This document shows, piece after piece, positions 1 to 64,000 of a stretch of DNA of 64,000 bases (its first letter is position 1; each line of letters begins with the position of its first letter). Under the pieces are notes generated by a model. The model did not search any database. It was not told the DNA's origin and worked only from the letters and a program-made list of their open reading frames with translations. Position numbers and translations under genes: made by a program. This DNA is from Zhongshania antarctica (GTDB lineage: Bacteria > Pseudomonadota > Gammaproteobacteria > Pseudomonadales > Spongiibacteraceae). The stretch covers positions 1-64,000 of the forward strand of contig NZ_JACHHW010000004.1 in NCBI RefSeq assembly GCF_014202945.1. Direction: 5' to 3'.

Positions 1-226
1 TTCCCTCTATTAATACAGTGTTTTCTAGACAATCTCATTGTATCAATTGTGGTGGAATCAGGCTTTTTTATTTCTCCTTAACGGGACAGCAGTGATTCCA
101 ATAATAAGCTTATAACGAAGATTCCGATTAAGGCCTTTATGAATATCGCTATCTAAATCGCTCGACGGGGCGGGTACGCTGACATTCTCAGGGAGTCAAA
201 TAAGGTTTTAAGTTCAAGGAGATATT

Positions 227-2038
227 GTGCCGACTAAACCAATAATAAGAAAATCATCGATGAGGTTTATGTTAGATCGTAACAAGATGGCAATCTTAAA
301 AAGACGCGCTGGTGGTTTTACGCTGCAGCGCTTGCTCGTGGTGTTAGCGGTGTCTTTGGCCTTGAGCTTGATTGTCTTTTTACTATGGAAAATGCTGCGT
401 AACCCCTTAGAGACAGGGCTCCATGTAATCCGCCTAGAGCAAATAGACAGTGCCGCTAAAGCTGACGTTGAGCTTAATCAGCAGATATTGCGAGCGCGAT
501 TAGCGCTTGAATCAGGCGCTAGAGAGCTTGAATTGGCGCGAGACCGATTTGACGTCGCGCAGAGTTCCTTAAGCAGTGGTAAGGCTGGCTTAAGTGATTT
601 GAGCCGGGATATTAATCAATCTTTACAGGTATACCGAACCCAAGCGGGCGATAAATTGACGTTGCTGAATGATTATTCGGCGCGGTTGGCGCGTTTGGCG
701 CAATATTTTTCGGTGATGCGTGTGGCCGGCATTTCAGTGCTGAATGCGCCTGCGGTGAATAGCTCAGAGTCACTTCGTAAACGCATAATGATGTTACTTC
801 AAGAGGCAACAGCCTACAGCTTACAGTCCTCGCCGGAGAATGCTTTTGTCATTGATCAGCTGGCGGCCGAGGTTGGCGAGGCTGCGGAACAGCTTGATAA
901 TGATGCTGCACGGGGCGCCTTAGGCCACCTCCTTGAAACCGTAAGCTTGCTACGCAGCAGTCGCGATGATTTACAGAAATTAATTGGCCAGTTTGACGCA
1001 ATCGAGACAGGCGCGGCTTTACAGAGTTTACAATTGGCCTATGAGGATCATTTTCAGGGTCTACAAGACACCGCCCGTCGCTATCGTCAAACTCTCGCGG
1101 TATATGCGGTTGCGCTGTTGCTGGCATTCGGGCTGATCGCGGTGCGTTTGCGTTCAAGCTTCTCTGCCTTGGACAGTGCGAACAATGAATTGCAGGATAC
1201 CAATAGTAATCTAGAGCAAATCGTAAATAAGCGAACTCAGGCACTTAGCAAGGCCTTAGACGATTTGAAGATGCAGCAAGGTCAGCTTATCCAGTCTGAA
1301 AAAATGGCCTCACTCGGGCAAATGGTTGCGGGCGTTGCCCATGAAATCAATACGCCGCTGGGTTATGCCAGCAGTAATGTTGAGATTATTCGTGAGTCCT
1401 TGCAGGGCATGGGGCAAGAGGTCGATGCGGAAAGCCTTGAGGAATTTGATGTATTGCTGGCCGACGTCGAGTACGGCCTGAATCAAATCTCAGAATTGGT
1501 TATGAGTCTCAAGGACTTCAGTCGTGTTGATCGTTCCCAGTCGCAACTGTTTGATTTGAACGCCGGTATCGATACCGCGCTTAAAATTTGTAATAACCAG
1601 CTTAAGGATGGAGTTAGTGTTGAGCGAAATTTCGCTGAGCTACCAGAGATAAGCTGTGCACCTTCGCAATTAAACCAAGTTTTTCTTAATCTTATTAATA
1701 ATGCCGCGCAAGCGATGGATGGCCAGGGCTTGATTCAAATTGCCACGCGCCAGGTCGATGGCGATGTGGAAGTTGCTATTCGAGATAATGGCAGTGGTAT
1801 GGATGAAGATACTCGTGCTCATATATTTGAGCCGTTTTTTACGACGAAGGCCGTGGGCAAGGGCACTGGTTTAGGTTTGTCGATTGTATTCCGGATTATT
1901 GAAGATCACGGTGGCACGATCCAAGTTGAATCAGAACTTGGGAAAGGCACCGAGTTTGTGGTTCGACTGCCGATTAAGAAAGCTGGAAAAGCGGCAGATG
2001 TTTCGCCTGCGAATGACGTGGTTTTGCTTGGAGAATAA
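227..2038 (+). CDS. Membrane sensor histidine kinase
   Basis: Inner-membrane sensor kinase of 603 residues, expected to autophosphorylate on His and pass phosphate to the receiver protein encoded 2 bases downstream. Membrane segments lie near residues 34-57 and 289-307 and flank a mostly helical periplasmic sensor of about 230 residues with no domain I recognise. A coiled coil (about 315-355) leads into the HisKA domain with H372 in an AHEINTP box. The HATPase domain follows, with an N-box near 485-500, a DNGSGM G1 motif and GKGTGLGLS. The GTG start at 227 is preceded by AAGGAG at a good distance; an ATG 11 codons further in has no such site. The signal sensed is not evident. Confidence 0.9.
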   Translation: MPTKPIIRKSSMRFMLDRNKMAILKRRAGGFTLQRLLVVLAVSLALSLIVFLLWKMLRNPLETGLHVIRLEQIDSAAKADVELNQQILRARLALESGARELELARDRFDVAQSSLSSGKAGLSDLSRDINQSLQVYRTQAGDKLTLLNDYSARLARLAQYFSVMRVAGISVLNAPAVNSSESLRKRIMMLLQEATAYSLQSSPENAFVIDQLAAEVGEAAEQLDNDAARGALGHLLETVSLLRSSRDDLQKLIGQFDAIETGAALQSLQLAYEDHFQGLQDTARRYRQTLAVYAVALLLAFGLIAVRLRSSFSALDSANNELQDTNSNLEQIVNKRTQALSKALDDLKMQQGQLIQSEKMASLGQMVAGVAHEINTPLGYASSNVEIIRESLQGMGQEVDAESLEEFDVLLADVEYGLNQISELVMSLKDFSRVDRSQSQLFDLNAGIDTALKICNNQLKDGVSVERNFAELPEISCAPSQLNQVFLNLINNAAQAMDGQGLIQIATRQVDGDVEVAIRDNGSGMDEDTRAHIFEPFFTTKAVGKGTGLGLSIVFRIIEDHGGTIQVESELGKGTEFVVRLPIKKAGKAADVSPANDVVLLGE

Positions 2039-2040
2039 TA

Positions 2041-2988
2041 ATGGATGAATTGGCAAGTGTGGACGTTGCGGAACAAAAGCCGCGTATCTTATTCATTGAT
2101 GATGAACCGCGCATTTTGGTAGCACTAAAGGCTTTGTTTCGTAAAGATTACGATGTCGTTACGGCGAACTCTGGTGCTGCTGCATTGGATATTCTCCGAG
2201 AGGGTGATGTCGATGTCGTCGTGAGTGACCAGCGGATGCCGGAGATGACTGGTGTCGAAGTGCTGCGCTCGGCTAAAGATATTCGTCCCCGTGCGATTCG
2301 GGTTTTACTCACCGGCTACTCTGATTTAAGCGCTATTTTGGCGGCGATTAATGATGGTGAGATTTTCCGTTTTATTAATAAACCTTGGTCTAATGTCGAT
2401 TTGCGCCAAACCATTGCGGCGGCGGTGAAGGCGTCAGCTATCGAGCATGTTGAATTAGCGGTAGAAGAAGATATTAACGAGAAGGTTTATATTCCGGGTA
2501 TTGACGATGTTGGTACCTTGATTTTGGATGATGACGAAGCTACTCGTGATACCTTGCAGCGGGTGCTTGGTCGTGAGCGAGCAGTGTACTCCGCCAGAAA
2601 CCTCGATGAAGGTCTCGAACAGCTTGAAAAACATAAGATAGGCGTGATCATTACAGAGCTAACCGTGGGAGGAGAGGTCGTTACCGACCTGCTTAGTGCA
2701 CTTCGGCAGCATCATCCGAGCTTAGTTGCCATAGTGTTAACTGGGCAGTCTGATGCAGAACAGGGTATCGATCTGATAAATCGCGGGCAAATTTATCGTT
2801 TTTTAAGCAAGCCAATTAGCGAGGGTTTATTGCGTGGTAGTGTCAATTTAGCCATGCGTCGCTATGAGATATTGCAAAAAAATCCGGCCCAAACGTTACG
2901 TATTGCCGCAGAGGCTGCGCCACCGCCAGCAAATGATACTCGTGGAGTATTTAAGCGGATCGGTCGTTTGTTTGGTTTGACAGCATAG
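2041..2988 (+). CDS. Two-receiver response regulator, second receiver Asp-to-Glu
   Basis: A 315-residue protein with two receiver domains in series and no DNA-binding or enzymatic output. REC1 (about 14-130) is complete: acidic pair D20/D21, phospho-acceptor D63, T91 and K114. REC2 (about 157-275) keeps the acidic cluster D163-D165, T234 and K257, but has E206 at the phospho-acceptor position. REC2 therefore probably cannot be phosphorylated normally and may mimic the phosphorylated state. The C-terminal 15 residues are basic and could form an amphipathic helix. It directly follows the kinase at 227-2038, its likely partner, and precedes a TonB-like gene. Output is presumably by protein-protein contact. 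Confidence 0.88.
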   Translation: MDELASVDVAEQKPRILFIDDEPRILVALKALFRKDYDVVTANSGAAALDILREGDVDVVVSDQRMPEMTGVEVLRSAKDIRPRAIRVLLTGYSDLSAILAAINDGEIFRFINKPWSNVDLRQTIAAAVKASAIEHVELAVEEDINEKVYIPGIDDVGTLILDDDEATRDTLQRVLGRERAVYSARNLDEGLEQLEKHKIGVIITELTVGGEVVTDLLSALRQHHPSLVAIVLTGQSDAEQGIDLINRGQIYRFLSKPISEGLLRGSVNLAMRRYEILQKNPAQTLRIAAEAAPPPANDTRGVFKRIGRLFGLTA

Positions 2989-3012
2989 CTGCGTAAAGTC
3001 GGAGGTTGAATA

Positions 3013-3816
3013 GTGAGTGAAATGATGGAAGCAGCGGCATCGCCAAGAAAGACCGGATTTGGACAGTCAGCTGAATCTGTAATTGCGATTTCTTTATTGG
3101 GTGTTTGTGCTGCGGCGGGGTTAGCGGCGTTTTTGTCGTCGGGTGGAGATCAAAGTGTAACGAGAACCGCCGCGAGCGAAGCGGCGACCTTTGAGCTCAG
3201 CACTGCGCAGAATGGTGAGGCACTGCAATCGGAGGAGCAAGCTGTGCTCGCTGAATGGCAGCGCCGACTAGATGGCGAGTTTAGTCAGCATGAGCAGAGT
3301 AAACTTCAGCAGCAGCAATTAGCCACTCTGCAAGAGCAGTCTGCTGCACTGGCAATGGCTCAGGCTGCAGCTGAGGCCGCAGCCCGAGCTGCGGAGGCTG
3401 CGGAGACCCGGGCCAAAAATGCTGAAAAGGAGCGTCAGCAGGCAATTGCGGCGGCGCGCCAAAAAGAAGCACCGGCTAAGGCGTCGCCTATTGGCGGTGT
3501 GTCGACTAAAGAAGACGTTAAGCCCGCGGTTGTTAGTCGCCGCGCCGCGTCAATTGATTGGGATAGCTGCGCTCGGCCGCAGTACCCGGATGAATCTGTC
3601 CGGCTAGGGCAGCAGGGTACTGTTACCATGGAGTTTTCACTTGATGCCACCGGCGTTGTGCAGGACGGCCGGATTATTGAAACCAGTGGTACACGCCGTT
3701 TGGACTATCGCGCCTTGTCTGCTTTGTCTAAATGTAAGTTTGAACCCGAGTTAGTTAACGGTAAAGCGGTTGAGTCTTTGACCCAGCTTCGTTTTACGTG
3801 GAAGCTCACGCGCTAA
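3013..3816 (+). CDS. TonB-family periplasmic-spanning protein
   Basis: A 267-residue protein with a short cytoplasmic N-terminus, one membrane anchor at about 22-42, an Ala/Glu/Gln-rich coiled coil at about 70-150 and a C-terminal TonB_C-type domain at about 183-267. TonB_C domains contact outer-membrane receptors or the cell wall. Two Cys in the C-terminal domain, one just before the RPQYP segment and one in SKCKFEP, could form a disulfide. The proline-rich linker of classical TonB is replaced by a TolA-like helical coil, and no exbB/exbD is nearby, so this may be a TolA/TonB hybrid with a structural role. The GTG start has a GGAGG site 5-6 bases upstream. It is probably cotranscribed with the kinase and regulator. 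Confidence 0.8.
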   Translation: MSEMMEAAASPRKTGFGQSAESVIAISLLGVCAAAGLAAFLSSGGDQSVTRTAASEAATFELSTAQNGEALQSEEQAVLAEWQRRLDGEFSQHEQSKLQQQQLATLQEQSAALAMAQAAAEAAARAAEAAETRAKNAEKERQQAIAAARQKEAPAKASPIGGVSTKEDVKPAVVSRRAASIDWDSCARPQYPDESVRLGQQGTVTMEFSLDATGVVQDGRIIETSGTRRLDYRALSALSKCKFEPELVNGKAVESLTQLRFTWKLTR

Positions 3817-3824
3817 TACTTACC

Positions 3825-3852
3825 AGGTCATTCCTCATCGTGAATGACCTTT
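3825..3852 (+). terminator. Stem-loop between convergent genes
   Basis: A perfect 9-bp stem (3825-3833 with 3842-3850) and an 8-base loop, followed by a short T stretch, 9 bases after the TonB-like stop codon. The U-tract is short, so this is a weak candidate intrinsic terminator for the upstream operon. Confidence 0.5.
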
Positions 3853-3869
3853 CGCGTTCCCTGTCTTTC

Positions 3870-4184
3870 TTAAGGCTGAGTGTCTTCAGTGCGATTGCTG
3901 CTCGCCTCTTTGTTGGTGCTGTCTGGTGTTTTATTTTTTAGTCGATAGGCAAAGGCAATGATTTCGGCAACAGCAATATAGAGCTCCTTGGGTATTTCGC
4001 TCTCAAGCTCTACATGGCTGAGGAGTTGGAGGAGCTGCTGATTGCGGTATATTGGTATATCGTGCTCGATGGCAATCATTAGTATTTGCCGCGCAAGTTC
4101 ACCTTCGCCTTTGGCGCTGACTGTGGGTGCATTACGGCCATCATAGTGTAAGGAAACTGCAATTTCACCTGGCGTAGTCGTCAT
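3870..4184 (-). CDS. FlhB C-terminal-domain-like protein (FhlB type)
   Basis: A 104-residue soluble protein equivalent to the cytoplasmic C-terminal domain of the flagellar/type III export switch FlhB/YscU, without the membrane part. Visible hallmarks are the N-terminal strand ending in a YDG segment, the stretch with two ILMIAIEHDIPIY-like helices and strands, and the LYIAVAEIIAFAY helix. The autocleavage NPTH motif of FlhB is not present (NAPT occurs instead at a similar place). It overlaps the FliK-like gene upstream by 4 bases, so the two are translationally coupled. FliK and FlhB-C are known partners in the hook-length switch, which supports a joint role, but no other flagellar gene is in the window. 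Confidence 0.75.
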   Translation of the reverse strand: MTTTPGEIAVSLHYDGRNAPTVSAKGEGELARQILMIAIEHDIPIYRNQQLLQLLSHVELESEIPKELYIAVAEIIAFAYRLKNKTPDSTNKEASSNRTEDTQP

Positions 4185-5557
4185 GCTTGGTCTTCCAGTA
4201 GTGACTGGCTAATAAGCGGTGAGCTTGGCGCTGGGGTAATGCCTGTGTGTGTTTGAATTTCTGTGTCGACAAGGCCTTGTTCCGTCAAGCGCTGGCTAAG
4301 TTCATGTTGGTGCGCGTCAATCAGGCTGCGGGTAGCCTGAATTTCGGTGTTAAAGCTAATTGCGATTTGCTTACCCTGCTGACTTACAAGGGTATTGATG
4401 GCACCCAATCCCGGAAGCTCGAAGTTTAGATTAATCTGCCACCGTCGCTGGTGCTGTTCAGTATCCGATTTGGTATTTTCGGGTGAATGCTCCTGTTCTT
4501 CTCGTGCACGTAGCCATTGTAGCTGTAGCTGCCAGACATCGATGCCGTCGTCATCTCGAACAGGTACCTCAATTAGGTATTGGTTTTGTAATGGGTCTTT
4601 TTGCTGTAGGTGGAGCAGTTGATGGGATTCGAGCCTGGCAATCGCACCACGGCAATCTTGTAGTAGTTGTTTTACTAAGGCTTCTTGGCTGAGCTTTAGA
4701 CTCCCTAATTCGGGTAAAAGTCGAGGTTGCGAGCGCAATACGCCAGGCAAATCGCTATTTGGAATCGGCCTGTTGTAGTTGGTGTTCTGGCCAAAATGGG
4801 GTTTATGGCTATTGAGCGATTGGTCTGGGTTTGTTTGGCCGTTTACTAATAGCGACGAGTCGAGTTTTGTGCCAGCCCCTCGTGCCAATCCACTGTAGTC
4901 CTGGCTAAGCTTTGCGGCTTTACTTGCGCTCTCTTGCGGGCTTGCCGCGATGCTCAGCCGTAAGTTCTCAAGTTTTTGTGCGAGCCTTAGCAGGGCGCCT
5001 TTCAGGTCGCCCGGCGGCGCTATGCTGGCGGCGAGATTGCTTTCCATAAAGAAGCCGCTGCTTTGAATGGCATTTAGGAGGCCGGCAGGATTGGAGACTT
5101 GCTGGCGCGACGGGAGGATACCGAGGAATTCGTTGCTGGCTTTGTTGAGCGCGGTGTTGCTAGCAGGGCTACTGATTAGCTGGCTGATATTGGCGAGCAA
5201 TTGATTGACGCCCTGCTGCTGAGGTAGCATCGCTTTTAGCAGGGGGTTGAGGGTGTTGGGGCTGGCGTTAATAACTTGGAGGGTGGGGCGCTGCTGGGCA
5301 TCTTTGCCGGTGACCTGCAGCAATAGTTGCTCACCGCGTCGCAGTGCGGTTTGGCTTTCTGCCATCAGTCGCAGATTGCCTGAAGCAAGTTCATAAAGAT
5401 GGTCTGCGCGCTGGCCCATGACAACGGCGTTGAGTACCTTGTCTATCGGTAATATTGGTGCGGGCCCAGCGGGGCGATTGAATGCTGCAGGCTGAGTTGC
5501 GTTGCTCGGATTGATAATAACCATAGCTGAGTAGGTGCTCGAGGGCGTTATATTCAT
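4181..5557 (-). CDS. FliK-like flagellar hook-length control protein
   Basis: A 458-residue, Gln/Leu/Ser-rich protein with the low-complexity N-terminal two thirds and more conserved C-terminal domain (about 330-440) typical of FliK. The C-terminal part has alternating strands and helices ending in a segment rich in TRSLIDAHQHELSQRL-type helix. There is no Sec signal, as expected for a protein exported by the flagellar apparatus. In FliK the C-terminal domain touches FlhB-C, and here an FlhB-C-like gene follows with a 4-base overlap. FliK-like genes outside flagellar clusters are common in gammaproteobacteria, so the exact role (hook control or a paralogue) is uncertain. Confidence 0.7.
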   Translation of the reverse strand: MNITPSSTYSAMVIINPSNATQPAAFNRPAGPAPILPIDKVLNAVVMGQRADHLYELASGNLRLMAESQTALRRGEQLLLQVTGKDAQQRPTLQVINASPNTLNPLLKAMLPQQQGVNQLLANISQLISSPASNTALNKASNEFLGILPSRQQVSNPAGLLNAIQSSGFFMESNLAASIAPPGDLKGALLRLAQKLENLRLSIAASPQESASKAAKLSQDYSGLARGAGTKLDSSLLVNGQTNPDQSLNSHKPHFGQNTNYNRPIPNSDLPGVLRSQPRLLPELGSLKLSQEALVKQLLQDCRGAIARLESHQLLHLQQKDPLQNQYLIEVPVRDDDGIDVWQLQLQWLRAREEQEHSPENTKSDTEQHQRRWQINLNFELPGLGAINTLVSQQGKQIAISFNTEIQATRSLIDAHQHELSQRLTEQGLVDTEIQTHTGITPAPSSPLISQSLLEDQA

Positions 5558-5592
5558 CTTAACGGCATTTTTATCGTAAACTTGAATTTTAA

Positions 5593-5628
5593 TATATCGC
5601 GCACGATATAGTTGCGTGCGATATAGTT
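5593..5628. promoter_or_regulatory. Candidate MarR/OhrR-type operator
   Basis: A perfect inverted repeat TATATCG-CGCA-CGATATA occupies 5593-5610. The element CGATATAGTT at 5604-5613 recurs at 5619-5628, giving a third half-site 15 bases on. It lies in the 143-base gap between the divergent FliK-like gene and glutathione peroxidase. Palindromes of this size are usual for MarR-family dimers. The natural ligand would be the OhrR-like protein encoded at 6180-6650, which is inference. Confidence 0.55.
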
Positions 5629-5700
5629 AGCTGTTTTAATGGCGATTGTTGATGTTGTAATTGTTACTGGCTGATTTTGCTTAATTTAAAGGAGTACAGA

Positions 5701-6183
5701 ATGAGTACGCTATACGATTTTGAAATTCGTAGCTTGCAGGGTAAAGCGCTGGATTTATCTGCTTATAAAGGCAATGTGGTGCTGGTGGTTAATACTGCAA
5801 GCAAGTGTGGCCTTACACCGCAATATGAAGGTTTGCAGGCGCTTTACGAAAAATACAAGGATCAGGGGCTGGTCATACTGGGTGCGCCGTGTAATCAGTT
5901 TGCCAACCAAGAACCTGGCGATGCTGGCACGATTGAGGGCAGTTGTTTGGTGAATTACGGCGTCAGTTTTCCGATCACCGAAAAAATTGATGTAAACGGT
6001 AAAAATGCCCACCCCTTGTTTGCCTATTTGAAAAAGGCGGCACCGGGCACCTTGAGTAATGCAGTGAAATGGAATTTCACAAAGTTTTTAGTCGGTAAAG
6101 ATGGTCAGGCGATAAAGCGTTTTGCACCAACCACTAAGCCTGAGAGTATTGTTGCCGATATCGAAGCCGCGCTAGCGGCATGA
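5701..6183 (+). CDS. Glutathione/thioredoxin-dependent peroxidase (GPx family)
   Basis: A 160-residue thioredoxin-fold peroxidase that reduces hydrogen peroxide or organic hydroperoxides. Catalytic Cys is C36 in the TASKCGLTP motif. The second GPx motif (PCNQFANQEPG) and the WNFTKFLV motif are present, so the catalytic Cys, Gln, Asn and Trp set looks complete. The length fits a bacterial cysteine GPx (BtuE/Gpx type), most of which prefer thioredoxin in practice. The ATG at 5701 is chosen because AAAGGAGT sits 7 bases upstream; a TTG at 5677 is in frame but has no ribosome site. The stop overlaps the start of the OhrR-like gene, and a palindromic operator lies about 90 bases upstream. Confidence 0.93.
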   Translation: MSTLYDFEIRSLQGKALDLSAYKGNVVLVVNTASKCGLTPQYEGLQALYEKYKDQGLVILGAPCNQFANQEPGDAGTIEGSCLVNYGVSFPITEKIDVNGKNAHPLFAYLKKAAPGTLSNAVKWNFTKFLVGKDGQAIKRFAPTTKPESIVADIEAALAA

Positions 6184-6650
6184 GTACAGATTTGAGTGCG
6201 ACGCCGCCAAAGCTTGCGCAGCTGCAGCTAGAAAATCAGTTGTGTTTTCCTTTGTATGCAAGCTCTCGGCTTATTACTCGGCTGTATCAGACGTATTTGA
6301 CCCCGCTGGGGCTAACGTATCCGCAGTATATTGTCATGATGATTTTGTGGGAGCATGCGCCGTGTTCTATAAAAGTGGTGGGGGATAAAGCCTTACTTAA
6401 TACGAATACGCTAACGCCCTTATTGAAGCGCTTAGAGCAGCAGGGGTTTATACATCGGCAGCGCGCTGGCCAAGATGAGCGAATGGTGCTTGTTTACCTG
6501 AGTGAGGCTGGTGTGGCCTTGCAGGATGCGTGCAGTGAGATACCAGAAAAGTTGGCGGCTAAGCTTGGAGTGAGTCGTGATTCGTTATTAAGTTTAAAGA
6601 CCTTATTGGATGAAATTTTACCGGCGCTTTGTCTGGCCGTCGAAACCTAA
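6180..6650 (+). CDS. OhrR-like MarR-family peroxide-sensing repressor
   Basis: A 156-residue winged-helix regulator. The N-terminal stretch around C22 in NQLCFPLYA matches the region holding the peroxidatic Cys of OhrR, followed by the conserved LYQTYLTPLGLTYPQY segment. Helix-turn-helix and wing lie at about 60-110 (NTNTLTPLLKRLEQQGF, then a basic wing). OhrR proteins release DNA when organic hydroperoxides oxidise this Cys. The gene overlaps the glutathione peroxidase stop by 4 bases (ATGA), so the pair is one transcription unit and probably self-regulated through the palindrome at 5593-5628. OhrR is usually paired with ohr; pairing with a GPx is less usual. No second redox Cys is evident near the C-terminal end of the dimer helix region. 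Confidence 0.88.
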   Translation: MSTDLSATPPKLAQLQLENQLCFPLYASSRLITRLYQTYLTPLGLTYPQYIVMMILWEHAPCSIKVVGDKALLNTNTLTPLLKRLEQQGFIHRQRAGQDERMVLVYLSEAGVALQDACSEIPEKLAAKLGVSRDSLLSLKTLLDEILPALCLAVET

Positions 6651-6674
6651 GGGCTTGCGGTTTATATCTAGATA

Positions 6675-6706
6675 AAAAAACGGGCTCCTAGGAGCCCGTT
6701 TTGCTG
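6675..6706. terminator. Bidirectional intrinsic terminator
   Basis: A strong GC-rich stem built from AACGGGCTCCT and its complement AGGAGCCCGTT (about 6679-6701), with an A-run before and a T-run after. It lies between the convergent OhrR-like and pntB genes and can serve both strands. Confidence 0.88.
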
Positions 6707-6719
6707 TGCAATTAAAACC

Positions 6720-8087
6720 TTAGTTAAAGGCTTTAATGATATTGCCTAGCATTTCTTTCGCGTCACCAAACAGCATCCGCGTGTTCTCTTTAAAGAACAG
6801 CGGGTTGTCGATGCCGGCAAAGCCCGAGGCCATGGAGCGCTTCATAACAAACACGTTACGCGCCATATCAACGTTGATAACGGGCATGCCATAGATTGGG
6901 CTGCCTTCCATTTCACGAGCGGCGGGGTTAACTACGTCGTTGGCGCCAATAACAATCGCTACGTCGAAGGTTTCCATGCGCGGGTTGACGGCATCCATTT
7001 CCAGTAGCAAGTCATAAGAAACGTCAGCTTCAGCAAGCAGTACGTTCATATGACCGGGCATGCGGCCCGCAACTGGGTGAATGGCATAAACGACTTCCGC
7101 GCCATTTTTTTCGAGAAGCTCCTGAAGCTCTTTCACGACGTGCTGAGCCTGCGCAACCGCCATGCCGTAACCAGGTACAATTACCACGCTGGCAGCGGCT
7201 TCAAGGACGTAATACGCATCTTCTGCGGTCATCGCCTTGGCTTCGCCTTCGATCTTAGCTGCAGCGCCTGTTGCTGATACAGCGCTAAATCCGCTGAACA
7301 GAACATTGCTTAAGGAGCGGTTCATCGCTTTACACATAATTTGTGTCAGGATAATACCGCTGGCGCCAACTAGGGCACCGGCCACAATCAGGATGATGTT
7401 ATTAATGGCGAGACCAGCGGCGCAAGCGGCGAGGCCTGAGTAGCTGTTCAGCAAGGAAATTACCACTGGCATATCGGCGCCGCCGATAGGGATGACCAGC
7501 ATGATGCCGAGCAGTAGTGCCAAACCAATGACAACATATAAGTAGATAGGTGTTGCGGGATTCAGGGTGAACATCGCCGAGGCGGCAATAATGGCAACGA
7601 TCAGCAGAATATTGAAAATCCGCTGTCCGCCGAACACCATAGGCTTACCTGCGATGCGCTCGCTAAGCTTGCCCCAGGCAATCATGCTGCCTGAGAATGT
7701 CACGCCGCCGATCAGAATTGACAGAACAATGGTGATCAGTTGGAAGGTGTTGGCGTCCATACCGTAAAGGGCTGCCCAGCCTACGAATAAGCTCGCTATA
7801 CCGCCAAAGCCGTTAAACAGTGCAACCATTTCGGGCATGCCTGTCATTTCAACGCGGCGGGCCACTAGGGCGCCAATAGCGCCACCGGCCACGACACCGG
7901 CCAAAATCCACTTGTAGTCGATAATGCTTTGATCTAACAGCGTAATCACGACAGCAATAAACATACCCAGTGCTGAGACGAGGTTACCTTTGCGGGCAGT
8001 CGCTGGTGAGCCCAACATTTTTAAGCCAAAAATAAACAGAACGGCAGCTGCCACGTAGGACAGGTTAACCAGTAATTCAATGCCCAT
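6720..8087 (-). CDS. pntB: NAD(P)+ transhydrogenase subunit beta
   Basis: A 455-residue subunit of the proton-translocating transhydrogenase, which drives NADPH formation from NADH using the proton gradient. The N-terminal half (about 1-260) is a bundle of membrane helices. The C-terminal part is the NADP(H)-binding domain III, recognisable by the VPGYGMAVAQAQ loop near residue 305, the HPVAGRMPGHMNVLLAEA segment and the IGANDVVNPAA motif. Length matches the family. It is the last gene of a three-gene operon; its ATG overlaps the pntAb stop by one base. Confidence 0.97.
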   Translation of the reverse strand: MGIELLVNLSYVAAAVLFIFGLKMLGSPATARKGNLVSALGMFIAVVITLLDQSIIDYKWILAGVVAGGAIGALVARRVEMTGMPEMVALFNGFGGIASLFVGWAALYGMDANTFQLITIVLSILIGGVTFSGSMIAWGKLSERIAGKPMVFGGQRIFNILLIVAIIAASAMFTLNPATPIYLYVVIGLALLLGIMLVIPIGGADMPVVISLLNSYSGLAACAAGLAINNIILIVAGALVGASGIILTQIMCKAMNRSLSNVLFSGFSAVSATGAAAKIEGEAKAMTAEDAYYVLEAAASVVIVPGYGMAVAQAQHVVKELQELLEKNGAEVVYAIHPVAGRMPGHMNVLLAEADVSYDLLLEMDAVNPRMETFDVAIVIGANDVVNPAAREMEGSPIYGMPVINVDMARNVFVMKRSMASGFAGIDNPLFFKENTRMLFGDAKEMLGNIIKAFN

Positions 8088-8377
8088 TATTTAGCGCCTC
8101 CTTTCTTCTTGAACATTGCTAACATGCGGTCGGTGACCATATAGCCGCCAATGACGTTGATGGTGGCCATGGCAACTGCAATGGTGCCAAGAACGGTGGC
8201 AAGCACAGTGTGCTCGGCGCCGGCGGAAGTAAGTGCGCCAACCAGGGTAATGCCCGATATGGCGTTAGAACCTGACATGAGTGGCGTGTGCAGGGTTGCG
8301 GGGACTTTATTGATCAGCTCAAAGCCTAAAAATATAGACAGCATTAAGATGAAAGCCAGAAATACTATTTCCATCAT
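8087..8377 (-). CDS. pntAb: NAD(P) transhydrogenase subunit alpha part 2
   Basis: A 96-residue membrane protein with three hydrophobic segments, corresponding to the C-terminal membrane domain of the E. coli PntA alpha subunit that is a separate polypeptide in many bacteria. The conserved stretch HTPLMSGSNAISGI is near residues 31-44. It sits between pntAa and pntB, with 6 bases after the pntAa stop and a one-base overlap into pntB, so all three are cotranscribed. It contributes to the proton channel. Confidence 0.95.
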   Translation of the reverse strand: MMEIVFLAFILMLSIFLGFELINKVPATLHTPLMSGSNAISGITLVGALTSAGAEHTVLATVLGTIAVAMATINVIGGYMVTDRMLAMFKKKGGAK

Positions 8378-8383
8378 CTTCTC

Positions 8384-9517
8384 CTAGTTAATTAGGTTTT
8401 TAATGGTTTCGTTAACGATCTCGCCGCCGTGGGTAATCACACAGCCTTGGAGAATATCGTTTTCCATGTCGATAACCATTTTCTTGTCATCGCCGTTCCA
8501 GCCTTCATCAACGAGGTTGAAGAGGTTGGATGAGTACATTTGGCTCGCGTCGCGGCAGACAAAGTTAGACCAATTGCCGTCGCCAATAATAGTAACGCCG
8601 TCAACAACCACGGTTTTGCCAGCTACGGAGCCTTCGACGTTACCGCCGCTCTCCGCTGCCATGTCGACAATGACAGAGCCTGGCTTCATGCCCTTTATCA
8701 TGTCGCTGGTTATCAGTACTGGCGGTTTGCGACCAAATAGCTGGGCGGTGGTGATAACAATATCGGACTCAGCAATTTGCTTCTTCTGGCCTTCTAACTG
8801 AAGTTTCATTTGCTCCTCAGTTAGGGCTACCGCGTAGCCATCTTTGGTTTGCCCTGTTTCGCCTAAGTCGATTTCGAGGAACTTGCCGCCGAGTGAGCGC
8901 ACTTGCTCAGCGACGACCGAGCGGGTGTCAAAAGCAACAACCTTCGAGCCGAGGCGCTTTGCGGTAGCAATAGCCTGTAGACCGGCAACACCCGCGCCAA
9001 TGATAAACGTCGTTGACGGCTTTAGGGTGCCGGCAGGGGTCATCATCATTGGAAGGATGCGTGGTAATTTAGTGGTGGCGAGTAATACCATCACGTAGCC
9101 TGCCAAGCTGGCTTGGGAGCTTAGTGCATCCATTTTCTGTGAGCGCGTGCTGCGTGGAATCATTTCCATGCTGATCGCGCTAACACCCTGGTCGCGGAAG
9201 GCCTTAATTAGCGAATGTTCATTAAACGGATCCAAATAGCTGATATGAATGCAGCCGGCTTTCATTTGGCCGATTTCATCTATACTAGGTTTGTTGATCC
9301 GCAGAATGATATCTGCTGAGGCGAGGATGGCCTGACGATCACTGCTGACAGTGGCGCCGGCGTCGGTGTATTCCTGGTCGCTGAAGCCACTGCCTAAGCC
9401 TAGGCCCGCTTCAACTTGCAGTGTCGCGCCGGCCCGTACTAGCTTTTTGGCATCTGTCGGAATGATCGCTACCCGGTTTTCATCGGTAGCGAGTTCTTTT
9501 GGGATTCCTATGAGCAT
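8384..9517 (-). CDS. pntAa: NAD(P) transhydrogenase subunit alpha part 1
   Basis: A 377-residue soluble NAD(H)-binding domain I of transhydrogenase, related to alanine dehydrogenase. The N-terminal MLIGIPKE motif and the dinucleotide-binding stretch (IGAGVAGLQAIATAKRLGS, about 171-189) are clear. The mobile loop with SQAS and the ALTEEQMKLQ region fit the split-alpha subfamily rather than the fused PntA, since no membrane helices follow. The start at 9517 has only a weak AAAG site. It is the first gene of the pntAa-pntAb-pntB operon. Confidence 0.96.
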   Translation of the reverse strand: MLIGIPKELATDENRVAIIPTDAKKLVRAGATLQVEAGLGLGSGFSDQEYTDAGATVSSDRQAILASADIILRINKPSIDEIGQMKAGCIHISYLDPFNEHSLIKAFRDQGVSAISMEMIPRSTRSQKMDALSSQASLAGYVMVLLATTKLPRILPMMMTPAGTLKPSTTFIIGAGVAGLQAIATAKRLGSKVVAFDTRSVVAEQVRSLGGKFLEIDLGETGQTKDGYAVALTEEQMKLQLEGQKKQIAESDIVITTAQLFGRKPPVLITSDMIKGMKPGSVIVDMAAESGGNVEGSVAGKTVVVDGVTIIGDGNWSNFVCRDASQMYSSNLFNLVDEGWNGDDKKMVIDMENDILQGCVITHGGEIVNETIKNLIN

Positions 9518-9924
9518 CTTTGTAGATCCATTGTGGTTAACTGTTTTGTTATCGGGTAAACGACCTAGGATATTACAACTGGCCGCGATATGCGATAAAT
9601 GTGTGTTCTGCAGGCGGTATCTATTTCAGGTAAAAGCGCGATAAATTAAGATGATAGCGCCATGCTTCGTGGTTATGGACGGCTGTTTTTCGGGTGTATG
9701 GTAGGAATCCTGGGGGGCGAAAATTGGGCAAAAGTGCCTTGATGGAATTTGAATATTTAATGGTATTAGGCAGATATACCTATGGTGGCGCGGCGCGCTA
9801 CGCCGATAAACTGGTCTTTATGCTGCCAACGCCGAGCTTAGTGCTTGAATATTAGGAAAATACGAGTATGCCAGGATGGTTGTAAACAACGTTAAAAACA
9901 CGATTTTACGAAAATGGCTGGCAA
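9518..9924. other. Intergenic region between divergent pntAa and a sensor kinase
   Basis: This 407-base gap should hold the promoters of the pnt operon and the downstream kinase. The only coding possibility I see is a 37-codon frame on the + strand (9742-9855), which has no ribosome site and no recognisable product. I see no RNA gene or clear operator. Confidence 0.5.
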
Positions 9925-12288
9925 ATGTTTAAACAAGGCTTTCTAGGGATAGTGCTGGTTGCAGTGCTGTATTTAATTGCCGGAAAGCTCGCACTTTTGC
10001 TGGCAATTCCTCCAGGTTATGCAACAGCAATTTGGCCTGCAGCCGGTCTCGCATTGGCTTTGTTGTTATTCAATGGTTACCACCTTTGGCCCGGCGTCCT
10101 GCTAGGTTCCTTTTTTGTCAATATTGATCTCGCTGGCTTTCAGAGTGAGGCTTGGGAAGAATTTTATCCCACGCTATGGCTTCCTCTTGTTGTTAGCATT
10201 GGCGCTAGCGTGCAAGCCGTTGTCGGGGTTTGGCTGCTGCGGCGTTTTGTTGGCTATCCCGCTGAGTTAGACACGGTTCAGTCTGTTTGGCGTTTTATTT
10301 TATACGGCTGTGGCATCGGTTGTATTCCTGGGGCAACAGTGGGGGCGTCGGCACTTTGGCTCACGGGGAAGCTCGCGACTGAGAATTATTGGTTTAACTG
10401 GTTCACCTGGTGGGTTGGTGATGGTCTGGGGGTCATGATATTCGCCACCCTGATGTTTGTTTTTTATGCGCAGCCCCGGGAGGTTTGGCGTAGTCGTAGC
10501 AGAATTTTACCCGCAGTTTTGCTCGGCGCGACGTTTGTTATTGTCAGCTTGTATGTTACTGCAAGTCGTTGGGAACTCGGTAGACAGCAAGCCGATTTTA
10601 ATGGTCGCAGTGAGCAGGTGTTTCAGCGCGCGCAATCGGTAATTGATGCGCATTTGGCTACCTTGTATTCGGTCCAAGGTTTGTTTGCAGCGTCTAAAGA
10701 GGTGACTCAAGCCGATTTTCGTGTGTTTGCAGACGGAATTTTGGCGCGGAATCCGGGTTTTCAGGCCGTAGCTTGGAATGTCAGGGTTGCGGGTGAGGGT
10801 CGCCAGTTGCTGGAGTCTCAGATGAGCGCTGAAATGCAGGCGCCCGTATTTATAACGCGGCGAGATGATAATGGTGAGTTGGTTCTTCAAGAAAAACACG
10901 ACGATTACGTTGTTATTCGCTACATTGAACCTTTGAACAAAAATTTAAGTGCTTTGGCCTATGATATTGGTTCGGCAGACCTTCCGCGTAAAGCTTTATT
11001 GCGTGCTGCGGATACTCGAGCGCCCGCGGTAACCGACCCCATTCGCCTTGTGCAAGAGAGCGGCAATCAGCAGGGTGTTGTTATTTACCTGCCGGTGAAT
11101 ATGTCTGCTAAAGGTGGCGATGATGTGCTGGCGGGTTATGTGTCTGGCGTATTTCGAGTTAAAGACCTTATGGGCTTTTTGCTGACGCCAGATTTTTTAC
11201 AGGGGGTGTCAGTGTCGGTTTTTGATGCCGCGGGGGGCGCCCTTTATCGTAGTGATAGCAATGACCCGCTGGGCCGAGGCGCATTGTTTGTTGAACGCAG
11301 AGTTTTGCGCGTTGCCGATCAAGAGTGGCTGTTCCAAGCAGACGCTAATCAGTCGTTTCTTGTCGGTACGCGGTCGGTGGTGCCGTGGGTGATGCTGGCA
11401 GCTGGTTTGCTGTTTACTGGTTTGCTAGGTATGTCGTTTTTGGTGCTAACGGGCCAAAAGCACCGATCTGAAGTGGTGGGTGATGAGCTTAAGTTCATGC
11501 TCGCCCAGTTGCAGGAGACCCAAGAGCACTTAGTTGAGGCGGAAAAAATGGCATCCTTGGGCGGCTTAGTGGCTGGGTTCGCCCACGAATTAAATACGCC
11601 GCTTGGCATCGCTATTACCGCTGAATCGACGCTGTCTGCAGATTTGCGGCGCTTGCATGAAATACTCCCGGCACAGAGTGAGCCGTCTATTGAGCTCTCT
11701 GAGTTACTGCAGCGTTTGCAAGAAGCGTCGCGCATTGTACTGGCTAATATACAGCGAGCCGGGAGCTTGATAAGTAGTTTTAAACAGGTGTCTGTAGATC
11801 AAGCGACGGCGGAGACCCGAGATATTAATTTATACGAATATCTAAGTGATGTGTTTGTGCACCTGTCGCCGAGTTATCGGCGTAGCGGCCACGAGGTGGT
11901 ATTGGACTGCCCGCGGACAATATCCTTGCGTACTGTGCCGGGAGGCTTAGCGCAGGTGGTTATTAATTTATTAAATAATAGTTTGATACATGCATTTTCT
12001 GAGGGTGAGCACGGCCGGATTTCCCTGACGGTTAGTCAGCATGAATCGGGTGTTAATTTGGTGTTTAGCGATAATGGTATCGGGATGGCGGCTGAGCATG
12101 CAAAGCAGGTTTTTGAGCCTTTTTTTACGACTCGCCGTGGATCTGGTGGTACCGGTTTGGGTTTGCACCTCGTCTACAATATTGTCCGGCAGCAATTGCA
12201 GGGGCAGATTAAGGTCAGTACGCAGATGGGGAGCGGGATGCATTTTGATATCGCGCTGCCGTTAGCGATCAATAAGTTTGTTGCGTAA
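9925..12288 (+). CDS. Orphan MASE1-CHASE sensor histidine kinase
   Basis: A 787-residue hybrid sensor. The N-terminal part (about 1-200) is a multi-helix MASE1 membrane domain with the characteristic GKLALLL...WPAAGLALALLL pattern and a WWVGDGLGV loop. A periplasmic CHASE domain follows (about 225-430), then another membrane helix (about 488-512). A short coiled coil leads to HisKA with H554 in AHELNTPLG, then HATPase with a DNGIGM box and GGTGLGLHLVYNIV. No receiver gene adjoins it. Its catalytic core closely resembles that of the kinase at 50471-52045, so it may talk to the receivers of that operon; this is inference. CHASE domains bind small ligands; which one here is unknown. Confidence 0.9.
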   Translation: MFKQGFLGIVLVAVLYLIAGKLALLLAIPPGYATAIWPAAGLALALLLFNGYHLWPGVLLGSFFVNIDLAGFQSEAWEEFYPTLWLPLVVSIGASVQAVVGVWLLRRFVGYPAELDTVQSVWRFILYGCGIGCIPGATVGASALWLTGKLATENYWFNWFTWWVGDGLGVMIFATLMFVFYAQPREVWRSRSRILPAVLLGATFVIVSLYVTASRWELGRQQADFNGRSEQVFQRAQSVIDAHLATLYSVQGLFAASKEVTQADFRVFADGILARNPGFQAVAWNVRVAGEGRQLLESQMSAEMQAPVFITRRDDNGELVLQEKHDDYVVIRYIEPLNKNLSALAYDIGSADLPRKALLRAADTRAPAVTDPIRLVQESGNQQGVVIYLPVNMSAKGGDDVLAGYVSGVFRVKDLMGFLLTPDFLQGVSVSVFDAAGGALYRSDSNDPLGRGALFVERRVLRVADQEWLFQADANQSFLVGTRSVVPWVMLAAGLLFTGLLGMSFLVLTGQKHRSEVVGDELKFMLAQLQETQEHLVEAEKMASLGGLVAGFAHELNTPLGIAITAESTLSADLRRLHEILPAQSEPSIELSELLQRLQEASRIVLANIQRAGSLISSFKQVSVDQATAETRDINLYEYLSDVFVHLSPSYRRSGHEVVLDCPRTISLRTVPGGLAQVVINLLNNSLIHAFSEGEHGRISLTVSQHESGVNLVFSDNGIGMAAEHAKQVFEPFFTTRRGSGGTGLGLHLVYNIVRQQLQGQIKVSTQMGSGMHFDIALPLAINKFVA

Positions 12289-12330
12289 TGATTGCTGACC
12301 TCTGGCGTTGCTGCCGCTGTATTGTGGTGA

Positions 12331-12951
12331 TTATTTAGCTGCTGGTCTAAGCCCTTTTAGGACCAAGTCCATAGAGGCGGCAACATCGTCGGGGCTAATG
12401 CCGGGGGGCGGGCTGCTGAGGTGCTGATGAAAAAGGCCCGTAATATGAGAGCGGATATGATTGGTAATGCATTCGGGGCGGAGTTCAGATGTCACTAAGC
12501 CAGCCGTTTGCGCCTTTTCAATAAACCGCTGAATGTGCGCAAAGCTAATTTGTCGATTGCGTTCAATATGGGCGTTTAGGAGCGCTGTTTCGTCGCTGAG
12601 AGCGTAGCGCAGAATAAAGCGAGTAATTTGCGCTGCTGCCGGAGTGTTGTAGGTTCGGCTAAAGGCATCTACGACAACTTGTTTTAAGGTGTCTAGTGAG
12701 GGGGTGTCAGTCTCAGCTGTGTTGAGGGCTTCCATCGCCGCTTCAGTTGGTGCACTGACGCGGTCAATCATGGCGGCTATTAATGATTCTTTATCACTGA
12801 AGTGCCAATAAATCGCTCCTCGGGTTACGCCCGCTGATGAGGCGATGTCATCGAGCCGGGTTCTGCTAATACCTTGCTTGGCAAAGAGGTCCGCGGCGGC
12901 GTCTAATATGGAGCAGCGGGTAATTTCGGCGTCAGCCTTGGAGCGTCTCAT
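12331..12951 (-). CDS. TetR/AcrR-family repressor of efflux operon
   Basis: A 206-residue TetR-family regulator. The N-terminal helix-turn-helix (about 25-50) reads AKQGISRTRLDDIASSAGVTRGAIYWHF, close to AcrR, TtgR and NalC-type efflux repressors (quoted segment split here by position: 24-51). The C-terminal ligand domain is divergent, as usual. It is transcribed away from an RND efflux operon, and the gap between them contains a perfect inverted repeat whose core matches the known AcrR operator pattern. It therefore most likely represses both itself and the pump, with pump substrates as inducers. Confidence 0.92.
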   Translation of the reverse strand: MRRSKADAEITRCSILDAAADLFAKQGISRTRLDDIASSAGVTRGAIYWHFSDKESLIAAMIDRVSAPTEAAMEALNTAETDTPSLDTLKQVVVDAFSRTYNTPAAAQITRFILRYALSDETALLNAHIERNRQISFAHIQRFIEKAQTAGLVTSELRPECITNHIRSHITGLFHQHLSSPPPGISPDDVAASMDLVLKGLRPAAK

Positions 12952-12979
12952 GGCATTTTATATTCTTAGAAGTTTTTAG

Positions 12980-13025
12980 TTCAAGCACTTTACATACATG
13001 CGGGTATGTATGTAAAGTGCTTGAA
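12980..13025. promoter_or_regulatory. Perfect 20-bp inverted repeat: AcrR-type operator
   Basis: Two perfect 20-bp arms (12980-12999 and 13006-13025) flank a 6-base spacer. The core at 12991-13014 is TACATACAT-N6-ATGTATGTA, the same half-sites and spacing as the published E. coli AcrR operator. It sits exactly between the TetR-family gene and the RND operon. A TTTACA -35-like hexamer lies inside the left arm and its mirror image inside the right arm, so repressor binding would block promoters in both directions. The extra arm length beyond the TetR core could also form a hairpin in RNA. Confidence 0.93.
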
Positions 13026-13054
13026 TTATGGGAAGTCTCCGTCAGAGGTTGCAG

Positions 13055-14242
13055 ATGGTATTTGGTATTCAGTTCACCCCTCGTTCCTTAATGCCTGTGT
13101 TTGCGCTGCTGGCGGCGATATTTGCGGTGAGTGGCTGCGATGATCAGCCGCAAGCTGCGCTAGAGCGGCCTGCTGTTACAGTGAATGTGCTGCGGGCAGA
13201 AGCGCACGCGGTGCCTATTGGTGGCTTGTATCCCGGTCGCGCAATGGGCTCTAAGGAAGTGCAGATACGAGCGCGAGTTGAGGGAATCTTACTGCGTCGA
13301 ACATATACTGAAGGCCAGGCAGTGAAAGCCGGGCAGTTATTGTTTCAAATTGACTCTGCACCCTTTCAGGTGGCGCTTAATCGCAGCAAAGCGCAGTTGG
13401 CGCAGGCTAATGCAGGGCTATCGGCGGCGGCGCGGCGCTGGGAACGTGCTGGCGAGCTTATTAAGACCAATGCTATTAGTCGTCGTGAGCGCGATGACGC
13501 GGAGTCTGATCTAAATTTTGCAAAGGCGGCAGTGCAGCTTGCTGAAGCAGAGGTTGAGGCTGCGCAGATCAACTTGGATTACACTCAGGTGCGGGCGCCG
13601 ATTGCAGGTATGACGAGCCGTGAACAGCTATCAGAAGGCAGTCTCGTCGGGCCAGGGAATAGTTTACTCACTGAAATAACGCAGCTAGACCCGATACTCG
13701 TCAATGTTTCACTGCCAGATAAGCTGATGCTCAGTATTCGCCGAATGATTGAGCGTGGTGAAGTCGAGTTTGCCGAAGGCAAGCGCGAGGTGGAAATTAT
13801 TCTTGGGCCAGATGATACCTATCCGTATCTTGGGCATGTTGATTTTACCGAAAGCGCAATAGATAAAATGACGGGTACGGTTCAATTGCGGGCTACCGTA
13901 CCCAATCCCGATAGCAGTTTGTTGCCGGGTCAATTTTTGCGGGTGCGGTTGCACGGTTTGGTTAGTCTGCGATCTATTGTTGTACCCGCACGAGCTATTA
14001 TGCAGAGCGCTCAGGGTATTTATGTGTATCGTGTTGATAAGGATAATCGCGCGGAAATCGTAAATGTGACGCTGGGTTTGGAGTCAGAAGAAGGCGTCAT
14101 CATTGAATCCGGTTTAAGTGTTGCGGATCTCGTTGTTGTTGACGGCGTATCGAGGGTGCAGGCTGGTACATTGTTAGCGCCAACCGAAATAGTCGCTGAG
14201 GGCTCTGCCGACGCGCTTACTGTGGAGGGTAAAGCCCAGTGA
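13055..14242 (+). CDS. RND efflux periplasmic adaptor (membrane fusion) lipoprotein
   Basis: Periplasmic adaptor of an AcrA/MexA-type tripartite pump, 395 residues from this start. The signal peptide ends in a lipobox (AVSGC), so it is probably lipid-anchored to the inner membrane. Biotinyl-lipoyl halves flank an alpha-helical hairpin (roughly residues 90-170 with the RWERAGELIKTNAISRRE region), followed by beta-barrel and membrane-proximal domains. The ATG at 13055 is chosen because AGAGG lies 6 bases upstream; an in-frame ATG at 13028 abuts the operator repeat and has no ribosome site. The stop overlaps the RND transporter start by 4 bases. No outer-membrane channel gene is adjacent. Confidence 0.92.
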   Translation: MVFGIQFTPRSLMPVFALLAAIFAVSGCDDQPQAALERPAVTVNVLRAEAHAVPIGGLYPGRAMGSKEVQIRARVEGILLRRTYTEGQAVKAGQLLFQIDSAPFQVALNRSKAQLAQANAGLSAAARRWERAGELIKTNAISRRERDDAESDLNFAKAAVQLAEAEVEAAQINLDYTQVRAPIAGMTSREQLSEGSLVGPGNSLLTEITQLDPILVNVSLPDKLMLSIRRMIERGEVEFAEGKREVEIILGPDDTYPYLGHVDFTESAIDKMTGTVQLRATVPNPDSSLLPGQFLRVRLHGLVSLRSIVVPARAIMQSAQGIYVYRVDKDNRAEIVNVTLGLESEEGVIIESGLSVADLVVVDGVSRVQAGTLLAPTEIVAEGSADALTVEGKAQ

Positions 14243-17200
14243 GTGCGCGCTTTTTTATAGACCGGCCGGTATTGTCGATTGTTTTGTCCTTAATGATTTT
14301 ATTGGCCGGTGCCACCGCAATGGGGCGTTTGCCTATTGCCTTGTATCCAGAGTTTTTGCCACCAGAAATAGTTGTTACGGCAAGTTACCCCGGTGCTAAT
14401 GCTGAAACCTTAGCTGAAACCGTCGCGGCGCCGCTAGAGCAGCAAATTAATGGTGTAGACGGCATGCTGTATATGTCTACACAGGCGTCGAGTTCAGGTG
14501 TGGTGAGTATCAGCGTTGTTTTTGCCACCGGTACCGACCCCGATCAGGCCGCGATTAACGTTAGTAATCGCGTTGCCGTTGCCGAGAACCGGTTGCCAGA
14601 GGCGGTAAAGCGATTAGGTATTCAGGTCAGTAAGCGGTCGACCAGTATTTTGATGATCTACGCGCTAACCTCAGATAACCCCCAGTACGATGCAATTTAC
14701 CTGAGTAATTACGCATTATTAAATATCGTCGACGAGCTGCGCCGATTGCCCGGTATTGGCGATGCGCGCTTATTGGGCGCCAAAGACTATTCGATGCGAA
14801 TTTGGTTGCAGCCAGATCGTTTGGCTGAATTCGCCCTAACACCCGCCGATGTGGCGCGGGCGGTGAGCGAGCAAAACGCCAATTTTGCCGCTGGTAAATT
14901 TGCGGCTGAGCCCATGGTGAAGGAAGCGCCGTTTACTTACACCGTGACCACGCAGGGGCGGTTAGCGACGGTGGCGGAATTTGAGCACATCATTTTACGG
15001 TCAAGTAATTCTGGTGCCACGCTTCGTTTAGGTGACGTGGCGCGGGTGGAATTAGGGGCTAAAGACTACGCGTTTCAAGGGGCCTTTAATGGCCAACCGG
15101 CAGTTCCTGTTGCTATGTACCTGCAGCCTGGTGCGAATGCATTAGAAACGGGGGCTGAGGCGCAGGCGGTGCTAGCGGCAGTGCGGGAGAAACTGCCAGA
15201 GGGTGTTAATCTCGATCTCGCTTTTGATACGACGGTATTTGTCGAACACTCAATTAAAGAAGTGGTAGCAACATTTTTTGAAGCTCTGCTGCTGGTAGTG
15301 CTCGTCATGTTTTTGTTTCTGCAAAATGTGCGCGCAACAATTATTCCTCTGCTGGCGATTCCGGTATCGATCATAGGCACGTTTGCCGGTCTTTATATTG
15401 TTGGTTTTTCGATTAATTTGCTGACGCTATTCGGTCTTATTCTTGCCATCGGCATTGTAGTAGATGACGCTATTATCGTTATTGAAAATGTTGAGCGCAT
15501 CATGGAAGAGCAGCATGTCGATGCCAATACTGCAGTCAAACGGGCAATGGAGGAGGTGTCTGGACCTCTAATTGCTATTGTATTGGTGCTTTGCGCTGTA
15601 TTCCTCCCCGTTGTTTTTATGGACGGTCTTACCGGTGAGATGTACCGGCAATTCGCGGTTTCTATTTCGGTTTCCGTTATTTTATCGGGTATTGTTGCGT
15701 TAACACTGACCCCAGCATTGTGCTCTATGATGCTAAAAACCAAAGATCACAAACCGGCGGAACGTGGCTTTTTGGGTGGGTTTAACCGCGGGTTTAACGG
15801 CCTTCGCAACGGCTATGTATCGGCAACCAGCTGGGTGCTTAATCACCGAATATTGGGCTTGTTGATGTTTTCCGTCCTTATCGCTTCAACGTGGTTTTTG
15901 TTTCAAACTGTCCCGAAAGGTTTGGTGCCAGCAGAAGACCAAGGCTACGTCGTTATGGTGTACAAAACGCCGCCGGCAGCGTCGCTGTCACGTACGGTGG
16001 CGGTAACCGACCCGATGAATCAGCGCATTCTTAAGGAAGATGAAGTCAAAGGTGTGATGACATTTGCCGGCTTTGATATTTTGTCGTCTGCTCAGAAAAC
16101 CAACGCGGGCGTGTCGTTTGTTATGCTCAAAGATTGGTCTGAACGGCCAGAGGCGGCGCAAAGCTCTGTCGCAGTGGCGCAGCGCTTGCCACGCTTGGGT
16201 CACGACTTGCTGGATGGTGTGATGTTTGCGTTTAACCCGCCGCCAATTATTGGTTTAAGTACGACCGGTGGCTTTGAGTTGTATGTGCAAAACCGTGGCG
16301 ACAGTGATATGACGATCATGGCTGAGGAGTTAAATCGCTTTATTCAAAAAGCCAATGAGCAGCCGGAACTTCAGGGGGTGTACAGTACTTTCGATATTAA
16401 TACCCCACAGTATCGCCTGTTTTTAGATAGAGAAAAAGCGCTGAGTCTTGGCGTGCCGGTCGCCGATGTGTTCAGTACAATGCAGGCGACGTTTGGTAGC
16501 TTGTACGTAAATGACTTCACATTATTTGGTCGTAGTTTTCAGGTAAACCTGCAATCCGAAGAGGACTTTCGCGGCAGTCCGGAAGATTTAAGCAAAGTAT
16601 TTGTGCGCTCGGTGAGTGGTAATCTGGTTTCCTTGCGAACATTGTTGCGTGTCGAGCGGATTGTTGGCCCTGATGCGGTGAGCAGATTTAACGGTTTTCC
16701 GGCTGCCAAGGTGTTGGGTAATCCCGCGCAAGGTTACAGTTCCGGTGATGCTATTGCGGCGCTAGATCGCGTTGCGGCTGATATTCTGGGGCGTAATTTC
16801 ACCTTGGGGTGGGTGGGGAGCTCCTATCAAGAGAAGGCTTCTGGCGGCTCTGGTGGCCAGGCATTTGTTTTAGCGGTGTTGATGGTGTTCCTTATTCTCG
16901 CTGCGCAGTACGAGCGTTGGATGGTTCCTGCGGCGGTTATTTTGGCGGTACCTTTTGCGATATTAGGCGCAATTGCCGCAACGTGGATGCGAGGTCTGGA
17001 AAATGATATTTATTTCCAAATTGGCTTGGTGTGCTTGATCGGTTTGGCGAGTAAAAATGCCATTTTGATCGTGGAATTTGCGATGCAAAAGCAGCGTCAA
17101 GGTATGTCGCTCGCTGACGCTGCGGTAGATGCAATTCGCTTGCGTTTTCGTCCCATTGTAATGACGTCTTTAGCCTTTACGCTCGGCTGCTTGCCATTAG

Positions 17201-17355
17201 CACTGGCCAGTGGTGCCGGGGCGGGGAGTCGCGTTTCACTCGGTACGGGGGTTATCGGAGGTATGTTAGTGGCCACGTTTGTGGCGACGATATTTGTGCC
17301 TTTGTTTTACGTTTTGTTTGCTGGTCTAGGTGAGAAGTTCAAGCGCGCCAAATAA
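14239..17355 (+). CDS. RND efflux transporter, AcrB/MexB type
   Basis: A 1038-residue inner-membrane proton-driven multidrug exporter of the HAE-1 family. N-terminal FFIDRPVLSIVLS, the PGANAETLAETVAAPLEQQI porter motif and the TM4 proton-relay pair in VVDDAIIVIENVERI are all visible, as are the repeated 12-helix layout and two large periplasmic porter regions. Its start overlaps the adaptor stop, so the two proteins are made together. The operon ends here without an outer-membrane factor, so the pump must use a TolC/OprM-like channel coded elsewhere. Regulation is presumably by the divergent TetR-family repressor. The substrate cannot be told from sequence. Confidence 0.96.
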   Translation: MSARFFIDRPVLSIVLSLMILLAGATAMGRLPIALYPEFLPPEIVVTASYPGANAETLAETVAAPLEQQINGVDGMLYMSTQASSSGVVSISVVFATGTDPDQAAINVSNRVAVAENRLPEAVKRLGIQVSKRSTSILMIYALTSDNPQYDAIYLSNYALLNIVDELRRLPGIGDARLLGAKDYSMRIWLQPDRLAEFALTPADVARAVSEQNANFAAGKFAAEPMVKEAPFTYTVTTQGRLATVAEFEHIILRSSNSGATLRLGDVARVELGAKDYAFQGAFNGQPAVPVAMYLQPGANALETGAEAQAVLAAVREKLPEGVNLDLAFDTTVFVEHSIKEVVATFFEALLLVVLVMFLFLQNVRATIIPLLAIPVSIIGTFAGLYIVGFSINLLTLFGLILAIGIVVDDAIIVIENVERIMEEQHVDANTAVKRAMEEVSGPLIAIVLVLCAVFLPVVFMDGLTGEMYRQFAVSISVSVILSGIVALTLTPALCSMMLKTKDHKPAERGFLGGFNRGFNGLRNGYVSATSWVLNHRILGLLMFSVLIASTWFLFQTVPKGLVPAEDQGYVVMVYKTPPAASLSRTVAVTDPMNQRILKEDEVKGVMTFAGFDILSSAQKTNAGVSFVMLKDWSERPEAAQSSVAVAQRLPRLGHDLLDGVMFAFNPPPIIGLSTTGGFELYVQNRGDSDMTIMAEELNRFIQKANEQPELQGVYSTFDINTPQYRLFLDREKALSLGVPVADVFSTMQATFGSLYVNDFTLFGRSFQVNLQSEEDFRGSPEDLSKVFVRSVSGNLVSLRTLLRVERIVGPDAVSRFNGFPAAKVLGNPAQGYSSGDAIAALDRVAADILGRNFTLGWVGSSYQEKASGGSGGQAFVLAVLMVFLILAAQYERWMVPAAVILAVPFAILGAIAATWMRGLENDIYFQIGLVCLIGLASKNAILIVEFAMQKQRQGMSLADAAVDAIRLRFRPIVMTSLAFTLGCLPLALASGAGAGSRVSLGTGVIGGMLVATFVATIFVPLFYVLFAGLGEKFKRAK

Positions 17356-17405
17356 TAGCGCGCTTCATTGAGTAGGATAAAGGCAGCGATTTTCAGGCTT
17401 ATACC

Positions 17406-17822
17406 CTAGCTGCCTTGCATCCGCGCACTAAAGTCCCAATCTGATTGGCTGGTTATTTTTAAATGAATTGCATACTCATCGGCGCGGCGGCTGAGCAGCC
17501 ATTGCCTTAAGCCCGGTTGACTGTCACCGAGGTAACGGGCGATTAATCTGCTTAATACCACGCCCTCTGAGTCGCTTTTTAAACTTGCTATTGCCTTGCC
17601 ACGCACGCCTTTATAAGGCACAGAGTTAACCGACACTTCAAATGCGCAGTTAGGGTTGGCTTTTAATAAGCGAATAATTTTTGCGGATGCGTGGCTTGCG
17701 CACAGCAATTCACCCTCTTGATAAATAAACCACAGCGAGCAAATCACTGGGAAGCCGTCTTTGTCGATAGCAGCAAGTCGCACGGGGACTAGGCTGTTAT
17801 TTAAAAATTCCGTCGTGTCCAT
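17406..17822 (-). CDS. Pyridoxamine 5'-phosphate oxidase-like flavin-binding protein
   Basis: A 138-residue protein with the split-barrel fold pattern of the PPOX/F420-FMN family: a first strand with PVRLAAIDKDGFPVICSLWF, then a helix containing ASAKIIRLLKANPNCAFEV, and further strands. Such small family members bind FMN, F420 or haem and many are of unknown function. It lies 25 bases downstream of the cvfB-like gene on the same strand and may be cotranscribed with it. The start has only a weak ribosome site. Confidence 0.7.
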   Translation of the reverse strand: MDTTEFLNNSLVPVRLAAIDKDGFPVICSLWFIYQEGELLCASHASAKIIRLLKANPNCAFEVSVNSVPYKGVRGKAIASLKSDSEGVVLSRLIARYLGDSQPGLRQWLLSRRADEYAIHLKITSQSDWDFSARMQGS

Positions 17823-17847
17823 AAGTGTTCCGGTGCTCTTAGATTGC

Positions 17848-18678
17848 TTAGGGTTTTAATAGACGTATGCCTTGGTCCTCTATACCGATGCGCTTCTGCT
17901 TATATAAGCGGCCGATGGCTTGTTTAAAGATCTTTTTACTAACGCCAAACAAACTATAGATCGCTTCTGGTGGGCTTTTGTCGCCGATGGCAAGAAAGCC
18001 GTCATTGGCTTCAAGTTGGGCAATGATCTTGGCTGCAATATCGTTGCCGCCAATATTAATAGGTTGGATGCTGAGGTCGATACGGCCGTCGTCGCGAACC
18101 TTTTTAACATAGGCAGTAAGTGTTTCGCCTTTGCGCAGTGGTCGAAGTAAGTCGCTATCGTAGAGTAGGCCCCAGTATTCATTATCGATAACCGCTTTAT
18201 ATCCCAGCTCTGTTTTACCGGCAACGATAACGTCAAAGCGTTGGCCTCGGCTTAAATGAGGGGCCGTATCTTCGATAAACTCGTCGAGCTTCATCGAAGC
18301 CACTATGCGGTAACTTTTGTCTAAGTAAATTTTGACCAGGGCTTTTTTGCCAGCGGTGATTTCACCCATATGCTCGGCATAGGGGAGTAGCAGCTCTTTA
18401 TCTAGTCCCCAATCCAAAAATGCACCGGTATCATTGATCTGAGCGATCTTTAGCAGAGCAACATCCCCTAACTGTGCCAGTGGCGTTTTACTGCTCGCAA
18501 TTAAGCTGCCATCACTATGGTGGTGAATAAAACCGTCGACAATATCACCGATTTGGCAATTCTCAGGTGCGTTTTTTCTACTGAGGAAAATGTCTCCTAA
18601 GTTACCACCATCGAGATAAAAGCCAGCAGGTGATTGGCGGCTGACCGTAAGCCGGTTAACGCGACCGATGTCGGGCAT
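17848..18678 (-). CDS. CvfB-family S1 RNA-binding protein
   Basis: A 276-residue cytoplasmic protein with tandem S1-type beta-barrels in about residues 1-210 and a C-terminal winged-helix-like domain (about 215-276, SLFGVSKKIFKQAIGRLYKQKRI). This layout is that of CvfB/YitL, an RNA-binding protein that affects virulence factor expression in Staphylococcus; the role in gammaproteobacteria is not established. The start codon is preceded by GAGGAAG at a suitable distance. Confidence 0.85.
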   Translation of the reverse strand: MPDIGRVNRLTVSRQSPAGFYLDGGNLGDIFLSRKNAPENCQIGDIVDGFIHHHSDGSLIASSKTPLAQLGDVALLKIAQINDTGAFLDWGLDKELLLPYAEHMGEITAGKKALVKIYLDKSYRIVASMKLDEFIEDTAPHLSRGQRFDVIVAGKTELGYKAVIDNEYWGLLYDSDLLRPLRKGETLTAYVKKVRDDGRIDLSIQPINIGGNDIAAKIIAQLEANDGFLAIGDKSPPEAIYSLFGVSKKIFKQAIGRLYKQKRIGIEDQGIRLLKP

Positions 18679-18784
18679 TCAAACTTCCTCGGGGAATTTA
18701 GCAGCAAGTCTAGTGCGACTTGCTGCTTGAGTACAGCAGGAAAAGATAGGTGTAAAGCGGTCCGCAAAGGGAGCCGCTACAAGC

Positions 18785-19963
18785 TTAGCTTAGCTCGATT
18801 GCCACCGCGAGCGCTTCACCACCTCCGATACACAGTGATGCGACACCGCGTTTCTTTCCGTATTGCTGCAAAGCATAGATTAAACTCACAATAATACGTG
18901 CGCCAGTGGAGCCAACGGGGTGGCCCTGGGCGCACGCGCCGCCGTGAACATTGACTTTGGCATGGTCTAATTCCAAGTCGCGTATTGCTAACATGGTCAC
19001 CATAGCGAAAGCTTCGTTGATTTCCCATAAATCAACGTCGTCCTTGCTCCAACCCGCTTTGGCTAACACTTTCTGCATCGCGCCAACCGGGGCGGTGGTG
19101 AATAGCTCGGGTTCAAGAGACTGGCGACTGTGGGCGACAATGCGAGCGAGGGGCTTTGTGCCAGTTTCGGCTAGGGCTGCTTCGCTCATTAACACCAATG
19201 CTGAAGCACCATCAGAAATCGAGCTCGCATTGGCGGCGGTGATAGTGCCGTCCTTTGAAAAAGCGGGCCGCAGCGTTGCTACTTTCTCAATAGATGCGGT
19301 GAGAGGTTGCTCATCGTCAGTTACCACAGTCTCGCCCTTGCGGGTTTTCACGGTGACTGGCGCGGTTTCGGCTTTCAGTGAACCATTTTCAATCGCGGTG
19401 CGGGCCCGATTGAGTGACTCAATGGCGTAAGCATCCATTTGCTCGCGGGTAAATTGATTGTCATCGGCAGTTTGCTGAGCAAAGCTGCCCATCATTCGAC
19501 CCGTGTAGGCGTCCTGCAGTCCGTCAAAGAACATGTGATCTTCAAATCCTTTGGCGCCAGTGCCTACGCCTTTGCGTGCATTGAGGACGATATGTGGCGC
19601 ATTGCTCATGCTCTCCATGCCACCGGCGACGACAATATCGCAGCTGCCCGCTTTAATTTGGTCGTGAGCATAAATAGTGGCTTGCATGCCAGATCCGCAG
19701 AGCTTGTTGATCGTAACCGCGCCCGTTGAATTAGGAATGCCTGCCATGATTGCGGCTTGGCGCGCGGGGCCTTGCTTGAGACCTGCTGGTAAGACGCAAC
19801 CCATAATGACATCGTCGATGTTAGCGGCGTTGATATTGGCGCGCTTAACTGCTTCGGCGATGGCGGTTGTGCCTAACTCGACCGCAGTCATCGCGCTTAA
19901 TGAGCCTAACATACTGCCCATTGGCGTACGGGTTCCGGAAACAATATAAACGGAATTGGACAT
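18785..19963 (-). CDS. Acetyl-CoA C-acetyltransferase (thiolase)
   Basis: A 392-residue thiolase that condenses two acetyl-CoA to acetoacetyl-CoA or cleaves 3-ketoacyl-CoA. The catalytic set is complete: C89 in the NKLCGSGMQA motif, the His in GGACAQGHPVGSTGAR and the second Cys in ASLCIGGGEALA. Length and motifs fit the degradative/biosynthetic type II acetyl-CoA acetyltransferases (AtoB/PhaA-like). An AAGGA site precedes the start. It lies downstream of a GlxA-type regulator on the same strand, separated by 133 bases, and not in a fadB operon, so its pathway partner (PHB, ketone or amino acid catabolism) is unclear. Confidence 0.94.
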   Translation of the reverse strand: MSNSVYIVSGTRTPMGSMLGSLSAMTAVELGTTAIAEAVKRANINAANIDDVIMGCVLPAGLKQGPARQAAIMAGIPNSTGAVTINKLCGSGMQATIYAHDQIKAGSCDIVVAGGMESMSNAPHIVLNARKGVGTGAKGFEDHMFFDGLQDAYTGRMMGSFAQQTADDNQFTREQMDAYAIESLNRARTAIENGSLKAETAPVTVKTRKGETVVTDDEQPLTASIEKVATLRPAFSKDGTITAANASSISDGASALVLMSEAALAETGTKPLARIVAHSRQSLEPELFTTAPVGAMQKVLAKAGWSKDDVDLWEINEAFAMVTMLAIRDLELDHAKVNVHGGACAQGHPVGSTGARIIVSLIYALQQYGKKRGVASLCIGGGEALAVAIELS

Positions 19964-20096
19964 AAAGTTTTTTCCTTAAATTAAGCGGCTGTTCAATGTG
20001 GGTTTTGCCCAGTGAAACCGGCGTGATTGGCGAGGGTGAATTGTAGAAAAAAAGTGGCGTATTTAGCCATAAATCTCTGTTTTTTTCAATTTTTAG

Positions 20097-21089
20097 CTAG
20101 CCTGACTTGTTTACTTCAAATAGTTTACGGCGCACTGCGCGACGGTATTCACCTGGGCTGCTTGTGTTGTGTTGCTTAAATAAGCGGCAGAAATAGCTGC
20201 TGTCGTTATAGCCACATTGCTGACCTATTTCCTCAATGGAAAGATTACTGTTTTGCAGGAGGTCTTGAGCTAACTCTAAGCGCATTTTCTGCATGTATTG
20301 CAGTGGCGGTAGGCCGGTGGCTTGCCTAAACCGGCGATGAAAGCTCCGCTCGCTTAGGCCGCTGAGGTGAGCGAGGTCTTTGATGTTAAATGCTTCATTC
20401 AAGTGTCTTGCTAACCAATTTTGGGCTAGGGCAATGGTTTCATCGCGGTGCAGGTCATTGCGGTCAACACGGTAACTGTTGCGGGAGAACGGGCGGCGGC
20501 TTTCTGGCGAGAACTGCTGGGCTACCCGGCGGGCAATTGATGGGCCCCAATAGCGGTCAATGAGGTGTATTACTAAGTCCGCTGCTGAGTTAACGCTACC
20601 GGTGCAGAAGAGGTTGTCAGCTTGGGTAATGAGGTAATCACGATGCAGAATCACTTGCGGGTAGCGGTTAGCGAAGTCGTCAAAATAGTGCCAGTGAGTG
20701 GTTGCTACTCGCTTGTTTAGTAATCCCGCTTCGGCGAGGAAATAGCTGGCATTGCCCACGGCGCAAATATCTGCACCACGACGTTCCTGCCGTTTTAACC
20801 AATCTTGGATTTCAGGACGGGTCGGTGCGCCTCGGTGAGGATGTCGCCAACGGCTGGGAATAATGATGAGGTCGTAGTTTTCGTCGGTGCAAAGTGTGGT
20901 GTTGGGGGTGATCTGCATGCCGCCCGATACGTGAATAGGCGCGGGGTCTAAACCAATAATTTCGATTTCAAGCAGGGGCGCACGCTCTTTTAGTTTAGAC
21001 ACGCTGTTTGCTGCTGTTAAGAGCTCCATCGGCAGGCTAATGCTGGTGGCGAGGGCGTCGTGAAATGCTAGAAGGGCGACTCGTTTCAT
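20097..21089 (-). CDS. GlxA/AraC-family transcriptional activator
   Basis: A 330-residue regulator with an N-terminal DJ-1/PfpI (class I amidotransferase-like) domain (about 1-185) and a C-terminal AraC helix-turn-helix pair (about 220-320), including the signature RLELAQDLLQNSNLSIEEIG and GYNDSSYFCRLFKQHNTSSPGEYR. In the amidotransferase-like domain the usual nucleophile Cys position is not Cys (the elbow reads VGNASYFLAEAGLL), so it is a ligand-sensing rather than an enzymatic domain. ATG at 21089 is preferred over an in-frame GTG three codons earlier because homologues begin MKRVALLAF-like. It is divergent from fabY, with a CTAAC-N3-GTTAG palindrome in the gap (21141-21153). Confidence 0.9.
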   Translation of the reverse strand: MKRVALLAFHDALATSISLPMELLTAANSVSKLKERAPLLEIEIIGLDPAPIHVSGGMQITPNTTLCTDENYDLIIIPSRWRHPHRGAPTRPEIQDWLKRQERRGADICAVGNASYFLAEAGLLNKRVATTHWHYFDDFANRYPQVILHRDYLITQADNLFCTGSVNSAADLVIHLIDRYWGPSIARRVAQQFSPESRRPFSRNSYRVDRNDLHRDETIALAQNWLARHLNEAFNIKDLAHLSGLSERSFHRRFRQATGLPPLQYMQKMRLELAQDLLQNSNLSIEEIGQQCGYNDSSYFCRLFKQHNTSSPGEYRRAVRRKLFEVNKSG

Positions 21090-21195
21090 GGCTGACACAT
21101 ACGTCTCATTTTTTGGCGGTTATATTATATTTAAAATAGCCTAACACCGTTAGACTACCTACTGAAATAGCAATCGCTAAAGACAAGGAATAAGT

Positions 21196-23064
21196 GTGAG
21201 TAAGCTTCCCGTAATTGTTGGTTTTGGTGGCGTTAATCCCGCCGGTCGTAGTTCATTTCACCATGGTTATCGCCGAATGGTGATTGACGCGCTATCTCAG
21301 GAAAAAGCGACACAGACCTTCCAGAGTCTATCGGCCATTATGGGTTTACCACCAGAAATGGCCGGTGACGAGGCACAGCGTCGCTATATTCTGGAGCACA
21401 CACTTATCCGTAAGATTGAAGGCAATATTTTTAACACCGACCAAGTGGGCTGGAATAAACGCATGGCCATGAGCGGTCGTGACGGTGATTTACAGTTTGT
21501 TACTCGGGCGCGGGATTTACCTGATGAGCTACCCGCAGGCTGGACTGTACAAGAATTAGGAAGCGGTAAAGTATCGGTTAGTATTAGCGGCGGCTGTAAT
21601 ATTTTGTTGCCGACTACGCGTAAAATTGAAGTTTCCTCGGCAGGGCAATTTCCGACGGGCTTTGATCCCGGTGCGCTGTATCCGTCGCGTAGCCATCCGC
21701 GGGGCTTGCAGCTCGCAATCTGCGGTGTTTCCGACGCGCTGAATGCGATGGGGATTGAATGGCAGGCGGTGATGGATCGCATAAAGCCAGACCAGATGGG
21801 GGTGTATGCCAGTTCGGCGATGGCGCAGCTTGACGAAAATGGCTTCGGCGGTTTGCTGTCGGCCCGCGCCAATGGCGGTAGGGTGAGCTCGAAAAATTTG
21901 GCGCTTGGTTTGGCGGATATGCCGGCTGATTTTGTTAGCGCCTATGTGTTGGGTAGCGTGGGCACCAGTGGGCCTAGTCTCGGTGCGTGCGCTACGTTCT
22001 TTTATAATTTGCGCCAAGCTGTGAATGAAATACGCAGCGGTAAAATTCGCGTTGCCGTGGTTGGTGTAGCCGAGTCGGCTATTGATCCAAATATCATTGA
22101 CGGCTATTACACCATGGGAGCGCTTGCTTCAGATGCCGATTTATTGAAGCTAGATGCCGGCAAAGGCTTGAGCGAGCCAGATCACCGCCGGGCCAGCCGT
22201 CCCTTTAGTAGTAACTGTGGCTTTACTGTTTCTGAATCATCTCAGTTTATTGTGCTCTTTGACGATGATTTGGCGATGGAGTTGGGTGCGCAGATACACG
22301 GTTCGGTACCTGATGTGTTTGTTAATGCTGACGGTTATAAAAAATCGATTTCTTCACCTGGCGTTGGTAATTACCTCACGGTTGCAAAGGCGCTGGCAGC
22401 GGCGGCGGGCATTGTCGGCGATAAAGCGATTAAACATCGCAGTTTTGTGCAGTCACATGGCACCAGTACCCCGCAAAATCGTGTGTCTGAGTCTCATATT
22501 CTCAATGAAGTTGCCAAGACCTTTGGTATCGAGAAGTGGCCGGTGGCGGCGATTAAAGCCTACCTAGGCCATAGTATTGGTGCGTCCTCGGGAGATCAGT
22601 TAATAGCGAGTTTGGGAGTTTGGAATGACAATATTATTCCCGGTATCAATACCATAGATCATATTGCTGACGATGTGCAGGATAGTAATTTACGCCTACA
22701 AAAAGAGCATATGGAAGTTGAGGAAGACAGCCTTGATGTAGCTGTATTGAACGCCAAAGGCTTTGGCGGAAATAATGCCTCGGCAGCGCTGCTGTCACCG
22801 AACTTGAGTAAAAAGTTACTTCAAGGTCGGCACGGCGCCAAAGCGTGGCAAAGCTATCTTGGGCGCCAGGAACAGAGCCGTGACCGAGCAACCGCTTACG
22901 ATAATAAGGCGAGTGAGACCGGCTTCGATGTGTTGTATAAATTCGGTGAAAATGTGCTGAGCGGTGAAGACTTGAGTATGAGTCGCGATGGTATTGGTAT
23001 TAAAGGCTGGGCCGCTAAAGTAGACCTCAATATTGAATCGCCCTTTGCCCAGTGGCTGAAATAG
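21196..23064 (+). CDS. fabY: FabY-type beta-ketoacyl-ACP synthase
   Basis: A 622-residue condensing enzyme. The N-terminus (LPVIVGFGG, then GRSSFHHGYRRMVID) closely matches what I know of Pseudomonas aeruginosa FabY, which starts fatty acid synthesis by joining acetyl-CoA and malonyl-ACP in place of FabH. The catalytic triad is visible: C265 in SLGACATFFYN, H421 in SHGTSTPQNR and H459 in LGHSIGASSGDQ. It is about 200 residues longer than FabB/FabF, as FabY is. The GTG start has an AAGGA site. The gene stands alone, divergent from an AraC-type regulator. The symbol is given by resemblance; a PUFA or polyketide-type synthase is less likely since no acyl carrier or ketoreductase domain is present. 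Confidence 0.85.
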   Translation: MSKLPVIVGFGGVNPAGRSSFHHGYRRMVIDALSQEKATQTFQSLSAIMGLPPEMAGDEAQRRYILEHTLIRKIEGNIFNTDQVGWNKRMAMSGRDGDLQFVTRARDLPDELPAGWTVQELGSGKVSVSISGGCNILLPTTRKIEVSSAGQFPTGFDPGALYPSRSHPRGLQLAICGVSDALNAMGIEWQAVMDRIKPDQMGVYASSAMAQLDENGFGGLLSARANGGRVSSKNLALGLADMPADFVSAYVLGSVGTSGPSLGACATFFYNLRQAVNEIRSGKIRVAVVGVAESAIDPNIIDGYYTMGALASDADLLKLDAGKGLSEPDHRRASRPFSSNCGFTVSESSQFIVLFDDDLAMELGAQIHGSVPDVFVNADGYKKSISSPGVGNYLTVAKALAAAAGIVGDKAIKHRSFVQSHGTSTPQNRVSESHILNEVAKTFGIEKWPVAAIKAYLGHSIGASSGDQLIASLGVWNDNIIPGINTIDHIADDVQDSNLRLQKEHMEVEEDSLDVAVLNAKGFGGNNASAALLSPNLSKKLLQGRHGAKAWQSYLGRQEQSRDRATAYDNKASETGFDVLYKFGENVLSGEDLSMSRDGIGIKGWAAKVDLNIESPFAQWLK

Positions 23065-23170
23065 GCATTATAAGGGGAAAGTGCGCTTCCTTTAGGGAAA
23101 ATACGGATATAGCTCAGCACGGTCCTATGGCTAAATGTCATGGCTATATTTGGTATAAGGCCAGAGGATT

Positions 23171-23593
23171 ATGAGAGAGTTTGTTCGTCATCCCAGTGAT
23201 ATACCACTGGATGTGAAAATACTGAGCGAAGCTGGGGCACGCCATGCGCATATGCATGATGTGAGTATGGCTGGTTTGTCCTGTTTGGTTGCCCGTGAGA
23301 TTAAAGCAGGGAGTCGAGTGGAGTTTTATGTGCCCTCGATCTCGGAGGAATCAAGTGGTCGCGGTACGGTGGTTTGGTGTCGGCCGCAGCGCGAAAAATA
23401 CCAATTAGGCATTCAGTTTCACGCCGGAAAAGATGTGTTTCGGGCGAGAATGGTCGAACAATTGTGTCAAATTGAGCATTATCGGCGTGAAGTAGAGCAG
23501 TTTGAGTCGCGAATCCTTAATAGTGAGGAGGCTGCTGCTGAATGGATATCTCTTTACGCTGCAGATTTTGACCGTTTATTTCCCCTAGAATAG
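23171..23593 (+). CDS. PilZ-domain protein
   Basis: A 140-residue protein whose first 100 residues form a PilZ domain, a c-di-GMP receptor. The N-terminal arginine region (MREFVRHPSDIPL) and the D-x-S-x-x-G motif (DVSMAGLSC) are present, followed by the conserved strand VVWCRPQREKYQLGIQF. The classical R-x-x-x-R is imperfect: R2 and R6 are spaced as in RxxxR, so binding is plausible. The C-terminal 40 residues are helical. AGAGG precedes the ATG. A strong terminator follows at 23678-23706. It may read the c-di-GMP made by the GGDEF-EAL protein at 54238-55887. Confidence 0.85.
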   Translation: MREFVRHPSDIPLDVKILSEAGARHAHMHDVSMAGLSCLVAREIKAGSRVEFYVPSISEESSGRGTVVWCRPQREKYQLGIQFHAGKDVFRARMVEQLCQIEHYRREVEQFESRILNSEEAAAEWISLYAADFDRLFPLE

Positions 23594-23677
23594 ATGTTTT
23601 CAAAGAGAATATCCTAGCTCTAGTGTCCAGTCAGGTGTTATTGCTCAAGACAGCACTTTGAATTCATGGTTGAATAT

Positions 23678-23706
23678 ATCCCCCGCAATGTCGGGGGATT
23701 TTTTTT
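23678..23706 (+). terminator. Intrinsic terminator after PilZ gene
   Basis: An 8-bp stem ATCCCCCG/CGGGGGAT (23678-23685 with 23692-23699) with a six-base loop and an uninterrupted T-run to 23706. It ends the PilZ transcript and shows that the next coding region begins downstream of it. Confidence 0.93.
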
Positions 23707-23723
23707 GCTTAAGGATATATACC

Positions 23724-24242
23724 ATGAAGCACGAGGCAACGGCCCGAGTCGTTATTGATCTGCCCCGGGAAGAGGCGTGGGCTTTGCTCAAAGATTTGTC
23801 GCTGGCCCACAACTATGTCCCTGCGGTTACCCGCACTGAAATAACCAGCGAGAATGCGAGCGGTTTAGGCGCAAGTCGGCGGGTGTATCAGCGCTCCGGA
23901 AAAGGCATGGATGAGACCGTGACCGAATGGAACGAAGGCCATGGCTTTGTTATTCGCTTGCATAAAGGCGAGAAGGGCGCGCCGCCGCCATTTCGGCAGG
24001 CGATATTTCGCTACCGGATTGAAGACGCTGGCCATAGCCGTACTGCATTAACCGCCAGCCTTGCTTTTGATATGCGCTGGGGGCCGCTAGGGCGTATTTT
24101 ATACGAGCGTTTGCTGCGCAAAGTATTTCGCGGCGTAATATACGATATCGCACTTAGCATGAAGCAATTCTATGAGTCGGGCGAGGCGGTGAGCAGTGGC
24201 CAGTTAAAGCAGTTGCGCATTGGCGCGAGGCAAGAAATTTAA
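23724..24242 (+). CDS. SRPBCC (START-like) family protein
   Basis: A 172-residue protein of the polyketide cyclase/START-like fold: an N-terminal strand and helix (ARVVIDLPREEAWALLKDL), a central antiparallel sheet and a long C-terminal helix. These proteins bind hydrophobic ligands; the ligand here is unknown. ATG at 23724 is chosen because AAGGA lies 10 bases upstream and because an in-frame upstream start would place the N-terminus inside the terminator at 23678-23706. The stop overlaps the next start in a TAATG arrangement, so it is coupled to the nitroreductase gene. Confidence 0.75.
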   Translation: MKHEATARVVIDLPREEAWALLKDLSLAHNYVPAVTRTEITSENASGLGASRRVYQRSGKGMDETVTEWNEGHGFVIRLHKGEKGAPPPFRQAIFRYRIEDAGHSRTALTASLAFDMRWGPLGRILYERLLRKVFRGVIYDIALSMKQFYESGEAVSSGQLKQLRIGARQEI

Positions 24243-24799
24243 TGGATGCGCTTGATTTACTTAAAAGTCGTAACTCTGCTGCCAAGCTAGCAAGCCCGGG
24301 CCCTTCTGAGCAGGAATTGGCCGAAATTTTCGCGGCGGCAATGCGCGCGCCAGATCACAGTCGCTTGCGACCGTGGCGTTTTTTGCAAATTCGGGGTGCG
24401 GGTTTGAGCGCGCTCGGGGATTTGTTTGCCGAGGCGGCCTTGCACCGAGAGCCTGCGATCGGCGAAGCCGAGCTCCAGCGTTTCCGACAGCAACCGCTGC
24501 GTGCGCCGCTTATTATTGTGGTAATTAGCTGCATACAAGAACATCTAAAAGTCCCCCGCATTGAACAGCAAATGTCGGCAGCCTGTGCCGCCCACGGCAT
24601 TTTATTAGCGACGGACGCGCTGGGTTATGCGGGTATTTGGCGCACCGGGTCTAACGCCTTTGATGCCCATGTTATGGCAGGCTTGGGACTTTCGGCCAAT
24701 GAAGAGATAGCGGGCTTTATTTATATTGGCAGCCGTGATGGCCGAGCCAAGCCGCTACCGGCGCTAAAAATGGCCGATTATGTAAAAGACTGGAGATAA
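24242..24799 (+). CDS. Nitroreductase family protein (YdjA-like)
   Basis: A 185-residue FMN-dependent oxidoreductase of the nitroreductase superfamily. The N-terminal RNSAAKLASPGPS segment, the AAMRAPDHSRLRPWRFL motif that contacts FMN and the C-terminal GFIYIGSRDG motif match the compact YdjA subgroup. It overlaps the preceding SRPBCC gene (TAATG) and is followed after 2 bases by a crotonase gene, giving a three-gene operon. The physiological substrate is unknown. Confidence 0.85.
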   Translation: MDALDLLKSRNSAAKLASPGPSEQELAEIFAAAMRAPDHSRLRPWRFLQIRGAGLSALGDLFAEAALHREPAIGEAELQRFRQQPLRAPLIIVVISCIQEHLKVPRIEQQMSAACAAHGILLATDALGYAGIWRTGSNAFDAHVMAGLGLSANEEIAGFIYIGSRDGRAKPLPALKMADYVKDWR

Positions 24800-24801
24800 T
24801 A

Positions 24802-25632
24802 ATGAATACTGTTACCCCTCCGCTGTACACCACTTTAGCGGTACAGTTAGAAGAGCACGTTGCGTGGGTCGCCTTAAACCGCCCCGAGAAAGCTAACGCA
24901 ATGAATGAGCCAATGTGGGCCGAAATTCAAGCCTGCTTTGAATGGTTAGATACCGAGCCAAGTGTACGTGTAGTGGTGCTGTGTGGTGAAGGTCGACATT
25001 TTTGTGCGGGCATTGATCTGGCTATGTTTGCTGGCCTTGGTCAGGGCGCGGATGGTGTAGAAAAATCCCGGTTTATTGAACAATTTCGCGGTGTTATTTT
25101 GCGCTTGCAGGGCAATCTTACCGCTATTGAACGTTGTCGCAAGCCTGTTATTGCGGCAATTCAAGGCAGCTGTGTTGGCGGCGGTGTCGATATTGTCAGT
25201 GCCTGCGATATGCGCTTTTGCTGTGAGGGCGTGAAATTTTCTATAAAAGAAATTGATATCGGCATGGTCGCTGATGTTGGTACTTTGCAGCGTTTGCCGC
25301 ATATTGTGCCCCAGGGAATTGTCAGGGAACTAGCCTATACTGGTCGTAATGTTTACGCTGCTGAAGCCGAAAAAATTGGCTTGGTTAATCGCGCTTACGA
25401 CTCTTATGAAGAAATGATTGAGTCGGTTTCAGAGCTTGCTCAAGATATTGCGCGCAAATCGCCATTGGCCATTCGCGGTACTAAGCAAATGTTGCTGTAT
25501 AGCCGTGATCACAGTGTAGCCGACGCCCTGAATTATCAGGCAACTTGGAATGCTGGCATGCTGAGTTTTGAGGATGTGATGCTGGCTATTGGCGCCACCA
25601 GTGAAGGCAAATCCGCAGATTTTAAAGATTAA
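24802..25632 (+). CDS. Crotonase family, probable dienoyl-CoA isomerase
   Basis: A 276-residue enoyl-CoA hydratase/isomerase-fold enzyme. The CoA/oxyanion-hole motifs are HFCAGIDLAMF (about 68-78) and CVGGGVDIVSACDMR (about 130-144). The segment GMVADVGTLQRLP (about 156-168) has Asp where hydratases have their catalytic Glu, as in delta3,5-delta2,4-dienoyl-CoA isomerases (ECH1 type), which handle unsaturated fatty acids in beta-oxidation. It is the last gene of a tight operon with an SRPBCC protein and a nitroreductase, followed by a possible stem-loop at 25656-25687. Confidence 0.87.
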   Translation: MNTVTPPLYTTLAVQLEEHVAWVALNRPEKANAMNEPMWAEIQACFEWLDTEPSVRVVVLCGEGRHFCAGIDLAMFAGLGQGADGVEKSRFIEQFRGVILRLQGNLTAIERCRKPVIAAIQGSCVGGGVDIVSACDMRFCCEGVKFSIKEIDIGMVADVGTLQRLPHIVPQGIVRELAYTGRNVYAAEAEKIGLVNRAYDSYEEMIESVSELAQDIARKSPLAIRGTKQMLLYSRDHSVADALNYQATWNAGMLSFEDVMLAIGATSEGKSADFKD

Positions 25633-25655
25633 GAGTAATCTGAAGTGCTCGCGTC

Positions 25656-25690
25656 AAAAGCAGGGTGCTTGTTCTGGCTCTGCTTTTGCT
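25656..25690 (+). terminator. Possible intrinsic terminator
   Basis: AAAAGCAG (25656-25663) pairs with CTGCTTTT (25680-25687) around a 16-base loop, ending in T residues. The stem is short and the loop large, so support is moderate; position right after the dienoyl-CoA isomerase gene fits. Confidence 0.45.
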
Positions 25691-25753
25691 AATTTTCCTG
25701 CTCCGCAAATCGCGTTTGGCGTTTAGGCCAAGACATTAAGGCGTTGTTATTTC

Positions 25754-26335
25754 ATGCAAACACGTACAATTTTTAAAACGCCATTGGTTAGTGGCTTTTT
25801 TCGTTTGGTTTTTATGGCGCTAACCCGCTTAAGGGGTTGGCGGATAGAGGGCGAAAAGCCCAAAGATAAAAAATATGTTTTGATCGCCGCGCCGCACACC
25901 AGCAACTGGGACTTTCCCACAATGATGGCGGCGTCTTTTATATTAGGCTTGGATGTGCATTGGATCGGCAAGCATACCTTGTTTCCAGCAGGGCCTTTTG
26001 GCGCACTGATGCGCTGGTTTGGCGGCATCGGTATTGATCGACGCAAAAAACATAATACCGTCGAGCAAATGGTGGCTAATTTTAATGAGCGCGATGAGTT
26101 AGTGGTAATCATTACCCCAGAAGGCACTCGTAGTAAGGTGAATCACTGGAAGGCCGGCTTTTATCATATTGCGGTGGGGGCGGGGGTGCCGATTTACATG
26201 GCTTATGTTGACACCAATTTGAATGTGGTGGGCATGGGGCCTGCATTTCACCCCACCGGCGACTATGAAAAAGATATAGTCGAAATACGGTCTTTTTACG
26301 CTGACAAAAGAGGATTCAGACCGCATAGTGAATGA
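25754..26335 (+). CDS. 1-acylglycerol-3-phosphate acyltransferase-like protein
   Basis: A 193-residue member of the PlsC acyltransferase superfamily. Block I is HTSNWDF, an HX4D variant, at about residues 46-51. Block III is ITPEGTRSKV near 118-127, with GGIGIDRRKKHN between them (block II-like). An N-terminal hydrophobic patch may attach it to the membrane. This short subgroup is common in marine gammaproteobacteria and its acceptor lipid is not established. The ribosome site is weak, so the start is uncertain by a few codons. Confidence 0.85.
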   Translation: MQTRTIFKTPLVSGFFRLVFMALTRLRGWRIEGEKPKDKKYVLIAAPHTSNWDFPTMMAASFILGLDVHWIGKHTLFPAGPFGALMRWFGGIGIDRRKKHNTVEQMVANFNERDELVVIITPEGTRSKVNHWKAGFYHIAVGAGVPIYMAYVDTNLNVVGMGPAFHPTGDYEKDIVEIRSFYADKRGFRPHSE

Positions 26336-26459
26336 ACTGTCTCTACTGAGTTTGGCGTAGATATTCTTAGCTGTTAATCAATAATAATAGATAGACGCGC
26401 GCTCTGTTTAGGTTTTGGCTAGGGGCGCATACAGCTAATAACAACGACTGGAAATTGCG

Positions 26460-28616
26460 ATGAAAACGCTCTTTGGTTTTGCCTGTGCTCTGGCAATGGC
26501 CACTCTTTTTACTGCCTCAATATTTGTCAATGCCGACACTGCAAAGGATGTTACAACCGAGCGTATTTCCCGTAATGACAGTGCAAACTGGCTGTCTTAC
26601 GGTAAGGACTATAAAGAACAGCGCTATAGCGAACTCGATCAGATCAATGTTGGTAACGTTGCTAAGTTAGGGCTGGCGTGGGCCTTTGATACCGATTTTA
26701 ATCGCGGTTTAGAAGCGACGCCTATTGTTGTTGATGGCGTTATTTACGTGACGGGCAATTGGAGTGTTGTTTACGCGCTGGATGCCCGCGATGGTCGCCT
26801 ACTGTGGAAATACGATCCCAAAGTACCCAAAGAGTGGGCCAAGATGGCGTGTTGCGATGTTGTTAATCGCGGTGTTGCTGTCTACGAAGGTAAAATTATT
26901 TTTGGCACCCTCGACGCCCGTCTGATCGCACTGGATGCGGCGAGTGGTGACGTACTCTGGGAAACCGCCACGGCAGATTTGAAGGCCTACCCTTACACCA
27001 TAACGGGTGCGCCGCGAGTGGCTAAAGGTAAGGTGTTTATTGGTAATGGCGGTGCGGAATACGGCGTACGTGGCTATGTTAGTGCCTTTGACGTAAATAC
27101 CGGTAAAGAACTTTGGCGGTTTTACACCGTTCCGGCAAACCCTGCCGATGGCTTTGAGAACGAAGCCATGGCGCGGGCGGCAAAGACATGGACCGGCAAG
27201 TGGTGGGAATACGGCGGTGGTGGCACGGTATGGGATTCTATTGTTTACGATGACGAGTTAGACCAGCTCTATATTGGCGTTGGCAATGGCTCGCCGTGGA
27301 ATGCCAAAATTCGTAGCCCCGAGGGTGGCGACAATCTTTACTTGTCGTCGATAGTGGCACTGAACCCTGATAGCGGTGAATATATTTGGCATTACCAAGA
27401 AACCCCTGCCGAGTCGTGGGACTACACCGCCACTCAGCACATTATGTTGGCCGATATGGCGATTGCGGGAGAGCAGCGCAAGGTTATTTGGCATGCCCCT
27501 AAAAATGGCTTTTTCTTCGTTATTGATCGTCAGTCTGGCAAGTTGTTGTCGGCAGAGCCCTATGCGGACGTGAATTGGGCTAGCCATTATGATCTAGAGA
27601 CTGGACGTCCGGTGGAGGCAGATAATGCCCGTTACCGTGACGCGCCTGAACTGATTCGGCCGTCATCTATGGGCGCGCACAACTGGCAGGCCATGGCCTA
27701 CAGCCCGCAGACTGGGCTGGTTTATATACCGGCGATAAGCAGCTTGTTTGAATACAACTCGGTTGAGGAGTATCTCCATCAGTGGGGGCAGTGGAATCTG
27801 GGGATATATTTGCAGCAACCCGCAGTTGCAGATCCAATATTGTCGCAGTTACTGACCAGCAAGATCACCCAGGGTAGCCTGCTGGCTTGGGACCCAGTTA
27901 AGCAGGAGGCCGCGTGGCAGGTTTCCCATAAATTAACCTGGAACGGTGGCATTTTAGCGACCGGTGGCGGCTTAGTGTTTCAGGGTTCGGCCGACGGTGA
28001 AGTGCTGGCCTTCCGCGCGGATAACGGCGAGAAGCTTTGGTCATTTCCGGCAAAAACCGGCGTGATGGCGCCACCGGTGACCTATACCGTTGATGGCGAG
28101 CAATACGTGACTATTCTTGCCGGATGGGGCGGCGCCTTTGGCTTGATTGCGGGCTTGGAGCGCGAAGTGACCCCGCCGCCGAGCCGAGTGCTTACCTTTA
28201 AATTGGGTGGCAATGGCGTGCTACCTGAAAACCCGCTCAAGCAATTGCACGAGCCACCACCACGCCTAAGCACTGACGAGGTGGTTTTGGAGAAAGGCCG
28301 TAATCTTTATTACGCCTACTGCAATGCCTGTCATGGTACGGAAGCCATTTCTAATGGCGCGATCCCGGATCTGCGTCACTTACCGGCCGCATTTCATAAT
28401 AGTTTTAATGCCATTGTACTCGATGGCATTATGAGTAAAGCGGGTATGGTCGGCTTTGGTGAGGTGCTGAGCGAGGATGATGCTTACGCAATACACGCTT
28501 TTATTTTAGAGCGTGCGAATGTCGACAAAGAGTTAAGAGCGCAATCCGATTGGTGGAAGGGCCTTAAAACCTGGTTCTTTTCACTGCTTGCCAATTTCAT
28601 TGCTTGGTTGATGTAA
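26460..28616 (+). CDS. PQQ-dependent quinohaemoprotein alcohol dehydrogenase
   Basis: A 718-residue periplasmic type II alcohol dehydrogenase. A signal peptide (about 1-25) is followed by an eight-bladed PQQ propeller with repeated W-docking motifs and the vicinal disulfide pair C131-C132 over PQQ. A C-terminal cytochrome c domain has haem motif C621-x-x-C624-H625 and a likely Met ligand downstream. The catalytic Asp is D321 in SWDYTATQ. Two residues on is T323, not the Asp of lanthanide-dependent enzymes, so calcium is the expected metal. The C-terminus ends in an unusual Trp/Phe-rich hydrophobic helix that may anchor it to the membrane. No pqq biosynthesis gene is in the window. Confidence 0.93.
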   Translation: MKTLFGFACALAMATLFTASIFVNADTAKDVTTERISRNDSANWLSYGKDYKEQRYSELDQINVGNVAKLGLAWAFDTDFNRGLEATPIVVDGVIYVTGNWSVVYALDARDGRLLWKYDPKVPKEWAKMACCDVVNRGVAVYEGKIIFGTLDARLIALDAASGDVLWETATADLKAYPYTITGAPRVAKGKVFIGNGGAEYGVRGYVSAFDVNTGKELWRFYTVPANPADGFENEAMARAAKTWTGKWWEYGGGGTVWDSIVYDDELDQLYIGVGNGSPWNAKIRSPEGGDNLYLSSIVALNPDSGEYIWHYQETPAESWDYTATQHIMLADMAIAGEQRKVIWHAPKNGFFFVIDRQSGKLLSAEPYADVNWASHYDLETGRPVEADNARYRDAPELIRPSSMGAHNWQAMAYSPQTGLVYIPAISSLFEYNSVEEYLHQWGQWNLGIYLQQPAVADPILSQLLTSKITQGSLLAWDPVKQEAAWQVSHKLTWNGGILATGGGLVFQGSADGEVLAFRADNGEKLWSFPAKTGVMAPPVTYTVDGEQYVTILAGWGGAFGLIAGLEREVTPPPSRVLTFKLGGNGVLPENPLKQLHEPPPRLSTDEVVLEKGRNLYYAYCNACHGTEAISNGAIPDLRHLPAAFHNSFNAIVLDGIMSKAGMVGFGEVLSEDDAYAIHAFILERANVDKELRAQSDWWKGLKTWFFSLLANFIAWLM

Positions 28617-28658
28617 GTTTGCCGACCTTAGCATTGCGGTGTCGGATTCGAGGGAATT

Positions 28659-29678
28659 ATGTATAAAAGAGTAGAGCTTAGCGCTTTTGGTAAACCTGAC
28701 GTCCTGCGCGTTGTGACCGAAGCGAATTTACCGGAACCAGAACACGGGCAAGTAAGAGTTAAGGTGCTCAGCGCGGGCACGGGCTTCACCGATACGATTA
28801 TTCGCCAGGGTCAATATCCGGGTGTAAAAAAGAAGCCACCGTTTACGCCGGGTTACGATTGGTTTGGCATCGTCGACAAGCTCGGGCCAGGCGTAAGCGA
28901 TTTGCAGGTGGGGCAGTTTGTGGCCGATATGCCGGTCATTGGTGGTTATACTCAATATCTCTGCGTTGATGCTAAGCAGCTTGTTGTGGCACCGTCCGGC
29001 TTAGACCCCGCGGAAGCAGTGTGTATGATTTTGTCCTACACCACGGCCTATCAAATGCTCACCCGCGAGATTAGCTTGGCGCCGGGGCAGCGCTGCCTCG
29101 TTCACGCTGCTGGCGGTGCTGTTGGCAGCGCCTTGCTGGAGTTAGGCGCGCTACTTGGTTTGGAAATGATTGGCACTGGCTCCCAAGCGAAAAAAGCCTT
29201 AATTGAAGGCCTGGGCGCCCAGTTTATTGATTACCGCAATGAAGATGTTGGCGCGCGTGTTGCTGAATTAGCGCCGGGTGGGGTAGATGCGGTATTTGAC
29301 ACGCTTGGCGGCCAAAGTTGGTCAGTGTCATATCGCTGTCTGCGCAAAGGTGGTCGCCTAGTCGCCTTTGGCGCCCTGCAGTTGACCACAGGACAAGAGA
29401 CGGTGCCGCAGTTGTTGCTCGGCTTTACCAAATTACTTGTGCTGTGGCGGCTATTACCAGATGGTAAATCCTCTGGTTTTTATAATATTCAAACTCGCCG
29501 TCAGCGGCGGCCAGGCGACTTTAACGAGGATCTTGGCGCGCTGTTTAATCTGCTGGCGGAAGGAAAATTGCATCCAGCCATTGCCGAACGCGTTGCCTTA
29601 GATGATGTCGTGGAGATCCATCGCCGCTTGGATTGCGGCGATATCGTCGGCAAGGTTGTGCTGGATTGCACGCTTTAA
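28659..29678 (+). CDS. MDR-family NADPH:quinone oxidoreductase-like protein
   Basis: A 339-residue medium-chain dehydrogenase/reductase without the zinc ligands of alcohol dehydrogenases, as in quinone oxidoreductases and enoyl reductases. The N-terminal GroES-like domain covers about 1-130. The Rossmann domain starts with the nucleotide motif HAAGGAVGSALLELG (about 148-162). It follows the PQQ alcohol dehydrogenase by 42 bases on the same strand and may be cotranscribed. A strong terminator follows at 29706-29743. The natural substrate cannot be told. Confidence 0.88.
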   Translation: MYKRVELSAFGKPDVLRVVTEANLPEPEHGQVRVKVLSAGTGFTDTIIRQGQYPGVKKKPPFTPGYDWFGIVDKLGPGVSDLQVGQFVADMPVIGGYTQYLCVDAKQLVVAPSGLDPAEAVCMILSYTTAYQMLTREISLAPGQRCLVHAAGGAVGSALLELGALLGLEMIGTGSQAKKALIEGLGAQFIDYRNEDVGARVAELAPGGVDAVFDTLGGQSWSVSYRCLRKGGRLVAFGALQLTTGQETVPQLLLGFTKLLVLWRLLPDGKSSGFYNIQTRRQRRPGDFNEDLGALFNLLAEGKLHPAIAERVALDDVVEIHRRLDCGDIVGKVVLDCTL

Positions 29679-29705
29679 CGGTCAATAAATAAGCGAATAT
29701 AGCCA

Positions 29706-29743
29706 GAAAAAGCCCTGCTAAGCCATGTTTAGTGGGGCTTTTT
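29706..29743 (+). terminator. Intrinsic terminator after MDR gene
   Basis: A long hairpin, AAAAAGCCC pairing with GGGGCTTTTT, with an inner CTAA/TTAG pairing, ending in T residues. It lies 28 bases beyond the MDR stop and inside the longest open frame leading to the next gene, which argues against the far-upstream starts for that gene. Confidence 0.88.
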
Positions 29744-29944
29744 CATGGCTGTGTTATTGAGTTTAAACAGGCTGCTAATAGCGCTTGGCGAATTCGCAGC
29801 CACCGCCGTGGTTTAGCTTTAAACAGCGGCTTTGAGGAAACGCAGTCGTGCTGTACTATGTTGTCACTGTCAATTTGGGGATACTACGTGCATTTTCTAA
29901 TAGTCTTATACAGTCGAATAATGGCGGTACTTAGCCATATCACC

Positions 29945-31102
29945 ATGAAATTCATTAGTGTGCCGTCGCCCATGATCTATAGCGGCGCTGGGAGCGCCAC
30001 TGCGCTGTGCGGGGCAATTGGCCGATTTGCTTGTAAACGTGTTTTAGTGGTCACCGACAGCGTGCTTGTTGAGCTTGGGCTTGTGGGCCGGGTCACTGCG
30101 GAGCTAGAAAAGGTCGGCGTTGCGGTGGAAATCTATGATGCCATTCTACCAGATCCCGATTTTTTGCAGGTCGAGGGTGGCATTGCGCTCTGCCGGAAAA
30201 TGCGCTGTGACGCAGTGTTGGCGATCGGTGGTGGATCATCGTTGGACGCAGCTAAAGTAATTGCGGTTAGCGCAGGATCAGAGCAGCTGCCTAGAAAAAT
30301 GGAGGGTTTCTTTAAAGTCGCGAAGCGAGGGCTCCCGTTATATTGCATTCCAACGACGGCGGGCACCGGTTCGGAGGCGACAATGGTGTCGGTGATTACG
30401 GACACAGCAAGCAGCACAAAATGTTTTATTGTCGATCCGAAATTGGTGCCGGATGCTGTGGCCTTGGATGCAAGCTTGATGACGGGATTGCCGCCGGCAA
30501 TAACCGCCGCGACTGGTATAGACGCTTTAACGCATGCGATAGAGTCGTCGCTGGCAACCGAAGCAACCGAGGAAACCTTGAAAAAGTCTCTTGCCGCAAC
30601 GGCAATGATTTTTCGATATTTAGAAACAGCAGTAAACGACGGAGAGAACCTTGAGGCGAGAGAGGCGATGGCCGTAGCGAGTTGTTATGCCGGTGCGGCC
30701 TTTACGGTGACTAATGTGGGCTATGTTCACGGTCTTGCCCATCAGCTAGGCGCGCTGTGCCATATACCTCATGGGCTGGCCAATGCCTTGTTTTTGCCGC
30801 ATGTATTGGACTTTTACTGTGACACGGCGGCGCCGCAAATGGCGCGTATTGCTGCTGCTGCCGATATTGGTAGTGATGCAGATTCTGACCTAGAGCGCGC
30901 CAAAAAATTGGTCGAGGCGGTTCGGTCTTTAGAGGACCGCATCGGTGTCCCTAAAAGCAGTGATGCGCTGAAGCCAGAGATGGTTGAAGAGTTAGCGCGG
31001 CGGGCGTTAAAGGAATCTCATGGCCTGTACGGATACCCGGTGCCGAAATATATGCGTAAGGCCGAGTGCGAGGCGATCGTCCGTAAAATACTGCCAGCTT
31101 AA
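29945..31102 (+). CDS. Iron-containing alcohol dehydrogenase
   Basis: A 385-residue group III (Fe-type) alcohol dehydrogenase. Clear features are the NAD-binding GGGSSLDAAKVIA motif (about 94-106), PTTAGTGSEATMVSVI (about 135-150), and the metal-binding His-containing stretch GYVHGLAHQLGALCHIPHGLANA. Start is uncertain: the frame is open far upstream through a terminator, with in-frame ATGs at 29858, 29921 and 29945, none with a good ribosome site. 29945 is chosen because the protein then begins like the family. It may reduce aldehydes or oxidise alcohols alongside the PQQ enzyme upstream. Confidence 0.87.
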   Translation: MKFISVPSPMIYSGAGSATALCGAIGRFACKRVLVVTDSVLVELGLVGRVTAELEKVGVAVEIYDAILPDPDFLQVEGGIALCRKMRCDAVLAIGGGSSLDAAKVIAVSAGSEQLPRKMEGFFKVAKRGLPLYCIPTTAGTGSEATMVSVITDTASSTKCFIVDPKLVPDAVALDASLMTGLPPAITAATGIDALTHAIESSLATEATEETLKKSLAATAMIFRYLETAVNDGENLEAREAMAVASCYAGAAFTVTNVGYVHGLAHQLGALCHIPHGLANALFLPHVLDFYCDTAAPQMARIAAAADIGSDADSDLERAKKLVEAVRSLEDRIGVPKSSDALKPEMVEELARRALKESHGLYGYPVPKYMRKAECEAIVRKILPA

Positions 31103-31145
31103 TCGGGGGCGGCCTGCCTTGGCAGGCCCCTAGGTTGCTGGCTTT

Positions 31146-33146
31146 TTAGGGGCGGACGATCTCAAACACGCCTTGGGGTTTGTCTTGCAGCGCAAAAAAG
31201 CGCGCTAAGTCAATTTTGCTGCCTTCGATAGACAGTTGATCGGAAAATATCAGTTTTTTAAGTGAGGCATTGCCCAGTACCAAATCTAAAAATAATTCGT
31301 GGCTGATTTTAAGGGTGGCATTGGCATTTTCTACGGCAGCCGCCTGGGTGTGGTGCAGTACCGAGTTTTTTAGCGTTAGGACATGATTTTCGTTCAGATC
31401 CGTAAAATGGAAGTTGATCGTCATCGCCATTCCCTCGGCTTTCTCTGCATTTAGCTGTGCGGCCATCACATCGAAGAAATTTGATCTTGCGGCAAATTTA
31501 ACCATATCTCGGCCTAGTGCCAGCTCGGCTGCGCTCTTAGGTTTACCCTGACGAAGCTCTTTCGCGCCGGTTAAATAAATGTCGCGCCACGGTGCGGATT
31601 CTGCTTGGTAGCCTAGCTGCTCATAGTTGCGGGCCAGTAGGGCTTTGGCGTCGCTGTTTGCTGGCTGGGCGAAAACCAGGTGATTTAGTAACGTTGCTGT
31701 CCAGCGATATTCTCCGCTGTCAAACGCGCTTTGCGCCAAAGCCAGTACCTGTTCGGCGCCGCCCATGGCCGCCACATAATGCTGCGCAGCCTGTTCCGGC
31801 GGCAGGGGATCGAGGTTGGCTGGGTTGCCGTCATACCAACCAAAATAGCGTTGATATACCGCGCGGGCATTGTGTCGCAAGCTACCGTAATAGCCGCGGT
31901 TGGAGAAACCCTCTTGCAGCGCTGCCGGCAATTTAATCTGTTCGGCTATTTCGCTTGGGGTATAGCCCTTGTAGGCTAGCCGTAGGGTTTGGTCGTGAAT
32001 ATATTTATAGGTGTCACGCTGTATCTCTAAAAAGCTGGCGATACGTTGACTGCCCCAAATTGGCCAGTGGTGACTGGCAAAATAAACGTCTGCCGCGCTG
32101 AACATATTTTTAGCCTCATCGATAAACCCGCTCCAGGCGAGCGCGTCGCGGACTTTTGCACCGCGCAAGGTGTAGAGATTGTGCATATTCCGTGAAACAA
32201 GCTCGGCGCCGCAAAACGCTTTGTGCGCGGGTAAATAGAAGGTGAATTCCGCCGGTGCCTCGGAGCCGGAAACATTCTGAAAAACAAATTCCACGCCGTC
32301 TATCGTTAATGTTTGGCCGGTATGATCGATGGATTCGGTGGGGGGTAAAATACTGATATTGCCGTAGGAAGGGCCTTTGCCGAGCCCAGAATCTACATGA
32401 CCTCGCTCGCTTCGCGGCAGTGTGCTGCCATACATATAATCTGAACGGCGCATCATGGTTGGTCCGGCCAGCATGTTTTCGCTGGTGGCTTCTTCTAGAA
32501 AGCCTAGGGGGGCAATAACGCGGACCTTGGCTATGTCGGTCTGTCCAGCATCCAGTGCGCCAAGCACGCCGCCGAAATGGTCGATGTGGCTGTGGGTAAA
32601 CAGAATGGCGCTAATGGGTTTTCTGGGCAGGTGCTCAAATGCAAAATTGATGGCTGCTGCGGCTGTTTGATTGTTGGTCAGCGGATCAACCACAATCCAG
32701 CCGTGCTCGCCGTCGATTAGGGTCAGATTGGCCAAGTCAAACCCTCGAACTTGGTAGACCCCGTCGGTCACTTTGAATAAGCCGTGGATATTGTTGAGTT
32801 GCGCCTGCCGCCACAGGCTAGGGTTTACTGATGCGGGTGCGTCACCTTGGATAAAATCATAGCTTGCGGGTTGCCAGGCGATACTGCCGTTTGGTCCCTC
32901 AATGGTGAGGGCGTCTGGTCGAGCAATTAGCCCGCGGCTGGCGTCGTCGAAATCTGCGTTGTCAGTAAGTTGAAGCGTTTTTAGAACTTGGCGATTGATG
33001 TTTGCTGTCGTTTCGGTTGCCGCGCTGCTGCCAAAGGCGTCGGTATTCGCATCTGCGGCGGTTATTGGCGCGGGACGATCACAGGCGGCTAGCAGGCTAA
33101 ATGCCAGTACCGGCATATATTTTTTTGTGACGGCAATAATCGGCAT
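31146..33146 (-). CDS. Alkyl sulfatase, metallo-beta-lactamase fold lipoprotein
   Basis: A 666-residue SdsA1/BDS1-type alkyl sulfatase that hydrolyses alkyl sulfate esters such as dodecyl sulfate to the alcohol. The signal peptide ends in a lipobox (SLLAAC), so it is likely an exported lipoprotein. The dinuclear zinc motif THSHIDHFGG sits near residue 190. The dimerisation region and a SCP2-like hydrophobic-binding domain (about 540-666) complete the family layout. A GAGGA site precedes the ATG. The released fatty alcohols could feed the nearby PQQ- and iron-alcohol dehydrogenases, which is inference from proximity. Confidence 0.93.
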   Translation of the reverse strand: MPIIAVTKKYMPVLAFSLLAACDRPAPITAADANTDAFGSSAATETTANINRQVLKTLQLTDNADFDDASRGLIARPDALTIEGPNGSIAWQPASYDFIQGDAPASVNPSLWRQAQLNNIHGLFKVTDGVYQVRGFDLANLTLIDGEHGWIVVDPLTNNQTAAAAINFAFEHLPRKPISAILFTHSHIDHFGGVLGALDAGQTDIAKVRVIAPLGFLEEATSENMLAGPTMMRRSDYMYGSTLPRSERGHVDSGLGKGPSYGNISILPPTESIDHTGQTLTIDGVEFVFQNVSGSEAPAEFTFYLPAHKAFCGAELVSRNMHNLYTLRGAKVRDALAWSGFIDEAKNMFSAADVYFASHHWPIWGSQRIASFLEIQRDTYKYIHDQTLRLAYKGYTPSEIAEQIKLPAALQEGFSNRGYYGSLRHNARAVYQRYFGWYDGNPANLDPLPPEQAAQHYVAAMGGAEQVLALAQSAFDSGEYRWTATLLNHLVFAQPANSDAKALLARNYEQLGYQAESAPWRDIYLTGAKELRQGKPKSAAELALGRDMVKFAARSNFFDVMAAQLNAEKAEGMAMTINFHFTDLNENHVLTLKNSVLHHTQAAAVENANATLKISHELFLDLVLGNASLKKLIFSDQLSIEGSKIDLARFFALQDKPQGVFEIVRP

Positions 33147-33504
33147 TGCTGCTTATCCTCGCATTACAAACATAGTTACATAAATGAAGGCACGCTAAGG
33201 CCATCGTCGGCCGCGTTGCCGAGCTAATACACGATACGCAGTTATGCCGTAGCGAATAGCGCGGCATGCGTGAAGTGTAGCCAAGCGTTCTGAGGGCGCA
33301 AGCAATACGCCGCGTACAAGCAGTCTTGTTTAATTATCCAAGCTGCAATCGCCGCTCGGTGGTGTCGGGCGTCAGTGTGTATTAAATTCGCCGGGCGAGG
33401 TTTGGCCGTCAAGAGGTATGCACTATCGGCGCTGAGAGGCTTGTTTTAGAAAGTAAAAAGCCCCGCGAGGCAGGGCCTGGCGAGGCTTTAGGGCCGTGGC
33501 AGTT
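33147..33504. other. Intergenic region between alkyl sulfatase and porin genes
   Basis: A 358-base non-coding stretch on the sulfatase promoter side. Apart from the porin terminator at 33454-33490 I see no gene, RNA or clear operator. The sulfatase promoter should lie near 33150-33250. Confidence 0.5.
33454..33490 (-). terminator. Intrinsic terminator of porin gene
   Basis: Read on the minus strand, an AAAGCC-rich arm and a GCGGGGC-rich arm pair and end in a T-run. It begins about 15 bases after the porin stop codon. Confidence 0.8.
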
Positions 33505-34479
33505 TTAGAACTTAAACCAAATGCCGGCGCCAGCAGTACTGTCTGTGGTGCTTATCGCGCCGACAGTGTCATTTTCCACTTGGGCGGCATAGGCAAAGAC
33601 CGTCAGCGCCGAACTTAATTTGTAATCAGCGCCAAGTGCTGCTTGCGTTTTTTCTTGGTCACCGGTCACTAGCTCTGTTTCACCAACACCGTATTGCGCC
33701 TTTAATACCCATTTGTGGGTGGCATTAAATGCGGCGCTAATCAGTGCGCTGTCTTCTTGCTGGGAGTCGACTTCACCAGCCAATTCTGCAGTTTGAACCA
33801 ATACGCCGAGATCAACTGGGCCAAGACGGGTGGTGAAAATGGCGCGGGTGGTGTCGTAGTCGTCAATGTCGGTGTCATGAGCAATCGCAAACAAGAATTG
33901 CTTGGTTTGGTATTGCACGGAGAAAACATTACCGTCGGCGGCATTATCTTCATTGGCGTCGCGATTTTCGCCAGGAGATACCGCTGCAGTAAAGCTTAAA
34001 CCGCCTAGGACAGTAGGGCTGGCGTATTGCACGATGTTCTTTTGGCGATTTTCGCCTTCCATGATGTTTTTAATGTCGCCAATAACTAAGTCGTTAAACT
34101 GGTCTACTTCTTTGCCAAGTAATTTGGTGGCGGTATCGAACTGGCCTGCGCTCAGGGTTCCAAAGTCGCCTTGAATGCCGACAAAGGTGTTGCGCTGTTT
34201 GAAGGTGTTGCCGCTTTTGGAGTCGGCGGTGCCGGTGTCAACGGCAATCTCATATTCAGCTTGGTAAATAACGGTGAGGGCAGTGTTATCAATAGGCGTG
34301 GAGCCTTTTAGCCCGATGCGAGAAGCATTGCTATTGAGCTCCCATTGCTCGGTGTCTTTGCTCTCCAGATCCGTCTGCTGGTAAGAGACATTGGCTTTGC
34401 CGTAAAAGCTGAGGTCGGCATGGGCTAGCTGGGCGCCACTGGCCAGTAGGATACTTGCTGGTAATAACAGACGCTTCAT
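33505..34479 (-). CDS. Gram-negative outer-membrane porin
   Basis: A 324-residue trimeric-type general porin. A Sec signal peptide (about 1-21, ending AHA) is followed by the typical first strand LSFYGKANVSY, alternating beta strands throughout, and a terminal Phe (GAGIWFKF) needed for BAM-mediated assembly. The SRIGLKGSTPI and GTLSAGQFDTA motifs mark the porin-4 family. Many Asp residues in the loops suggest a cation-preferring pore. It has its own terminator and a large, AT-rich upstream region and is probably a single transcription unit. Confidence 0.92.
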   Translation of the reverse strand: MKRLLLPASILLASGAQLAHADLSFYGKANVSYQQTDLESKDTEQWELNSNASRIGLKGSTPIDNTALTVIYQAEYEIAVDTGTADSKSGNTFKQRNTFVGIQGDFGTLSAGQFDTATKLLGKEVDQFNDLVIGDIKNIMEGENRQKNIVQYASPTVLGGLSFTAAVSPGENRDANEDNAADGNVFSVQYQTKQFLFAIAHDTDIDDYDTTRAIFTTRLGPVDLGVLVQTAELAGEVDSQQEDSALISAAFNATHKWVLKAQYGVGETELVTGDQEKTQAALGADYKLSSALTVFAYAAQVENDTVGAISTTDSTAGAGIWFKF

Positions 34480-35136
34480 GGATGTCTCTCCGCAAAAGCT
34501 AAATGGGTTAATTGATTTAGTCTTCTATTAATGTCGTGAACCTAAATTTTGGTGACGCGACCTTCTGGACTGGGCGTATTGTGGGGGGTGTTTATTACAA
34601 AAATATGACAATCCTACAAAATTGTGACGCTAATACTACATTAATATTTCATCTGATTGCTTGTTTCGCTGCAGAGACTAATCGCTTGCTAAGGTAAAGG
34701 TATATTTGGATTGTTGCAGCAATAATAATTCGAAAAAATCTTGCATTCATGCGTTGATTTTGAATCTGAGGAAATATCTAACGTTTTTCTTATGGTAACG
34801 TCTCGCGAATGAATATTTGCCCAAGGTTGTCCACAGTATCTGTGGATAACTTGGTGGGTAACTTGTAAGTTCTGCCTTGAAAGGGAGAGCGTATCGGGAC
34901 TTTAACAAATTGTTCAAAAAATAGTCATTTTAATAAAGTCTTTAAAATACAGTAAGTTACGAATGTTTTGAAATATCTGTATTAAATATTACTGCTTAAG
35001 TAATGGATTTGTGACTGCTCATCCCTATCTGTGAATAAGTGTTACGTCAAGAGTTTAGTAATGTAACGTGTTACGTATTTTCCCTTATACGCTCGTGGTG
35101 CTTAACTTTGATCAGCGCTGATGCAGGCTTTAAGTG
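34480..35136. other. 657-base AT-rich gap with DnaA-box-like sites
   Basis: No gene is visible on either strand between porin and queD. A perfect DnaA box (TTATCCACA, minus strand, 34841-34849) faces a one-mismatch box (TTGTCCACA, plus strand, 34827-34835), together forming a CCACAG-TAT-CTGTGG inverted repeat. A further consensus-type box (TTATTCACA, minus strand) is at 35030-35038. A strongly AT-rich stretch (about 34905-35000) lies between them. A 12-base palindrome ATCAGCGCTGAT is at 35111-35122 near the queD stop. The porin promoter must also lie here. Confidence 0.6.
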
Positions 35137-35493
35137 CTACTCGCCTCGGTAAATGCATCCGCTGGTGCAGGTTTCCCGTACTTCGACCTGACTTAGTGCA
35201 CTTAAAATGGGTTTTAATTGCTGCCATATCCAAATAGCGAGATTTTCGCTTGTTGGGTTTTCGAGGCCCGGTATGTCATTTAAGTAATTGTGATCCAGTT
35301 GCTCGTATATTGGCTTGAAGATTTGCTTGATGTCGGAGAAGTCCATCAGCCAGCCAGTGTGCGGATCGATATCGCCAGCTATATATAGTCTGATTAAAAA
35401 ACTATGGCCATGAAGTCGGCCACATTTATGTCCTTGGGGAACGTTGGGGAGTAAGTGGGCAGCTTCAAAGGTGAAGTCTTTGTATATTTCCAC
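35137..35493 (-). CDS. queD: 6-carboxytetrahydropterin synthase
   Basis: A 118-residue member of the 6-pyruvoyltetrahydropterin synthase/QueD family, which makes 6-carboxy-5,6,7,8-tetrahydropterin in queuosine biosynthesis. Zinc ligands are the His in FEAAHLLP and the two His of GRLHGHSF; the catalytic Cys is in [17 protein letters not shown] and the [11 protein letters not shown] segment complete the family pattern. The GTG start has a GGAG site 6 bases upstream. It stands alone here; queuosine modifies tRNA-Asp among others, and two tRNA-Asp genes lie just beyond, which may be coincidence. Confidence 0.93.
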
Positions 35494-35735
35494 GTGGGGC
35501 TCCGGGCAAATTTAATGGGTAGTTAATAGGTGGCGGTGGCTAAGGTGCGAATATGCTGCGCCAAATTTGCGCCAATGGTAATCAGCTCCGGCAGCGGTGT
35601 ACAGCATGTTGCTAGTTCAGTGCTCGACGGTCAATTTTTGAGTGCTACTTGGCGCCAGTATTCTGTATAAAAAATGAGCAAAATCAGTGTTATAGGCTTT
35701 TTTTAAAGAAAATGTAAAAAACTTCCCCAGAGTGT

Positions 35736-35763
35736 TTGACAGGGGGGGAGTTTGCTGTAGAAT
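35736..35763 (+). promoter_or_regulatory. Stable-RNA promoter for tRNA cluster
   Basis: TTGACA (35736-35741) and TAGAAT (35758-35763) are separated by 16 bases. The GC-rich stretch GCGCC directly after the -10 fits the discriminator of promoters repressed by ppGpp. Transcription would start about 15-20 bases before tRNA-Val. Confidence 0.78.
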
Positions 35764-35786
35764 GCGCCTCACTCGATTGATGAGAA

Positions 35787-35862
35787 GGGTGATTAGCTCA
35801 GCTGGGAGAGCATCTGCCTTACAAGCAGAGGGTCGGCGGTTCGATCCCGTCATCACCCACCA
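35787..35862 (+). tRNA. tRNA-Val (UAC)
   Basis: A complete 76-base cloverleaf: acceptor GGGTGAT paired with ATCACCC, D-arm with AGCTCAGCTGGGAGAGC, anticodon stem TCTGC/GCAGA with loop CTTACAA and anticodon TAC (35820-35822), T-arm with GGTTCGATCCC and an encoded CCA end. First gene of a three-tRNA cluster. Confidence 0.97.
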
Positions 35863-35881
35863 TTATCGTGTAAAAGTATGC

Positions 35882-35958
35882 GGACCGGTAGTTCAGTTGG
35901 TTAGAATGCCGGCCTGTCACGCCGGAGGTCGCGGGTTCGAGTCCCGTCCGGTCCGCCA
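35882..35958 (+). tRNA. tRNA-Asp (GUC), copy 1
   Basis: A complete 77-base tRNA with acceptor GGACCGG/CCGGTCC, anticodon GTC in a CTGTCAC loop, T-arm GGTTCGAGTCC and encoded CCA. Identical to the copy at 36038-36114. Confidence 0.97.
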
Positions 35959-36037
35959 ACTTTTTATTTAGACCTCCCCTGTTTTTTGTCTTGCCTAAAT
36001 GATGCGCCAGCATCGCATTAGGTTTGATGCTGTTTCT

Positions 36038-36114
36038 GGACCGGTAGTTCAGTTGGTTAGAATGCCGGCCTGTCACGCCGGAGGTCGCGGGTTCGAGTCC
36101 CGTCCGGTCCGCCA
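36038..36114 (+). tRNA. tRNA-Asp (GUC), copy 2
   Basis: Identical over all 77 bases to the tRNA-Asp at 35882-35958, 79 bases downstream of it. The spacer is unrelated to the spacer before copy 1, so the repeated unit is the tRNA itself. Probably cotranscribed with the two upstream tRNAs. Confidence 0.97.
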
Positions 36115-36293
36115 ACCCCCTGTTTTTATTTATGCCTTCACGTTGCGACCACTTGCGTTGCCCCATTGCTCCAATTCATATTTTGTTCAGTTTTACTATC
36201 CGCTTCTCTATTGTGTTCCTATAATGCTTCGTTATCGGTCGTTGTCGTAATCAGCGCTTACTGCCGTGCATTCAGCAAAGCTGGGAGGTTCAC

Positions 36294-37691
36294 TTGGGGG
36301 CATTAACCGAGGCAGTTGTTTTCTTCAAAGACGACAGTGTCGCTAAAGAAATGTTTTTTTCTGAGTTCGAAGCGGTATTAGATGATGTGGTGGGCATTAC
36401 TGATTTTGCCGGCGACGAAGTGCAAGCGGCGTTTGTGCAGATAGAGGATAGCCTCAAAATTTTGGGGGCGGTTTTTTTTACGATCAGCTTTGATACCCGT
36501 GGTCGGGTAACGGGTAATTGGAATATTCCGCTGCGCCATTTGTTGGATCACGCCAGTTATGGCCCAGACCTTGGCGCTGGGCCAATTAAGGTCGCCTGCC
36601 GCAGCGCTTGCCCGGTGGCATGGTATCGGCGCCAGCTCTGGGATCCAGACATGGCTTCTGGTGGTACTTTTCAGCGCATGATTGCGGCGGCAGAGCGAAA
36701 TCGGCTTGGCATTATCAGTGATCGCGATAGTCGAGGTGCGCCGCAATCGGGTATTGCCGATTTTTTCAAATCTTCGGTCAGTGTCGATTCTGCGCGTGCC
36801 TCTGCAACGCCTGCAGCAACAGAAGCGCCAGGCACGCCCACAGCCCTCTCATCGGTAAACCAGCCGCTATCAAACAGTAATCTTGGCCCAGTCTTTAATC
36901 GACGCTATCGCGCGAAGCTGGTGGCGTCACGCAGCGCTGAAAAATTGAATTTACTCACTCAGGCTGAGGCGTTTCAGCGCAAGCTCGATCAGCTAGGGGA
37001 GGAGTTAACCGCGCAATTGCGTGAGCGCGAGTCGGTAATCAAGGCCCAAAAAGAACATTTAGCTGATTTAAATGTGAGGTTTAAAGAGCTGGAGTCTCGG
37101 TTTGCCAGCCAGAAGCGCCTTGTTGCCCAAAAAAGTGAAGAGATCGACGCGCTAATGGAGCGTGGCGGTCGTGATCACAAGCAACAAGTAGCGGTATTGC
37201 GCGCCGAGCACGCGGAAAATTTAGAGCGCCAGCTCAAAGAGCAGGCCGTCGAATTGTCTGAACCGCTGCGCGATCGCGAGCGTGAACTGTATTTGCGTGC
37301 CAAAGAAATTGTTGACTTGCGCCGAGAGCTAAGCGTTTTGCGCGAGCAGAATCGCGGCTTAATGCTAAACAGTGATAATCAGCTTCTGCAGGCGATGTCT
37401 GAAAAAGGCGTGGTCTTTGTCGCCTATCATCCTGGTGTTGAACATTTGGTGATATCGCAGGACGAAATGCCGAACTATTTAAACGATCCTCTCGCGTATG
37501 TGGCATCGCGCTGTGAAGTGCCGGATGGCCAGTATCATGAGTGGCTGGCGCATTATCGCCTGCCTATTTGTCGTCACAGAGATGGCAATGGGCAGTACTG
37601 CGGTGAGCCAATCCCCAAAATTATGCGACCTCGATTATTCCGGCCTGGTGAAAGTGATCGCTGCCATGAGCATAGTGATTCGTTGCGCTGA
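36294..37691 (+). CDS. Coiled-coil protein of unknown function with C-terminal Cys/His cluster
   Basis: A 465-residue cytoplasmic protein I do not recognise. The N-terminal globular part (about 1-165) carries VFFTISFDTRGRVTGNWNIP and CRSACPVAWYRRQLWDP, a Cys pair followed by an aromatic/basic patch. A low-complexity Ala/Thr/Ser linker (about 165-200) leads to a long charged coiled coil (about 215-365). The C-terminal 90 residues end with C-x-H ... C-G-E ... C-x-E-H, which could bind zinc. The TTG start is supported by GGGAGG five bases upstream; the next in-frame ATG would remove the first 18 residues. It lies directly after the tRNA cluster and before a PLP enzyme. Confidence 0.75.
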   Translation: MGALTEAVVFFKDDSVAKEMFFSEFEAVLDDVVGITDFAGDEVQAAFVQIEDSLKILGAVFFTISFDTRGRVTGNWNIPLRHLLDHASYGPDLGAGPIKVACRSACPVAWYRRQLWDPDMASGGTFQRMIAAAERNRLGIISDRDSRGAPQSGIADFFKSSVSVDSARASATPAATEAPGTPTALSSVNQPLSNSNLGPVFNRRYRAKLVASRSAEKLNLLTQAEAFQRKLDQLGEELTAQLRERESVIKAQKEHLADLNVRFKELESRFASQKRLVAQKSEEIDALMERGGRDHKQQVAVLRAEHAENLERQLKEQAVELSEPLRDRERELYLRAKEIVDLRRELSVLREQNRGLMLNSDNQLLQAMSEKGVVFVAYHPGVEHLVISQDEMPNYLNDPLAYVASRCEVPDGQYHEWLAHYRLPICRHRDGNGQYCGEPIPKIMRPRLFRPGESDRCHEHSDSLR

Positions 37692-37713
37692 TGACTAAAG
37701 CGGTAGGGCAACT

Positions 37714-38595
37714 GTGTCAAGCTTGATACACCGGGTTTTTGTTAAGCGCGCCGTGACCGTGGATATCTTGCGCCTAGATAAAATACATGCGTTAGCACCG
37801 GGCAATAAGTGGTTTAAGTTGGCGCTGAATTTATCGGCGGCAAAGGCAGCTGGTGCAGAAACCTTGCTCAGTTTTGGGGGGGCGTTCTCAAATCATCTTC
37901 ATGCTTTGGCGGCAATTGCGCAAGATCAGGGTCTGGCAGCGGTGGCCTGCGTTCGCGCTGATTCTGGGTGTGACTTAAGTCCAACCTTGCAAGACGCCGT
38001 TGCATGGGGAATGCATTTACATTTTTTAAGTCGCAGTGATTACCGTCGTCGTCACGACGCGGGTTTTGTCGCTGAGCTTGCGTCCCAGTATAAACGCCCC
38101 TACTTGATACCTGAAGGCGGCGCGAATCTGCTGGGTGCTCAGGGTTGCCGGGGTATTGTCGAACTGATTCCGGGGCGTGGGCAGGATTATCATGCCGTGG
38201 TGTTAGCGTGCGGTACGGGCACAACCTTGGCTGGCGTATCAGCGCAGATCGCGGACGGGGTTCAGCTTATCGGGATTCCGGTGCTAAAAGCGGAGGCGTA
38301 TATGGCCGCGGATATTCAGCGCTTGCAGCTTGCCCTCGATCATCATCGAGCGAACTGGTTGCTGGATCACCGCTTTCATGGCGGCGCCTACGCTCGGTTA
38401 TCGGCGCCGCTGCAAGAATTTATGCAGGGCTTTGAAGCGCGCTACGGTATTAGGCTTGACCCGGTGTATACCGCAAAGATGGCTTCTGCCGTGGATTGTA
38501 TGATTAATAAAGGCGAGTTTGCCGAAGGTGCTCGGGTGCTGCTTATTCATAGCGGTGGTTTGCAGGGGCGTAGGGGTTATCCCCAGTTACTTTAG
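37714..38595 (+). CDS. ACC deaminase/D-cysteine desulfhydrase family PLP enzyme
   Basis: A 293-residue fold-type II PLP enzyme. The PLP-binding Lys is K32 in PGNKWFKL and the substrate-loop motif is FGGAFSNHLHALAA (about 52-65). The phosphate-binding CGTGTTLAG loop is near 169-177. These features define the ACC deaminase/D-cysteine desulfhydrase group. In gammaproteobacteria most such orphans act on D-cysteine or related D-amino acids rather than on ACC; ACC deaminases carry other active-site residues, so specificity stays open. The GTG start is 23 bases after the upstream stop, with no strong ribosome site. Confidence 0.83.
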   Translation: MSSLIHRVFVKRAVTVDILRLDKIHALAPGNKWFKLALNLSAAKAAGAETLLSFGGAFSNHLHALAAIAQDQGLAAVACVRADSGCDLSPTLQDAVAWGMHLHFLSRSDYRRRHDAGFVAELASQYKRPYLIPEGGANLLGAQGCRGIVELIPGRGQDYHAVVLACGTGTTLAGVSAQIADGVQLIGIPVLKAEAYMAADIQRLQLALDHHRANWLLDHRFHGGAYARLSAPLQEFMQGFEARYGIRLDPVYTAKMASAVDCMINKGEFAEGARVLLIHSGGLQGRRGYPQLL

Positions 38596-38612
38596 GGGTT
38601 GTCTCGAGCGAA

Positions 38613-39581
38613 CTAGATAGCTTCTGGCCACTGGTCGGGAACAATAAAAAGGCGTTGTTGCTCAGGGTTAATTGCCATAATAGGCCGTTCGCTAGCCAAT
38701 TCAAGGAGCTCTGCGTTAAGGTCGGTGGCGTTTGCATATTGGCCCTCGAGCCAGTGCGGTTTTGCGAGGTAGCGCCAGGGCTTCGATTCTGAGCTGCTAG
38801 CGGTGAGGCGGATGTATTCGCTTAGGGTTTGCCAGTGGCCGCGTTGGTGCATTGGGTTCAGGCTTTGGTGGGCGGCCTTTTCGTCGTCGCGGTGGAAGAG
38901 TATGCCGCTCACTTGGATTTGCTGGGCCGGTGCCGAAATGCCGTATTTGCTCAGTGCGTCGCGGCCCGCGGCGGTGTGTGCAAGGGGTAATTGGTGTTGG
39001 CTGAGTCGGGCAAGCTTGCGATCGAGGCGGTCTGCGCGGTTCGGGCCAAACCAATGGCTGAGCGAAGGTTGTTGTTGGCTGGCATTGAGGCCGAGGAAAA
39101 ACTTTACCGCCAGTTCTAGGTGAATGGCTTGTTGGGTGTTGTGGCAATAATAAAGAACATCAAATTCACCAAGGGTTTTATTGCCGTCGCGCACGGGGAT
39201 ATTGTGGGCAATTAATTCGGTGGCCGGGTCTTCCTGCAAGAAAAAATGCCAGAGGCTTTCAAAAACCAGTCCAAGTCGTTTGCTGTGGCAGTGCGCCTGC
39301 ATATATTGCTGCAGCGCTTGGTCGTCGCGATCGAGTGCGTTTAGCCATTCTTTGCGTTCATTGGTCAAAGGCAGGTGCGGCGTCGCGACCTTTGTTTCAG
39401 CGCAATACATACTGGTGAGCAGTGGCGGGCTGAAACAACTCCAGGCAAGCGCAGTGACCAAGGGGGAGCGAAACGGATATTGATTGGCAGAAAAAATGGT
39501 TTTCTCCAGGATTTCATTGTGGGACATAAAGCTCGCTAACTGCGCAAGGCCATCCGCTAGGGGGTGGTGTTTCGTTTGCAT
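38613..39581 (-). CDS. DUF1853 family protein
   Basis: A 322-residue cytoplasmic protein matching the DUF1853 family, recognisable by the N-terminal VTALAWSCFSPPLL segment, RLGLVFESLWHFFL and IPVRDGNKTLGEFDVLYYC followed by HLELAVKFFL. The GEFDxL ... ExAVKF arrangement resembles a PD-(D/E)XK nuclease core (E-x-D and E-x-K), which is inference. The function is unknown. It converges with the PLP enzyme gene and diverges from nadK. Confidence 0.8.
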   Translation of the reverse strand: MQTKHHPLADGLAQLASFMSHNEILEKTIFSANQYPFRSPLVTALAWSCFSPPLLTSMYCAETKVATPHLPLTNERKEWLNALDRDDQALQQYMQAHCHSKRLGLVFESLWHFFLQEDPATELIAHNIPVRDGNKTLGEFDVLYYCHNTQQAIHLELAVKFFLGLNASQQQPSLSHWFGPNRADRLDRKLARLSQHQLPLAHTAAGRDALSKYGISAPAQQIQVSGILFHRDDEKAAHQSLNPMHQRGHWQTLSEYIRLTASSSESKPWRYLAKPHWLEGQYANATDLNAELLELASERPIMAINPEQQRLFIVPDQWPEAI

Positions 39582-39671
39582 TAACGCGCTATTGTGTCTC
39601 AGACTTTAGCACAGCGGTCATATTGAGCGTGCTTCTGTATAATAAGCGGCCAAGTACAAACAGTAGGTATT

Positions 39672-40565
39672 ATGGAACAGTTTCGCAATATAGGTGTGAT
39701 CGGCCGTGAGGGCAACGGTGTGTCGGAAACGCTGCGGCGCTTGATCGATTTTTTGCAAGGACGAGACCTTAGTGTGGTACTCGATGAGGCGGTTTCTGAG
39801 CTTTTACCAGATCATGGTTTGCGCGTTTCTACTCGTCGTATGATTGGTGAGGTTTGTGACCTTATTATTGTGGTGGGGGGAGATGGCAGTCTGCTGGGGG
39901 CGGCGCGTACGTTGGCGAGACATAACGCGCCAGTGCTCGGTGTAAATCGCGGACGGCTTGGTTTTTTAACCGATATTTCGCCAGATGAGATCGAAAGCCA
40001 AGTTGGTGCCGTTCTCGATGGTCACTACCATTTAGAGAAGCGATTTTTGCTTGACGTTGAAGTGATGCGCGACGGCCAGCCAGTTGGCAAGGGTGACGCC
40101 CTCAACGATGTGGTGCTGAATTCGGGTACCTCGGGTCATATGATGGAGTTTGAGCTCTATGTAGATGGCGAATTTGTTTACCGTCAACGTTCTGACGGCT
40201 TAATCATTGCCACGCCCACCGGTTCCACGGCATATTCCTTGTCGGCGGGGGGGCCAATCATGCACCCGCGCTTGGATGCCATCGTTATTGTCCCCATGTT
40301 CCCGCACACCCTGAGTAGTCGACCGATCGTGATTGACGGTAAAAGCGAAATCAAAATGGTGGTAGGTAGGAATAATGTGGTTCAACCGCCGGTAACTTGT
40401 GACGGTCAATTGCGTATTACCACCCAGCCCGGCGACATTATTTATGTGCGTAAAAAGCCCCATAAGATGCGTTTGGTGCATCCTTTAGATCACAGTTTTT
40501 ATGCCAGTTGTCGTGATAAATTGGGTTGGGGCGGACAAATTGGTAAAGAGGATGAGGATGTCTGA
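39672..40565 (+). CDS. nadK: NAD kinase
   Basis: A 297-residue enzyme that phosphorylates NAD to NADP. The diagnostic GGDGSLLGAAR motif (about 74-84), the NDVVLNSG segment and the glycine-rich TGSTAYSLSAGGPI loop are all intact. Length matches the E. coli enzyme. GTAGG precedes the ATG. Its stop overlaps the start of the rhomboid gene by 8 bases, linking the two in an operon. Confidence 0.97.
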   Translation: MEQFRNIGVIGREGNGVSETLRRLIDFLQGRDLSVVLDEAVSELLPDHGLRVSTRRMIGEVCDLIIVVGGDGSLLGAARTLARHNAPVLGVNRGRLGFLTDISPDEIESQVGAVLDGHYHLEKRFLLDVEVMRDGQPVGKGDALNDVVLNSGTSGHMMEFELYVDGEFVYRQRSDGLIIATPTGSTAYSLSAGGPIMHPRLDAIVIVPMFPHTLSSRPIVIDGKSEIKMVVGRNNVVQPPVTCDGQLRITTQPGDIIYVRKKPHKMRLVHPLDHSFYASCRDKLGWGGQIGKEDEDV

Positions 40566-41418
40566 GTTTGTCGGTTTACGTATTCCGGTTACCGCTGATC
40601 TAGAAAAATTTTCGGCGCTACTGTGGCAGTTATCGGTGCCCCATCGAATTAGCGAAGAGCGGGGTATGTTGGTGGTGTGGGTTGGCGCAGAGTCTCATGT
40701 GACGCAGGTCAAAGACTTATATGAGCGCCTGCAGTCCGGCGACCTTGAACTAAGACTTGAGTCGACAGCGGTCACCGCGAAGGCGCCATCAACGTGGTAT
40801 CGCAATTTGGCGACAGCGCCAGTCGTTGTGGTTTTATTACTATTGAGTTTGCTTGGGAGTATTCTGCCGGTAGTTGATCGCCATTTTGAAATCCTGCCAT
40901 TGCTGAGTTTTTATCAGTTGCACGTTATCGGTGGCGATCTGCAGGGCGAGTGGCCTCGGGGTGAGTTGTGGCGGGTGATTACCCCAGCTTTTTTGCATTT
41001 TGGTCTTATGCATATCGTCTTTAATGCCCTGTGGCTTTGGGAGCTTGGCGGTATGATCGAGCGACGCCAAGGTGCGGTGCGTATTTTAGGTCTGGTTTTG
41101 TTGGTTGCAGCGGGTTCCAATATTGCACAGGCAATGACTGGCGTGTCGCTATTTGGCGGTATGTCCGGTGTGATTTACGGCCTATTGGGCTATATCGTGG
41201 TGTGGAACCGCTTGCGGCCGGCGACGCCATTTCCTTTGGTTAAGGGCGTTGCGGCGGTGATGCTGGTTTGGTTGCTCGTGTGTATGGCGGGCTTTACTGA
41301 ATTGCTTGGGCTGGGCGCAGTGGCAAACACCGCGCACCTCAGCGGTTTGGTTTTGGGCTTGATTTTAGGTTTGGCCGCCGCTTTATTAGATCGTAAGCCA
41401 GAATCAAGCCTGAGCTGA
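40558..41418 (+). CDS. Rhomboid family intramembrane serine protease
   Basis: A 286-residue membrane protease with a soluble N-terminal domain (about 1-85) like that of GlpG and six membrane helices after it. The catalytic dyad is S203 in FGGMSGVIYG and H260 in TAHLSGLVLGL. The oxyanion-hole region HFGLMHIVFNALWLWELG is clear. ATG at 40558 is chosen because GAGG is six bases upstream; in-frame ATGs at 40552 and 40501 lie inside nadK. Substrates of GlpG-type rhomboids include orphan membrane subunits. Cotranscribed with nadK. Confidence 0.92.
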   Translation: MSEFVGLRIPVTADLEKFSALLWQLSVPHRISEERGMLVVWVGAESHVTQVKDLYERLQSGDLELRLESTAVTAKAPSTWYRNLATAPVVVVLLLLSLLGSILPVVDRHFEILPLLSFYQLHVIGGDLQGEWPRGELWRVITPAFLHFGLMHIVFNALWLWELGGMIERRQGAVRILGLVLLVAAGSNIAQAMTGVSLFGGMSGVIYGLLGYIVVWNRLRPATPFPLVKGVAAVMLVWLLVCMAGFTELLGLGAVANTAHLSGLVLGLILGLAAALLDRKPESSLS

Positions 41419-41465
41419 TATACTGCGGCGCGGCTTAATCAGTAGTTATTTGAAGTGAGTGATTG

Positions 41466-41738
41466 ATGGATTTTGAACAGTTAGTAGACAATATTACCCC
41501 GGCGATTTACGAAGGGCTAAAGCGTGCTGTGGAAATTGGCAAGTGGCCCGATGGTAGGGTGTTAACCGTGGAGCAGCGGGAGCACTGTATGGCTGGGGTT
41601 ATTGCCTATGACCTAAAAATGCAGGACGAAACTGAGCGGGTAGGTTATATCGACCGCGGTAAAAAGGCCGAGGGTGAGGTATGCGGTGACGACCACAGTC
41701 ACGATGATGGTGACCAGATTCTGAAGTGGGCGGAATAA
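41466..41738 (+). CDS. DUF1315 (YeaC-like) protein
   Basis: A 90-residue protein matching the DUF1315/YeaC family by its start MDFEQLVDNITPAIYEGLK and the central VLTVEQREHCMAGVIAYDLKM. The C-terminus is acidic and His/Asp-rich. The function is unknown. It lies 4 bases before the DUF2797 gene and is probably cotranscribed with it. A TTG one codon upstream is in frame but the ATG is preferred. Confidence 0.87.
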   Translation: MDFEQLVDNITPAIYEGLKRAVEIGKWPDGRVLTVEQREHCMAGVIAYDLKMQDETERVGYIDRGKKAEGEVCGDDHSHDDGDQILKWAE

Positions 41739-41742
41739 GCCC

Positions 41743-42582
41743 ATGAGCGAACGTGTTATAGCCGGCGCTGTGGCCAAAATGAAAACCCATTTAGACGGTG
41801 ATTTGGCCACTTACAGTATGCCGATTGGCGATCAGCTAGTGCCTATGAATGCGCTGATCGGCAAGACGCTAGGGCTGGATTTTCAGGGGAAAATTAATTG
41901 TGTACACTGCGGCCGCTTGACGAAAAAAAGCTTTAATCAAGGCTATTGCTACCCTTGTTTTCAGCGCTTGGCGCAGTGCGATATTTGTATTGTCAGCCCA
42001 GAAAAATGCCACTATGCGGCGGGAACCTGCCGAGAACCTGAGTGGGGCGAAAGTCATTGCATGATCGATCATGTGGTGTATTTGGCTAACTCATCTGGTG
42101 TAAAAGTTGGAATTACGCGAGGCACTCAGGTGCCCACTCGTTGGATCGATCAGGGCGCGGTTAGCGCCTTGCCGATTTTTCGTGTTAGCACCCGACTGCA
42201 GTCCGGTTTAGTGGAAACCCTTTACAAAAACCACGTTGCCGATAAAACCAGCTGGCAGGCCATGTTAAAAGGTTCTCCAGACAGTGTTGATTTAGCTGCG
42301 CGACGTGATGCGCTTGCCGTGGCGTGCGCCGACGACATTGCTGCCTTGCAGCAACGCTTTGGCTTGCAGGCAATTCAGCCAATAACAGATATCCCTGTGC
42401 AGCATATTGAATACCCGGTGAGTGAATATCCCCTTAAAGTAAAATCCTTTAATTTAGATAAAGTGCCTAATATTGAAGGCACGTTGATGGGTATTAAAGG
42501 CCAGTACCTGATTTTTGACACGGGCGTGATTAATATCCGTAAATACGCCGGTTATCACCTTGCATTAAGTAGTGAGTCATAG
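41743..42582 (+). CDS. DUF2797 family Cys-rich protein
   Basis: A 279-residue protein of the DUF2797 family. A Cys-rich region (about 45-110), with CVHCGR, CYPCFQRLAQCDIC and two more Cys, looks like a multi-zinc cluster. It is followed by a strand-rich segment (HVVYLANSSGVKVGITRG) that resembles the GIY-YIG endonuclease core. The C-terminal 80 residues are well conserved in the family (SFNLDKVPNIEGTLMGIKGQYLIF). The function is unknown. It sits between DUF1315 and pepN as in Pseudomonas-like genomes. Confidence 0.82.
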   Translation: MSERVIAGAVAKMKTHLDGDLATYSMPIGDQLVPMNALIGKTLGLDFQGKINCVHCGRLTKKSFNQGYCYPCFQRLAQCDICIVSPEKCHYAAGTCREPEWGESHCMIDHVVYLANSSGVKVGITRGTQVPTRWIDQGAVSALPIFRVSTRLQSGLVETLYKNHVADKTSWQAMLKGSPDSVDLAARRDALAVACADDIAALQQRFGLQAIQPITDIPVQHIEYPVSEYPLKVKSFNLDKVPNIEGTLMGIKGQYLIFDTGVINIRKYAGYHLALSSES

Positions 42583-42600
42583 CGGCTCAGGAGTAGTTAC

Positions 42601-45270
42601 ATGCGCGACGCGCAGCCGAGTACGATTTATTTAAGTGAATATCAAGTTCCCGCGTATTTGATTGATACGACTGCACTGGTATTTGAGTTAGGTGAAGAAA
42701 GCACCAAGGTCTCTTCGCAATTGCATATTCGTCGCAACCCAGCGTCGACAATAAGCAATGCGCCGCTCGCTCTCCACGGTACCGAATTGGCGCTAATTTC
42801 GCTGGCTATTGACGGTCGCGCCCTTGATGCCAGTGAATGGACACAAAGTGGCGAGCAATTGATTATTGCTAGTGTGCCCGCCGAGTTTGTGCTGAGCTGT
42901 GAAACCCGCATTCGCCCCCAAGACAATACCTCGCTGGAAGGTTTGTATAAATCCAGCGGTATGTTTTGCACTCAATGTGAGGCCGAGGGCTTTCGCAAAA
43001 TCACCTATTACCTGGACCGGCCTGATGTCATGTCGGTGTTCACCGTTGAGATTATTGCCGATGCCCATCGCTACCCGGTACTTCTGTCTAACGGCAATTT
43101 AAGTGCGGCGGAAGTATTAGCCGACGGTCGCCATAAAACCGTTTGGCAGGACCCATTCCCAAAACCCTCTTATTTATTCGCCTTGGTTGCTGGCAAATTG
43201 GCCTGTGTGGAAGACCGGTTTAAAACCATGAACGGTCGCGAGGTGGCGCTTAAAATTTACGTTGAAGACAAAGACGCGGATAAATGTGAGCACGCAATGG
43301 TGTCCCTTAAAAACGCAATGCGTTGGGACGAAGAGGTTTATGGCCGAGAATACGATCTCGATATTTTCAATATTGTGGCCGTTGACGATTTTAATATGGG
43401 GGCAATGGAAAACAAGAGTCTCAATATTTTTAATACTTCCTGTGTCTTGGCTAAGCCGGAAACGACGACAGACGCCGGTTTTCAGCGGGTCGAAGGGGTA
43501 GTAGCCCACGAGTATTTTCATAACTGGTCTGGTAATCGAGTCACTTGCCGCGACTGGTTTCAGCTCAGTTTAAAAGAAGGCTTTACCGTCTTTCGGGATG
43601 CCGAGTTTTCTGCTGATATGGGCTCGCCAACAGTCAAGCGCGTAGAAGATGTTACCCTGCTGCGCACCGCGCAATTTGCCGAAGACGCTGGGCCAATGGC
43701 GCACCCGATTCGCCCCGATTCCTTTATTGAAATTTCGAATTTTTACACTGTAACAGTGTATGAAAAGGGCGCCGAAGTGGTGCGCATGATTCACACGCTA
43801 TTGGGGCCAGAGCTGTTCCGCAAGGGCAGTGACCTGTACTTCGACCGTCACGATGGTCAGGCGGTTACCTGCGAAGATTTTGTGTTGGCAATGGAAGACG
43901 CCAGCGGTGTAGATCTGGGCCAGTTCCGCAATTGGTATTCTCAGGCAGGTACGCCCAAGCTGATGGTAAGTGCTGAGTATGACGCTGCAGCACAAACGTA
44001 TACTCTGCATGTGCAGCAGTCCTGCCCAGCAACCCCAGGCCAAAGCAAAAAGGCGCCGTTCCATATTCCCTTTACTGTGGCGCTATTGGGGGAGGCCGGT
44101 CAGCTCGCTTTACAGTTACAGAATGCGGCGCTAAATACTGAAACCGCAGACAATACCGAAATGGTATTGAACGTGACGAAGGCCGAGCAGAGTTTTATTT
44201 TCACGGGAATTAAAGAGGAGCCAGTACCGAGCTTGCTGCGCGGCTTCTCTGCACCAGTGAAACTGGAGTTTGATTATAGTCGTGAGCAACTGTTGCGCTT
44301 GATGAGCAGCGACAGTGACGGTTTCTGTCGCTGGGATGCCAGTCAGCAACTGGGCTTGGCGGAGATTAGTCAAGCGCTTGCTGATATTGCTGCTGGGCGT
44401 GATGTCGCACCTGAGTCAGCTTATTTAGATGCCTGCCGAGCGTTGCTTAGCGATGAGACTTTGGACGGTGCAATGGTGGCTATGATGCTGCAGCTGCCCT
44501 CTGAAGCGTATTTGGCCGAGATATTTCACCCTGTTGATGTGCTTGGCCTTCACCGCGCGCGCGAGACCTTGCGCTTGGCAATTGCCGAGGCTTTACGTGG
44601 GGAATTGCTGGCGTGTTATTCACGCTGTACCAGTAATGCCGTTTATGCTGCTGATGCCGGACAAATAGCCCAGCGCAGCCTGAAAAATACCGCATTGTCA
44701 TACCTGATGTTATTAAATGACGACACCGGCCGTGAGCTAGCGACTCGCCAATTTGAACACAGTGAAAATATGACAGATCGTTTAGCGGCGCTTAATGCTC
44801 TGGTAAACAGTGCTGCGCCGTATAAGGCTGAAGCGCTTCAGCGCTTTTATCAAAACTGGCAACACGAGCCCTTGGTTATTAATCAGTGGTTCCAAGTGCA
44901 AGCTATGTGTCGTTTGCCGGGCACGCTTGAAACAGTTCAAGGCCTGATGGCGCACCCAGCCTTCGATATTCGTAATCCCAATAAAGTGCGGGCCTTAATC
45001 GGTGCATTTTGTGGGCAGAATAGTGTTAATTTTCACCGCGAAGATGGTGCCGGTTATCGCTTCCTTGCCGATCAAGTTATTGTGCTAAACCGCAGCAACC
45101 CGCAAATTGCGTCTCGCTTATTGGTGCCGCTGACTAAGTGGCGGAAATATTTGCCGGCGGCGCAGCAGCTGATGTGTGCGGAATTACAGCGGATTTTGGC
45201 GCAGCCGGATTTATCTAGTGATGTGTATGAAGTGGTGTCAAAAAGTGTGCAAGAGTATAGCGAGGAATAA
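42601..45270 (+). CDS. pepN: Aminopeptidase N
   Basis: An 889-residue M1-family zinc aminopeptidase that removes N-terminal residues from peptides in the cytoplasm. The exopeptidase motif GAMENKS is near residue 264 and the zinc site is H303-E304-x-x-H307-x18-E326 (HEYFHNW ... KEGF). The full length with C-terminal helical domain matches the E. coli enzyme. AGGAG precedes the ATG by a good distance. It is the last gene of the nadK-to-pepN run. Confidence 0.97.
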   Translation: MRDAQPSTIYLSEYQVPAYLIDTTALVFELGEESTKVSSQLHIRRNPASTISNAPLALHGTELALISLAIDGRALDASEWTQSGEQLIIASVPAEFVLSCETRIRPQDNTSLEGLYKSSGMFCTQCEAEGFRKITYYLDRPDVMSVFTVEIIADAHRYPVLLSNGNLSAAEVLADGRHKTVWQDPFPKPSYLFALVAGKLACVEDRFKTMNGREVALKIYVEDKDADKCEHAMVSLKNAMRWDEEVYGREYDLDIFNIVAVDDFNMGAMENKSLNIFNTSCVLAKPETTTDAGFQRVEGVVAHEYFHNWSGNRVTCRDWFQLSLKEGFTVFRDAEFSADMGSPTVKRVEDVTLLRTAQFAEDAGPMAHPIRPDSFIEISNFYTVTVYEKGAEVVRMIHTLLGPELFRKGSDLYFDRHDGQAVTCEDFVLAMEDASGVDLGQFRNWYSQAGTPKLMVSAEYDAAAQTYTLHVQQSCPATPGQSKKAPFHIPFTVALLGEAGQLALQLQNAALNTETADNTEMVLNVTKAEQSFIFTGIKEEPVPSLLRGFSAPVKLEFDYSREQLLRLMSSDSDGFCRWDASQQLGLAEISQALADIAAGRDVAPESAYLDACRALLSDETLDGAMVAMMLQLPSEAYLAEIFHPVDVLGLHRARETLRLAIAEALRGELLACYSRCTSNAVYAADAGQIAQRSLKNTALSYLMLLNDDTGRELATRQFEHSENMTDRLAALNALVNSAAPYKAEALQRFYQNWQHEPLVINQWFQVQAMCRLPGTLETVQGLMAHPAFDIRNPNKVRALIGAFCGQNSVNFHREDGAGYRFLADQVIVLNRSNPQIASRLLVPLTKWRKYLPAAQQLMCAELQRILAQPDLSSDVYEVVSKSVQEYSEE

Positions 45271-45394
45271 GCATTGCTTTTGTTATAACCATATTCGTAT
45301 TTGTTATAAGTGTATGATTTTAAAGATTTTTATTTATATTTTGGGGCTGCTGTGCTAAAGTCGCCGGCCTGTTAACGTTTTTATAGACAAAATT

Positions 45395-46024
45395 ATGGAT
45401 CTTGATCTCGACGCCTTAAATAGTACGCTGCGCAATGCCTCCGCCGAGGAAATTATTCGCTGGGCGGTGTCATTGAATGAGCCGATAATGGCGTCTACCA
45501 GCTTTTCACCGAATGCGGCGGTGATGTTGAAGTTAGTGACCGATGCGGCCCCGGAAATGCCGGTGGTTTGGGCGGACAGCGGGTATAATGTGCCCGACGC
45601 TTACCGGGTTGCAGAGCAATTGATAAAATTGCTTAAACCGAATATGAAGCCCTATGTCCCCTTGATTACCGCAGAGCATCGCAATGCCATTATGGGCGGA
45701 ATTCCGCATCCAGATGACAACCCTGAGCTGCACCGGGAGTTTACCCGCCAAGTTAAATTAGAGCCGTTTAATCGTGCCTTTGCGGAATTGGCGCCCAAAA
45801 TATGGGTGACGGGTATTCGCAAGGAGGAGACGGAGTTTAGACAAAATCTCGATATATTGTCTTGGGATGGTCGCGGTATTTTGAAGGTCGCCCCGATTTT
45901 TTACTGGACCGAGGCTGATGTGCAGGCTTATATGAGTGAACATAAACTGCCAAGTTGTAAGCATTATTTCGACCCCACCAAAGTGGCGGAGAACCGTGAG
46001 TGCGGTTTACACACCTCCGCGTAA
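45395..46024 (+). CDS. cysH: Phosphoadenylylsulfate reductase
   Basis: A 209-residue thioredoxin-dependent PAPS (or APS) reductase that makes sulfite in assimilatory sulfate reduction. The substrate loop STSFSPNAAVMLKLV, the central WVTGIRKEET motif and the C-terminal catalytic Cys in RECGLHTSA are present. The CC ... CxxC iron-sulfur ligands of APS reductases are absent, which favours PAPS as substrate. The protein is about 35 residues shorter than E. coli CysH, mostly at the N-terminus. There is no strong ribosome site before the ATG. It is isolated from other cys genes. Confidence 0.88.
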   Translation: MDLDLDALNSTLRNASAEEIIRWAVSLNEPIMASTSFSPNAAVMLKLVTDAAPEMPVVWADSGYNVPDAYRVAEQLIKLLKPNMKPYVPLITAEHRNAIMGGIPHPDDNPELHREFTRQVKLEPFNRAFAELAPKIWVTGIRKEETEFRQNLDILSWDGRGILKVAPIFYWTEADVQAYMSEHKLPSCKHYFDPTKVAENRECGLHTSA

Positions 46025-46096
46025 TTTTTAGGGGGAATGAGCTCCTCCTTTCGCTGAGTTCTGGGTTTCTGCGGCTTTCTAAATAAGGTTTTTCTC

Positions 46097-47122
46097 ATGT
46101 ATGCTGTTTTACGCCGCTTATTGTTTTGTTTGTCCCCTGAGCGTGCTCACCATCTATCTTTAGTTTTAATCTCTCTGCTTGAACGCTGCGGCTTAAGCGG
46201 CTTGTTGGCGCGTCCCATACCCCGCCAGAGCCGTGTCGTTATGGGAATCGAATTCCCTAATCCCGTGGGCTTAGCTGCAGGCTTAGACAAAGACGCTAAA
46301 CATATTAATGGGCTGGCGGCCTTGGGTTTCGGTTTTATTGAAGTTGGCACAGTGACCCCCTTGGCGCAGCCCGGTAATCCGCAGCCGCGTCTATTTAGGC
46401 TGCCGGAAGCCCAAGCGATTATTAATCGCATGGGCTTTAACAACCTCGGTCTTGAGCATTTGCTGGCTCAGGTTAAAGCCAGCGGCTTTAACGGGGTATT
46501 GGGTATTAATATTGGTAAAAACAAAGACACGCCAGCCGAGCGTGCCGTCGATGATTATCTGCTTGGCTTGCGCAGCGTGTATCCCTACGCGAGTTATATC
46601 ACCGTTAATTTGTCCTCACCAAACACGCCTGGTTTACGGGATTTACAGTTTGGGCAACCTTTAATCGATTTGTTAGCGGCGTTAAAAAAGGCGCAATTGA
46701 GCTTGGCCGACACCCACGGTAAGTATGTGCCAATGGCAGTAAAAATAGCGCCGGATATGGCTGAAGACGATATTCGGAATGTTGCCGAGGTGTTTGTTGA
46801 GCAGGGCATTGATGGCGTTATCGCCACCAATACCACTATTGCTCGCGATGCTGTTGTCGGTTTGTCTCATGGTGACGAGATGGGGGGCTTGAGCGGTGCG
46901 CCGGTTCGAGATAGCTCAACTCGGGTTATTCGAATATTGGCTGACGCCTTGCAGGGTCGTCTGCCTATCATTGGCGTGGGCGGTATTAGTGACGGCGAAT
47001 CGGCGGCTGAAAAAATAGCGGCCGGGGCGTCTTTGGTTCAGGTTTATACCGGCTTTATATATCGCGGCCCGGTTTTAATTGCCGAAGCGGCTGCCGCTAT
47101 TGCAAAGACTGAGGCTGCCTAA
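46097..47122 (+). CDS. pyrD: Dihydroorotate dehydrogenase (quinone), class 2
   Basis: A 341-residue membrane-associated FMN enzyme that oxidises dihydroorotate to orotate with quinone. The N-terminal helix ([19 protein letters not shown]) that enters the membrane marks class 2. [35 protein letters not shown] with catalytic Ser, and [20 protein letters not shown] are all present. The last base of its TAA is the first of the marC ATG, so translation is coupled. Confidence 0.97.
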
Positions 47123-47784
47123 TGGTATTGAGTAGCGCCGTTATTGAGGCTTTTAGCGTCTCGGTGACCACTTTTTTTGCCACCATTGGCCCTATTGATG
47201 TCGCTGCCATGTTTGCTGCGCTAACGGGTAGTCTTTCGGCGAAAGAGCGCGCTCGTACAGCGCTTCGCGGGGTGTTGATCGCCACTGGGATATTGTTGGC
47301 GTTTGCGGTACTTGGGGAGATGATACTGAATGCCTTGGGGATCTCGCTAGCCGCGTTACGCGCTGCGGGTGGGGTTTTGCTGCTATTAATCGGCATCGAC
47401 CTCGTCACGGTAAAAGGGAGTGGTGCCACCACGACCACCACCGATGAAGATTTAGAGGCGGAAGAGAAGGCGGATATTGCTGTGTTTCCCTTGGCGACGC
47501 CGCTTATCGCGGGTCCTGGTGCTATTGGTGCGGTAATTTTGTTAATGGCCCATGCCGAGGGCAATTTCCTTGAGCAAGGCGCGGTCGTTGTTGCTTTGCT
47601 GCTGGTGATGGCGATGACGCTGGGGGCATTGCTACTGGCGAGCCGCTTGCAAAATTGGCTTGGCGTTACCGGTATGCATATGATTAGCCGAGTATTCGGG
47701 GTGTTGCTCTGCGCCTTGGCGATGCAGTTTTTGTTTGACGGTATTGCCCAAAGTGGTTTGCTGGCGGGTTTGGCCGCCAGCTAA
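47122..47784 (+). CDS. MarC family membrane protein
   Basis: A 220-residue six-helix membrane protein of the MarC/YchE family. The N-terminal FFATIGPIDVAAMFAALT segment, GGVLLLLIGIDLV and FPLATPLIAGPGAIGAVI are family marks. No transport substrate is established and an early link to multiple antibiotic resistance was withdrawn in the literature as I know it. It overlaps pyrD by one base and is likely cotranscribed with it. Confidence 0.9.
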   Translation: MVLSSAVIEAFSVSVTTFFATIGPIDVAAMFAALTGSLSAKERARTALRGVLIATGILLAFAVLGEMILNALGISLAALRAAGGVLLLLIGIDLVTVKGSGATTTTTDEDLEAEEKADIAVFPLATPLIAGPGAIGAVILLMAHAEGNFLEQGAVVVALLLVMAMTLGALLLASRLQNWLGVTGMHMISRVFGVLLCALAMQFLFDGIAQSGLLAGLAAS

Positions 47785-47808
47785 GCAGGGTGTGATACGG
47801 GGAGGGGG

Positions 47809-48651
47809 CTAGCGTTCAAAGGGCTCGCCAATGCTCACAACCTCAGGGCCATCAAATTGCATTTTGGCTTTGCGGATGGATAAACTAAACAGAGGCTTTT
47901 TAGGTAGACCGAGATTGCGCAATACCATTGCTAGCGGGTGTTTTTCACCGATCTCAGGCTCTTGTCCGCCCAGTTTGAAACTTAAGCCCTCGCCTTCGGT
48001 AATGCCAATCGTTTTCCAGGCCTGTTTGTTGCGAATTGCCAAGGACGGTGCTCGCTGCGGTTTGGCGATGGTCTTGCCGCCTGTTGGCGCGCTAATACTG
48101 AAAACGGCATGACCTTCGTCATGAAACTGCGCAAAGGCAGTTTTCGGCCCAAAATCAATGTCGACGTGACAAACCCATTTTGGAAAGCCCCAGATAAAAC
48201 GCCCAGCATGAGTGGTAAAGTCTTGATTGACGGGCATGCGGTAGACAAAATTGCCAAGTTGGCCGCGCATCATTCGGCTTAACGCACCAAAAAATGGTAT
48301 TGGCTTGCGTTCGCCGGGCGTGGTTACCGGAAAAACAATGGCGGCTTCGTTGTAGTCGCCTAAATCGTTTTCTCGGTAGTCGACGGCGAGCAATTGCATG
48401 AGCGCCTTGCCGGGCAGTATTTCAACAACCTTAAATCCGCTGTCGGCAATGAGTGCTTGCGCTTTAGCGGCATTGACCGTAAACACATTCATGAGCATGG
48501 CGGCGTTGTTTACAGTGACGGGTAAGGTGACGGTCTGCCCGTTTATTTGATATTCCCGCGCGTTGGTTTTACTGCATAAGGTGTCTGTTACTTGGTCTTG
48601 CTCGGCAGTGCTAACGGGCTGCTCAGCGTATAAGATGCGGGTATCCTGCAT
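47809..48651 (-). CDS. Acetoacetate decarboxylase family protein
   Basis: A 280-residue protein of the acetoacetate decarboxylase fold. The candidate Schiff-base Lys is in WGFPKWVCHVDI (about residues 153-164), and a Glu in GDYNEAAIVFPV corresponds to the active-site acidic residue. In clostridial decarboxylase two adjacent Lys follow the Pro; here the second is Trp, so the chemistry may differ (aldolase-dehydratase or hydrolase variants are known). ATG at 48651 is preferred because GGAG lies 9 bases upstream; an in-frame ATG five codons earlier has no such site. It converges with marC and diverges from the UbiB-like gene. Confidence 0.8.
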   Translation of the reverse strand: MQDTRILYAEQPVSTAEQDQVTDTLCSKTNAREYQINGQTVTLPVTVNNAAMLMNVFTVNAAKAQALIADSGFKVVEILPGKALMQLLAVDYRENDLGDYNEAAIVFPVTTPGERKPIPFFGALSRMMRGQLGNFVYRMPVNQDFTTHAGRFIWGFPKWVCHVDIDFGPKTAFAQFHDEGHAVFSISAPTGGKTIAKPQRAPSLAIRNKQAWKTIGITEGEGLSFKLGGQEPEIGEKHPLAMVLRNLGLPKKPLFSLSIRKAKMQFDGPEVVSIGEPFER

Positions 48652-48817
48652 TGGCCATGACTCCATTATTATAAGTTTGTTAGTGTGTTGGTATTTGAAC
48701 TGAAGGTGACAAGTAATAGAAGTGTAACTTACAGCGCGACACTATCTGATTACAATGGTGTTACTTTGATCGACAGCATTATTTTTCGGGCACTGGCCCG
48801 CAGAGGATTAAGGAAAA

Positions 48818-50185
48818 ATGGCTAAAAAGCTTTCCAGTAGCGTCAGGGAAAAGGTGATGCAGGCCGCATCGAAGACGAAATTTTTAAGTGCCGCGGCCGA
48901 TACCTCCGGTCGCCGCATCAGCTTGGCAGAGTTTGGTCTGAGGGGGTCGTGGCGGGTATTGCAGACAGCGTCGGCAGTCTCCCCTAGGGCGCTAAAATGC
49001 CTATTGCGCCGCCGTAAACCAAGCCCGCGGGAGCTGCGCGAGCTTTTTGAAGATTTAGGGGCCACCTATATTAAGTTCGGTCAGTTTATTGCGAGTTCAC
49101 CATCAATCTTTCCAAAGGAATACGTAGACGAGTTCCAGCTTTGTCTAGATCAAACCCCGTCGCTGCCTTTTAATAAAATAAAACAGATCATCGAAGATGA
49201 TCTTGGCCAGTCCATCGCCGAGGTGTTTGCTTATTTTGATGAGAATGCCTTGGCGTCGGCCTCTATTGCACAGGTTCATGCAGCGCGCTTGGTCACCGGT
49301 GAAGACGTTGTGGTTAAAGTGCAAAAGCCGGGTGTACAGGCAATTTTAACGACAGATATGAATGCGGTATACCTGTGTATTCGTTTGTTTGAATTGATTC
49401 TACCCAATACCGACAAAGACGCCGTAGCGGGTTTGGTGGAAGAAATGTACCAATCCATGATCGACGAGTGCGATTTTTATAAAGAAGCAGAGAATCTAAC
49501 GCAGTTTCGGGCCTTCTTGCTGCAAAGTGGCAATAGCCATGTGGTTGCGCCAAAGCCCTATAGTCAGGCCTCGTCACGAAAGGTGCTCACAATGGAGCGC
49601 TTGTATGGCACTGCGCTGAATAATGATATGGCGAAGGGCGAGGCGGGGTTTGATCCAGCTAACAGCCTGTTCAATGCGCTCAATACGTGGTTTGCAAGCC
49701 TGACCCAATGTGCGTTTTTTCATGCCGACTTGCACAGTGGCAATTTACTGCTGCTCAATGACGGCAGAGTCGGATTTATTGATTTTGGTATGGTGGGTCG
49801 TATTCAGCCTGAGGCGTGGCAGGCTATATTTAGTTTATTCATGGCGATTAGTGAACAAAACTATGAGCTGATGGCGCAATCGATGATTAGTGTCGGGATT
49901 ACCCGTGAGGTAGTCGATGAAGCCGCGTTGACCCGAGATATTCGTAATTTATTTGATGGCCTAAATGCCTTGGATCCTCAGAAGGTTCTTGAAAACAAGC
50001 AAGCTGATGGTATTACCTCATTGTTGAGTGAATTAGGTGATATTGCCCGAACCTACGGTATTCGCTTTCCCCGGGCCTTCACGATGCTATTAAAACAGTT
50101 TCTGTATTTTGATCGCTATATGGAGCTGTTGGCGCCTGGCGCCGACATTTTCCAAGATGACAGAGTCGATTTTTATTTGCAGTGA
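48818..50185 (+). CDS. ABC1/UbiB-family atypical kinase
   Basis: A 455-residue member of the ABC1/ADCK/UbiB family. The KxGQ signature is in YIKFGQFIASSPSIFP. The Ala-rich nucleotide loop (ASASIAQVHAARL), catalytic Lys (VVVKVQKPG), the HADLHSGN catalytic loop and the DFGMVG metal motif are all intact. Family members act in ubiquinone biosynthesis or lipid metabolism and have ATPase rather than protein kinase activity. It lacks the C-terminal membrane helices of E. coli UbiB and is not next to ubiE/ubiJ, so it is an accessory paralogue. AAGGA precedes the ATG. Confidence 0.88.
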   Translation: MAKKLSSSVREKVMQAASKTKFLSAAADTSGRRISLAEFGLRGSWRVLQTASAVSPRALKCLLRRRKPSPRELRELFEDLGATYIKFGQFIASSPSIFPKEYVDEFQLCLDQTPSLPFNKIKQIIEDDLGQSIAEVFAYFDENALASASIAQVHAARLVTGEDVVVKVQKPGVQAILTTDMNAVYLCIRLFELILPNTDKDAVAGLVEEMYQSMIDECDFYKEAENLTQFRAFLLQSGNSHVVAPKPYSQASSRKVLTMERLYGTALNNDMAKGEAGFDPANSLFNALNTWFASLTQCAFFHADLHSGNLLLLNDGRVGFIDFGMVGRIQPEAWQAIFSLFMAISEQNYELMAQSMISVGITREVVDEAALTRDIRNLFDGLNALDPQKVLENKQADGITSLLSELGDIARTYGIRFPRAFTMLLKQFLYFDRYMELLAPGADIFQDDRVDFYLQ

Positions 50186-50470
50186 TGCCATTCTGCGAGC
50201 AATCTAGCTTGGGGCTTTCGCGATGATATCGCCTTAGCCCGCATCTTCGTCAAACATCCTAATAATACGGAAAGATCATTCTAAGGTTCCCTGAAATCAA
50301 TGACTTCGGTGCATTGCCGGCGCTTTTTGTAAGTAGATGACACTATTTTATATACAGGCGTATAGGCAGTACAGTTAGTCTATCTTCAGTCTGTTGCAGT
50401 TGAGTCGCACTTAAGCGGCTTATCTGTGTTAAGTGCCACTGGAAAGGGGTTTTTATGTACTGTTATTGGA

Positions 50471-52045
50471 ATGACGACTGAATTGCGCCGTTTTTTAGTT
50501 ACAACGAGCTTTGATCGTAAACTTGCATGGTCGCTAATTGTCAGCACCTTTATGGTTGGTGGCTTGATTGTCGGCATGTGTGTGCTTTTGGCGGTAAATG
50601 TATCGAACGCCAGCCGCCATGAAAAATACTCTGTCATAGCGGGCTTGCTAGGGAAAATGCTTGAGCAGGGTGACGTAAACGCCCTTGAGTCGGCGATGGA
50701 TAAGGTAGCGCTAGACAGTAGTATTGCCGCGGTTTGTGCGTATTCTGGCGCGTCAGAAACAAAACTGTTGTACATGTATCAAGCGGATCGGGGAGGGATA
50801 ACGTGCCTCCCAGAGTTACCTACTTTGTCAAAAAATGATTTTCATGTTGTGGTGCCGAGTGCGCGACACGATGGTTTACGGCTGGTGCTGCGTACCAATA
50901 ATCATTACTTAAGTGACTATATTCACTCTATTTGGTGGTTGGCGATATTAATGATGCTGGCCAGTGCGCTCTTTGCCTTCGGTTTTTCCTCTTGGTTGGG
51001 ACGACAACTACTGCTGCCAATAGTGAGTTTGCTCAAGGTTATAGGCTTAGTCCGTCTTAATAGAGATTATCGTTTACGCGCAGATAAGTTTGCCGACGAT
51101 GAATTTGGTCAACTTTGCGATAATTTTAATGACATGATTGCTGATGTCGAGCGTCGTGATCAAGAAGTGCTGAGTGCGCGTAGAGAGCTAGAATTGCGAA
51201 TTTGTGAGGTTGATGTCAGTAATCGTGAATTGAGTGGCACTTTACAACGTCTAAAGCAGACGCAGCAGCAACTCATAAATACCGAAAAGATGGCTTCCCT
51301 TGGTGCCTTAGTTGCCGGTGTCGCCCATGAAATAAATACGCCAATTGGCGTTGGAGTAACGGCTGCGTCGACCTTACAGGCTAATACCGAAAATGCCAAA
51401 GCGCGATATGATCAGGGCGACTTAACACAGTCGGCGTTGCGTCTATATTGGGAGCAAACCGTGTCGGCAACTCAGATGATTTTAGGCAATCTTGAGCGGG
51501 CGGCCGGTTTAATTCAAAGCTTTAAGCGTGTGGCGGTGGATCAGAGTAACAGTGAGATTAGACGCTTTAATCTTGGCGAGTATTTGGGCGAGGTAATGCA
51601 CAGCCTCTACCCGCAAGTCAGGAAAGCTGGACTGAATTACGCCCTAGAATGTGATGAGGAATTGATCGTTCGCTCTTATCCGGGCGCTATATCGCAAATA
51701 GTGACAAATTTAGTCATGAATGCAATCAGCCACGCCTATCCAAATGGCGAAGCAGGTAATTTGACATTGAAGGTTTGGGCATCAGAAACTGGGGAAATAT
51801 CGCTGCAGTTTAACGATGACGGCAGAGGAATTCCCGCGGAACATTTGGCGAGAGTTTGCGACCCCTTCTTCACAACTAAGCGGGGTAGTGGCGGCAGTGG
51901 CCTGGGTTTACATATTGTGTATAACTTGGTAACTCAGCAGCTTTGCGGGCGAATCAAAATTGACAGTGAAGTGGGCAAGGGTAGCTGCATAAGCCTCTTC
52001 TTTCCCCCGGACGTCGCTAAGGTAGGTTTGTATGAGTCAGTTTGA
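50471..52045 (+). CDS. Membrane sensor histidine kinase of four-gene signalling operon
   Basis: A 524-residue kinase. Membrane helices near residues 20-45 and 155-178 enclose a small periplasmic domain of about 110 residues. A HAMP-like linker is at about 180-235, then a coiled coil, HisKA with H286 in AHEINTPIG, and HATPase with DDGRGI and GGSGLGLHIVYNLV. ATG at 50471 is preferred over the in-frame TTG at 50426; the latter lies before AAAGGGG. A tiny 8-codon frame (50454-50480) with a good ribosome site overlaps this start and could couple translation. Its stop overlaps the next gene by 14 bases. The catalytic core is close to that of the orphan kinase at 9925-12288. Confidence 0.9.
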   Translation: MTTELRRFLVTTSFDRKLAWSLIVSTFMVGGLIVGMCVLLAVNVSNASRHEKYSVIAGLLGKMLEQGDVNALESAMDKVALDSSIAAVCAYSGASETKLLYMYQADRGGITCLPELPTLSKNDFHVVVPSARHDGLRLVLRTNNHYLSDYIHSIWWLAILMMLASALFAFGFSSWLGRQLLLPIVSLLKVIGLVRLNRDYRLRADKFADDEFGQLCDNFNDMIADVERRDQEVLSARRELELRICEVDVSNRELSGTLQRLKQTQQQLINTEKMASLGALVAGVAHEINTPIGVGVTAASTLQANTENAKARYDQGDLTQSALRLYWEQTVSATQMILGNLERAAGLIQSFKRVAVDQSNSEIRRFNLGEYLGEVMHSLYPQVRKAGLNYALECDEELIVRSYPGAISQIVTNLVMNAISHAYPNGEAGNLTLKVWASETGEISLQFNDDGRGIPAEHLARVCDPFFTTKRGSGGSGLGLHIVYNLVTQQLCGRIKIDSEVGKGSCISLFFPPDVAKVGLYESV

Positions 52046-53006
52046 CGGAAACGGTAACGACAAGTTGCAATTTGCTGCGGAATCGACGGCGACCTTGTTA
52101 GATAGTGTTTTCGAGCCATGGAAACTGTTGTTGGTTGACGACGAAAAAGTCGTCCACTCGGTGACTCGTTTAGCCTTGGAGGGATTTGAATTGGCGGGGC
52201 GTGGTTTACAGTTTATTAGTGCCTATTCTGCTGAAGACGCGCGGGCGCTACTTGCTCAACACGATGATATCGCCTTAATCCTACTTGACGTGGTAATGGA
52301 GACCGACCATGCCGGGCTTGATCTGGTGCACTATATTCGTCGTGAATTAAATAATAAGTTTGTGCGCATTGTATTGCGTACCGGACAGCCCGGACAGGCC
52401 CCAGAGCTGGAAGTAATAACCCAATACGACATAAATGATTATAAAGAAAAAACAGAGTTAACGAGACAGAAGCTCTTTTCAACCGTGTACACCAGTTTGT
52501 GTTCCTATCGAGATTTGATGGCCATAGAGAACAATCGGTTAGGTCTGTTGAAAGTGATTGAGGCTTCTGCCCATATTTTTGAACGTCGTAATTTGGCTGC
52601 GTTTGCTGAAGGTGTTTTGCAGCAGCTAACCGCGTTACTTTATTTAAACAAGCATGCCATGTTAGTACAGACCTGTGGAATGCTGGCTCGGCCGGCAAGC
52701 GACTCATTAAATATACTGGCGGCTACCGGTTGCTACTCAGATTTTCAAGGAACAGTAGAGATTTCAGCGTTTGATAGCGACGTTGGTGATCGAATAAGCA
52801 CGGCAATTAAACAGCGCTCGAGCAACTATGGTGATAATTACTGGGTGAGCTACTATATTACCGAATCAGGTATGGAGCAGCTGCTGTATGTGTCGGCGAA
52901 GGACGTGTTTTCAATTCCGGATATTGCGATGATTGAATTGTTTGTAAGAAACGTTGCAATAGCCCACGAGACAATCGCTCTGCTGGAGTCGAATAAGCAT
53001 GACTAA
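52032..53006 (+). CDS. REC-DUF3369 response regulator without output domain
   Basis: A 324-residue protein: receiver domain at about 30-160 with acidic pair D36/D37, phospho-acceptor D86 (ILLDVVME), the [11 protein letters not shown] loop and a Lys in [12 protein letters not shown]3369-type sensory domain covers about 165-324. In most known proteins DUF3369 is followed by GGDEF, HD-GYP or another output; here the protein simply ends. Output may be through the GGDEF-EAL protein three genes later. It overlaps the kinase by 14 bases upstream and the next receiver gene by 8 bases downstream. Confidence 0.88.
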
Positions 53007-54228
53007 TACCAATAGCAAAAAAATTCCAGATAAAATGGCAGGTAATGATGAGCTTATTCTGGCAAGCGAGCAAAGTACTATGCTGACACAGGATTCGGCG
53101 ACAACAGCCAAGAATGCGTGGAAAGTCCTCATTGTTGATGATGAGGAGGAAATACATGTAGTCACCCGTTTGGCACTTCATGACTTTAGTTTTGGTGGTC
53201 GCCATTTGGAATTTGTTAGCGCCTACTCTGGTGAGCAAGCGAGACAGATGATTCAGGAAAATCCTGACACGGCGATTATTTTGCTCGACGTCGTTATGGA
53301 AACTGATAGTGCCGGCTTGGATGTGGCGAGGTTTATTCGTCAAGAAATTGGTAATCATTTTGTACGCATTATCCTGCGTACTGGTCAGCCAGGTTTGGCG
53401 CCAGAGCGTAGAGTGTTAAAAGTTTACGACATTAATGATTACCGGGCAAAAACTGAATTAACCCAAGATCGTCTCTTTTCGGTTATTTATACCGCGCTAT
53501 CGTCTTACCGAGATTTAATTGCATTGGCGAGAAGTCGCCACCAACTTATTGGTTTGGTCAACGAGATTGAACAACTCTCACATTTGGCGGCTCGAGATTT
53601 GCAAATGCCGCTGAACGAAGTGGTTGGCGCAATGCGTAAAATTGGCGCTAGGGTAAATGAGCTTCCACCAACAGGTTTAGCCGAAGAATTTCTCGATATC
53701 CGCGAAAATGTCTATGCGATGCAGTCGGCTTTAAATAAGTTAGTCGCGTTGACGTCGGTTGGTCGCTTTAATGAAAATCGAGAAATGGTTGACTGTAACT
53801 CTGTTGTTAGTGACGTGCTGCTGAATTTGGACAGTGAGTTTCAGACAAGTCACGCCAATTTACACTGCGAAACGCTGCCAACGGTTTTTGTTTGCCGACG
53901 CCAGTTAATTCAGCTATTTCAAAATTTGATTAGCAACGCGATTCGCTACTCCGAAGGCAAGCCCCCTGAAATTTATATCAACGCGACAACACATGAGCGG
54001 AATTGGGTTTTTTCAATCAGCGATGCCGGTATTGGCATTGCGCCAGAGCATCACAGCGGATTATTTAATTTGTTTCACCGCGACAGTGGAGAGGGTGCGG
54101 TTAAAGAGTCTGGGGTTGGCTTGGCTATTTGTGAAAAAATAGTGCGTTGGCACGGTGGAAAAATTTGGTTGGAATCTGAACTTGGCAAAGGTTCTACGTT
54201 TTACTTTACTATCCCCTTGGCGGAATAG
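52999..54228 (+). CDS. Receiver plus degenerate histidine kinase
   Basis: A 409-residue protein with an N-terminal receiver (about 42-165; D47/D48, phospho-acceptor D97, T128, K151) and a C-terminal kinase module. The dimerisation helix reads [14 protein letters not shown], which aligns with the ASHDLQEPL box of phytochrome-type kinases but has R199 in place of the phospho-accepting His. The HATPase domain keeps its N-box ([12 protein letters not shown]), DAGIGI and [11 protein letters not shown]. It should bind ATP but not autophosphorylate in the usual way. Its receiver is very similar to that of the preceding gene, which points to a tandem duplication. It lies 9 bases before the GGDEF-EAL gene. 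Confidence 0.88.
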
Positions 54229-54237
54229 GAAAAAATA

Positions 54238-55887
54238 ATGCGAGCAGAATTAGTGCTTAACAATCTTTCACACAGTCTTTTTTGTGTGGATCTTAATGGT
54301 CGCATTACGTATGTCAATGCAGCCACTAAATTGCTAACCGATCTCCCATTAATGGATTTGTTAGGTCAAAATTTGGCCGAAGTACTGCCTTTTGTTACCG
54401 TGCTAAACGGCCGATCTTTAAGCGAGCAGTTAGTTGGCATCGGTCATTATGGCAAGCCTCTGTTAGTTGCACTGGCGTCAAATAGTGAAAATCGCTATTT
54501 AGCGTCAGTGTCTGATGTACTTGATGACGATGGCAGTAAAATTGGCTGCAGCGTCGCAATTGCCAATGCGAATAACCAGGAAGAACTATTTGGTGACGGT
54601 GAGAATGGCCTTGATCCACTCACTGAACTAATGGGCCGAAAGGAATTTGAGCGGCGATTGGCCAATCTTGTTAATGACGCGGCGACAAGTTCTCGTACCC
54701 ACGCTTTGCTCTACATCGACATAGATCAGTTTAAGCTAATTAACGATACCAGCGGCCATGTGTCTGGTGATAATTTAATTAAAAATATTGCGCAGGCTTT
54801 GCATTTAGAACTCTTTACCGGTGATATGTTGTGTCGCTTGGGTGGTGATGAGTTTGGTGTTTTACTAAGTAATGTCGACACCTTTGAGGCCCGCTCTGTC
54901 GCGAATCGCCTGGTGAAGGCGGTGAAGCGAATGACCTTTATGTGGAGTGGTATTACGCATAAAGTGTCTATTAGTATCGGTGTGGTATTAGTGGACGAGT
55001 ACTCCCTAGATCGCGAAGCGGTGATGAGCCAAGCTGATGTGGCGATGTATTCAGCTAAAGAAGATGGTCGTGGTCGGGTGCATGTTTACGATACCCAGGA
55101 TAAGAAGCTTAGTCGCTTACACGATGACATGGATTGGGTACATAGAATTAATAAGGCGCTAGCGGCCGATGATTTTTGTCTGGTAACCGAGCGAATCTTG
55201 CCGTTGGTTGATGAGAATAAGCGCACGACCTTGTATAACGAGTTATTGGTTCGCATGCGTTATAACGGTGAAATACTTAGTCCAGGCCAATTTATGCCCG
55301 CGGCTGAGCGCTTTGGTTTAATGCCTCAGATTGACCGCTGGGTAATTAAAAGCTTCTTCAATTATTTACAGCGTAATCCCGAGCTAAACACGCAGAATGT
55401 AATGTATTCCATTAATATTTCTGGCCAGTCCCTGTGTCAGGAGTCATTTTTAGAGTTCGTTTACCGCTGCTTACGTCGCAGCACGGTGAACCCGGAAATC
55501 ATCTGTTTTGAAATTACTGAAACCGTGGCAATAACGAACTTCTCGGTAGTGACTCGCTTTATTCATCGGGTGCATGAGTTGGGCGGGAAATTTGCGCTAG
55601 ATGATTTTGGTACGGGAATGTCGTCTTTTGGCTATCTACAAGAACTGCCAGTAGATTTTGTGAAGATCGATGGGCTTTTTGTCCACGATATGGACAAAAA
55701 CCCCGTTCACGAGGCCATGGTGCGGTCAATAAATGACATAAGCCATGTACTGGGAAAGAGAACGATAGCGGAGTTTGTGGAACGGCAGGAAATTATGGAT
55801 CAGCTCCGCGCTTTGGGGGTTGACTACGCCCAAGGACATTTACACGGCAAGCCACAAGACTTGCGAGACTTACAGGACGTAGCGTAG
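54238..55887 (+). CDS. PAS-GGDEF-EAL cyclic-di-GMP enzyme
   Basis: A 549-residue cytoplasmic protein with an N-terminal PAS domain (about 1-112), a GGDEF diguanylate cyclase domain (about 125-285) and an EAL phosphodiesterase domain (about 300-545). The cyclase signature R-L-GGDEF is intact at 200-206. The RxxD inhibitory site is missing because F193 stands where Arg should be. The EAL motif is E335-L-L-V-R, and DDFGTG plus the downstream Lys and Glu are present, so both activities are possible. It is the last gene of the kinase-receiver-receiver operon and is its most likely output. Confidence 0.92.
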   Translation: MRAELVLNNLSHSLFCVDLNGRITYVNAATKLLTDLPLMDLLGQNLAEVLPFVTVLNGRSLSEQLVGIGHYGKPLLVALASNSENRYLASVSDVLDDDGSKIGCSVAIANANNQEELFGDGENGLDPLTELMGRKEFERRLANLVNDAATSSRTHALLYIDIDQFKLINDTSGHVSGDNLIKNIAQALHLELFTGDMLCRLGGDEFGVLLSNVDTFEARSVANRLVKAVKRMTFMWSGITHKVSISIGVVLVDEYSLDREAVMSQADVAMYSAKEDGRGRVHVYDTQDKKLSRLHDDMDWVHRINKALAADDFCLVTERILPLVDENKRTTLYNELLVRMRYNGEILSPGQFMPAAERFGLMPQIDRWVIKSFFNYLQRNPELNTQNVMYSINISGQSLCQESFLEFVYRCLRRSTVNPEIICFEITETVAITNFSVVTRFIHRVHELGGKFALDDFGTGMSSFGYLQELPVDFVKIDGLFVHDMDKNPVHEAMVRSINDISHVLGKRTIAEFVERQEIMDQLRALGVDYAQGHLHGKPQDLRDLQDVA

Positions 55888-56275
55888 ACCTATTGTCGGG
55901 GCGTTAGCAGGCTCTCTTACTAGCCAGGTAGATGCTGCATGCGCTTATCGCCATGGCATCCGGGATTGATGTGGCCCTATTGTGGAAAAAACGCAGGTTT
56001 GGGCCATAGAGCATTGTCTGCAGTCATGTTATAAGATTATGGTATTAAATTAAGCTGGCACTGAGAGTTTGTTGGTTTTTTAAGAAGTACATGACTTTTG
56101 GCTGATTTTGCAGTGAAATTGCAGGTAATTTCGTTAATCTATTGGTTTTTCGGCGTTTTATTGGGCCTCTAGCGCAGTTGGCGTCATCTTAAGTCAGCGT
56201 CTCGAAGATCGATTACTGTTTTACAGCAGTGTTGTTGATAAACTCTGTGTGTGGTTTAGATGAATAGGGCAAATT
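55888..56275. other. Intergenic region before patatin-like gene
   Basis: A 388-base gap. I see no gene, no hairpin terminator of quality after the GGDEF-EAL gene, and no clear operator. A tRNA-like phrase at 56163-56182 does not extend into a cloverleaf. The promoter for the patatin gene presumably lies in the AT-rich part (56020-56160). Confidence 0.45.
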
Positions 56276-57769
56276 GTGAAGAAACTAGAGAATAAGCTGC
56301 GGCTTTCAACGAGCTATGAAGAGTGGAAAGCGCTAGCGAAAGAGCATGATCGCTGTTCTGGTAGAGAGCATTGGAAGAAAATTGATAAAACCAGTCTCTA
56401 TGATTATGCGTCAATTCGATCGCGCTTGGAGCGGCTGCGTTATTTTCGAGAGAACAACGATAATATCGGTCTGCTCTTTTCCTTGAATGAAGGTATTCAT
56501 GGCAATATGGGCGGGATGGGTAAGCCCGTTCTGTACGCTAGGGCGAAATTTGGCACCAAACAGCTGGTGCACGATTATGTGGATGCCATAAGTGATTCAC
56601 TTGATCATCTAGCCCAGCTTGACTCAGATCACCCCAATTTTCTCGAGCGATTGGATTTCTTTAGACGAGCGAGTAAATGCTACGGTAAATCGGCGTTAAT
56701 GCTGAGCGGTGGCGCGGTGCTCGGTAATTTCCACGTTGGTGTTGTCAAAGCCTTGGTAGAACAGGATTTGTTGCCGGAAGTTATTTCTGGTGCGAGTGCT
56801 GGGTCAATGATTGCCGCGGTATTGGGTACGCGGACAGATGAAGAGTTAAAACATTTTCTTGATGTGGATAATTTGGGCAAGGTGTTGCTGACTGAGGTTG
56901 CCTTGGTTAATGGTCGTTTGTCTGAGTCCTCGCCGCGGATTAATCATCAGCTATTAAAAGAAAAAATCGCTAAACTGATTCCTGACATTACCTTTCAAGA
57001 GGCCTTTGAGCGCACCGGGCGCCATATTAATATTTCCATTTCGCCCTCCGATGTGCATCAGACATCTCGGCTTTTGAATGCAATAGCTTCTCCCAATGTT
57101 TATATTCGTAAAGCGGTGCTAGCGTCCTGCGCTGTTCCCGGAATTTATCCGCCCGTCATGCTTGAAGCTAAAAATGTGCACGGCCACCCCCAGCCTTACC
57201 TTGCTACTCGGCGTTGGATTGACGGTTCGGTAAGTGACGATCTTCCTGCCAAGCGGCTCGCTCGTCTGTATGGTGTGAACCACTTTATTGTCAGCCAGAC
57301 CAATCCTATTGTGTTGTGGGCTGTCCATGATGCCAAAGCTGAAAATAGCGGTTTAATGCCTGCACTACGTCAGTTAGGTGGGCGCAGCCTTAAGGAAGTC
57401 TCTAAAGTCGGTAGCAGCGTCGCGAGAAAGTACTTCAAAAATTCTCCTCGGGTGCGGCGGATTGCCAATATTGTTTATTCCGTTATTAATCAAGAGTACA
57501 CCGGCGATATTAATATTATTCCTCGATACCGCTTTTTTGACCCCCGCAAGCTATTGACCGAACTGAAACCGGATGAATTACAGTTTTTTATACTTGAGGG
57601 TGAGCGGGCGACTTGGCCTAAGTTGGAAATGATTCGCGCGAGTACGAAGATAAGCCGAAAGCTCAGTCAGATACTGGAAGTTTATGAGGCGGAGGAGTTT
57701 AGTCGGCTAGCTCAGGCCAAGCCCCATCATCTCGGTGCGGAAATTACTCGCAATCAGGTTCGCGCTTAA
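56276..57769 (+). CDS. Patatin-like phospholipase with DUF3336
   Basis: A 497-residue lipid acyl hydrolase. The N-terminal about 130 residues match DUF3336, which precedes the patatin domain in fungal triacylglycerol lipases and bacterial relatives. The catalytic dyad is S174 in GASAGSMIAA and D316 in DGSVSDDLP; the oxyanion motif GGAVLGNFHVG is near 143-153. There is no Sec signal, so it is either cytoplasmic/membrane-associated or exported otherwise. The GTG start has only a weak AGGG site. A strong terminator follows. Confidence 0.9.
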   Translation: MKKLENKLRLSTSYEEWKALAKEHDRCSGREHWKKIDKTSLYDYASIRSRLERLRYFRENNDNIGLLFSLNEGIHGNMGGMGKPVLYARAKFGTKQLVHDYVDAISDSLDHLAQLDSDHPNFLERLDFFRRASKCYGKSALMLSGGAVLGNFHVGVVKALVEQDLLPEVISGASAGSMIAAVLGTRTDEELKHFLDVDNLGKVLLTEVALVNGRLSESSPRINHQLLKEKIAKLIPDITFQEAFERTGRHINISISPSDVHQTSRLLNAIASPNVYIRKAVLASCAVPGIYPPVMLEAKNVHGHPQPYLATRRWIDGSVSDDLPAKRLARLYGVNHFIVSQTNPIVLWAVHDAKAENSGLMPALRQLGGRSLKEVSKVGSSVARKYFKNSPRVRRIANIVYSVINQEYTGDINIIPRYRFFDPRKLLTELKPDELQFFILEGERATWPKLEMIRASTKISRKLSQILEVYEAEEFSRLAQAKPHHLGAEITRNQVRA

Positions 57770-57815
57770 GTACTTTCGGGGCCGTATACGGTCTGCTTAG
57801 GTCGCTTTGCTTTAC

Positions 57816-57850
57816 ACAAACCCCAGTAGAAATACTGGGGTTTGTTGTTT
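57816..57850 (+). terminator. Intrinsic terminator after patatin-like gene
   Basis: A perfect 13-bp stem ACAAACCCCAGTA/TACTGGGGTTTGT with a GAAA tetraloop (57829-57832), followed by a T-rich tail to 57850. It ends the patatin transcript. Confidence 0.93.
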
Positions 57851-57980
57851 CTGGGTTTGATACAAGGCAGCTTCTCTATTCGGGCGTTTGAGTTCGGTAT
57901 AGGCTGTGCTGAAGAAACTGGCGGTATAACGTAAGTTGCCTCGCGCGTAATTCTGGTCGCTAGTTTTTGATCGTGATAAA

Positions 57981-58010
57981 GGTATACTGCCTTATACCGT
58001 GGGGGGTATA
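57981..58010. promoter_or_regulatory. Three phased half-sites, candidate CsoR-family operator
   Basis: GGTATA (57981-57986), TATACC (57993-57998) and GGTATA (58005-58010) repeat at exact 12-base steps with 6-base spacers. The second spacer is G-rich (GTGGGG), so the right-hand pair reads TATACC-GTGGGG-GGTATA. A/T flanks around a G-tract are typical of CsoR/RcnR/CstR-family operators. It sits about 65 bases before the YeeE/YedE genes. The persulfide-sensing CstR branch is attractive because the genes are of the sulfur-transport family; no regulator gene is in the window. Confidence 0.65.
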
Positions 58011-58073
58011 TTATCGCTTGTCACACAAAAGGTTTTTAAAGCAGATTTTAGTTAATGTTGGGGGTTTGTAGCG

Positions 58074-58514
58074 ATGGTAGAAAGCACATTATTTACACCT
58101 TGGCTGGCAATAATTGGAGGCAGCTTAATTGGCTTGGCTGCTGTCTTATTAATGTGGTCAAAGGGACGAATCGCAGGTATATCAGGCATCGTAGCTGGGG
58201 CGCTAAGCGAGCGCGGCGAGGAGCGAACTTGGCGATTAAGCTTTTTGCTAGGACTTTTTCTTGGTGCAATATTGGCTGCGTATTTCAGTGGCGCTTTGGC
58301 GGGTGTGCAGAGCGTCGCGTCGACGCCGGTGCTAGTTGTAGCGGGCCTGTTGGTCGGCGTTGGTACAAGGATGGGGGGCGGCTGCACTTCAGGTCACGGT
58401 GTGTGTGGTATTTCACGTTTTTCACAGCGCTCTATGGTTGCTACAGTGGTATTTATGGCGAGTGGCGCAGTAACGGTATTTATAGTCCGTCATTTGTTGG
58501 GAGAGGGTGTATGA
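58074..58514 (+). CDS. YeeE/YedE family transporter, N-terminal half
   Basis: A 146-residue membrane protein with four hydrophobic helices, matching the first half of the YeeE/YedE (sulfur transport) family. The conserved motif GGGCTSGHGVCGISR holds C104 and C111; equivalent Cys residues handle thiosulfate or related sulfur species in the full-length protein TsuA/YeeE. The split into two small proteins is the PmpA/PmpB-like form. The stop overlaps the next gene in an ATGA arrangement. A phased operator lies directly upstream. Confidence 0.88.
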   Translation: MVESTLFTPWLAIIGGSLIGLAAVLLMWSKGRIAGISGIVAGALSERGEERTWRLSFLLGLFLGAILAAYFSGALAGVQSVASTPVLVVAGLLVGVGTRMGGGCTSGHGVCGISRFSQRSMVATVVFMASGAVTVFIVRHLLGEGV

Positions 58515-58921
58515 GTCGCTTATTTATAGTGCTTGCCGGCGCCTTGTTTGGCGCTGGAATTACAGTGTCAGGCATGGCAAATCCGGCTAAAGTCCAAAAC
58601 TTTTTGGACTTTACTGGGCAGTGGGATCCTAGTCTTGCCCTCGTGATGGGGGCGGCGCTCCTTATTACCACGCCAGGCTTTTTTTGGGTGTTTAAACAGC
58701 AAAAACCTCGCTTTGCCGACGCCTTTGCTTTGCCAACAAAGAAAGATGTCGATACTAAGCTTATATTGGGTGCGGTTTTGTTTGGTGCTGGTTGGGGTTT
58801 GAGTGGCTTATGCCCCGCACCAGCACTTGTCGCCCTGTTAACGGGTGCAAGCTCATTCCTAGTTTTCGCGCTGGCAATGTTTTCGGGCATATTGCTGCAT
58901 AAACAGGTGTTTGAGAAATAG
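58511..58921 (+). CDS. YeeE/YedE family transporter, C-terminal half (DUF6691)
   Basis: A 136-residue membrane protein, the second half of a split YeeE/YedE transporter. It begins with the typical LAGALFGAGITVSGMANPAK motif and has GAGWGLSGLCPAPALVAL near residue 100, with the conserved Cys. ATG at 58511 overlaps the upstream stop by 4 bases. The same frame is open upstream to 58055 inside the first gene, but that stretch is Arg/Trp-rich and not membrane-like, so the short start is right. The two halves probably form one sulfur-compound channel. Confidence 0.88.
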   Translation: MSRLFIVLAGALFGAGITVSGMANPAKVQNFLDFTGQWDPSLALVMGAALLITTPGFFWVFKQQKPRFADAFALPTKKDVDTKLILGAVLFGAGWGLSGLCPAPALVALLTGASSFLVFALAMFSGILLHKQVFEK

Positions 58922-58993
58922 TGTGCCTGACTGAACTGATAGGTTAAACTGGCAGTGTTAATAAAAAATAATGCAATTTTTTGAGGATGCACC

Positions 58994-59470
58994 ATGGCTG
59001 TTAAATGTCAGTTTGACCGCAGTATTGATGAGGTTTGGGCATTGTTGTGTGACCCAGACTTTCGCGTAGAGCGAAGTATAGCGCTAGGTGAGCTAAGTGC
59101 AGAGTGCGATGTGGAAGAGGATGGCGAGCAAGTAACAGTTAAAATGAGTCGTGAGGTGGTGCGCGAGTTGCCGTCGGTTTTGGCGCGGGTGTTTAATGGC
59201 CCGCAAAGTTTGGTGTTTATTGAAACCTGGCAGCCTAAAGGCGATGGCTGGGAAGGCAAGATGAGCATCGAGATTAAAAAGCAGCCTGTGCAACTGGGTG
59301 CAACAATGTCTTTGCTGCCCACAGCGTCGGGTTGTGAGTATGTCGTGAGCCACCACTGTAAGGCGAAGATCCCTTTGGTGGGTGGTAAGGTCGAAAAGTT
59401 CGTGCTTTCGCAGACCGACGATGGCGCTTTGGATGAACTGAACTATCTAAAAGCTAAATTAACGGCTTAG
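58994..59470 (+). CDS. DUF2505 (SRPBCC-like) protein
   Basis: A 158-residue protein matching the DUF2505 family, a START-like fold: N-terminal KCQFDRSIDEVWALLCDPDF, a central sheet with TWQPKGDGWEGKMSIEI and a C-terminal long helix. Members probably bind lipids or other hydrophobic ligands; none is established. It stands alone between the YeeE/YedE pair and dusC, with convergent transcription to dusC. Confidence 0.8.
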   Translation: MAVKCQFDRSIDEVWALLCDPDFRVERSIALGELSAECDVEEDGEQVTVKMSREVVRELPSVLARVFNGPQSLVFIETWQPKGDGWEGKMSIEIKKQPVQLGATMSLLPTASGCEYVVSHHCKAKIPLVGGKVEKFVLSQTDDGALDELNYLKAKLTA

Positions 59471-59476
59471 CGCTCT

Positions 59477-60445
59477 TTAGGCTGCTATGGCAAGGTAGTG
59501 GCGGTGCTCGTCGAGCGCCGCCGTAATATCTGCTGCAGTGTTTAGGCGTTTAATGCGCTCAAATAGTAACTGTGCTTCTTGGTATTCCCTGCGCAAGTAT
59601 CCCAGCCATTGCTTTATAGGTCCGCCGACGTGGCGCGGCGCGCAATTTAAAATACTATCTTCAAATAATGCTTCAACAAGATGAAGTGTTGTGGGCCAGG
59701 TGTTGCGTTTATAGTGCAGCCCTTCAGATGCTGATTTGATTTCAAGCGCAAGATCCGGTCGCGCAAGTAGTCCTCGGCCCAGCATGACATCTTCGCAATG
59801 GCTTTGGGTTTGGCACTCTGTGAAGTCGGTGGGGCTCCAAACCTCGCCATTAGCAACAATGGGTATATTTGTGATTTTGTGCACTTGCGCAAGTTGGTGC
59901 CAGTGCGCAGGTGGCTTGTAGCCATCCTCTTTGGTACGGGCGTGAATGGTGATACCGTTTGCGCCCGCTTCGCTGATAGCGGAGACGATTTCAGTGAGTC
60001 GACTGCTATCCTTAAAACCCAGGCGAATCTTTGCGGTCACAGGTATTGCCTTGGGTACAGCTGCGCGCATAGCGCTAATGATTTGGTGTAGTAGTTCTGG
60101 TTCGTCCAATAAAACTGAGCCGCCGCGGTGGCGATTAACGCATTTTGCGGGGCAGCCAAAATTGGTGTCGATGCCGGGCGCGCCAAGGCTGGCTGCTCGG
60201 GCTGCATTTTCAGCCATTGGGCCTGGGTCGCCGCCGAGTAATTGCACGTAAACGGGTATGCCGCTGGGCGTGAGACCGTTGTTATTAAGCTCGGGGCACA
60301 GGCGGTGGAATACCCGCGGCGGCAGTAGTTGATCGCTAACGCGGACGAATTCCGTTACGCAGCGATCTATGCCGCCCACGGCGGTAAGCAGGGCGCGCAT
60401 CCGGGCGTTAACAACGCCTTCCATTGGGGCGAGATGTAATTGCAT
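59477..60445 (-). CDS. dusC: tRNA-dihydrouridine(16) synthase
   Basis: A 322-residue FMN enzyme that reduces uridine to dihydrouridine in the tRNA D-loop. N-terminal LAPMEGVVNARMRALL, the catalytic C98 in NFGCPAKCVNRHRGG, the KIRLGFKD motif, the catalytic-pocket HARTKEDGYKPPAHW and VANGEVW are all present. The HARTKEDGY form with a truncated PPAHW is characteristic of DusC (position 16) rather than DusA or DusB. The stop is 7 bases from the convergent DUF2505 gene. Confidence 0.94.
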   Translation of the reverse strand: MQLHLAPMEGVVNARMRALLTAVGGIDRCVTEFVRVSDQLLPPRVFHRLCPELNNNGLTPSGIPVYVQLLGGDPGPMAENAARAASLGAPGIDTNFGCPAKCVNRHRGGSVLLDEPELLHQIISAMRAAVPKAIPVTAKIRLGFKDSSRLTEIVSAISEAGANGITIHARTKEDGYKPPAHWHQLAQVHKITNIPIVANGEVWSPTDFTECQTQSHCEDVMLGRGLLARPDLALEIKSASEGLHYKRNTWPTTLHLVEALFEDSILNCAPRHVGGPIKQWLGYLRREYQEAQLLFERIKRLNTAADITAALDEHRHYLAIAA

Positions 60446-60565
60446 TGCAGGGCATCATTGTACAAAAGCGCTATTGTACCCTAGGGGCAGGCCTGCAGTA
60501 ATTATCTGGTATCAGTATTGTCTCGTATATAGGGCGTGGTTTTAATTCGGTTAGAGGAGATTGGT

Positions 60566-61324
60566 GTGTTGTTGAAGTGGCTTCAGGCATTGAGTGTTGG
60601 CGGGATAACGGCAATATTGCTGGTGATGCTAAATACGCTGTCCCCAGCGAGTGATGCGGCAAGTGAGGAGGAGATAATTTTTAATGCCGATAATGCCAGT
60701 ACCTTCGGCGAAGATCCTCAGCCGCGTCGCAAGCTTCAGCTACTGGCGCTAGGTAGTGACGAGGGCGGGGCGTTTGCTCAGCTCAGTGTTGACGGTGAAG
60801 TGCAGCAATGGCGCGCAGGCGATACTATTTTGCGCTGTGTAATGCTTGCCAAGATTCTTGAAGATTCGGTGCTGATCAATAATTGTGGGGGCTACGCGTT
60901 GTTGGCGCCGAGATTGACGTCTACTGGTGGCACCTTTGCGCTAAATGGCGAGCAATATGAGGCGTCAAATTTGGCTGAGCCGCACATTGTTGATTTGCGC
61001 AGTAATCTCGCGGTAAGGAGATTGATTGCGGATTACCGCCAGCGTTTATATCAGCGCCCGCTTTCTCTGCGCGGCGTTGTTGATGTCGAGGTTCGGGTCG
61101 ACCCTTTGGGTGAGCGGCGCTATTATTTGTCGCCGGGTAAAGATCAGGCCTTATTCGCAACATTACCTTTGCGGGCTGGTGATCGAGTCATTGCGATCAA
61201 TGGATTAACCTTGGCCAGCGGCGAAGGGCTAACAGATATATATGGTGTTTTAGCGAATATTGAGCAGTTGGCCATCACTCTAGAGCGGGGTGAACACCGC
61301 GTGGTGTTGCTGTTGCGGTTTTAA
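60566..61324 (+). CDS. GspC-like protein (extra copy)
   Basis: A 252-residue inner-membrane protein laid out like type II secretion GspC: one N-terminal membrane helix (about 8-26), a homology-region domain (about 55-125: LQLLALGSDEGGAFAQLS, then a GDTIL turn) and a C-terminal PDZ-type domain (about 165-252: YYLSPGKDQALF, GDRVIAINGLTLASG). The GTG at 60566 is chosen for a GAGGAG site six bases upstream, over an in-frame GTG at 60536 with none. A second GspC-type gene directly precedes gspD at 62075-62947, so this is a divergent paralogue 1.5 kb upstream. A role as an alternative adaptor is inference. Confidence 0.8.
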   Translation: MLLKWLQALSVGGITAILLVMLNTLSPASDAASEEEIIFNADNASTFGEDPQPRRKLQLLALGSDEGGAFAQLSVDGEVQQWRAGDTILRCVMLAKILEDSVLINNCGGYALLAPRLTSTGGTFALNGEQYEASNLAEPHIVDLRSNLAVRRLIADYRQRLYQRPLSLRGVVDVEVRVDPLGERRYYLSPGKDQALFATLPLRAGDRVIAINGLTLASGEGLTDIYGVLANIEQLAITLERGEHRVVLLLRF

Positions 61325-61484
61325 GACGGGTCATTTTTCCGCATATCTATAGCATACATTATTGAATTTACTTAATATTTGCATCACCGATTCAATAGTA
61401 TACTCGGCAGCTGTCGGCTCCGTGCACGAGCTGAAATAACGATATTGCTATCGCCAGGCGCTTAAGCCCAAAGAGGAGATGTTT

Positions 61485-61658
61485 GTGAGCGAGTTTAAAA
61501 AGTGGGAATGTGTAATTTGTGGATTTGTATACGATGAGGCTGAGGGCTGGCCTGATGATGGTATTGCAGCGGGAACGGCTTGGGCTGACGTGCCTGAAGA
61601 CTGGGAGTGCCCAGACTGCGGTATTAGTAAATTTGACTTTGATATGGTTGAAGTTTGA
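61485..61658 (+). CDS. Rubredoxin
   Basis: A 57-residue iron protein with the four Cys ligands C9 and C12 ([19 protein letters not shown]) and C42 and C45 ([13 protein letters not shown]). Rubredoxins pass single electrons, for example to alkane hydroxylases or in oxygen and NO reduction. The GTG start has AAGAGGA 7 bases upstream; an ATG two codons earlier is too close to it. No alkB or rubredoxin reductase gene is adjacent. The N-terminal KKWECVICG and acidic body match the AlkG/RubA type domain that supports alkane oxidation, but that assignment is inference. Confidence 0.94.
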
Positions 61659-61757
61659 GCTATCGCTGTTTTTTCAGCGTAATTGAGCTGGGGGTCGTGC
61701 CTGTAGGGTTCGCCCTCTGTTACACTCTGTGAATATTTGTGCTGCTAGGAAAATCTC

Positions 61758-61928
61758 ATGAAGAGAACAATAATAGTGATTGCTTTGCTCCTGTCGGTGG
61801 TTCTAGTTTCGGCCTGTGCACCGGAAGTAGGCAGTGATGCATGGTGCGCAGCCATGGAAAGTAAGCCCAAGGGCGATTGGTCAGGCAATGAGGCCAAAGA
61901 TTACGCTAAGCACTGTGTGTTTAAATAG
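61758..61928 (+). CDS. Small DUF3012 lipoprotein
   Basis: A 56-residue precursor. The signal peptide ends in a lipobox VSAC (C20), giving a mature lipoprotein of only 37 residues. The mature part, with GSDAWCAAMESKPKGDWSGN and YAKHCV, matches the DUF3012 family; its two Cys (C30 and C53) may form a disulfide. The function is unknown. It lies between rubredoxin and gspC and is probably a separate transcription unit. The ribosome site (AGGAAAATCTC) is moderate. Confidence 0.85.
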   Translation: MKRTIIVIALLLSVVLVSACAPEVGSDAWCAAMESKPKGDWSGNEAKDYAKHCVFK

Positions 61929-62074
61929 GCCCAAATCTGCAGTGCGGGGCGCGCAAGCGCCTGCTTTGGGTGTCGCACATTACACAGGATGATGTAAGAA
62001 AAATGTCATATTATTCGGCTACTATTCGGCGCCTGGCCCTCTTTCAGGGGGATAACTGAGACGTGGAGCAGACT

Positions 62075-62947
62075 ATGACATGGGTGAAGATGCTCTCGCC
62101 TCGGCTGGCCAGTTGGTTAACTGCCTTAATAGTCGCATTGCTGTTGGTTGTGCTAGCAGGTTTGTGTTGGCAGGTGGTAGCGCTCTTTCGTGGCGTGCAA
62201 CTACCAAGTGCCGGCCCAGTAATCGCGACCTCTACAAGTAAATCTAGCGCCAAAAAATACGATGTGCAGAGTTTGCTGGCAGTGCCCTTGTTTGGCCTGC
62301 GGCCAAGTAACGCGGTGGCCGCTACAGAAATTCAAAAAGACATTCGGCGCAGTGCGCTAAAAATTACCGTAATCGGCCTGGTCGCCGGTAATGATGAACG
62401 TGGCGTCGCGGTACTGCGTCATGGCAATAAAACGAAGGCCTATGGTATCGGTGAGAAAATTGAAGTGCCGGGTACGGTTACCTTACTCGCAGTATTGGCA
62501 GACCACATAATTATTGAGAACAATCGTAAACAAGAAAAAATCGAGCTAGACCAGAAAGCGGGTGCGACCGGTTTGCGGACAGCCTCGACGAGCAGTCGTC
62601 CAAGCAATTCGGAGAATGTCGATTTAACCGCCGCGGGTATTCGCGAGTTAGTGGGTGATCCCCGCGACACGGTGCAAAACAGCCCGTTACAGTTAGTACG
62701 GTTTTTTTCAGTGAACCCAGTTATGGATGGCGGCAGGCTTACCGGTTATGAAGTGAAACCGGGGCGGGATACACGCCTATTCTCGCAGTTGTCACTGGAG
62801 CCTGGCGACGTATTGCTGTCGGTTAATGGTCAGCCACTCTCCGATATGTCGACCCAAGAATTAATGACAATGATGGAAAACACCAGTTCCTACGAGCTGC
62901 TGATTAAACGCGCAGATACCATACTCACCAAAAGATTTGATCTATGA
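62075..62947 (+). CDS. gspC: Type II secretion system protein C
   Basis: A 290-residue inner-membrane protein that links the type II secretion inner platform to the GspD secretin. It has a membrane helix at about 14-38, a homology-region domain (about 90-150: ALKITVIGLVAGNDERGVAVL and GEKIEVPGTVTLL), and a C-terminal PDZ domain (about 210-290: YEVKPGRDTRLFSQLSLEPGD, then VNGQPLSDM). ATG at 62075 is chosen for a GGAG site six bases upstream, over an in-frame GTG at 62063. The stop overlaps gspD (ATGA), so the two are translated together, as is usual for gsp operons. Confidence 0.93.
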   Translation: MTWVKMLSPRLASWLTALIVALLLVVLAGLCWQVVALFRGVQLPSAGPVIATSTSKSSAKKYDVQSLLAVPLFGLRPSNAVAATEIQKDIRRSALKITVIGLVAGNDERGVAVLRHGNKTKAYGIGEKIEVPGTVTLLAVLADHIIIENNRKQEKIELDQKAGATGLRTASTSSRPSNSENVDLTAAGIRELVGDPRDTVQNSPLQLVRFFSVNPVMDGGRLTGYEVKPGRDTRLFSQLSLEPGDVLLSVNGQPLSDMSTQELMTMMENTSSYELLIKRADTILTKRFDL

Positions 62948-64000
62948 AATCCTTGCTCCTGAAGTTAAGCATCACATTTTTCCTATTCCTAACTGTGTCT
63001 GGCACGGCCTTGGCCGAGCGCTTTGAGCTGGATATGCAAAATGTTGATATTGGCGAATTTATTGACACCGTCGCCAAGCTCACTGGTAAAACCATTGTGG
63101 TTGATAGCCGGGTCAAAGGTAAAATTACGGTGCAGAGTCATCGTAAGCTCGATGCCGACGAGCTTTACCAAATATTTTTGTTACAGCTGGGTGTCGAGGG
63201 CTACTCTGCCATTGAGGTGGGTGACGGAATACTCAAGGTTATTCCCAACCAAGCGGCAAAGATTGAGGGCATAGAGGTGCAGCTTGGTCGGAATGCAACG
63301 GGCCGCAGCGAATCTATTATTACCCGTATCGCACAGCTGCAAAATGCCGATGCCGATGAGCTGGTTAAGTCATTACGGCCGCTGGTCGATAATAAAGTTG
63401 GTGTCATCACGAGCTACGCCGACTCCAATATTATTCTGATTACCGATCGCGAATCCAATGTGCGGCGTTTGATGTCGATTATTAATGCCATCAACTCGGT
63501 TGATTCGCAACTGATGGAAACCGTGGTCTTAAAAAACTCCTCGGCCGAAGAAGTTGAGCGTATTCTTACTAAGGTTCTATCGCAACAAACCCGTAAACGC
63601 GGAGCCTCCAAGCCGGTTGTCGCGGCTGATCCTCGCACTAATACTTTGATTTTGTTTGGCGACGATGAGGCGCGGAGCTATTTGCGACGCTTGGTGGTTG
63701 ATCTCGACAGCGAAGTGAGCAGCCAGTCTAATATTCGTGTGCAATACCTCAAATACGCGAAAGCGGTCGATTTAGCGCCGGTGCTTAAAAGCATTAGCGA
63801 TACCATCGTAAAAGGCGACCAGGCTGCCGGTCGGCCAGCCGCTGCGGGCGATTCGTCGTCATTAATTAATATAGAAGCCCACGAGCAAACCAATTCTATC
63901 GTGCTGTCGGGCAGCCCCCATATTATTACCGATTTGCTCTCGGTTATTCGCGATCTCGATATTCGCCGCGCCCAGGTCTTGGTTGAAGCAATTATTATCG
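62944..64000 (+). CDS. gspD: Type II secretion secretin GspD (cut by window end)
   Basis: The first 352 residues of the outer-membrane secretin; the reading frame is still open at the window edge. A signal peptide (about 1-24, ending ALA) is followed by the N0 domain (FELDMQNVDIGEFIDTVAKLTGKTIVVD), N1 and N2 repeats (ETVVLKNSSAEEVERIL) and the start of N3 (IRVQYLKYAKAVDLAPVL). The motif VVADPRTNTLIL is typical of the family. It overlaps gspC by 4 bases. The C-terminal secretin barrel and the rest of the gsp operon lie beyond the window. Confidence 0.95.
   Translation, partial: MKSLLLKLSITFFLFLTVSGTALAERFELDMQNVDIGEFIDTVAKLTGKTIVVDSRVKGKITVQSHRKLDADELYQIFLLQLGVEGYSAIEVGDGILKVIPNQAAKIEGIEVQLGRNATGRSESIITRIAQLQNADADELVKSLRPLVDNKVGVITSYADSNIILITDRESNVRRLMSIINAINSVDSQLMETVVLKNSSAEEVERILTKVLSQQTRKRGASKPVVAADPRTNTLILFGDDEARSYLRRLVVDLDSEVSSQSNIRVQYLKYAKAVDLAPVLKSISDTIVKGDQAAGRPAAAGDSSSLINIEAHEQTNSIVLSGSPHIITDLLSVIRDLDIRRAQVLVEAIII

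Follow-up and report, generated by a model that had tools for sequence, protein, structure and literature searches.

Histidine kinases controlled by a receiver domain (Rec-HKs) are reported to be frequent, and it is only recently that their activation was explained, through the Leptospira protein LvrB (PMC13269768, in excerpt). LvrB is the prototype of these proteins and, according to the same excerpts, it autophosphorylates His161 and hands the phosphate on to LvrC (PMC13269768). DivL of Caulobacter is a pseudo-histidine kinase which, in the excerpted part of a review, works with DivK and CckA through protein contact. Control of c-di-GMP through the periplasmic protein YfiR is ascribed to the YfiBNR system in the excerpts consulted. 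The Caulobacter system HmrABCX was considered as the same system as the one presented here and rejected, because HmrB is given in the excerpt as a putative HPt, which is unlike the present set.

Layout of the four-gene locus

The locus comes from a group of marine bacteria and lies in a window of 64,000 nucleotides, by which the whole stretch of analysed DNA is meant. It consists of four genes, P1 to P4, and is given below with its flanks and one further kinase gene.

9925..12288, + strand: orphan MASE1-CHASE histidine kinase (DHp/CA related to P1)
48818..50185, + strand: ABC1 family protein, conserved left flank, outside the module (Pfam, neighbour loci)
50471..52045, + strand: P1, histidine kinase of 524 aa (ORF, Pfam)
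52032..53006, + strand: P2, REC-DUF3369 response regulator without output domain (Pfam, alignment)
52999..54228, + strand: P3, Rec-controlled histidine kinase without the usual phosphoacceptor (Pfam, alignment, structure model)
53593..53595, + strand: codon of P3 Arg199, the H-box His place (alignment of 31 Rec-HK rows, DNA)
54238..55887, + strand: P4, PAS-GGDEF-EAL protein (Pfam, structure-chain match)
56276..57769, + strand: DUF3336-patatin protein, right flank, outside the module (Pfam, neighbour loci)

By ORF coordinates P1 and P2 overlap by 14 bases and P2 and P3 by 8, and a gap of 9 bases separates P3 from P4, so the tight packing noticed in the preliminary description is confirmed and its single operon is probable; it is from this close spacing that we infer one P1-P4 transcript. 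Pattern scans were rejected as promoter or terminator evidence, since shuffled sequences give as many sites or more (9 promoter-like and 4 terminator-like sites, where shuffling gave means of 10.9 and 6.4). A riboswitch or other known RNA was likewise rejected for positions 48000-58000, where the Rfam scan gave no family at gathering score.

P1 matches HATPase_c in Pfam (2.3e-23), with HAMP and HisKA under their gathering scores; its DHp contains His286 (codon 51326-51328) and its N-terminus, judged by eye, has hydrophobic stretches. The sensor region (residues 16-228) matches the NCBIfam model NF053592 (HK_near_YfiR_like) weakly, at 59.8 bits where the cut-off is 194. It is possible that the orphan MASE1-CHASE kinase is an alternative phosphate donor, as co-occurrence alone suggests. 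The same genome has an orphan YfiR-linked kinase as well. P2 combines DUF3369 (1.8e-39) with Response_reg (2.8e-07), retains the REC residues Asp86, Thr and Lys and, as had been proposed, carries no output domain. With the receiver of P3 this makes the two possible phosphate targets of the earlier account.

P4 agrees with the c-di-GMP enzyme described earlier, with EAL (2.7e-58), GGDEF (5.8e-39) and PAS (1.6e-06) by Pfam. Its closest solved relative is PA0861 of Pseudomonas aeruginosa, which we take to be RbdA and which is likewise a PAS-GGDEF-EAL protein (chain 5xgb, matched by residues 2-539, E 2.7e-113). In contrast to PA0861, P4 begins directly with its PAS domain, at residue 5, and its gene adjoins that of a Rec-pseudokinase. 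The GGDEF motif and the checked EAL motifs are intact in all 17 P4 orthologues of the genus and in neither of the two sister-genus proteins. The Gln of the PA0861 EAL stretch 'aqpivpl' is Glu in P4, therefore even the predicted phosphodiesterase activity is not certain.

The phosphoacceptor place of P3

In Pfam P3 matches HATPase_c at 6.1e-27 and Response_reg at 1.6e-06 (28.7 bits, against a cut-off of 30.2), and no HisKA row is returned. The structure model shows a DHp-type helical hairpin, which together with the Pfam domains gives the architecture REC - signalling helix - DHp - CA, the same order as in LvrB. LvrB is also the best solved-structure match of the model (Foldseek, E 8.1e-17); nevertheless the model is modest (mean pLDDT 64.4, pTM 0.44) and the whole-chain overlay on LvrB is poor (TM 0.33, rmsd 20.7).

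The main difference from LvrB, with its phosphorylated His161 in the excerpted report, is found at the H-box. None of the 19 Spongiibacteraceae orthologues has the His, which is replaced by Arg in 18 and by Asp in one, whereas it is present in all 12 other Rec-HK rows of the 31-row alignment. These 12 are all 10 matches from one other order together with L074 (from genome G411) and L076, a paralogue in the sister-genus genome G001. One tree branch (support 98/96) parts the His-less orthologues from the 12 His-bearing proteins, among which three long branches, L074, L076 and L089, are flagged. Of the P3 orthologues of the genus, 17 in all, 15 are in alignment A1, and the other two were added for the 31-row tree; genome G020 is represented by its locus L015. 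The REC Asp, Thr and Lys, and in the ATP site the N-box Asn and the G1 and G2 motifs, are kept in 19 of 19 orthologues. As far as sequence can say, P3 would be kinase-dead, with Arg199 replacing the H-box His, in agreement with the kinase-dead partner of the preliminary description.

Such a protein resembles DivL, where the phosphoacceptor is replaced and the CA domain kept, and the DivL chain 4q20 is among the structure matches of the P3 model. DivL has a Tyr and, ahead of the kinase core, PAS domains, whereas P3 has no PAS row in Pfam at E up to 1. Furthermore, DivL regulates the kinase CckA, whereas P3 has its own REC and adjoins a GGDEF-EAL enzyme.

It is improbable, in our estimation, that P3 is still a kinase, with His195 or another residue as phosphoacceptor, and that a true relay survives in which P3 stands between P1 and a further receiver. 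His195 precedes Arg199 by one turn of the helix, occurs in every one of the 17 P3 rows of the genus and could be a displaced phosphoacceptor, and the checked CA motifs are intact; however, the sister-genus orthologues have Gln or Glu at this place. Moreover, P4 lies directly 3' of P3 in 17 of 17 genus loci and has no receiver domain in Pfam at E up to 1, in contrast to two loci of the other order in which a single REC gene follows the Rec-HK. Still less probable is P3 as an anti-sigma or serine-kinase type of Rec-Bergerat switch, which would resemble LvrC and would have its target elsewhere than in P4; LvrC is called a Rec-Bergerat putative anti-sigma factor in excerpts of the LvrB report (PMC13269768). 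An ATP site retained without the His would suit such a switch, but the DHp hairpin of the model, a HATPase_c match far better than that to HATPase_c_2 (0.0023) and the constant presence of P4 after P3 argue against it.

Conservation in the genus and a likely parent module

Among 18 genomes, assigned to the genus by the search tool, P1-P4 are complete in 13 and P3-P4 are found in 17; the eighteenth (G015) has neither P3 nor P4 at the cut-offs used. Of the 17 genomes with P3, 13 show the order ABC1-P1-P2-P3-P4, the window included, and the DUF3336-patatin flank recurs in 14 of 17 loci. The gene order looked for in relatives is thus kept and is not due to chance, and the proposed module stands in this respect; its indivisibility does not. 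P1, an intact P2 or both are missing in 4 of the 17 genomes, and an indivisible four-gene relay was accordingly rejected. In G014 and G018 P3-P4 alone remain, with the REC residues of P3 intact. P1 of G016 is an open frame of 513 aa, though its search match carries one stop. The stable unit is P3-P4, and it is the input side (P1 and P2) that erodes.

In all 12 other genus loci with the complete set, none of the other three proteins is as well conserved as P3, although the conservation of P3 is not above that of the flanking ABC1 and patatin genes, and in the sister genus P2 is slightly ahead, with 54 and 52% where P3 has 51 and 48%. Within P3, mean identity over 15 genus rows is 0.95 in the linker, 0.88 in DHp helix 1 and 0.88 in REC, against 0.57 in DHp helix 2 and 0.77 in CA. 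We consider it unlikely that P3 is inert or buffers phosphate while P4, under its own PAS control, merely shares the operon: P4 does have a PAS domain of its own, but within the genus P3 ranks first in conservation among the four and remains with P4 where P1 and P2 are gone.

An order-wide search at 1e-75 confined P3 to Spongiibacteraceae (10 of 244 genomes, 2 of 112 genera), and a class-wide search at 1e-50 in 370 genomes showed one extra full-length match, in G276; at most seven and five candidates per genome, respectively, were scored, so that weaker full-length relatives would be missed. One further P3 candidate of 30% identity was listed in G002. The plasmid collection returned 3220 records, all under 60% identity, the best-ranked of the 10 listed having 37%; two plasmid loci were looked at and left out of all counts.

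In six loci of the other order, with gene positions taken from match coordinates, a TonB receptor, YfiR, a CHASE8 kinase, REC-DUF3369 and a Rec-HK with His occur together, with no adjacent GGDEF-EAL gene. The two sister-genus loci have the same set with a His-less Rec-HK, and in addition a degenerate GGDEF-EAL protein in which the checked motifs of both domains are lost. Pfam calls CHASE8 in six of six kinases of the other order and in two of two of the sister genus, and not in P1. YfiR beside a CHASE8 kinase recalls YfiBNR; as far as the excerpts on that system go, the YfiN cyclase has a histidine kinase in its place, and YfiB a TonB receptor. The window locus differs from YfiBNR in having neither YfiR nor a TonB receptor, and the gaps flanking P1-P4 (285 and 388 bases) are too small for a YfiR (DUF4154) gene. 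The likely ancestral module consists of a TonB-dependent receptor, YfiR, a CHASE8 kinase, REC-DUF3369 and a Rec-HK with His, so the module contents first proposed were incomplete. Judged by these parent-like loci and those of the sister genus, the four-gene set derives, on comparison of gene content, from a larger module and is eroded in part. Among the matches listed, the literature searched gave no description of this larger module, nor of the exact four-gene set, in line with the earlier opinion on the latter.

P3 as a possible switch for P4

The explanation we put forward, with an even chance of being right, is that P3 was a working Rec-HK whose phosphoacceptor was lost in the ancestor of the sampled Spongiibacteraceae and which today serves P4 as a pseudokinase switch that responds to phosphorylation. 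P1, or a kinase with a similar DHp, would autophosphorylate and then donate phosphate to the receivers of P3, at Asp97, and P2, at Asp86, as the intact residues and gene spacing suggest. In the P3 dimer, the phosphorylated REC would then rearrange both signalling helix and DHp/CA core, by homology to LvrB. The ATP-bound, His-less core would bind P4, with a probable site close to the PAS domain, and set the balance of cyclase and phosphodiesterase, for which the constant P3-P4 pairing speaks; P2 may be a dispensable competitor or phosphate sink. Since the His from which phosphate would normally be handed on is missing from P3, the last step is more likely allosteric than phosphotransfer. The term phosphorelay was therefore an overstatement, and of the two receivers placed ahead of the c-di-GMP enzyme, that of P2 finds no support in this position.

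This switch is supported by the loss of the His in all orthologues with REC and ATP motifs kept, by a linker and DHp helix 1 as conserved as REC, by the co-occurrence of P3 and P4 down to the two genomes with this pair alone, by P3 being the best conserved of the four and by LvrB as best structural match. Against it count the invariant His195, the loss of GGDEF and EAL motifs in the sister genus and the better conservation of P2 there, a conservation of P3 not above its flanks, the modest model with its poor LvrB overlay and the Gln to Glu change in P4. Adjacency and co-inheritance of P3 and P4 would also fit co-regulation alone. A bolder reading, in which an ATP-bound, phosphorylation-dead core driven by REC directly gates a GGDEF-EAL enzyme, so that P3 would amount to a response regulator with a former kinase as its output domain, serving as a purely allosteric adaptor, is put forward tentatively, at somewhat less than even chances.

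A natural clade which lacks the phosphoacceptor and keeps both REC and the ATP site would separate the conformational output of Rec-HKs from their chemistry, and it would tie this output to a c-di-GMP enzyme. The loci that nature has reduced, in the extreme to P3-P4, reveal which parts are dispensable, and hint at a wider module of TonB receptor, YfiR, CHASE8 kinase, DUF3369 protein and Rec-HK.

The four-gene locus and a Rec-HK without its phosphoacceptor histidine

The signalling genes occupy a single interval:
50471-55887, forward strand: genes of a histidine kinase (P1), a REC-DUF3369 protein (P2), a REC-HATPase protein (P3) and a PAS-GGDEF-EAL protein (P4)

From P1 to P4 the successive genes are joined by two overlaps (14 and 8 bases) and a final gap of 9 bases, in agreement with the tight packing given in the preliminary description. 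P1 retains its histidine and HATPase motifs, its sensor region being weak against every model tried, and P2 is the sole DUF3369 match of the 3.85-Mb genome.

P3 belongs to the Rec-controlled histidine kinases (Rec-HKs). Its predicted structure (17 rows, mean pLDDT 64.4) comprises REC, a long helix, a helical hairpin and CA, and the best solved-structure match of the model is the prototype LvrB (E 8.1e-17), although the whole-chain overlay is poor (TM 0.33) and P3 itself has no H-box histidine. The H-box reads ARDLQMPL, as against SHDLQTPL or similar in most of the Rec-HKs compared. In an alignment and tree of 31 rows (19 Spongiibacteraceae orthologues and 12 other Rec-HKs), the histidine is missing from all 19 orthologues, being Arg in 18 and Asp in one, and present in all 12 others, including a paralogue from the sister-genus genome G001; a single branch (support 98/96) divides the His-less from the His-bearing proteins. 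All 19 orthologues retain REC Asp, Thr and Lys together with intact N, G1 and G2 motifs, thus the acceptor is gone while the requisites for receiving phosphate and binding ATP are kept. The sequences therefore favour the earlier reading of P3 as a putatively kinase-dead partner. The main loophole in this reading is His195, four residues before Arg199: all 17 genus rows have it, and the sister genus has Gln or Glu instead. Among 15 genus rows, conservation is 0.95 in the linker and 0.88 in both the Arg-bearing helix and REC, as compared with 0.77 in CA and only 0.57 in DHp helix 2.

The paralogue of G001 lies in a locus (L076, 6845-12208, forward strand) where an intact-His Rec-HK is followed by a kinase and by apparent hydrogenase subunit genes, judged by eye only; it is possibly a hydrogen-sensing system.

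Conservation and reduction in Spongiibacteraceae

The family sample comprised 21 genomes including that of the window, 18 of them placed in one genus. Among named organisms, Zhongshania, Spongiibacter and Neomelitea stand closest to the genome of the window, and the family is accordingly called Spongiibacteraceae here. P3 orthologues occur in 17/18 genus genomes and in two of the three sister-genus genomes (the third is 70% complete), and P4 is present in the identical 17 genus genomes. The four-gene order is kept in 13 of these 17 loci and broken in the other four, which form a reduction series: in G013 P2 is cut to a REC-only remnant (204-aa frame), in G020 it is absent, and in G014 and G018 P3 and P4 alone are left. 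The kinases of G010, G011 and G020 are shortened to 405-409 aa, with neither HAMP nor sensor domain seen.

Genes named here cysH, DHODH and ABC1 lie 5' of the module in 17/17 genus loci, and a patatin gene lies 3' in 14/17; the exceptions are L032, L034 and L036, where some 6 kb showed none. G015, the single genus genome without P3 and P4, has about 230 bases between ABC1 and patatin genes; this is an empty site, where the module either was lost or was never present. Among P1-P4, conservation is highest for P3 in every one of the 12 further genus loci that are complete. The ABC1 and patatin genes on either side are at least as conserved as P3, and P2 slightly surpasses it in the sister genus.

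Related modules and their origin

Both sister-genus loci, L042 and L050, have the order TonB-dependent receptor, YfiR (DUF4154), CHASE8 kinase, REC-DUF3369, His-less Rec-HK and GGDEF-EAL protein, the last of these being degenerate:
L042, 9202-10440, forward strand: degenerate GGDEF-EAL protein gene, 3' of the His-less Rec-HK
L050, 5959-7080, reverse strand: degenerate GGDEF-EAL protein gene, 3' of the His-less Rec-HK

These proteins have lost the GGDEF signature and the checked EAL motifs, and share 25 and 30% identity with P4, orthology being assigned from position.

A search of 85 genomes of another order gave 10 Rec-HK matches in nine genomes. Receptor, YfiR, kinase, REC-DUF3369 and Rec-HK stand together in six of these loci (L072, L092, L094, L097, L099, L100), and all six kinases have a CHASE8 match. 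L098 is without REC-DUF3369 in a stretch that stops just beyond the Rec-HK; in L093, L095 and L096 the kinase alone is seen beside it. No P4-like gene is seen directly adjoining the Rec-HK in any of the 10; in L095 a GGDEF-match protein lies about 1.2 kb away. Two loci carry another gene at this position:
L072, 10159-10635, forward strand: single-domain REC gene, directly 3' of the His-bearing Rec-HK
L092, about 9322-9789, forward strand: single-domain REC gene, directly 3' of the His-bearing Rec-HK

In the ancestral module, this receiver could have taken the following step of the relay. Most simply, the histidine loss and the gain of the GGDEF-EAL gene both happened en route to the Spongiibacteraceae ancestor, in either order.

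Two orphan loci in the genome of the window concern the input side:
L077, 8628-12741, reverse strand, contig C1: orphan TonB-dependent receptor-YfiR-CHASE8 kinase set
Window, 9925-12288, forward strand: orphan MASE1-CHASE histidine kinase gene without a receiver gene beside it

The L077 kinase shares 47% identity with P1 over residues 71-515, and no receiver protein matching P2 or P3 was seen in its 19-kb stretch. The MASE1-CHASE kinase is found in the same 17/21 family genomes as P4, including the two without P1; since both are missing from just one genus genome, this co-occurrence is a lead, not a test. Elsewhere in the window, at 12331-17355, a TetR-like gene is divergent from an apparent RND efflux adaptor and pump pair (by eye). 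Genome G016 has a 330-aa REC-DUF3369-like protein, 54% identical to P2, adjoining a protein of 804 aa that gave a GGDEF-EAL match (L080, 6159-9850, reverse strand).

Output and proposed mechanism

Solved PA0861 of Pseudomonas aeruginosa matches P4 across nearly its full length (E 2.7e-113), although one Gln of its EAL domain is Glu in P4. The GGDEF and EAL motifs checked are retained in 17/17 genus orthologues, and our guess, by analogy, is that P4 may be a net phosphodiesterase.

Gene order, residue states, the tree split and the pairing of P3 with P4 are direct observations, to which a mechanism may be fitted: P1 would pass phosphate on, P3 would rearrange as LvrB does (the LvrB mechanism being that described in PMC13269768) and contact P4, and P2 could act as a competitor. 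In the literature covered here, DUF3369 is mentioned together with REC and HD-GYP. The earlier remark that no described system with this exact set was known holds for the accessible portion of the open full-text literature (DUF3369, DUF4154, YfiR/CHASE8/TonB/kinase, pseudokinase with c-di-GMP, LvrB), subscription journals lying mostly outside it; nothing was found there on Zhongshania and c-di-GMP. P1-P4 make up a signalling unit that is real, conserved and derived; as a variant of Rec-HK signalling it is new in having a c-di-GMP partner, and it may work by the mechanism proposed here.
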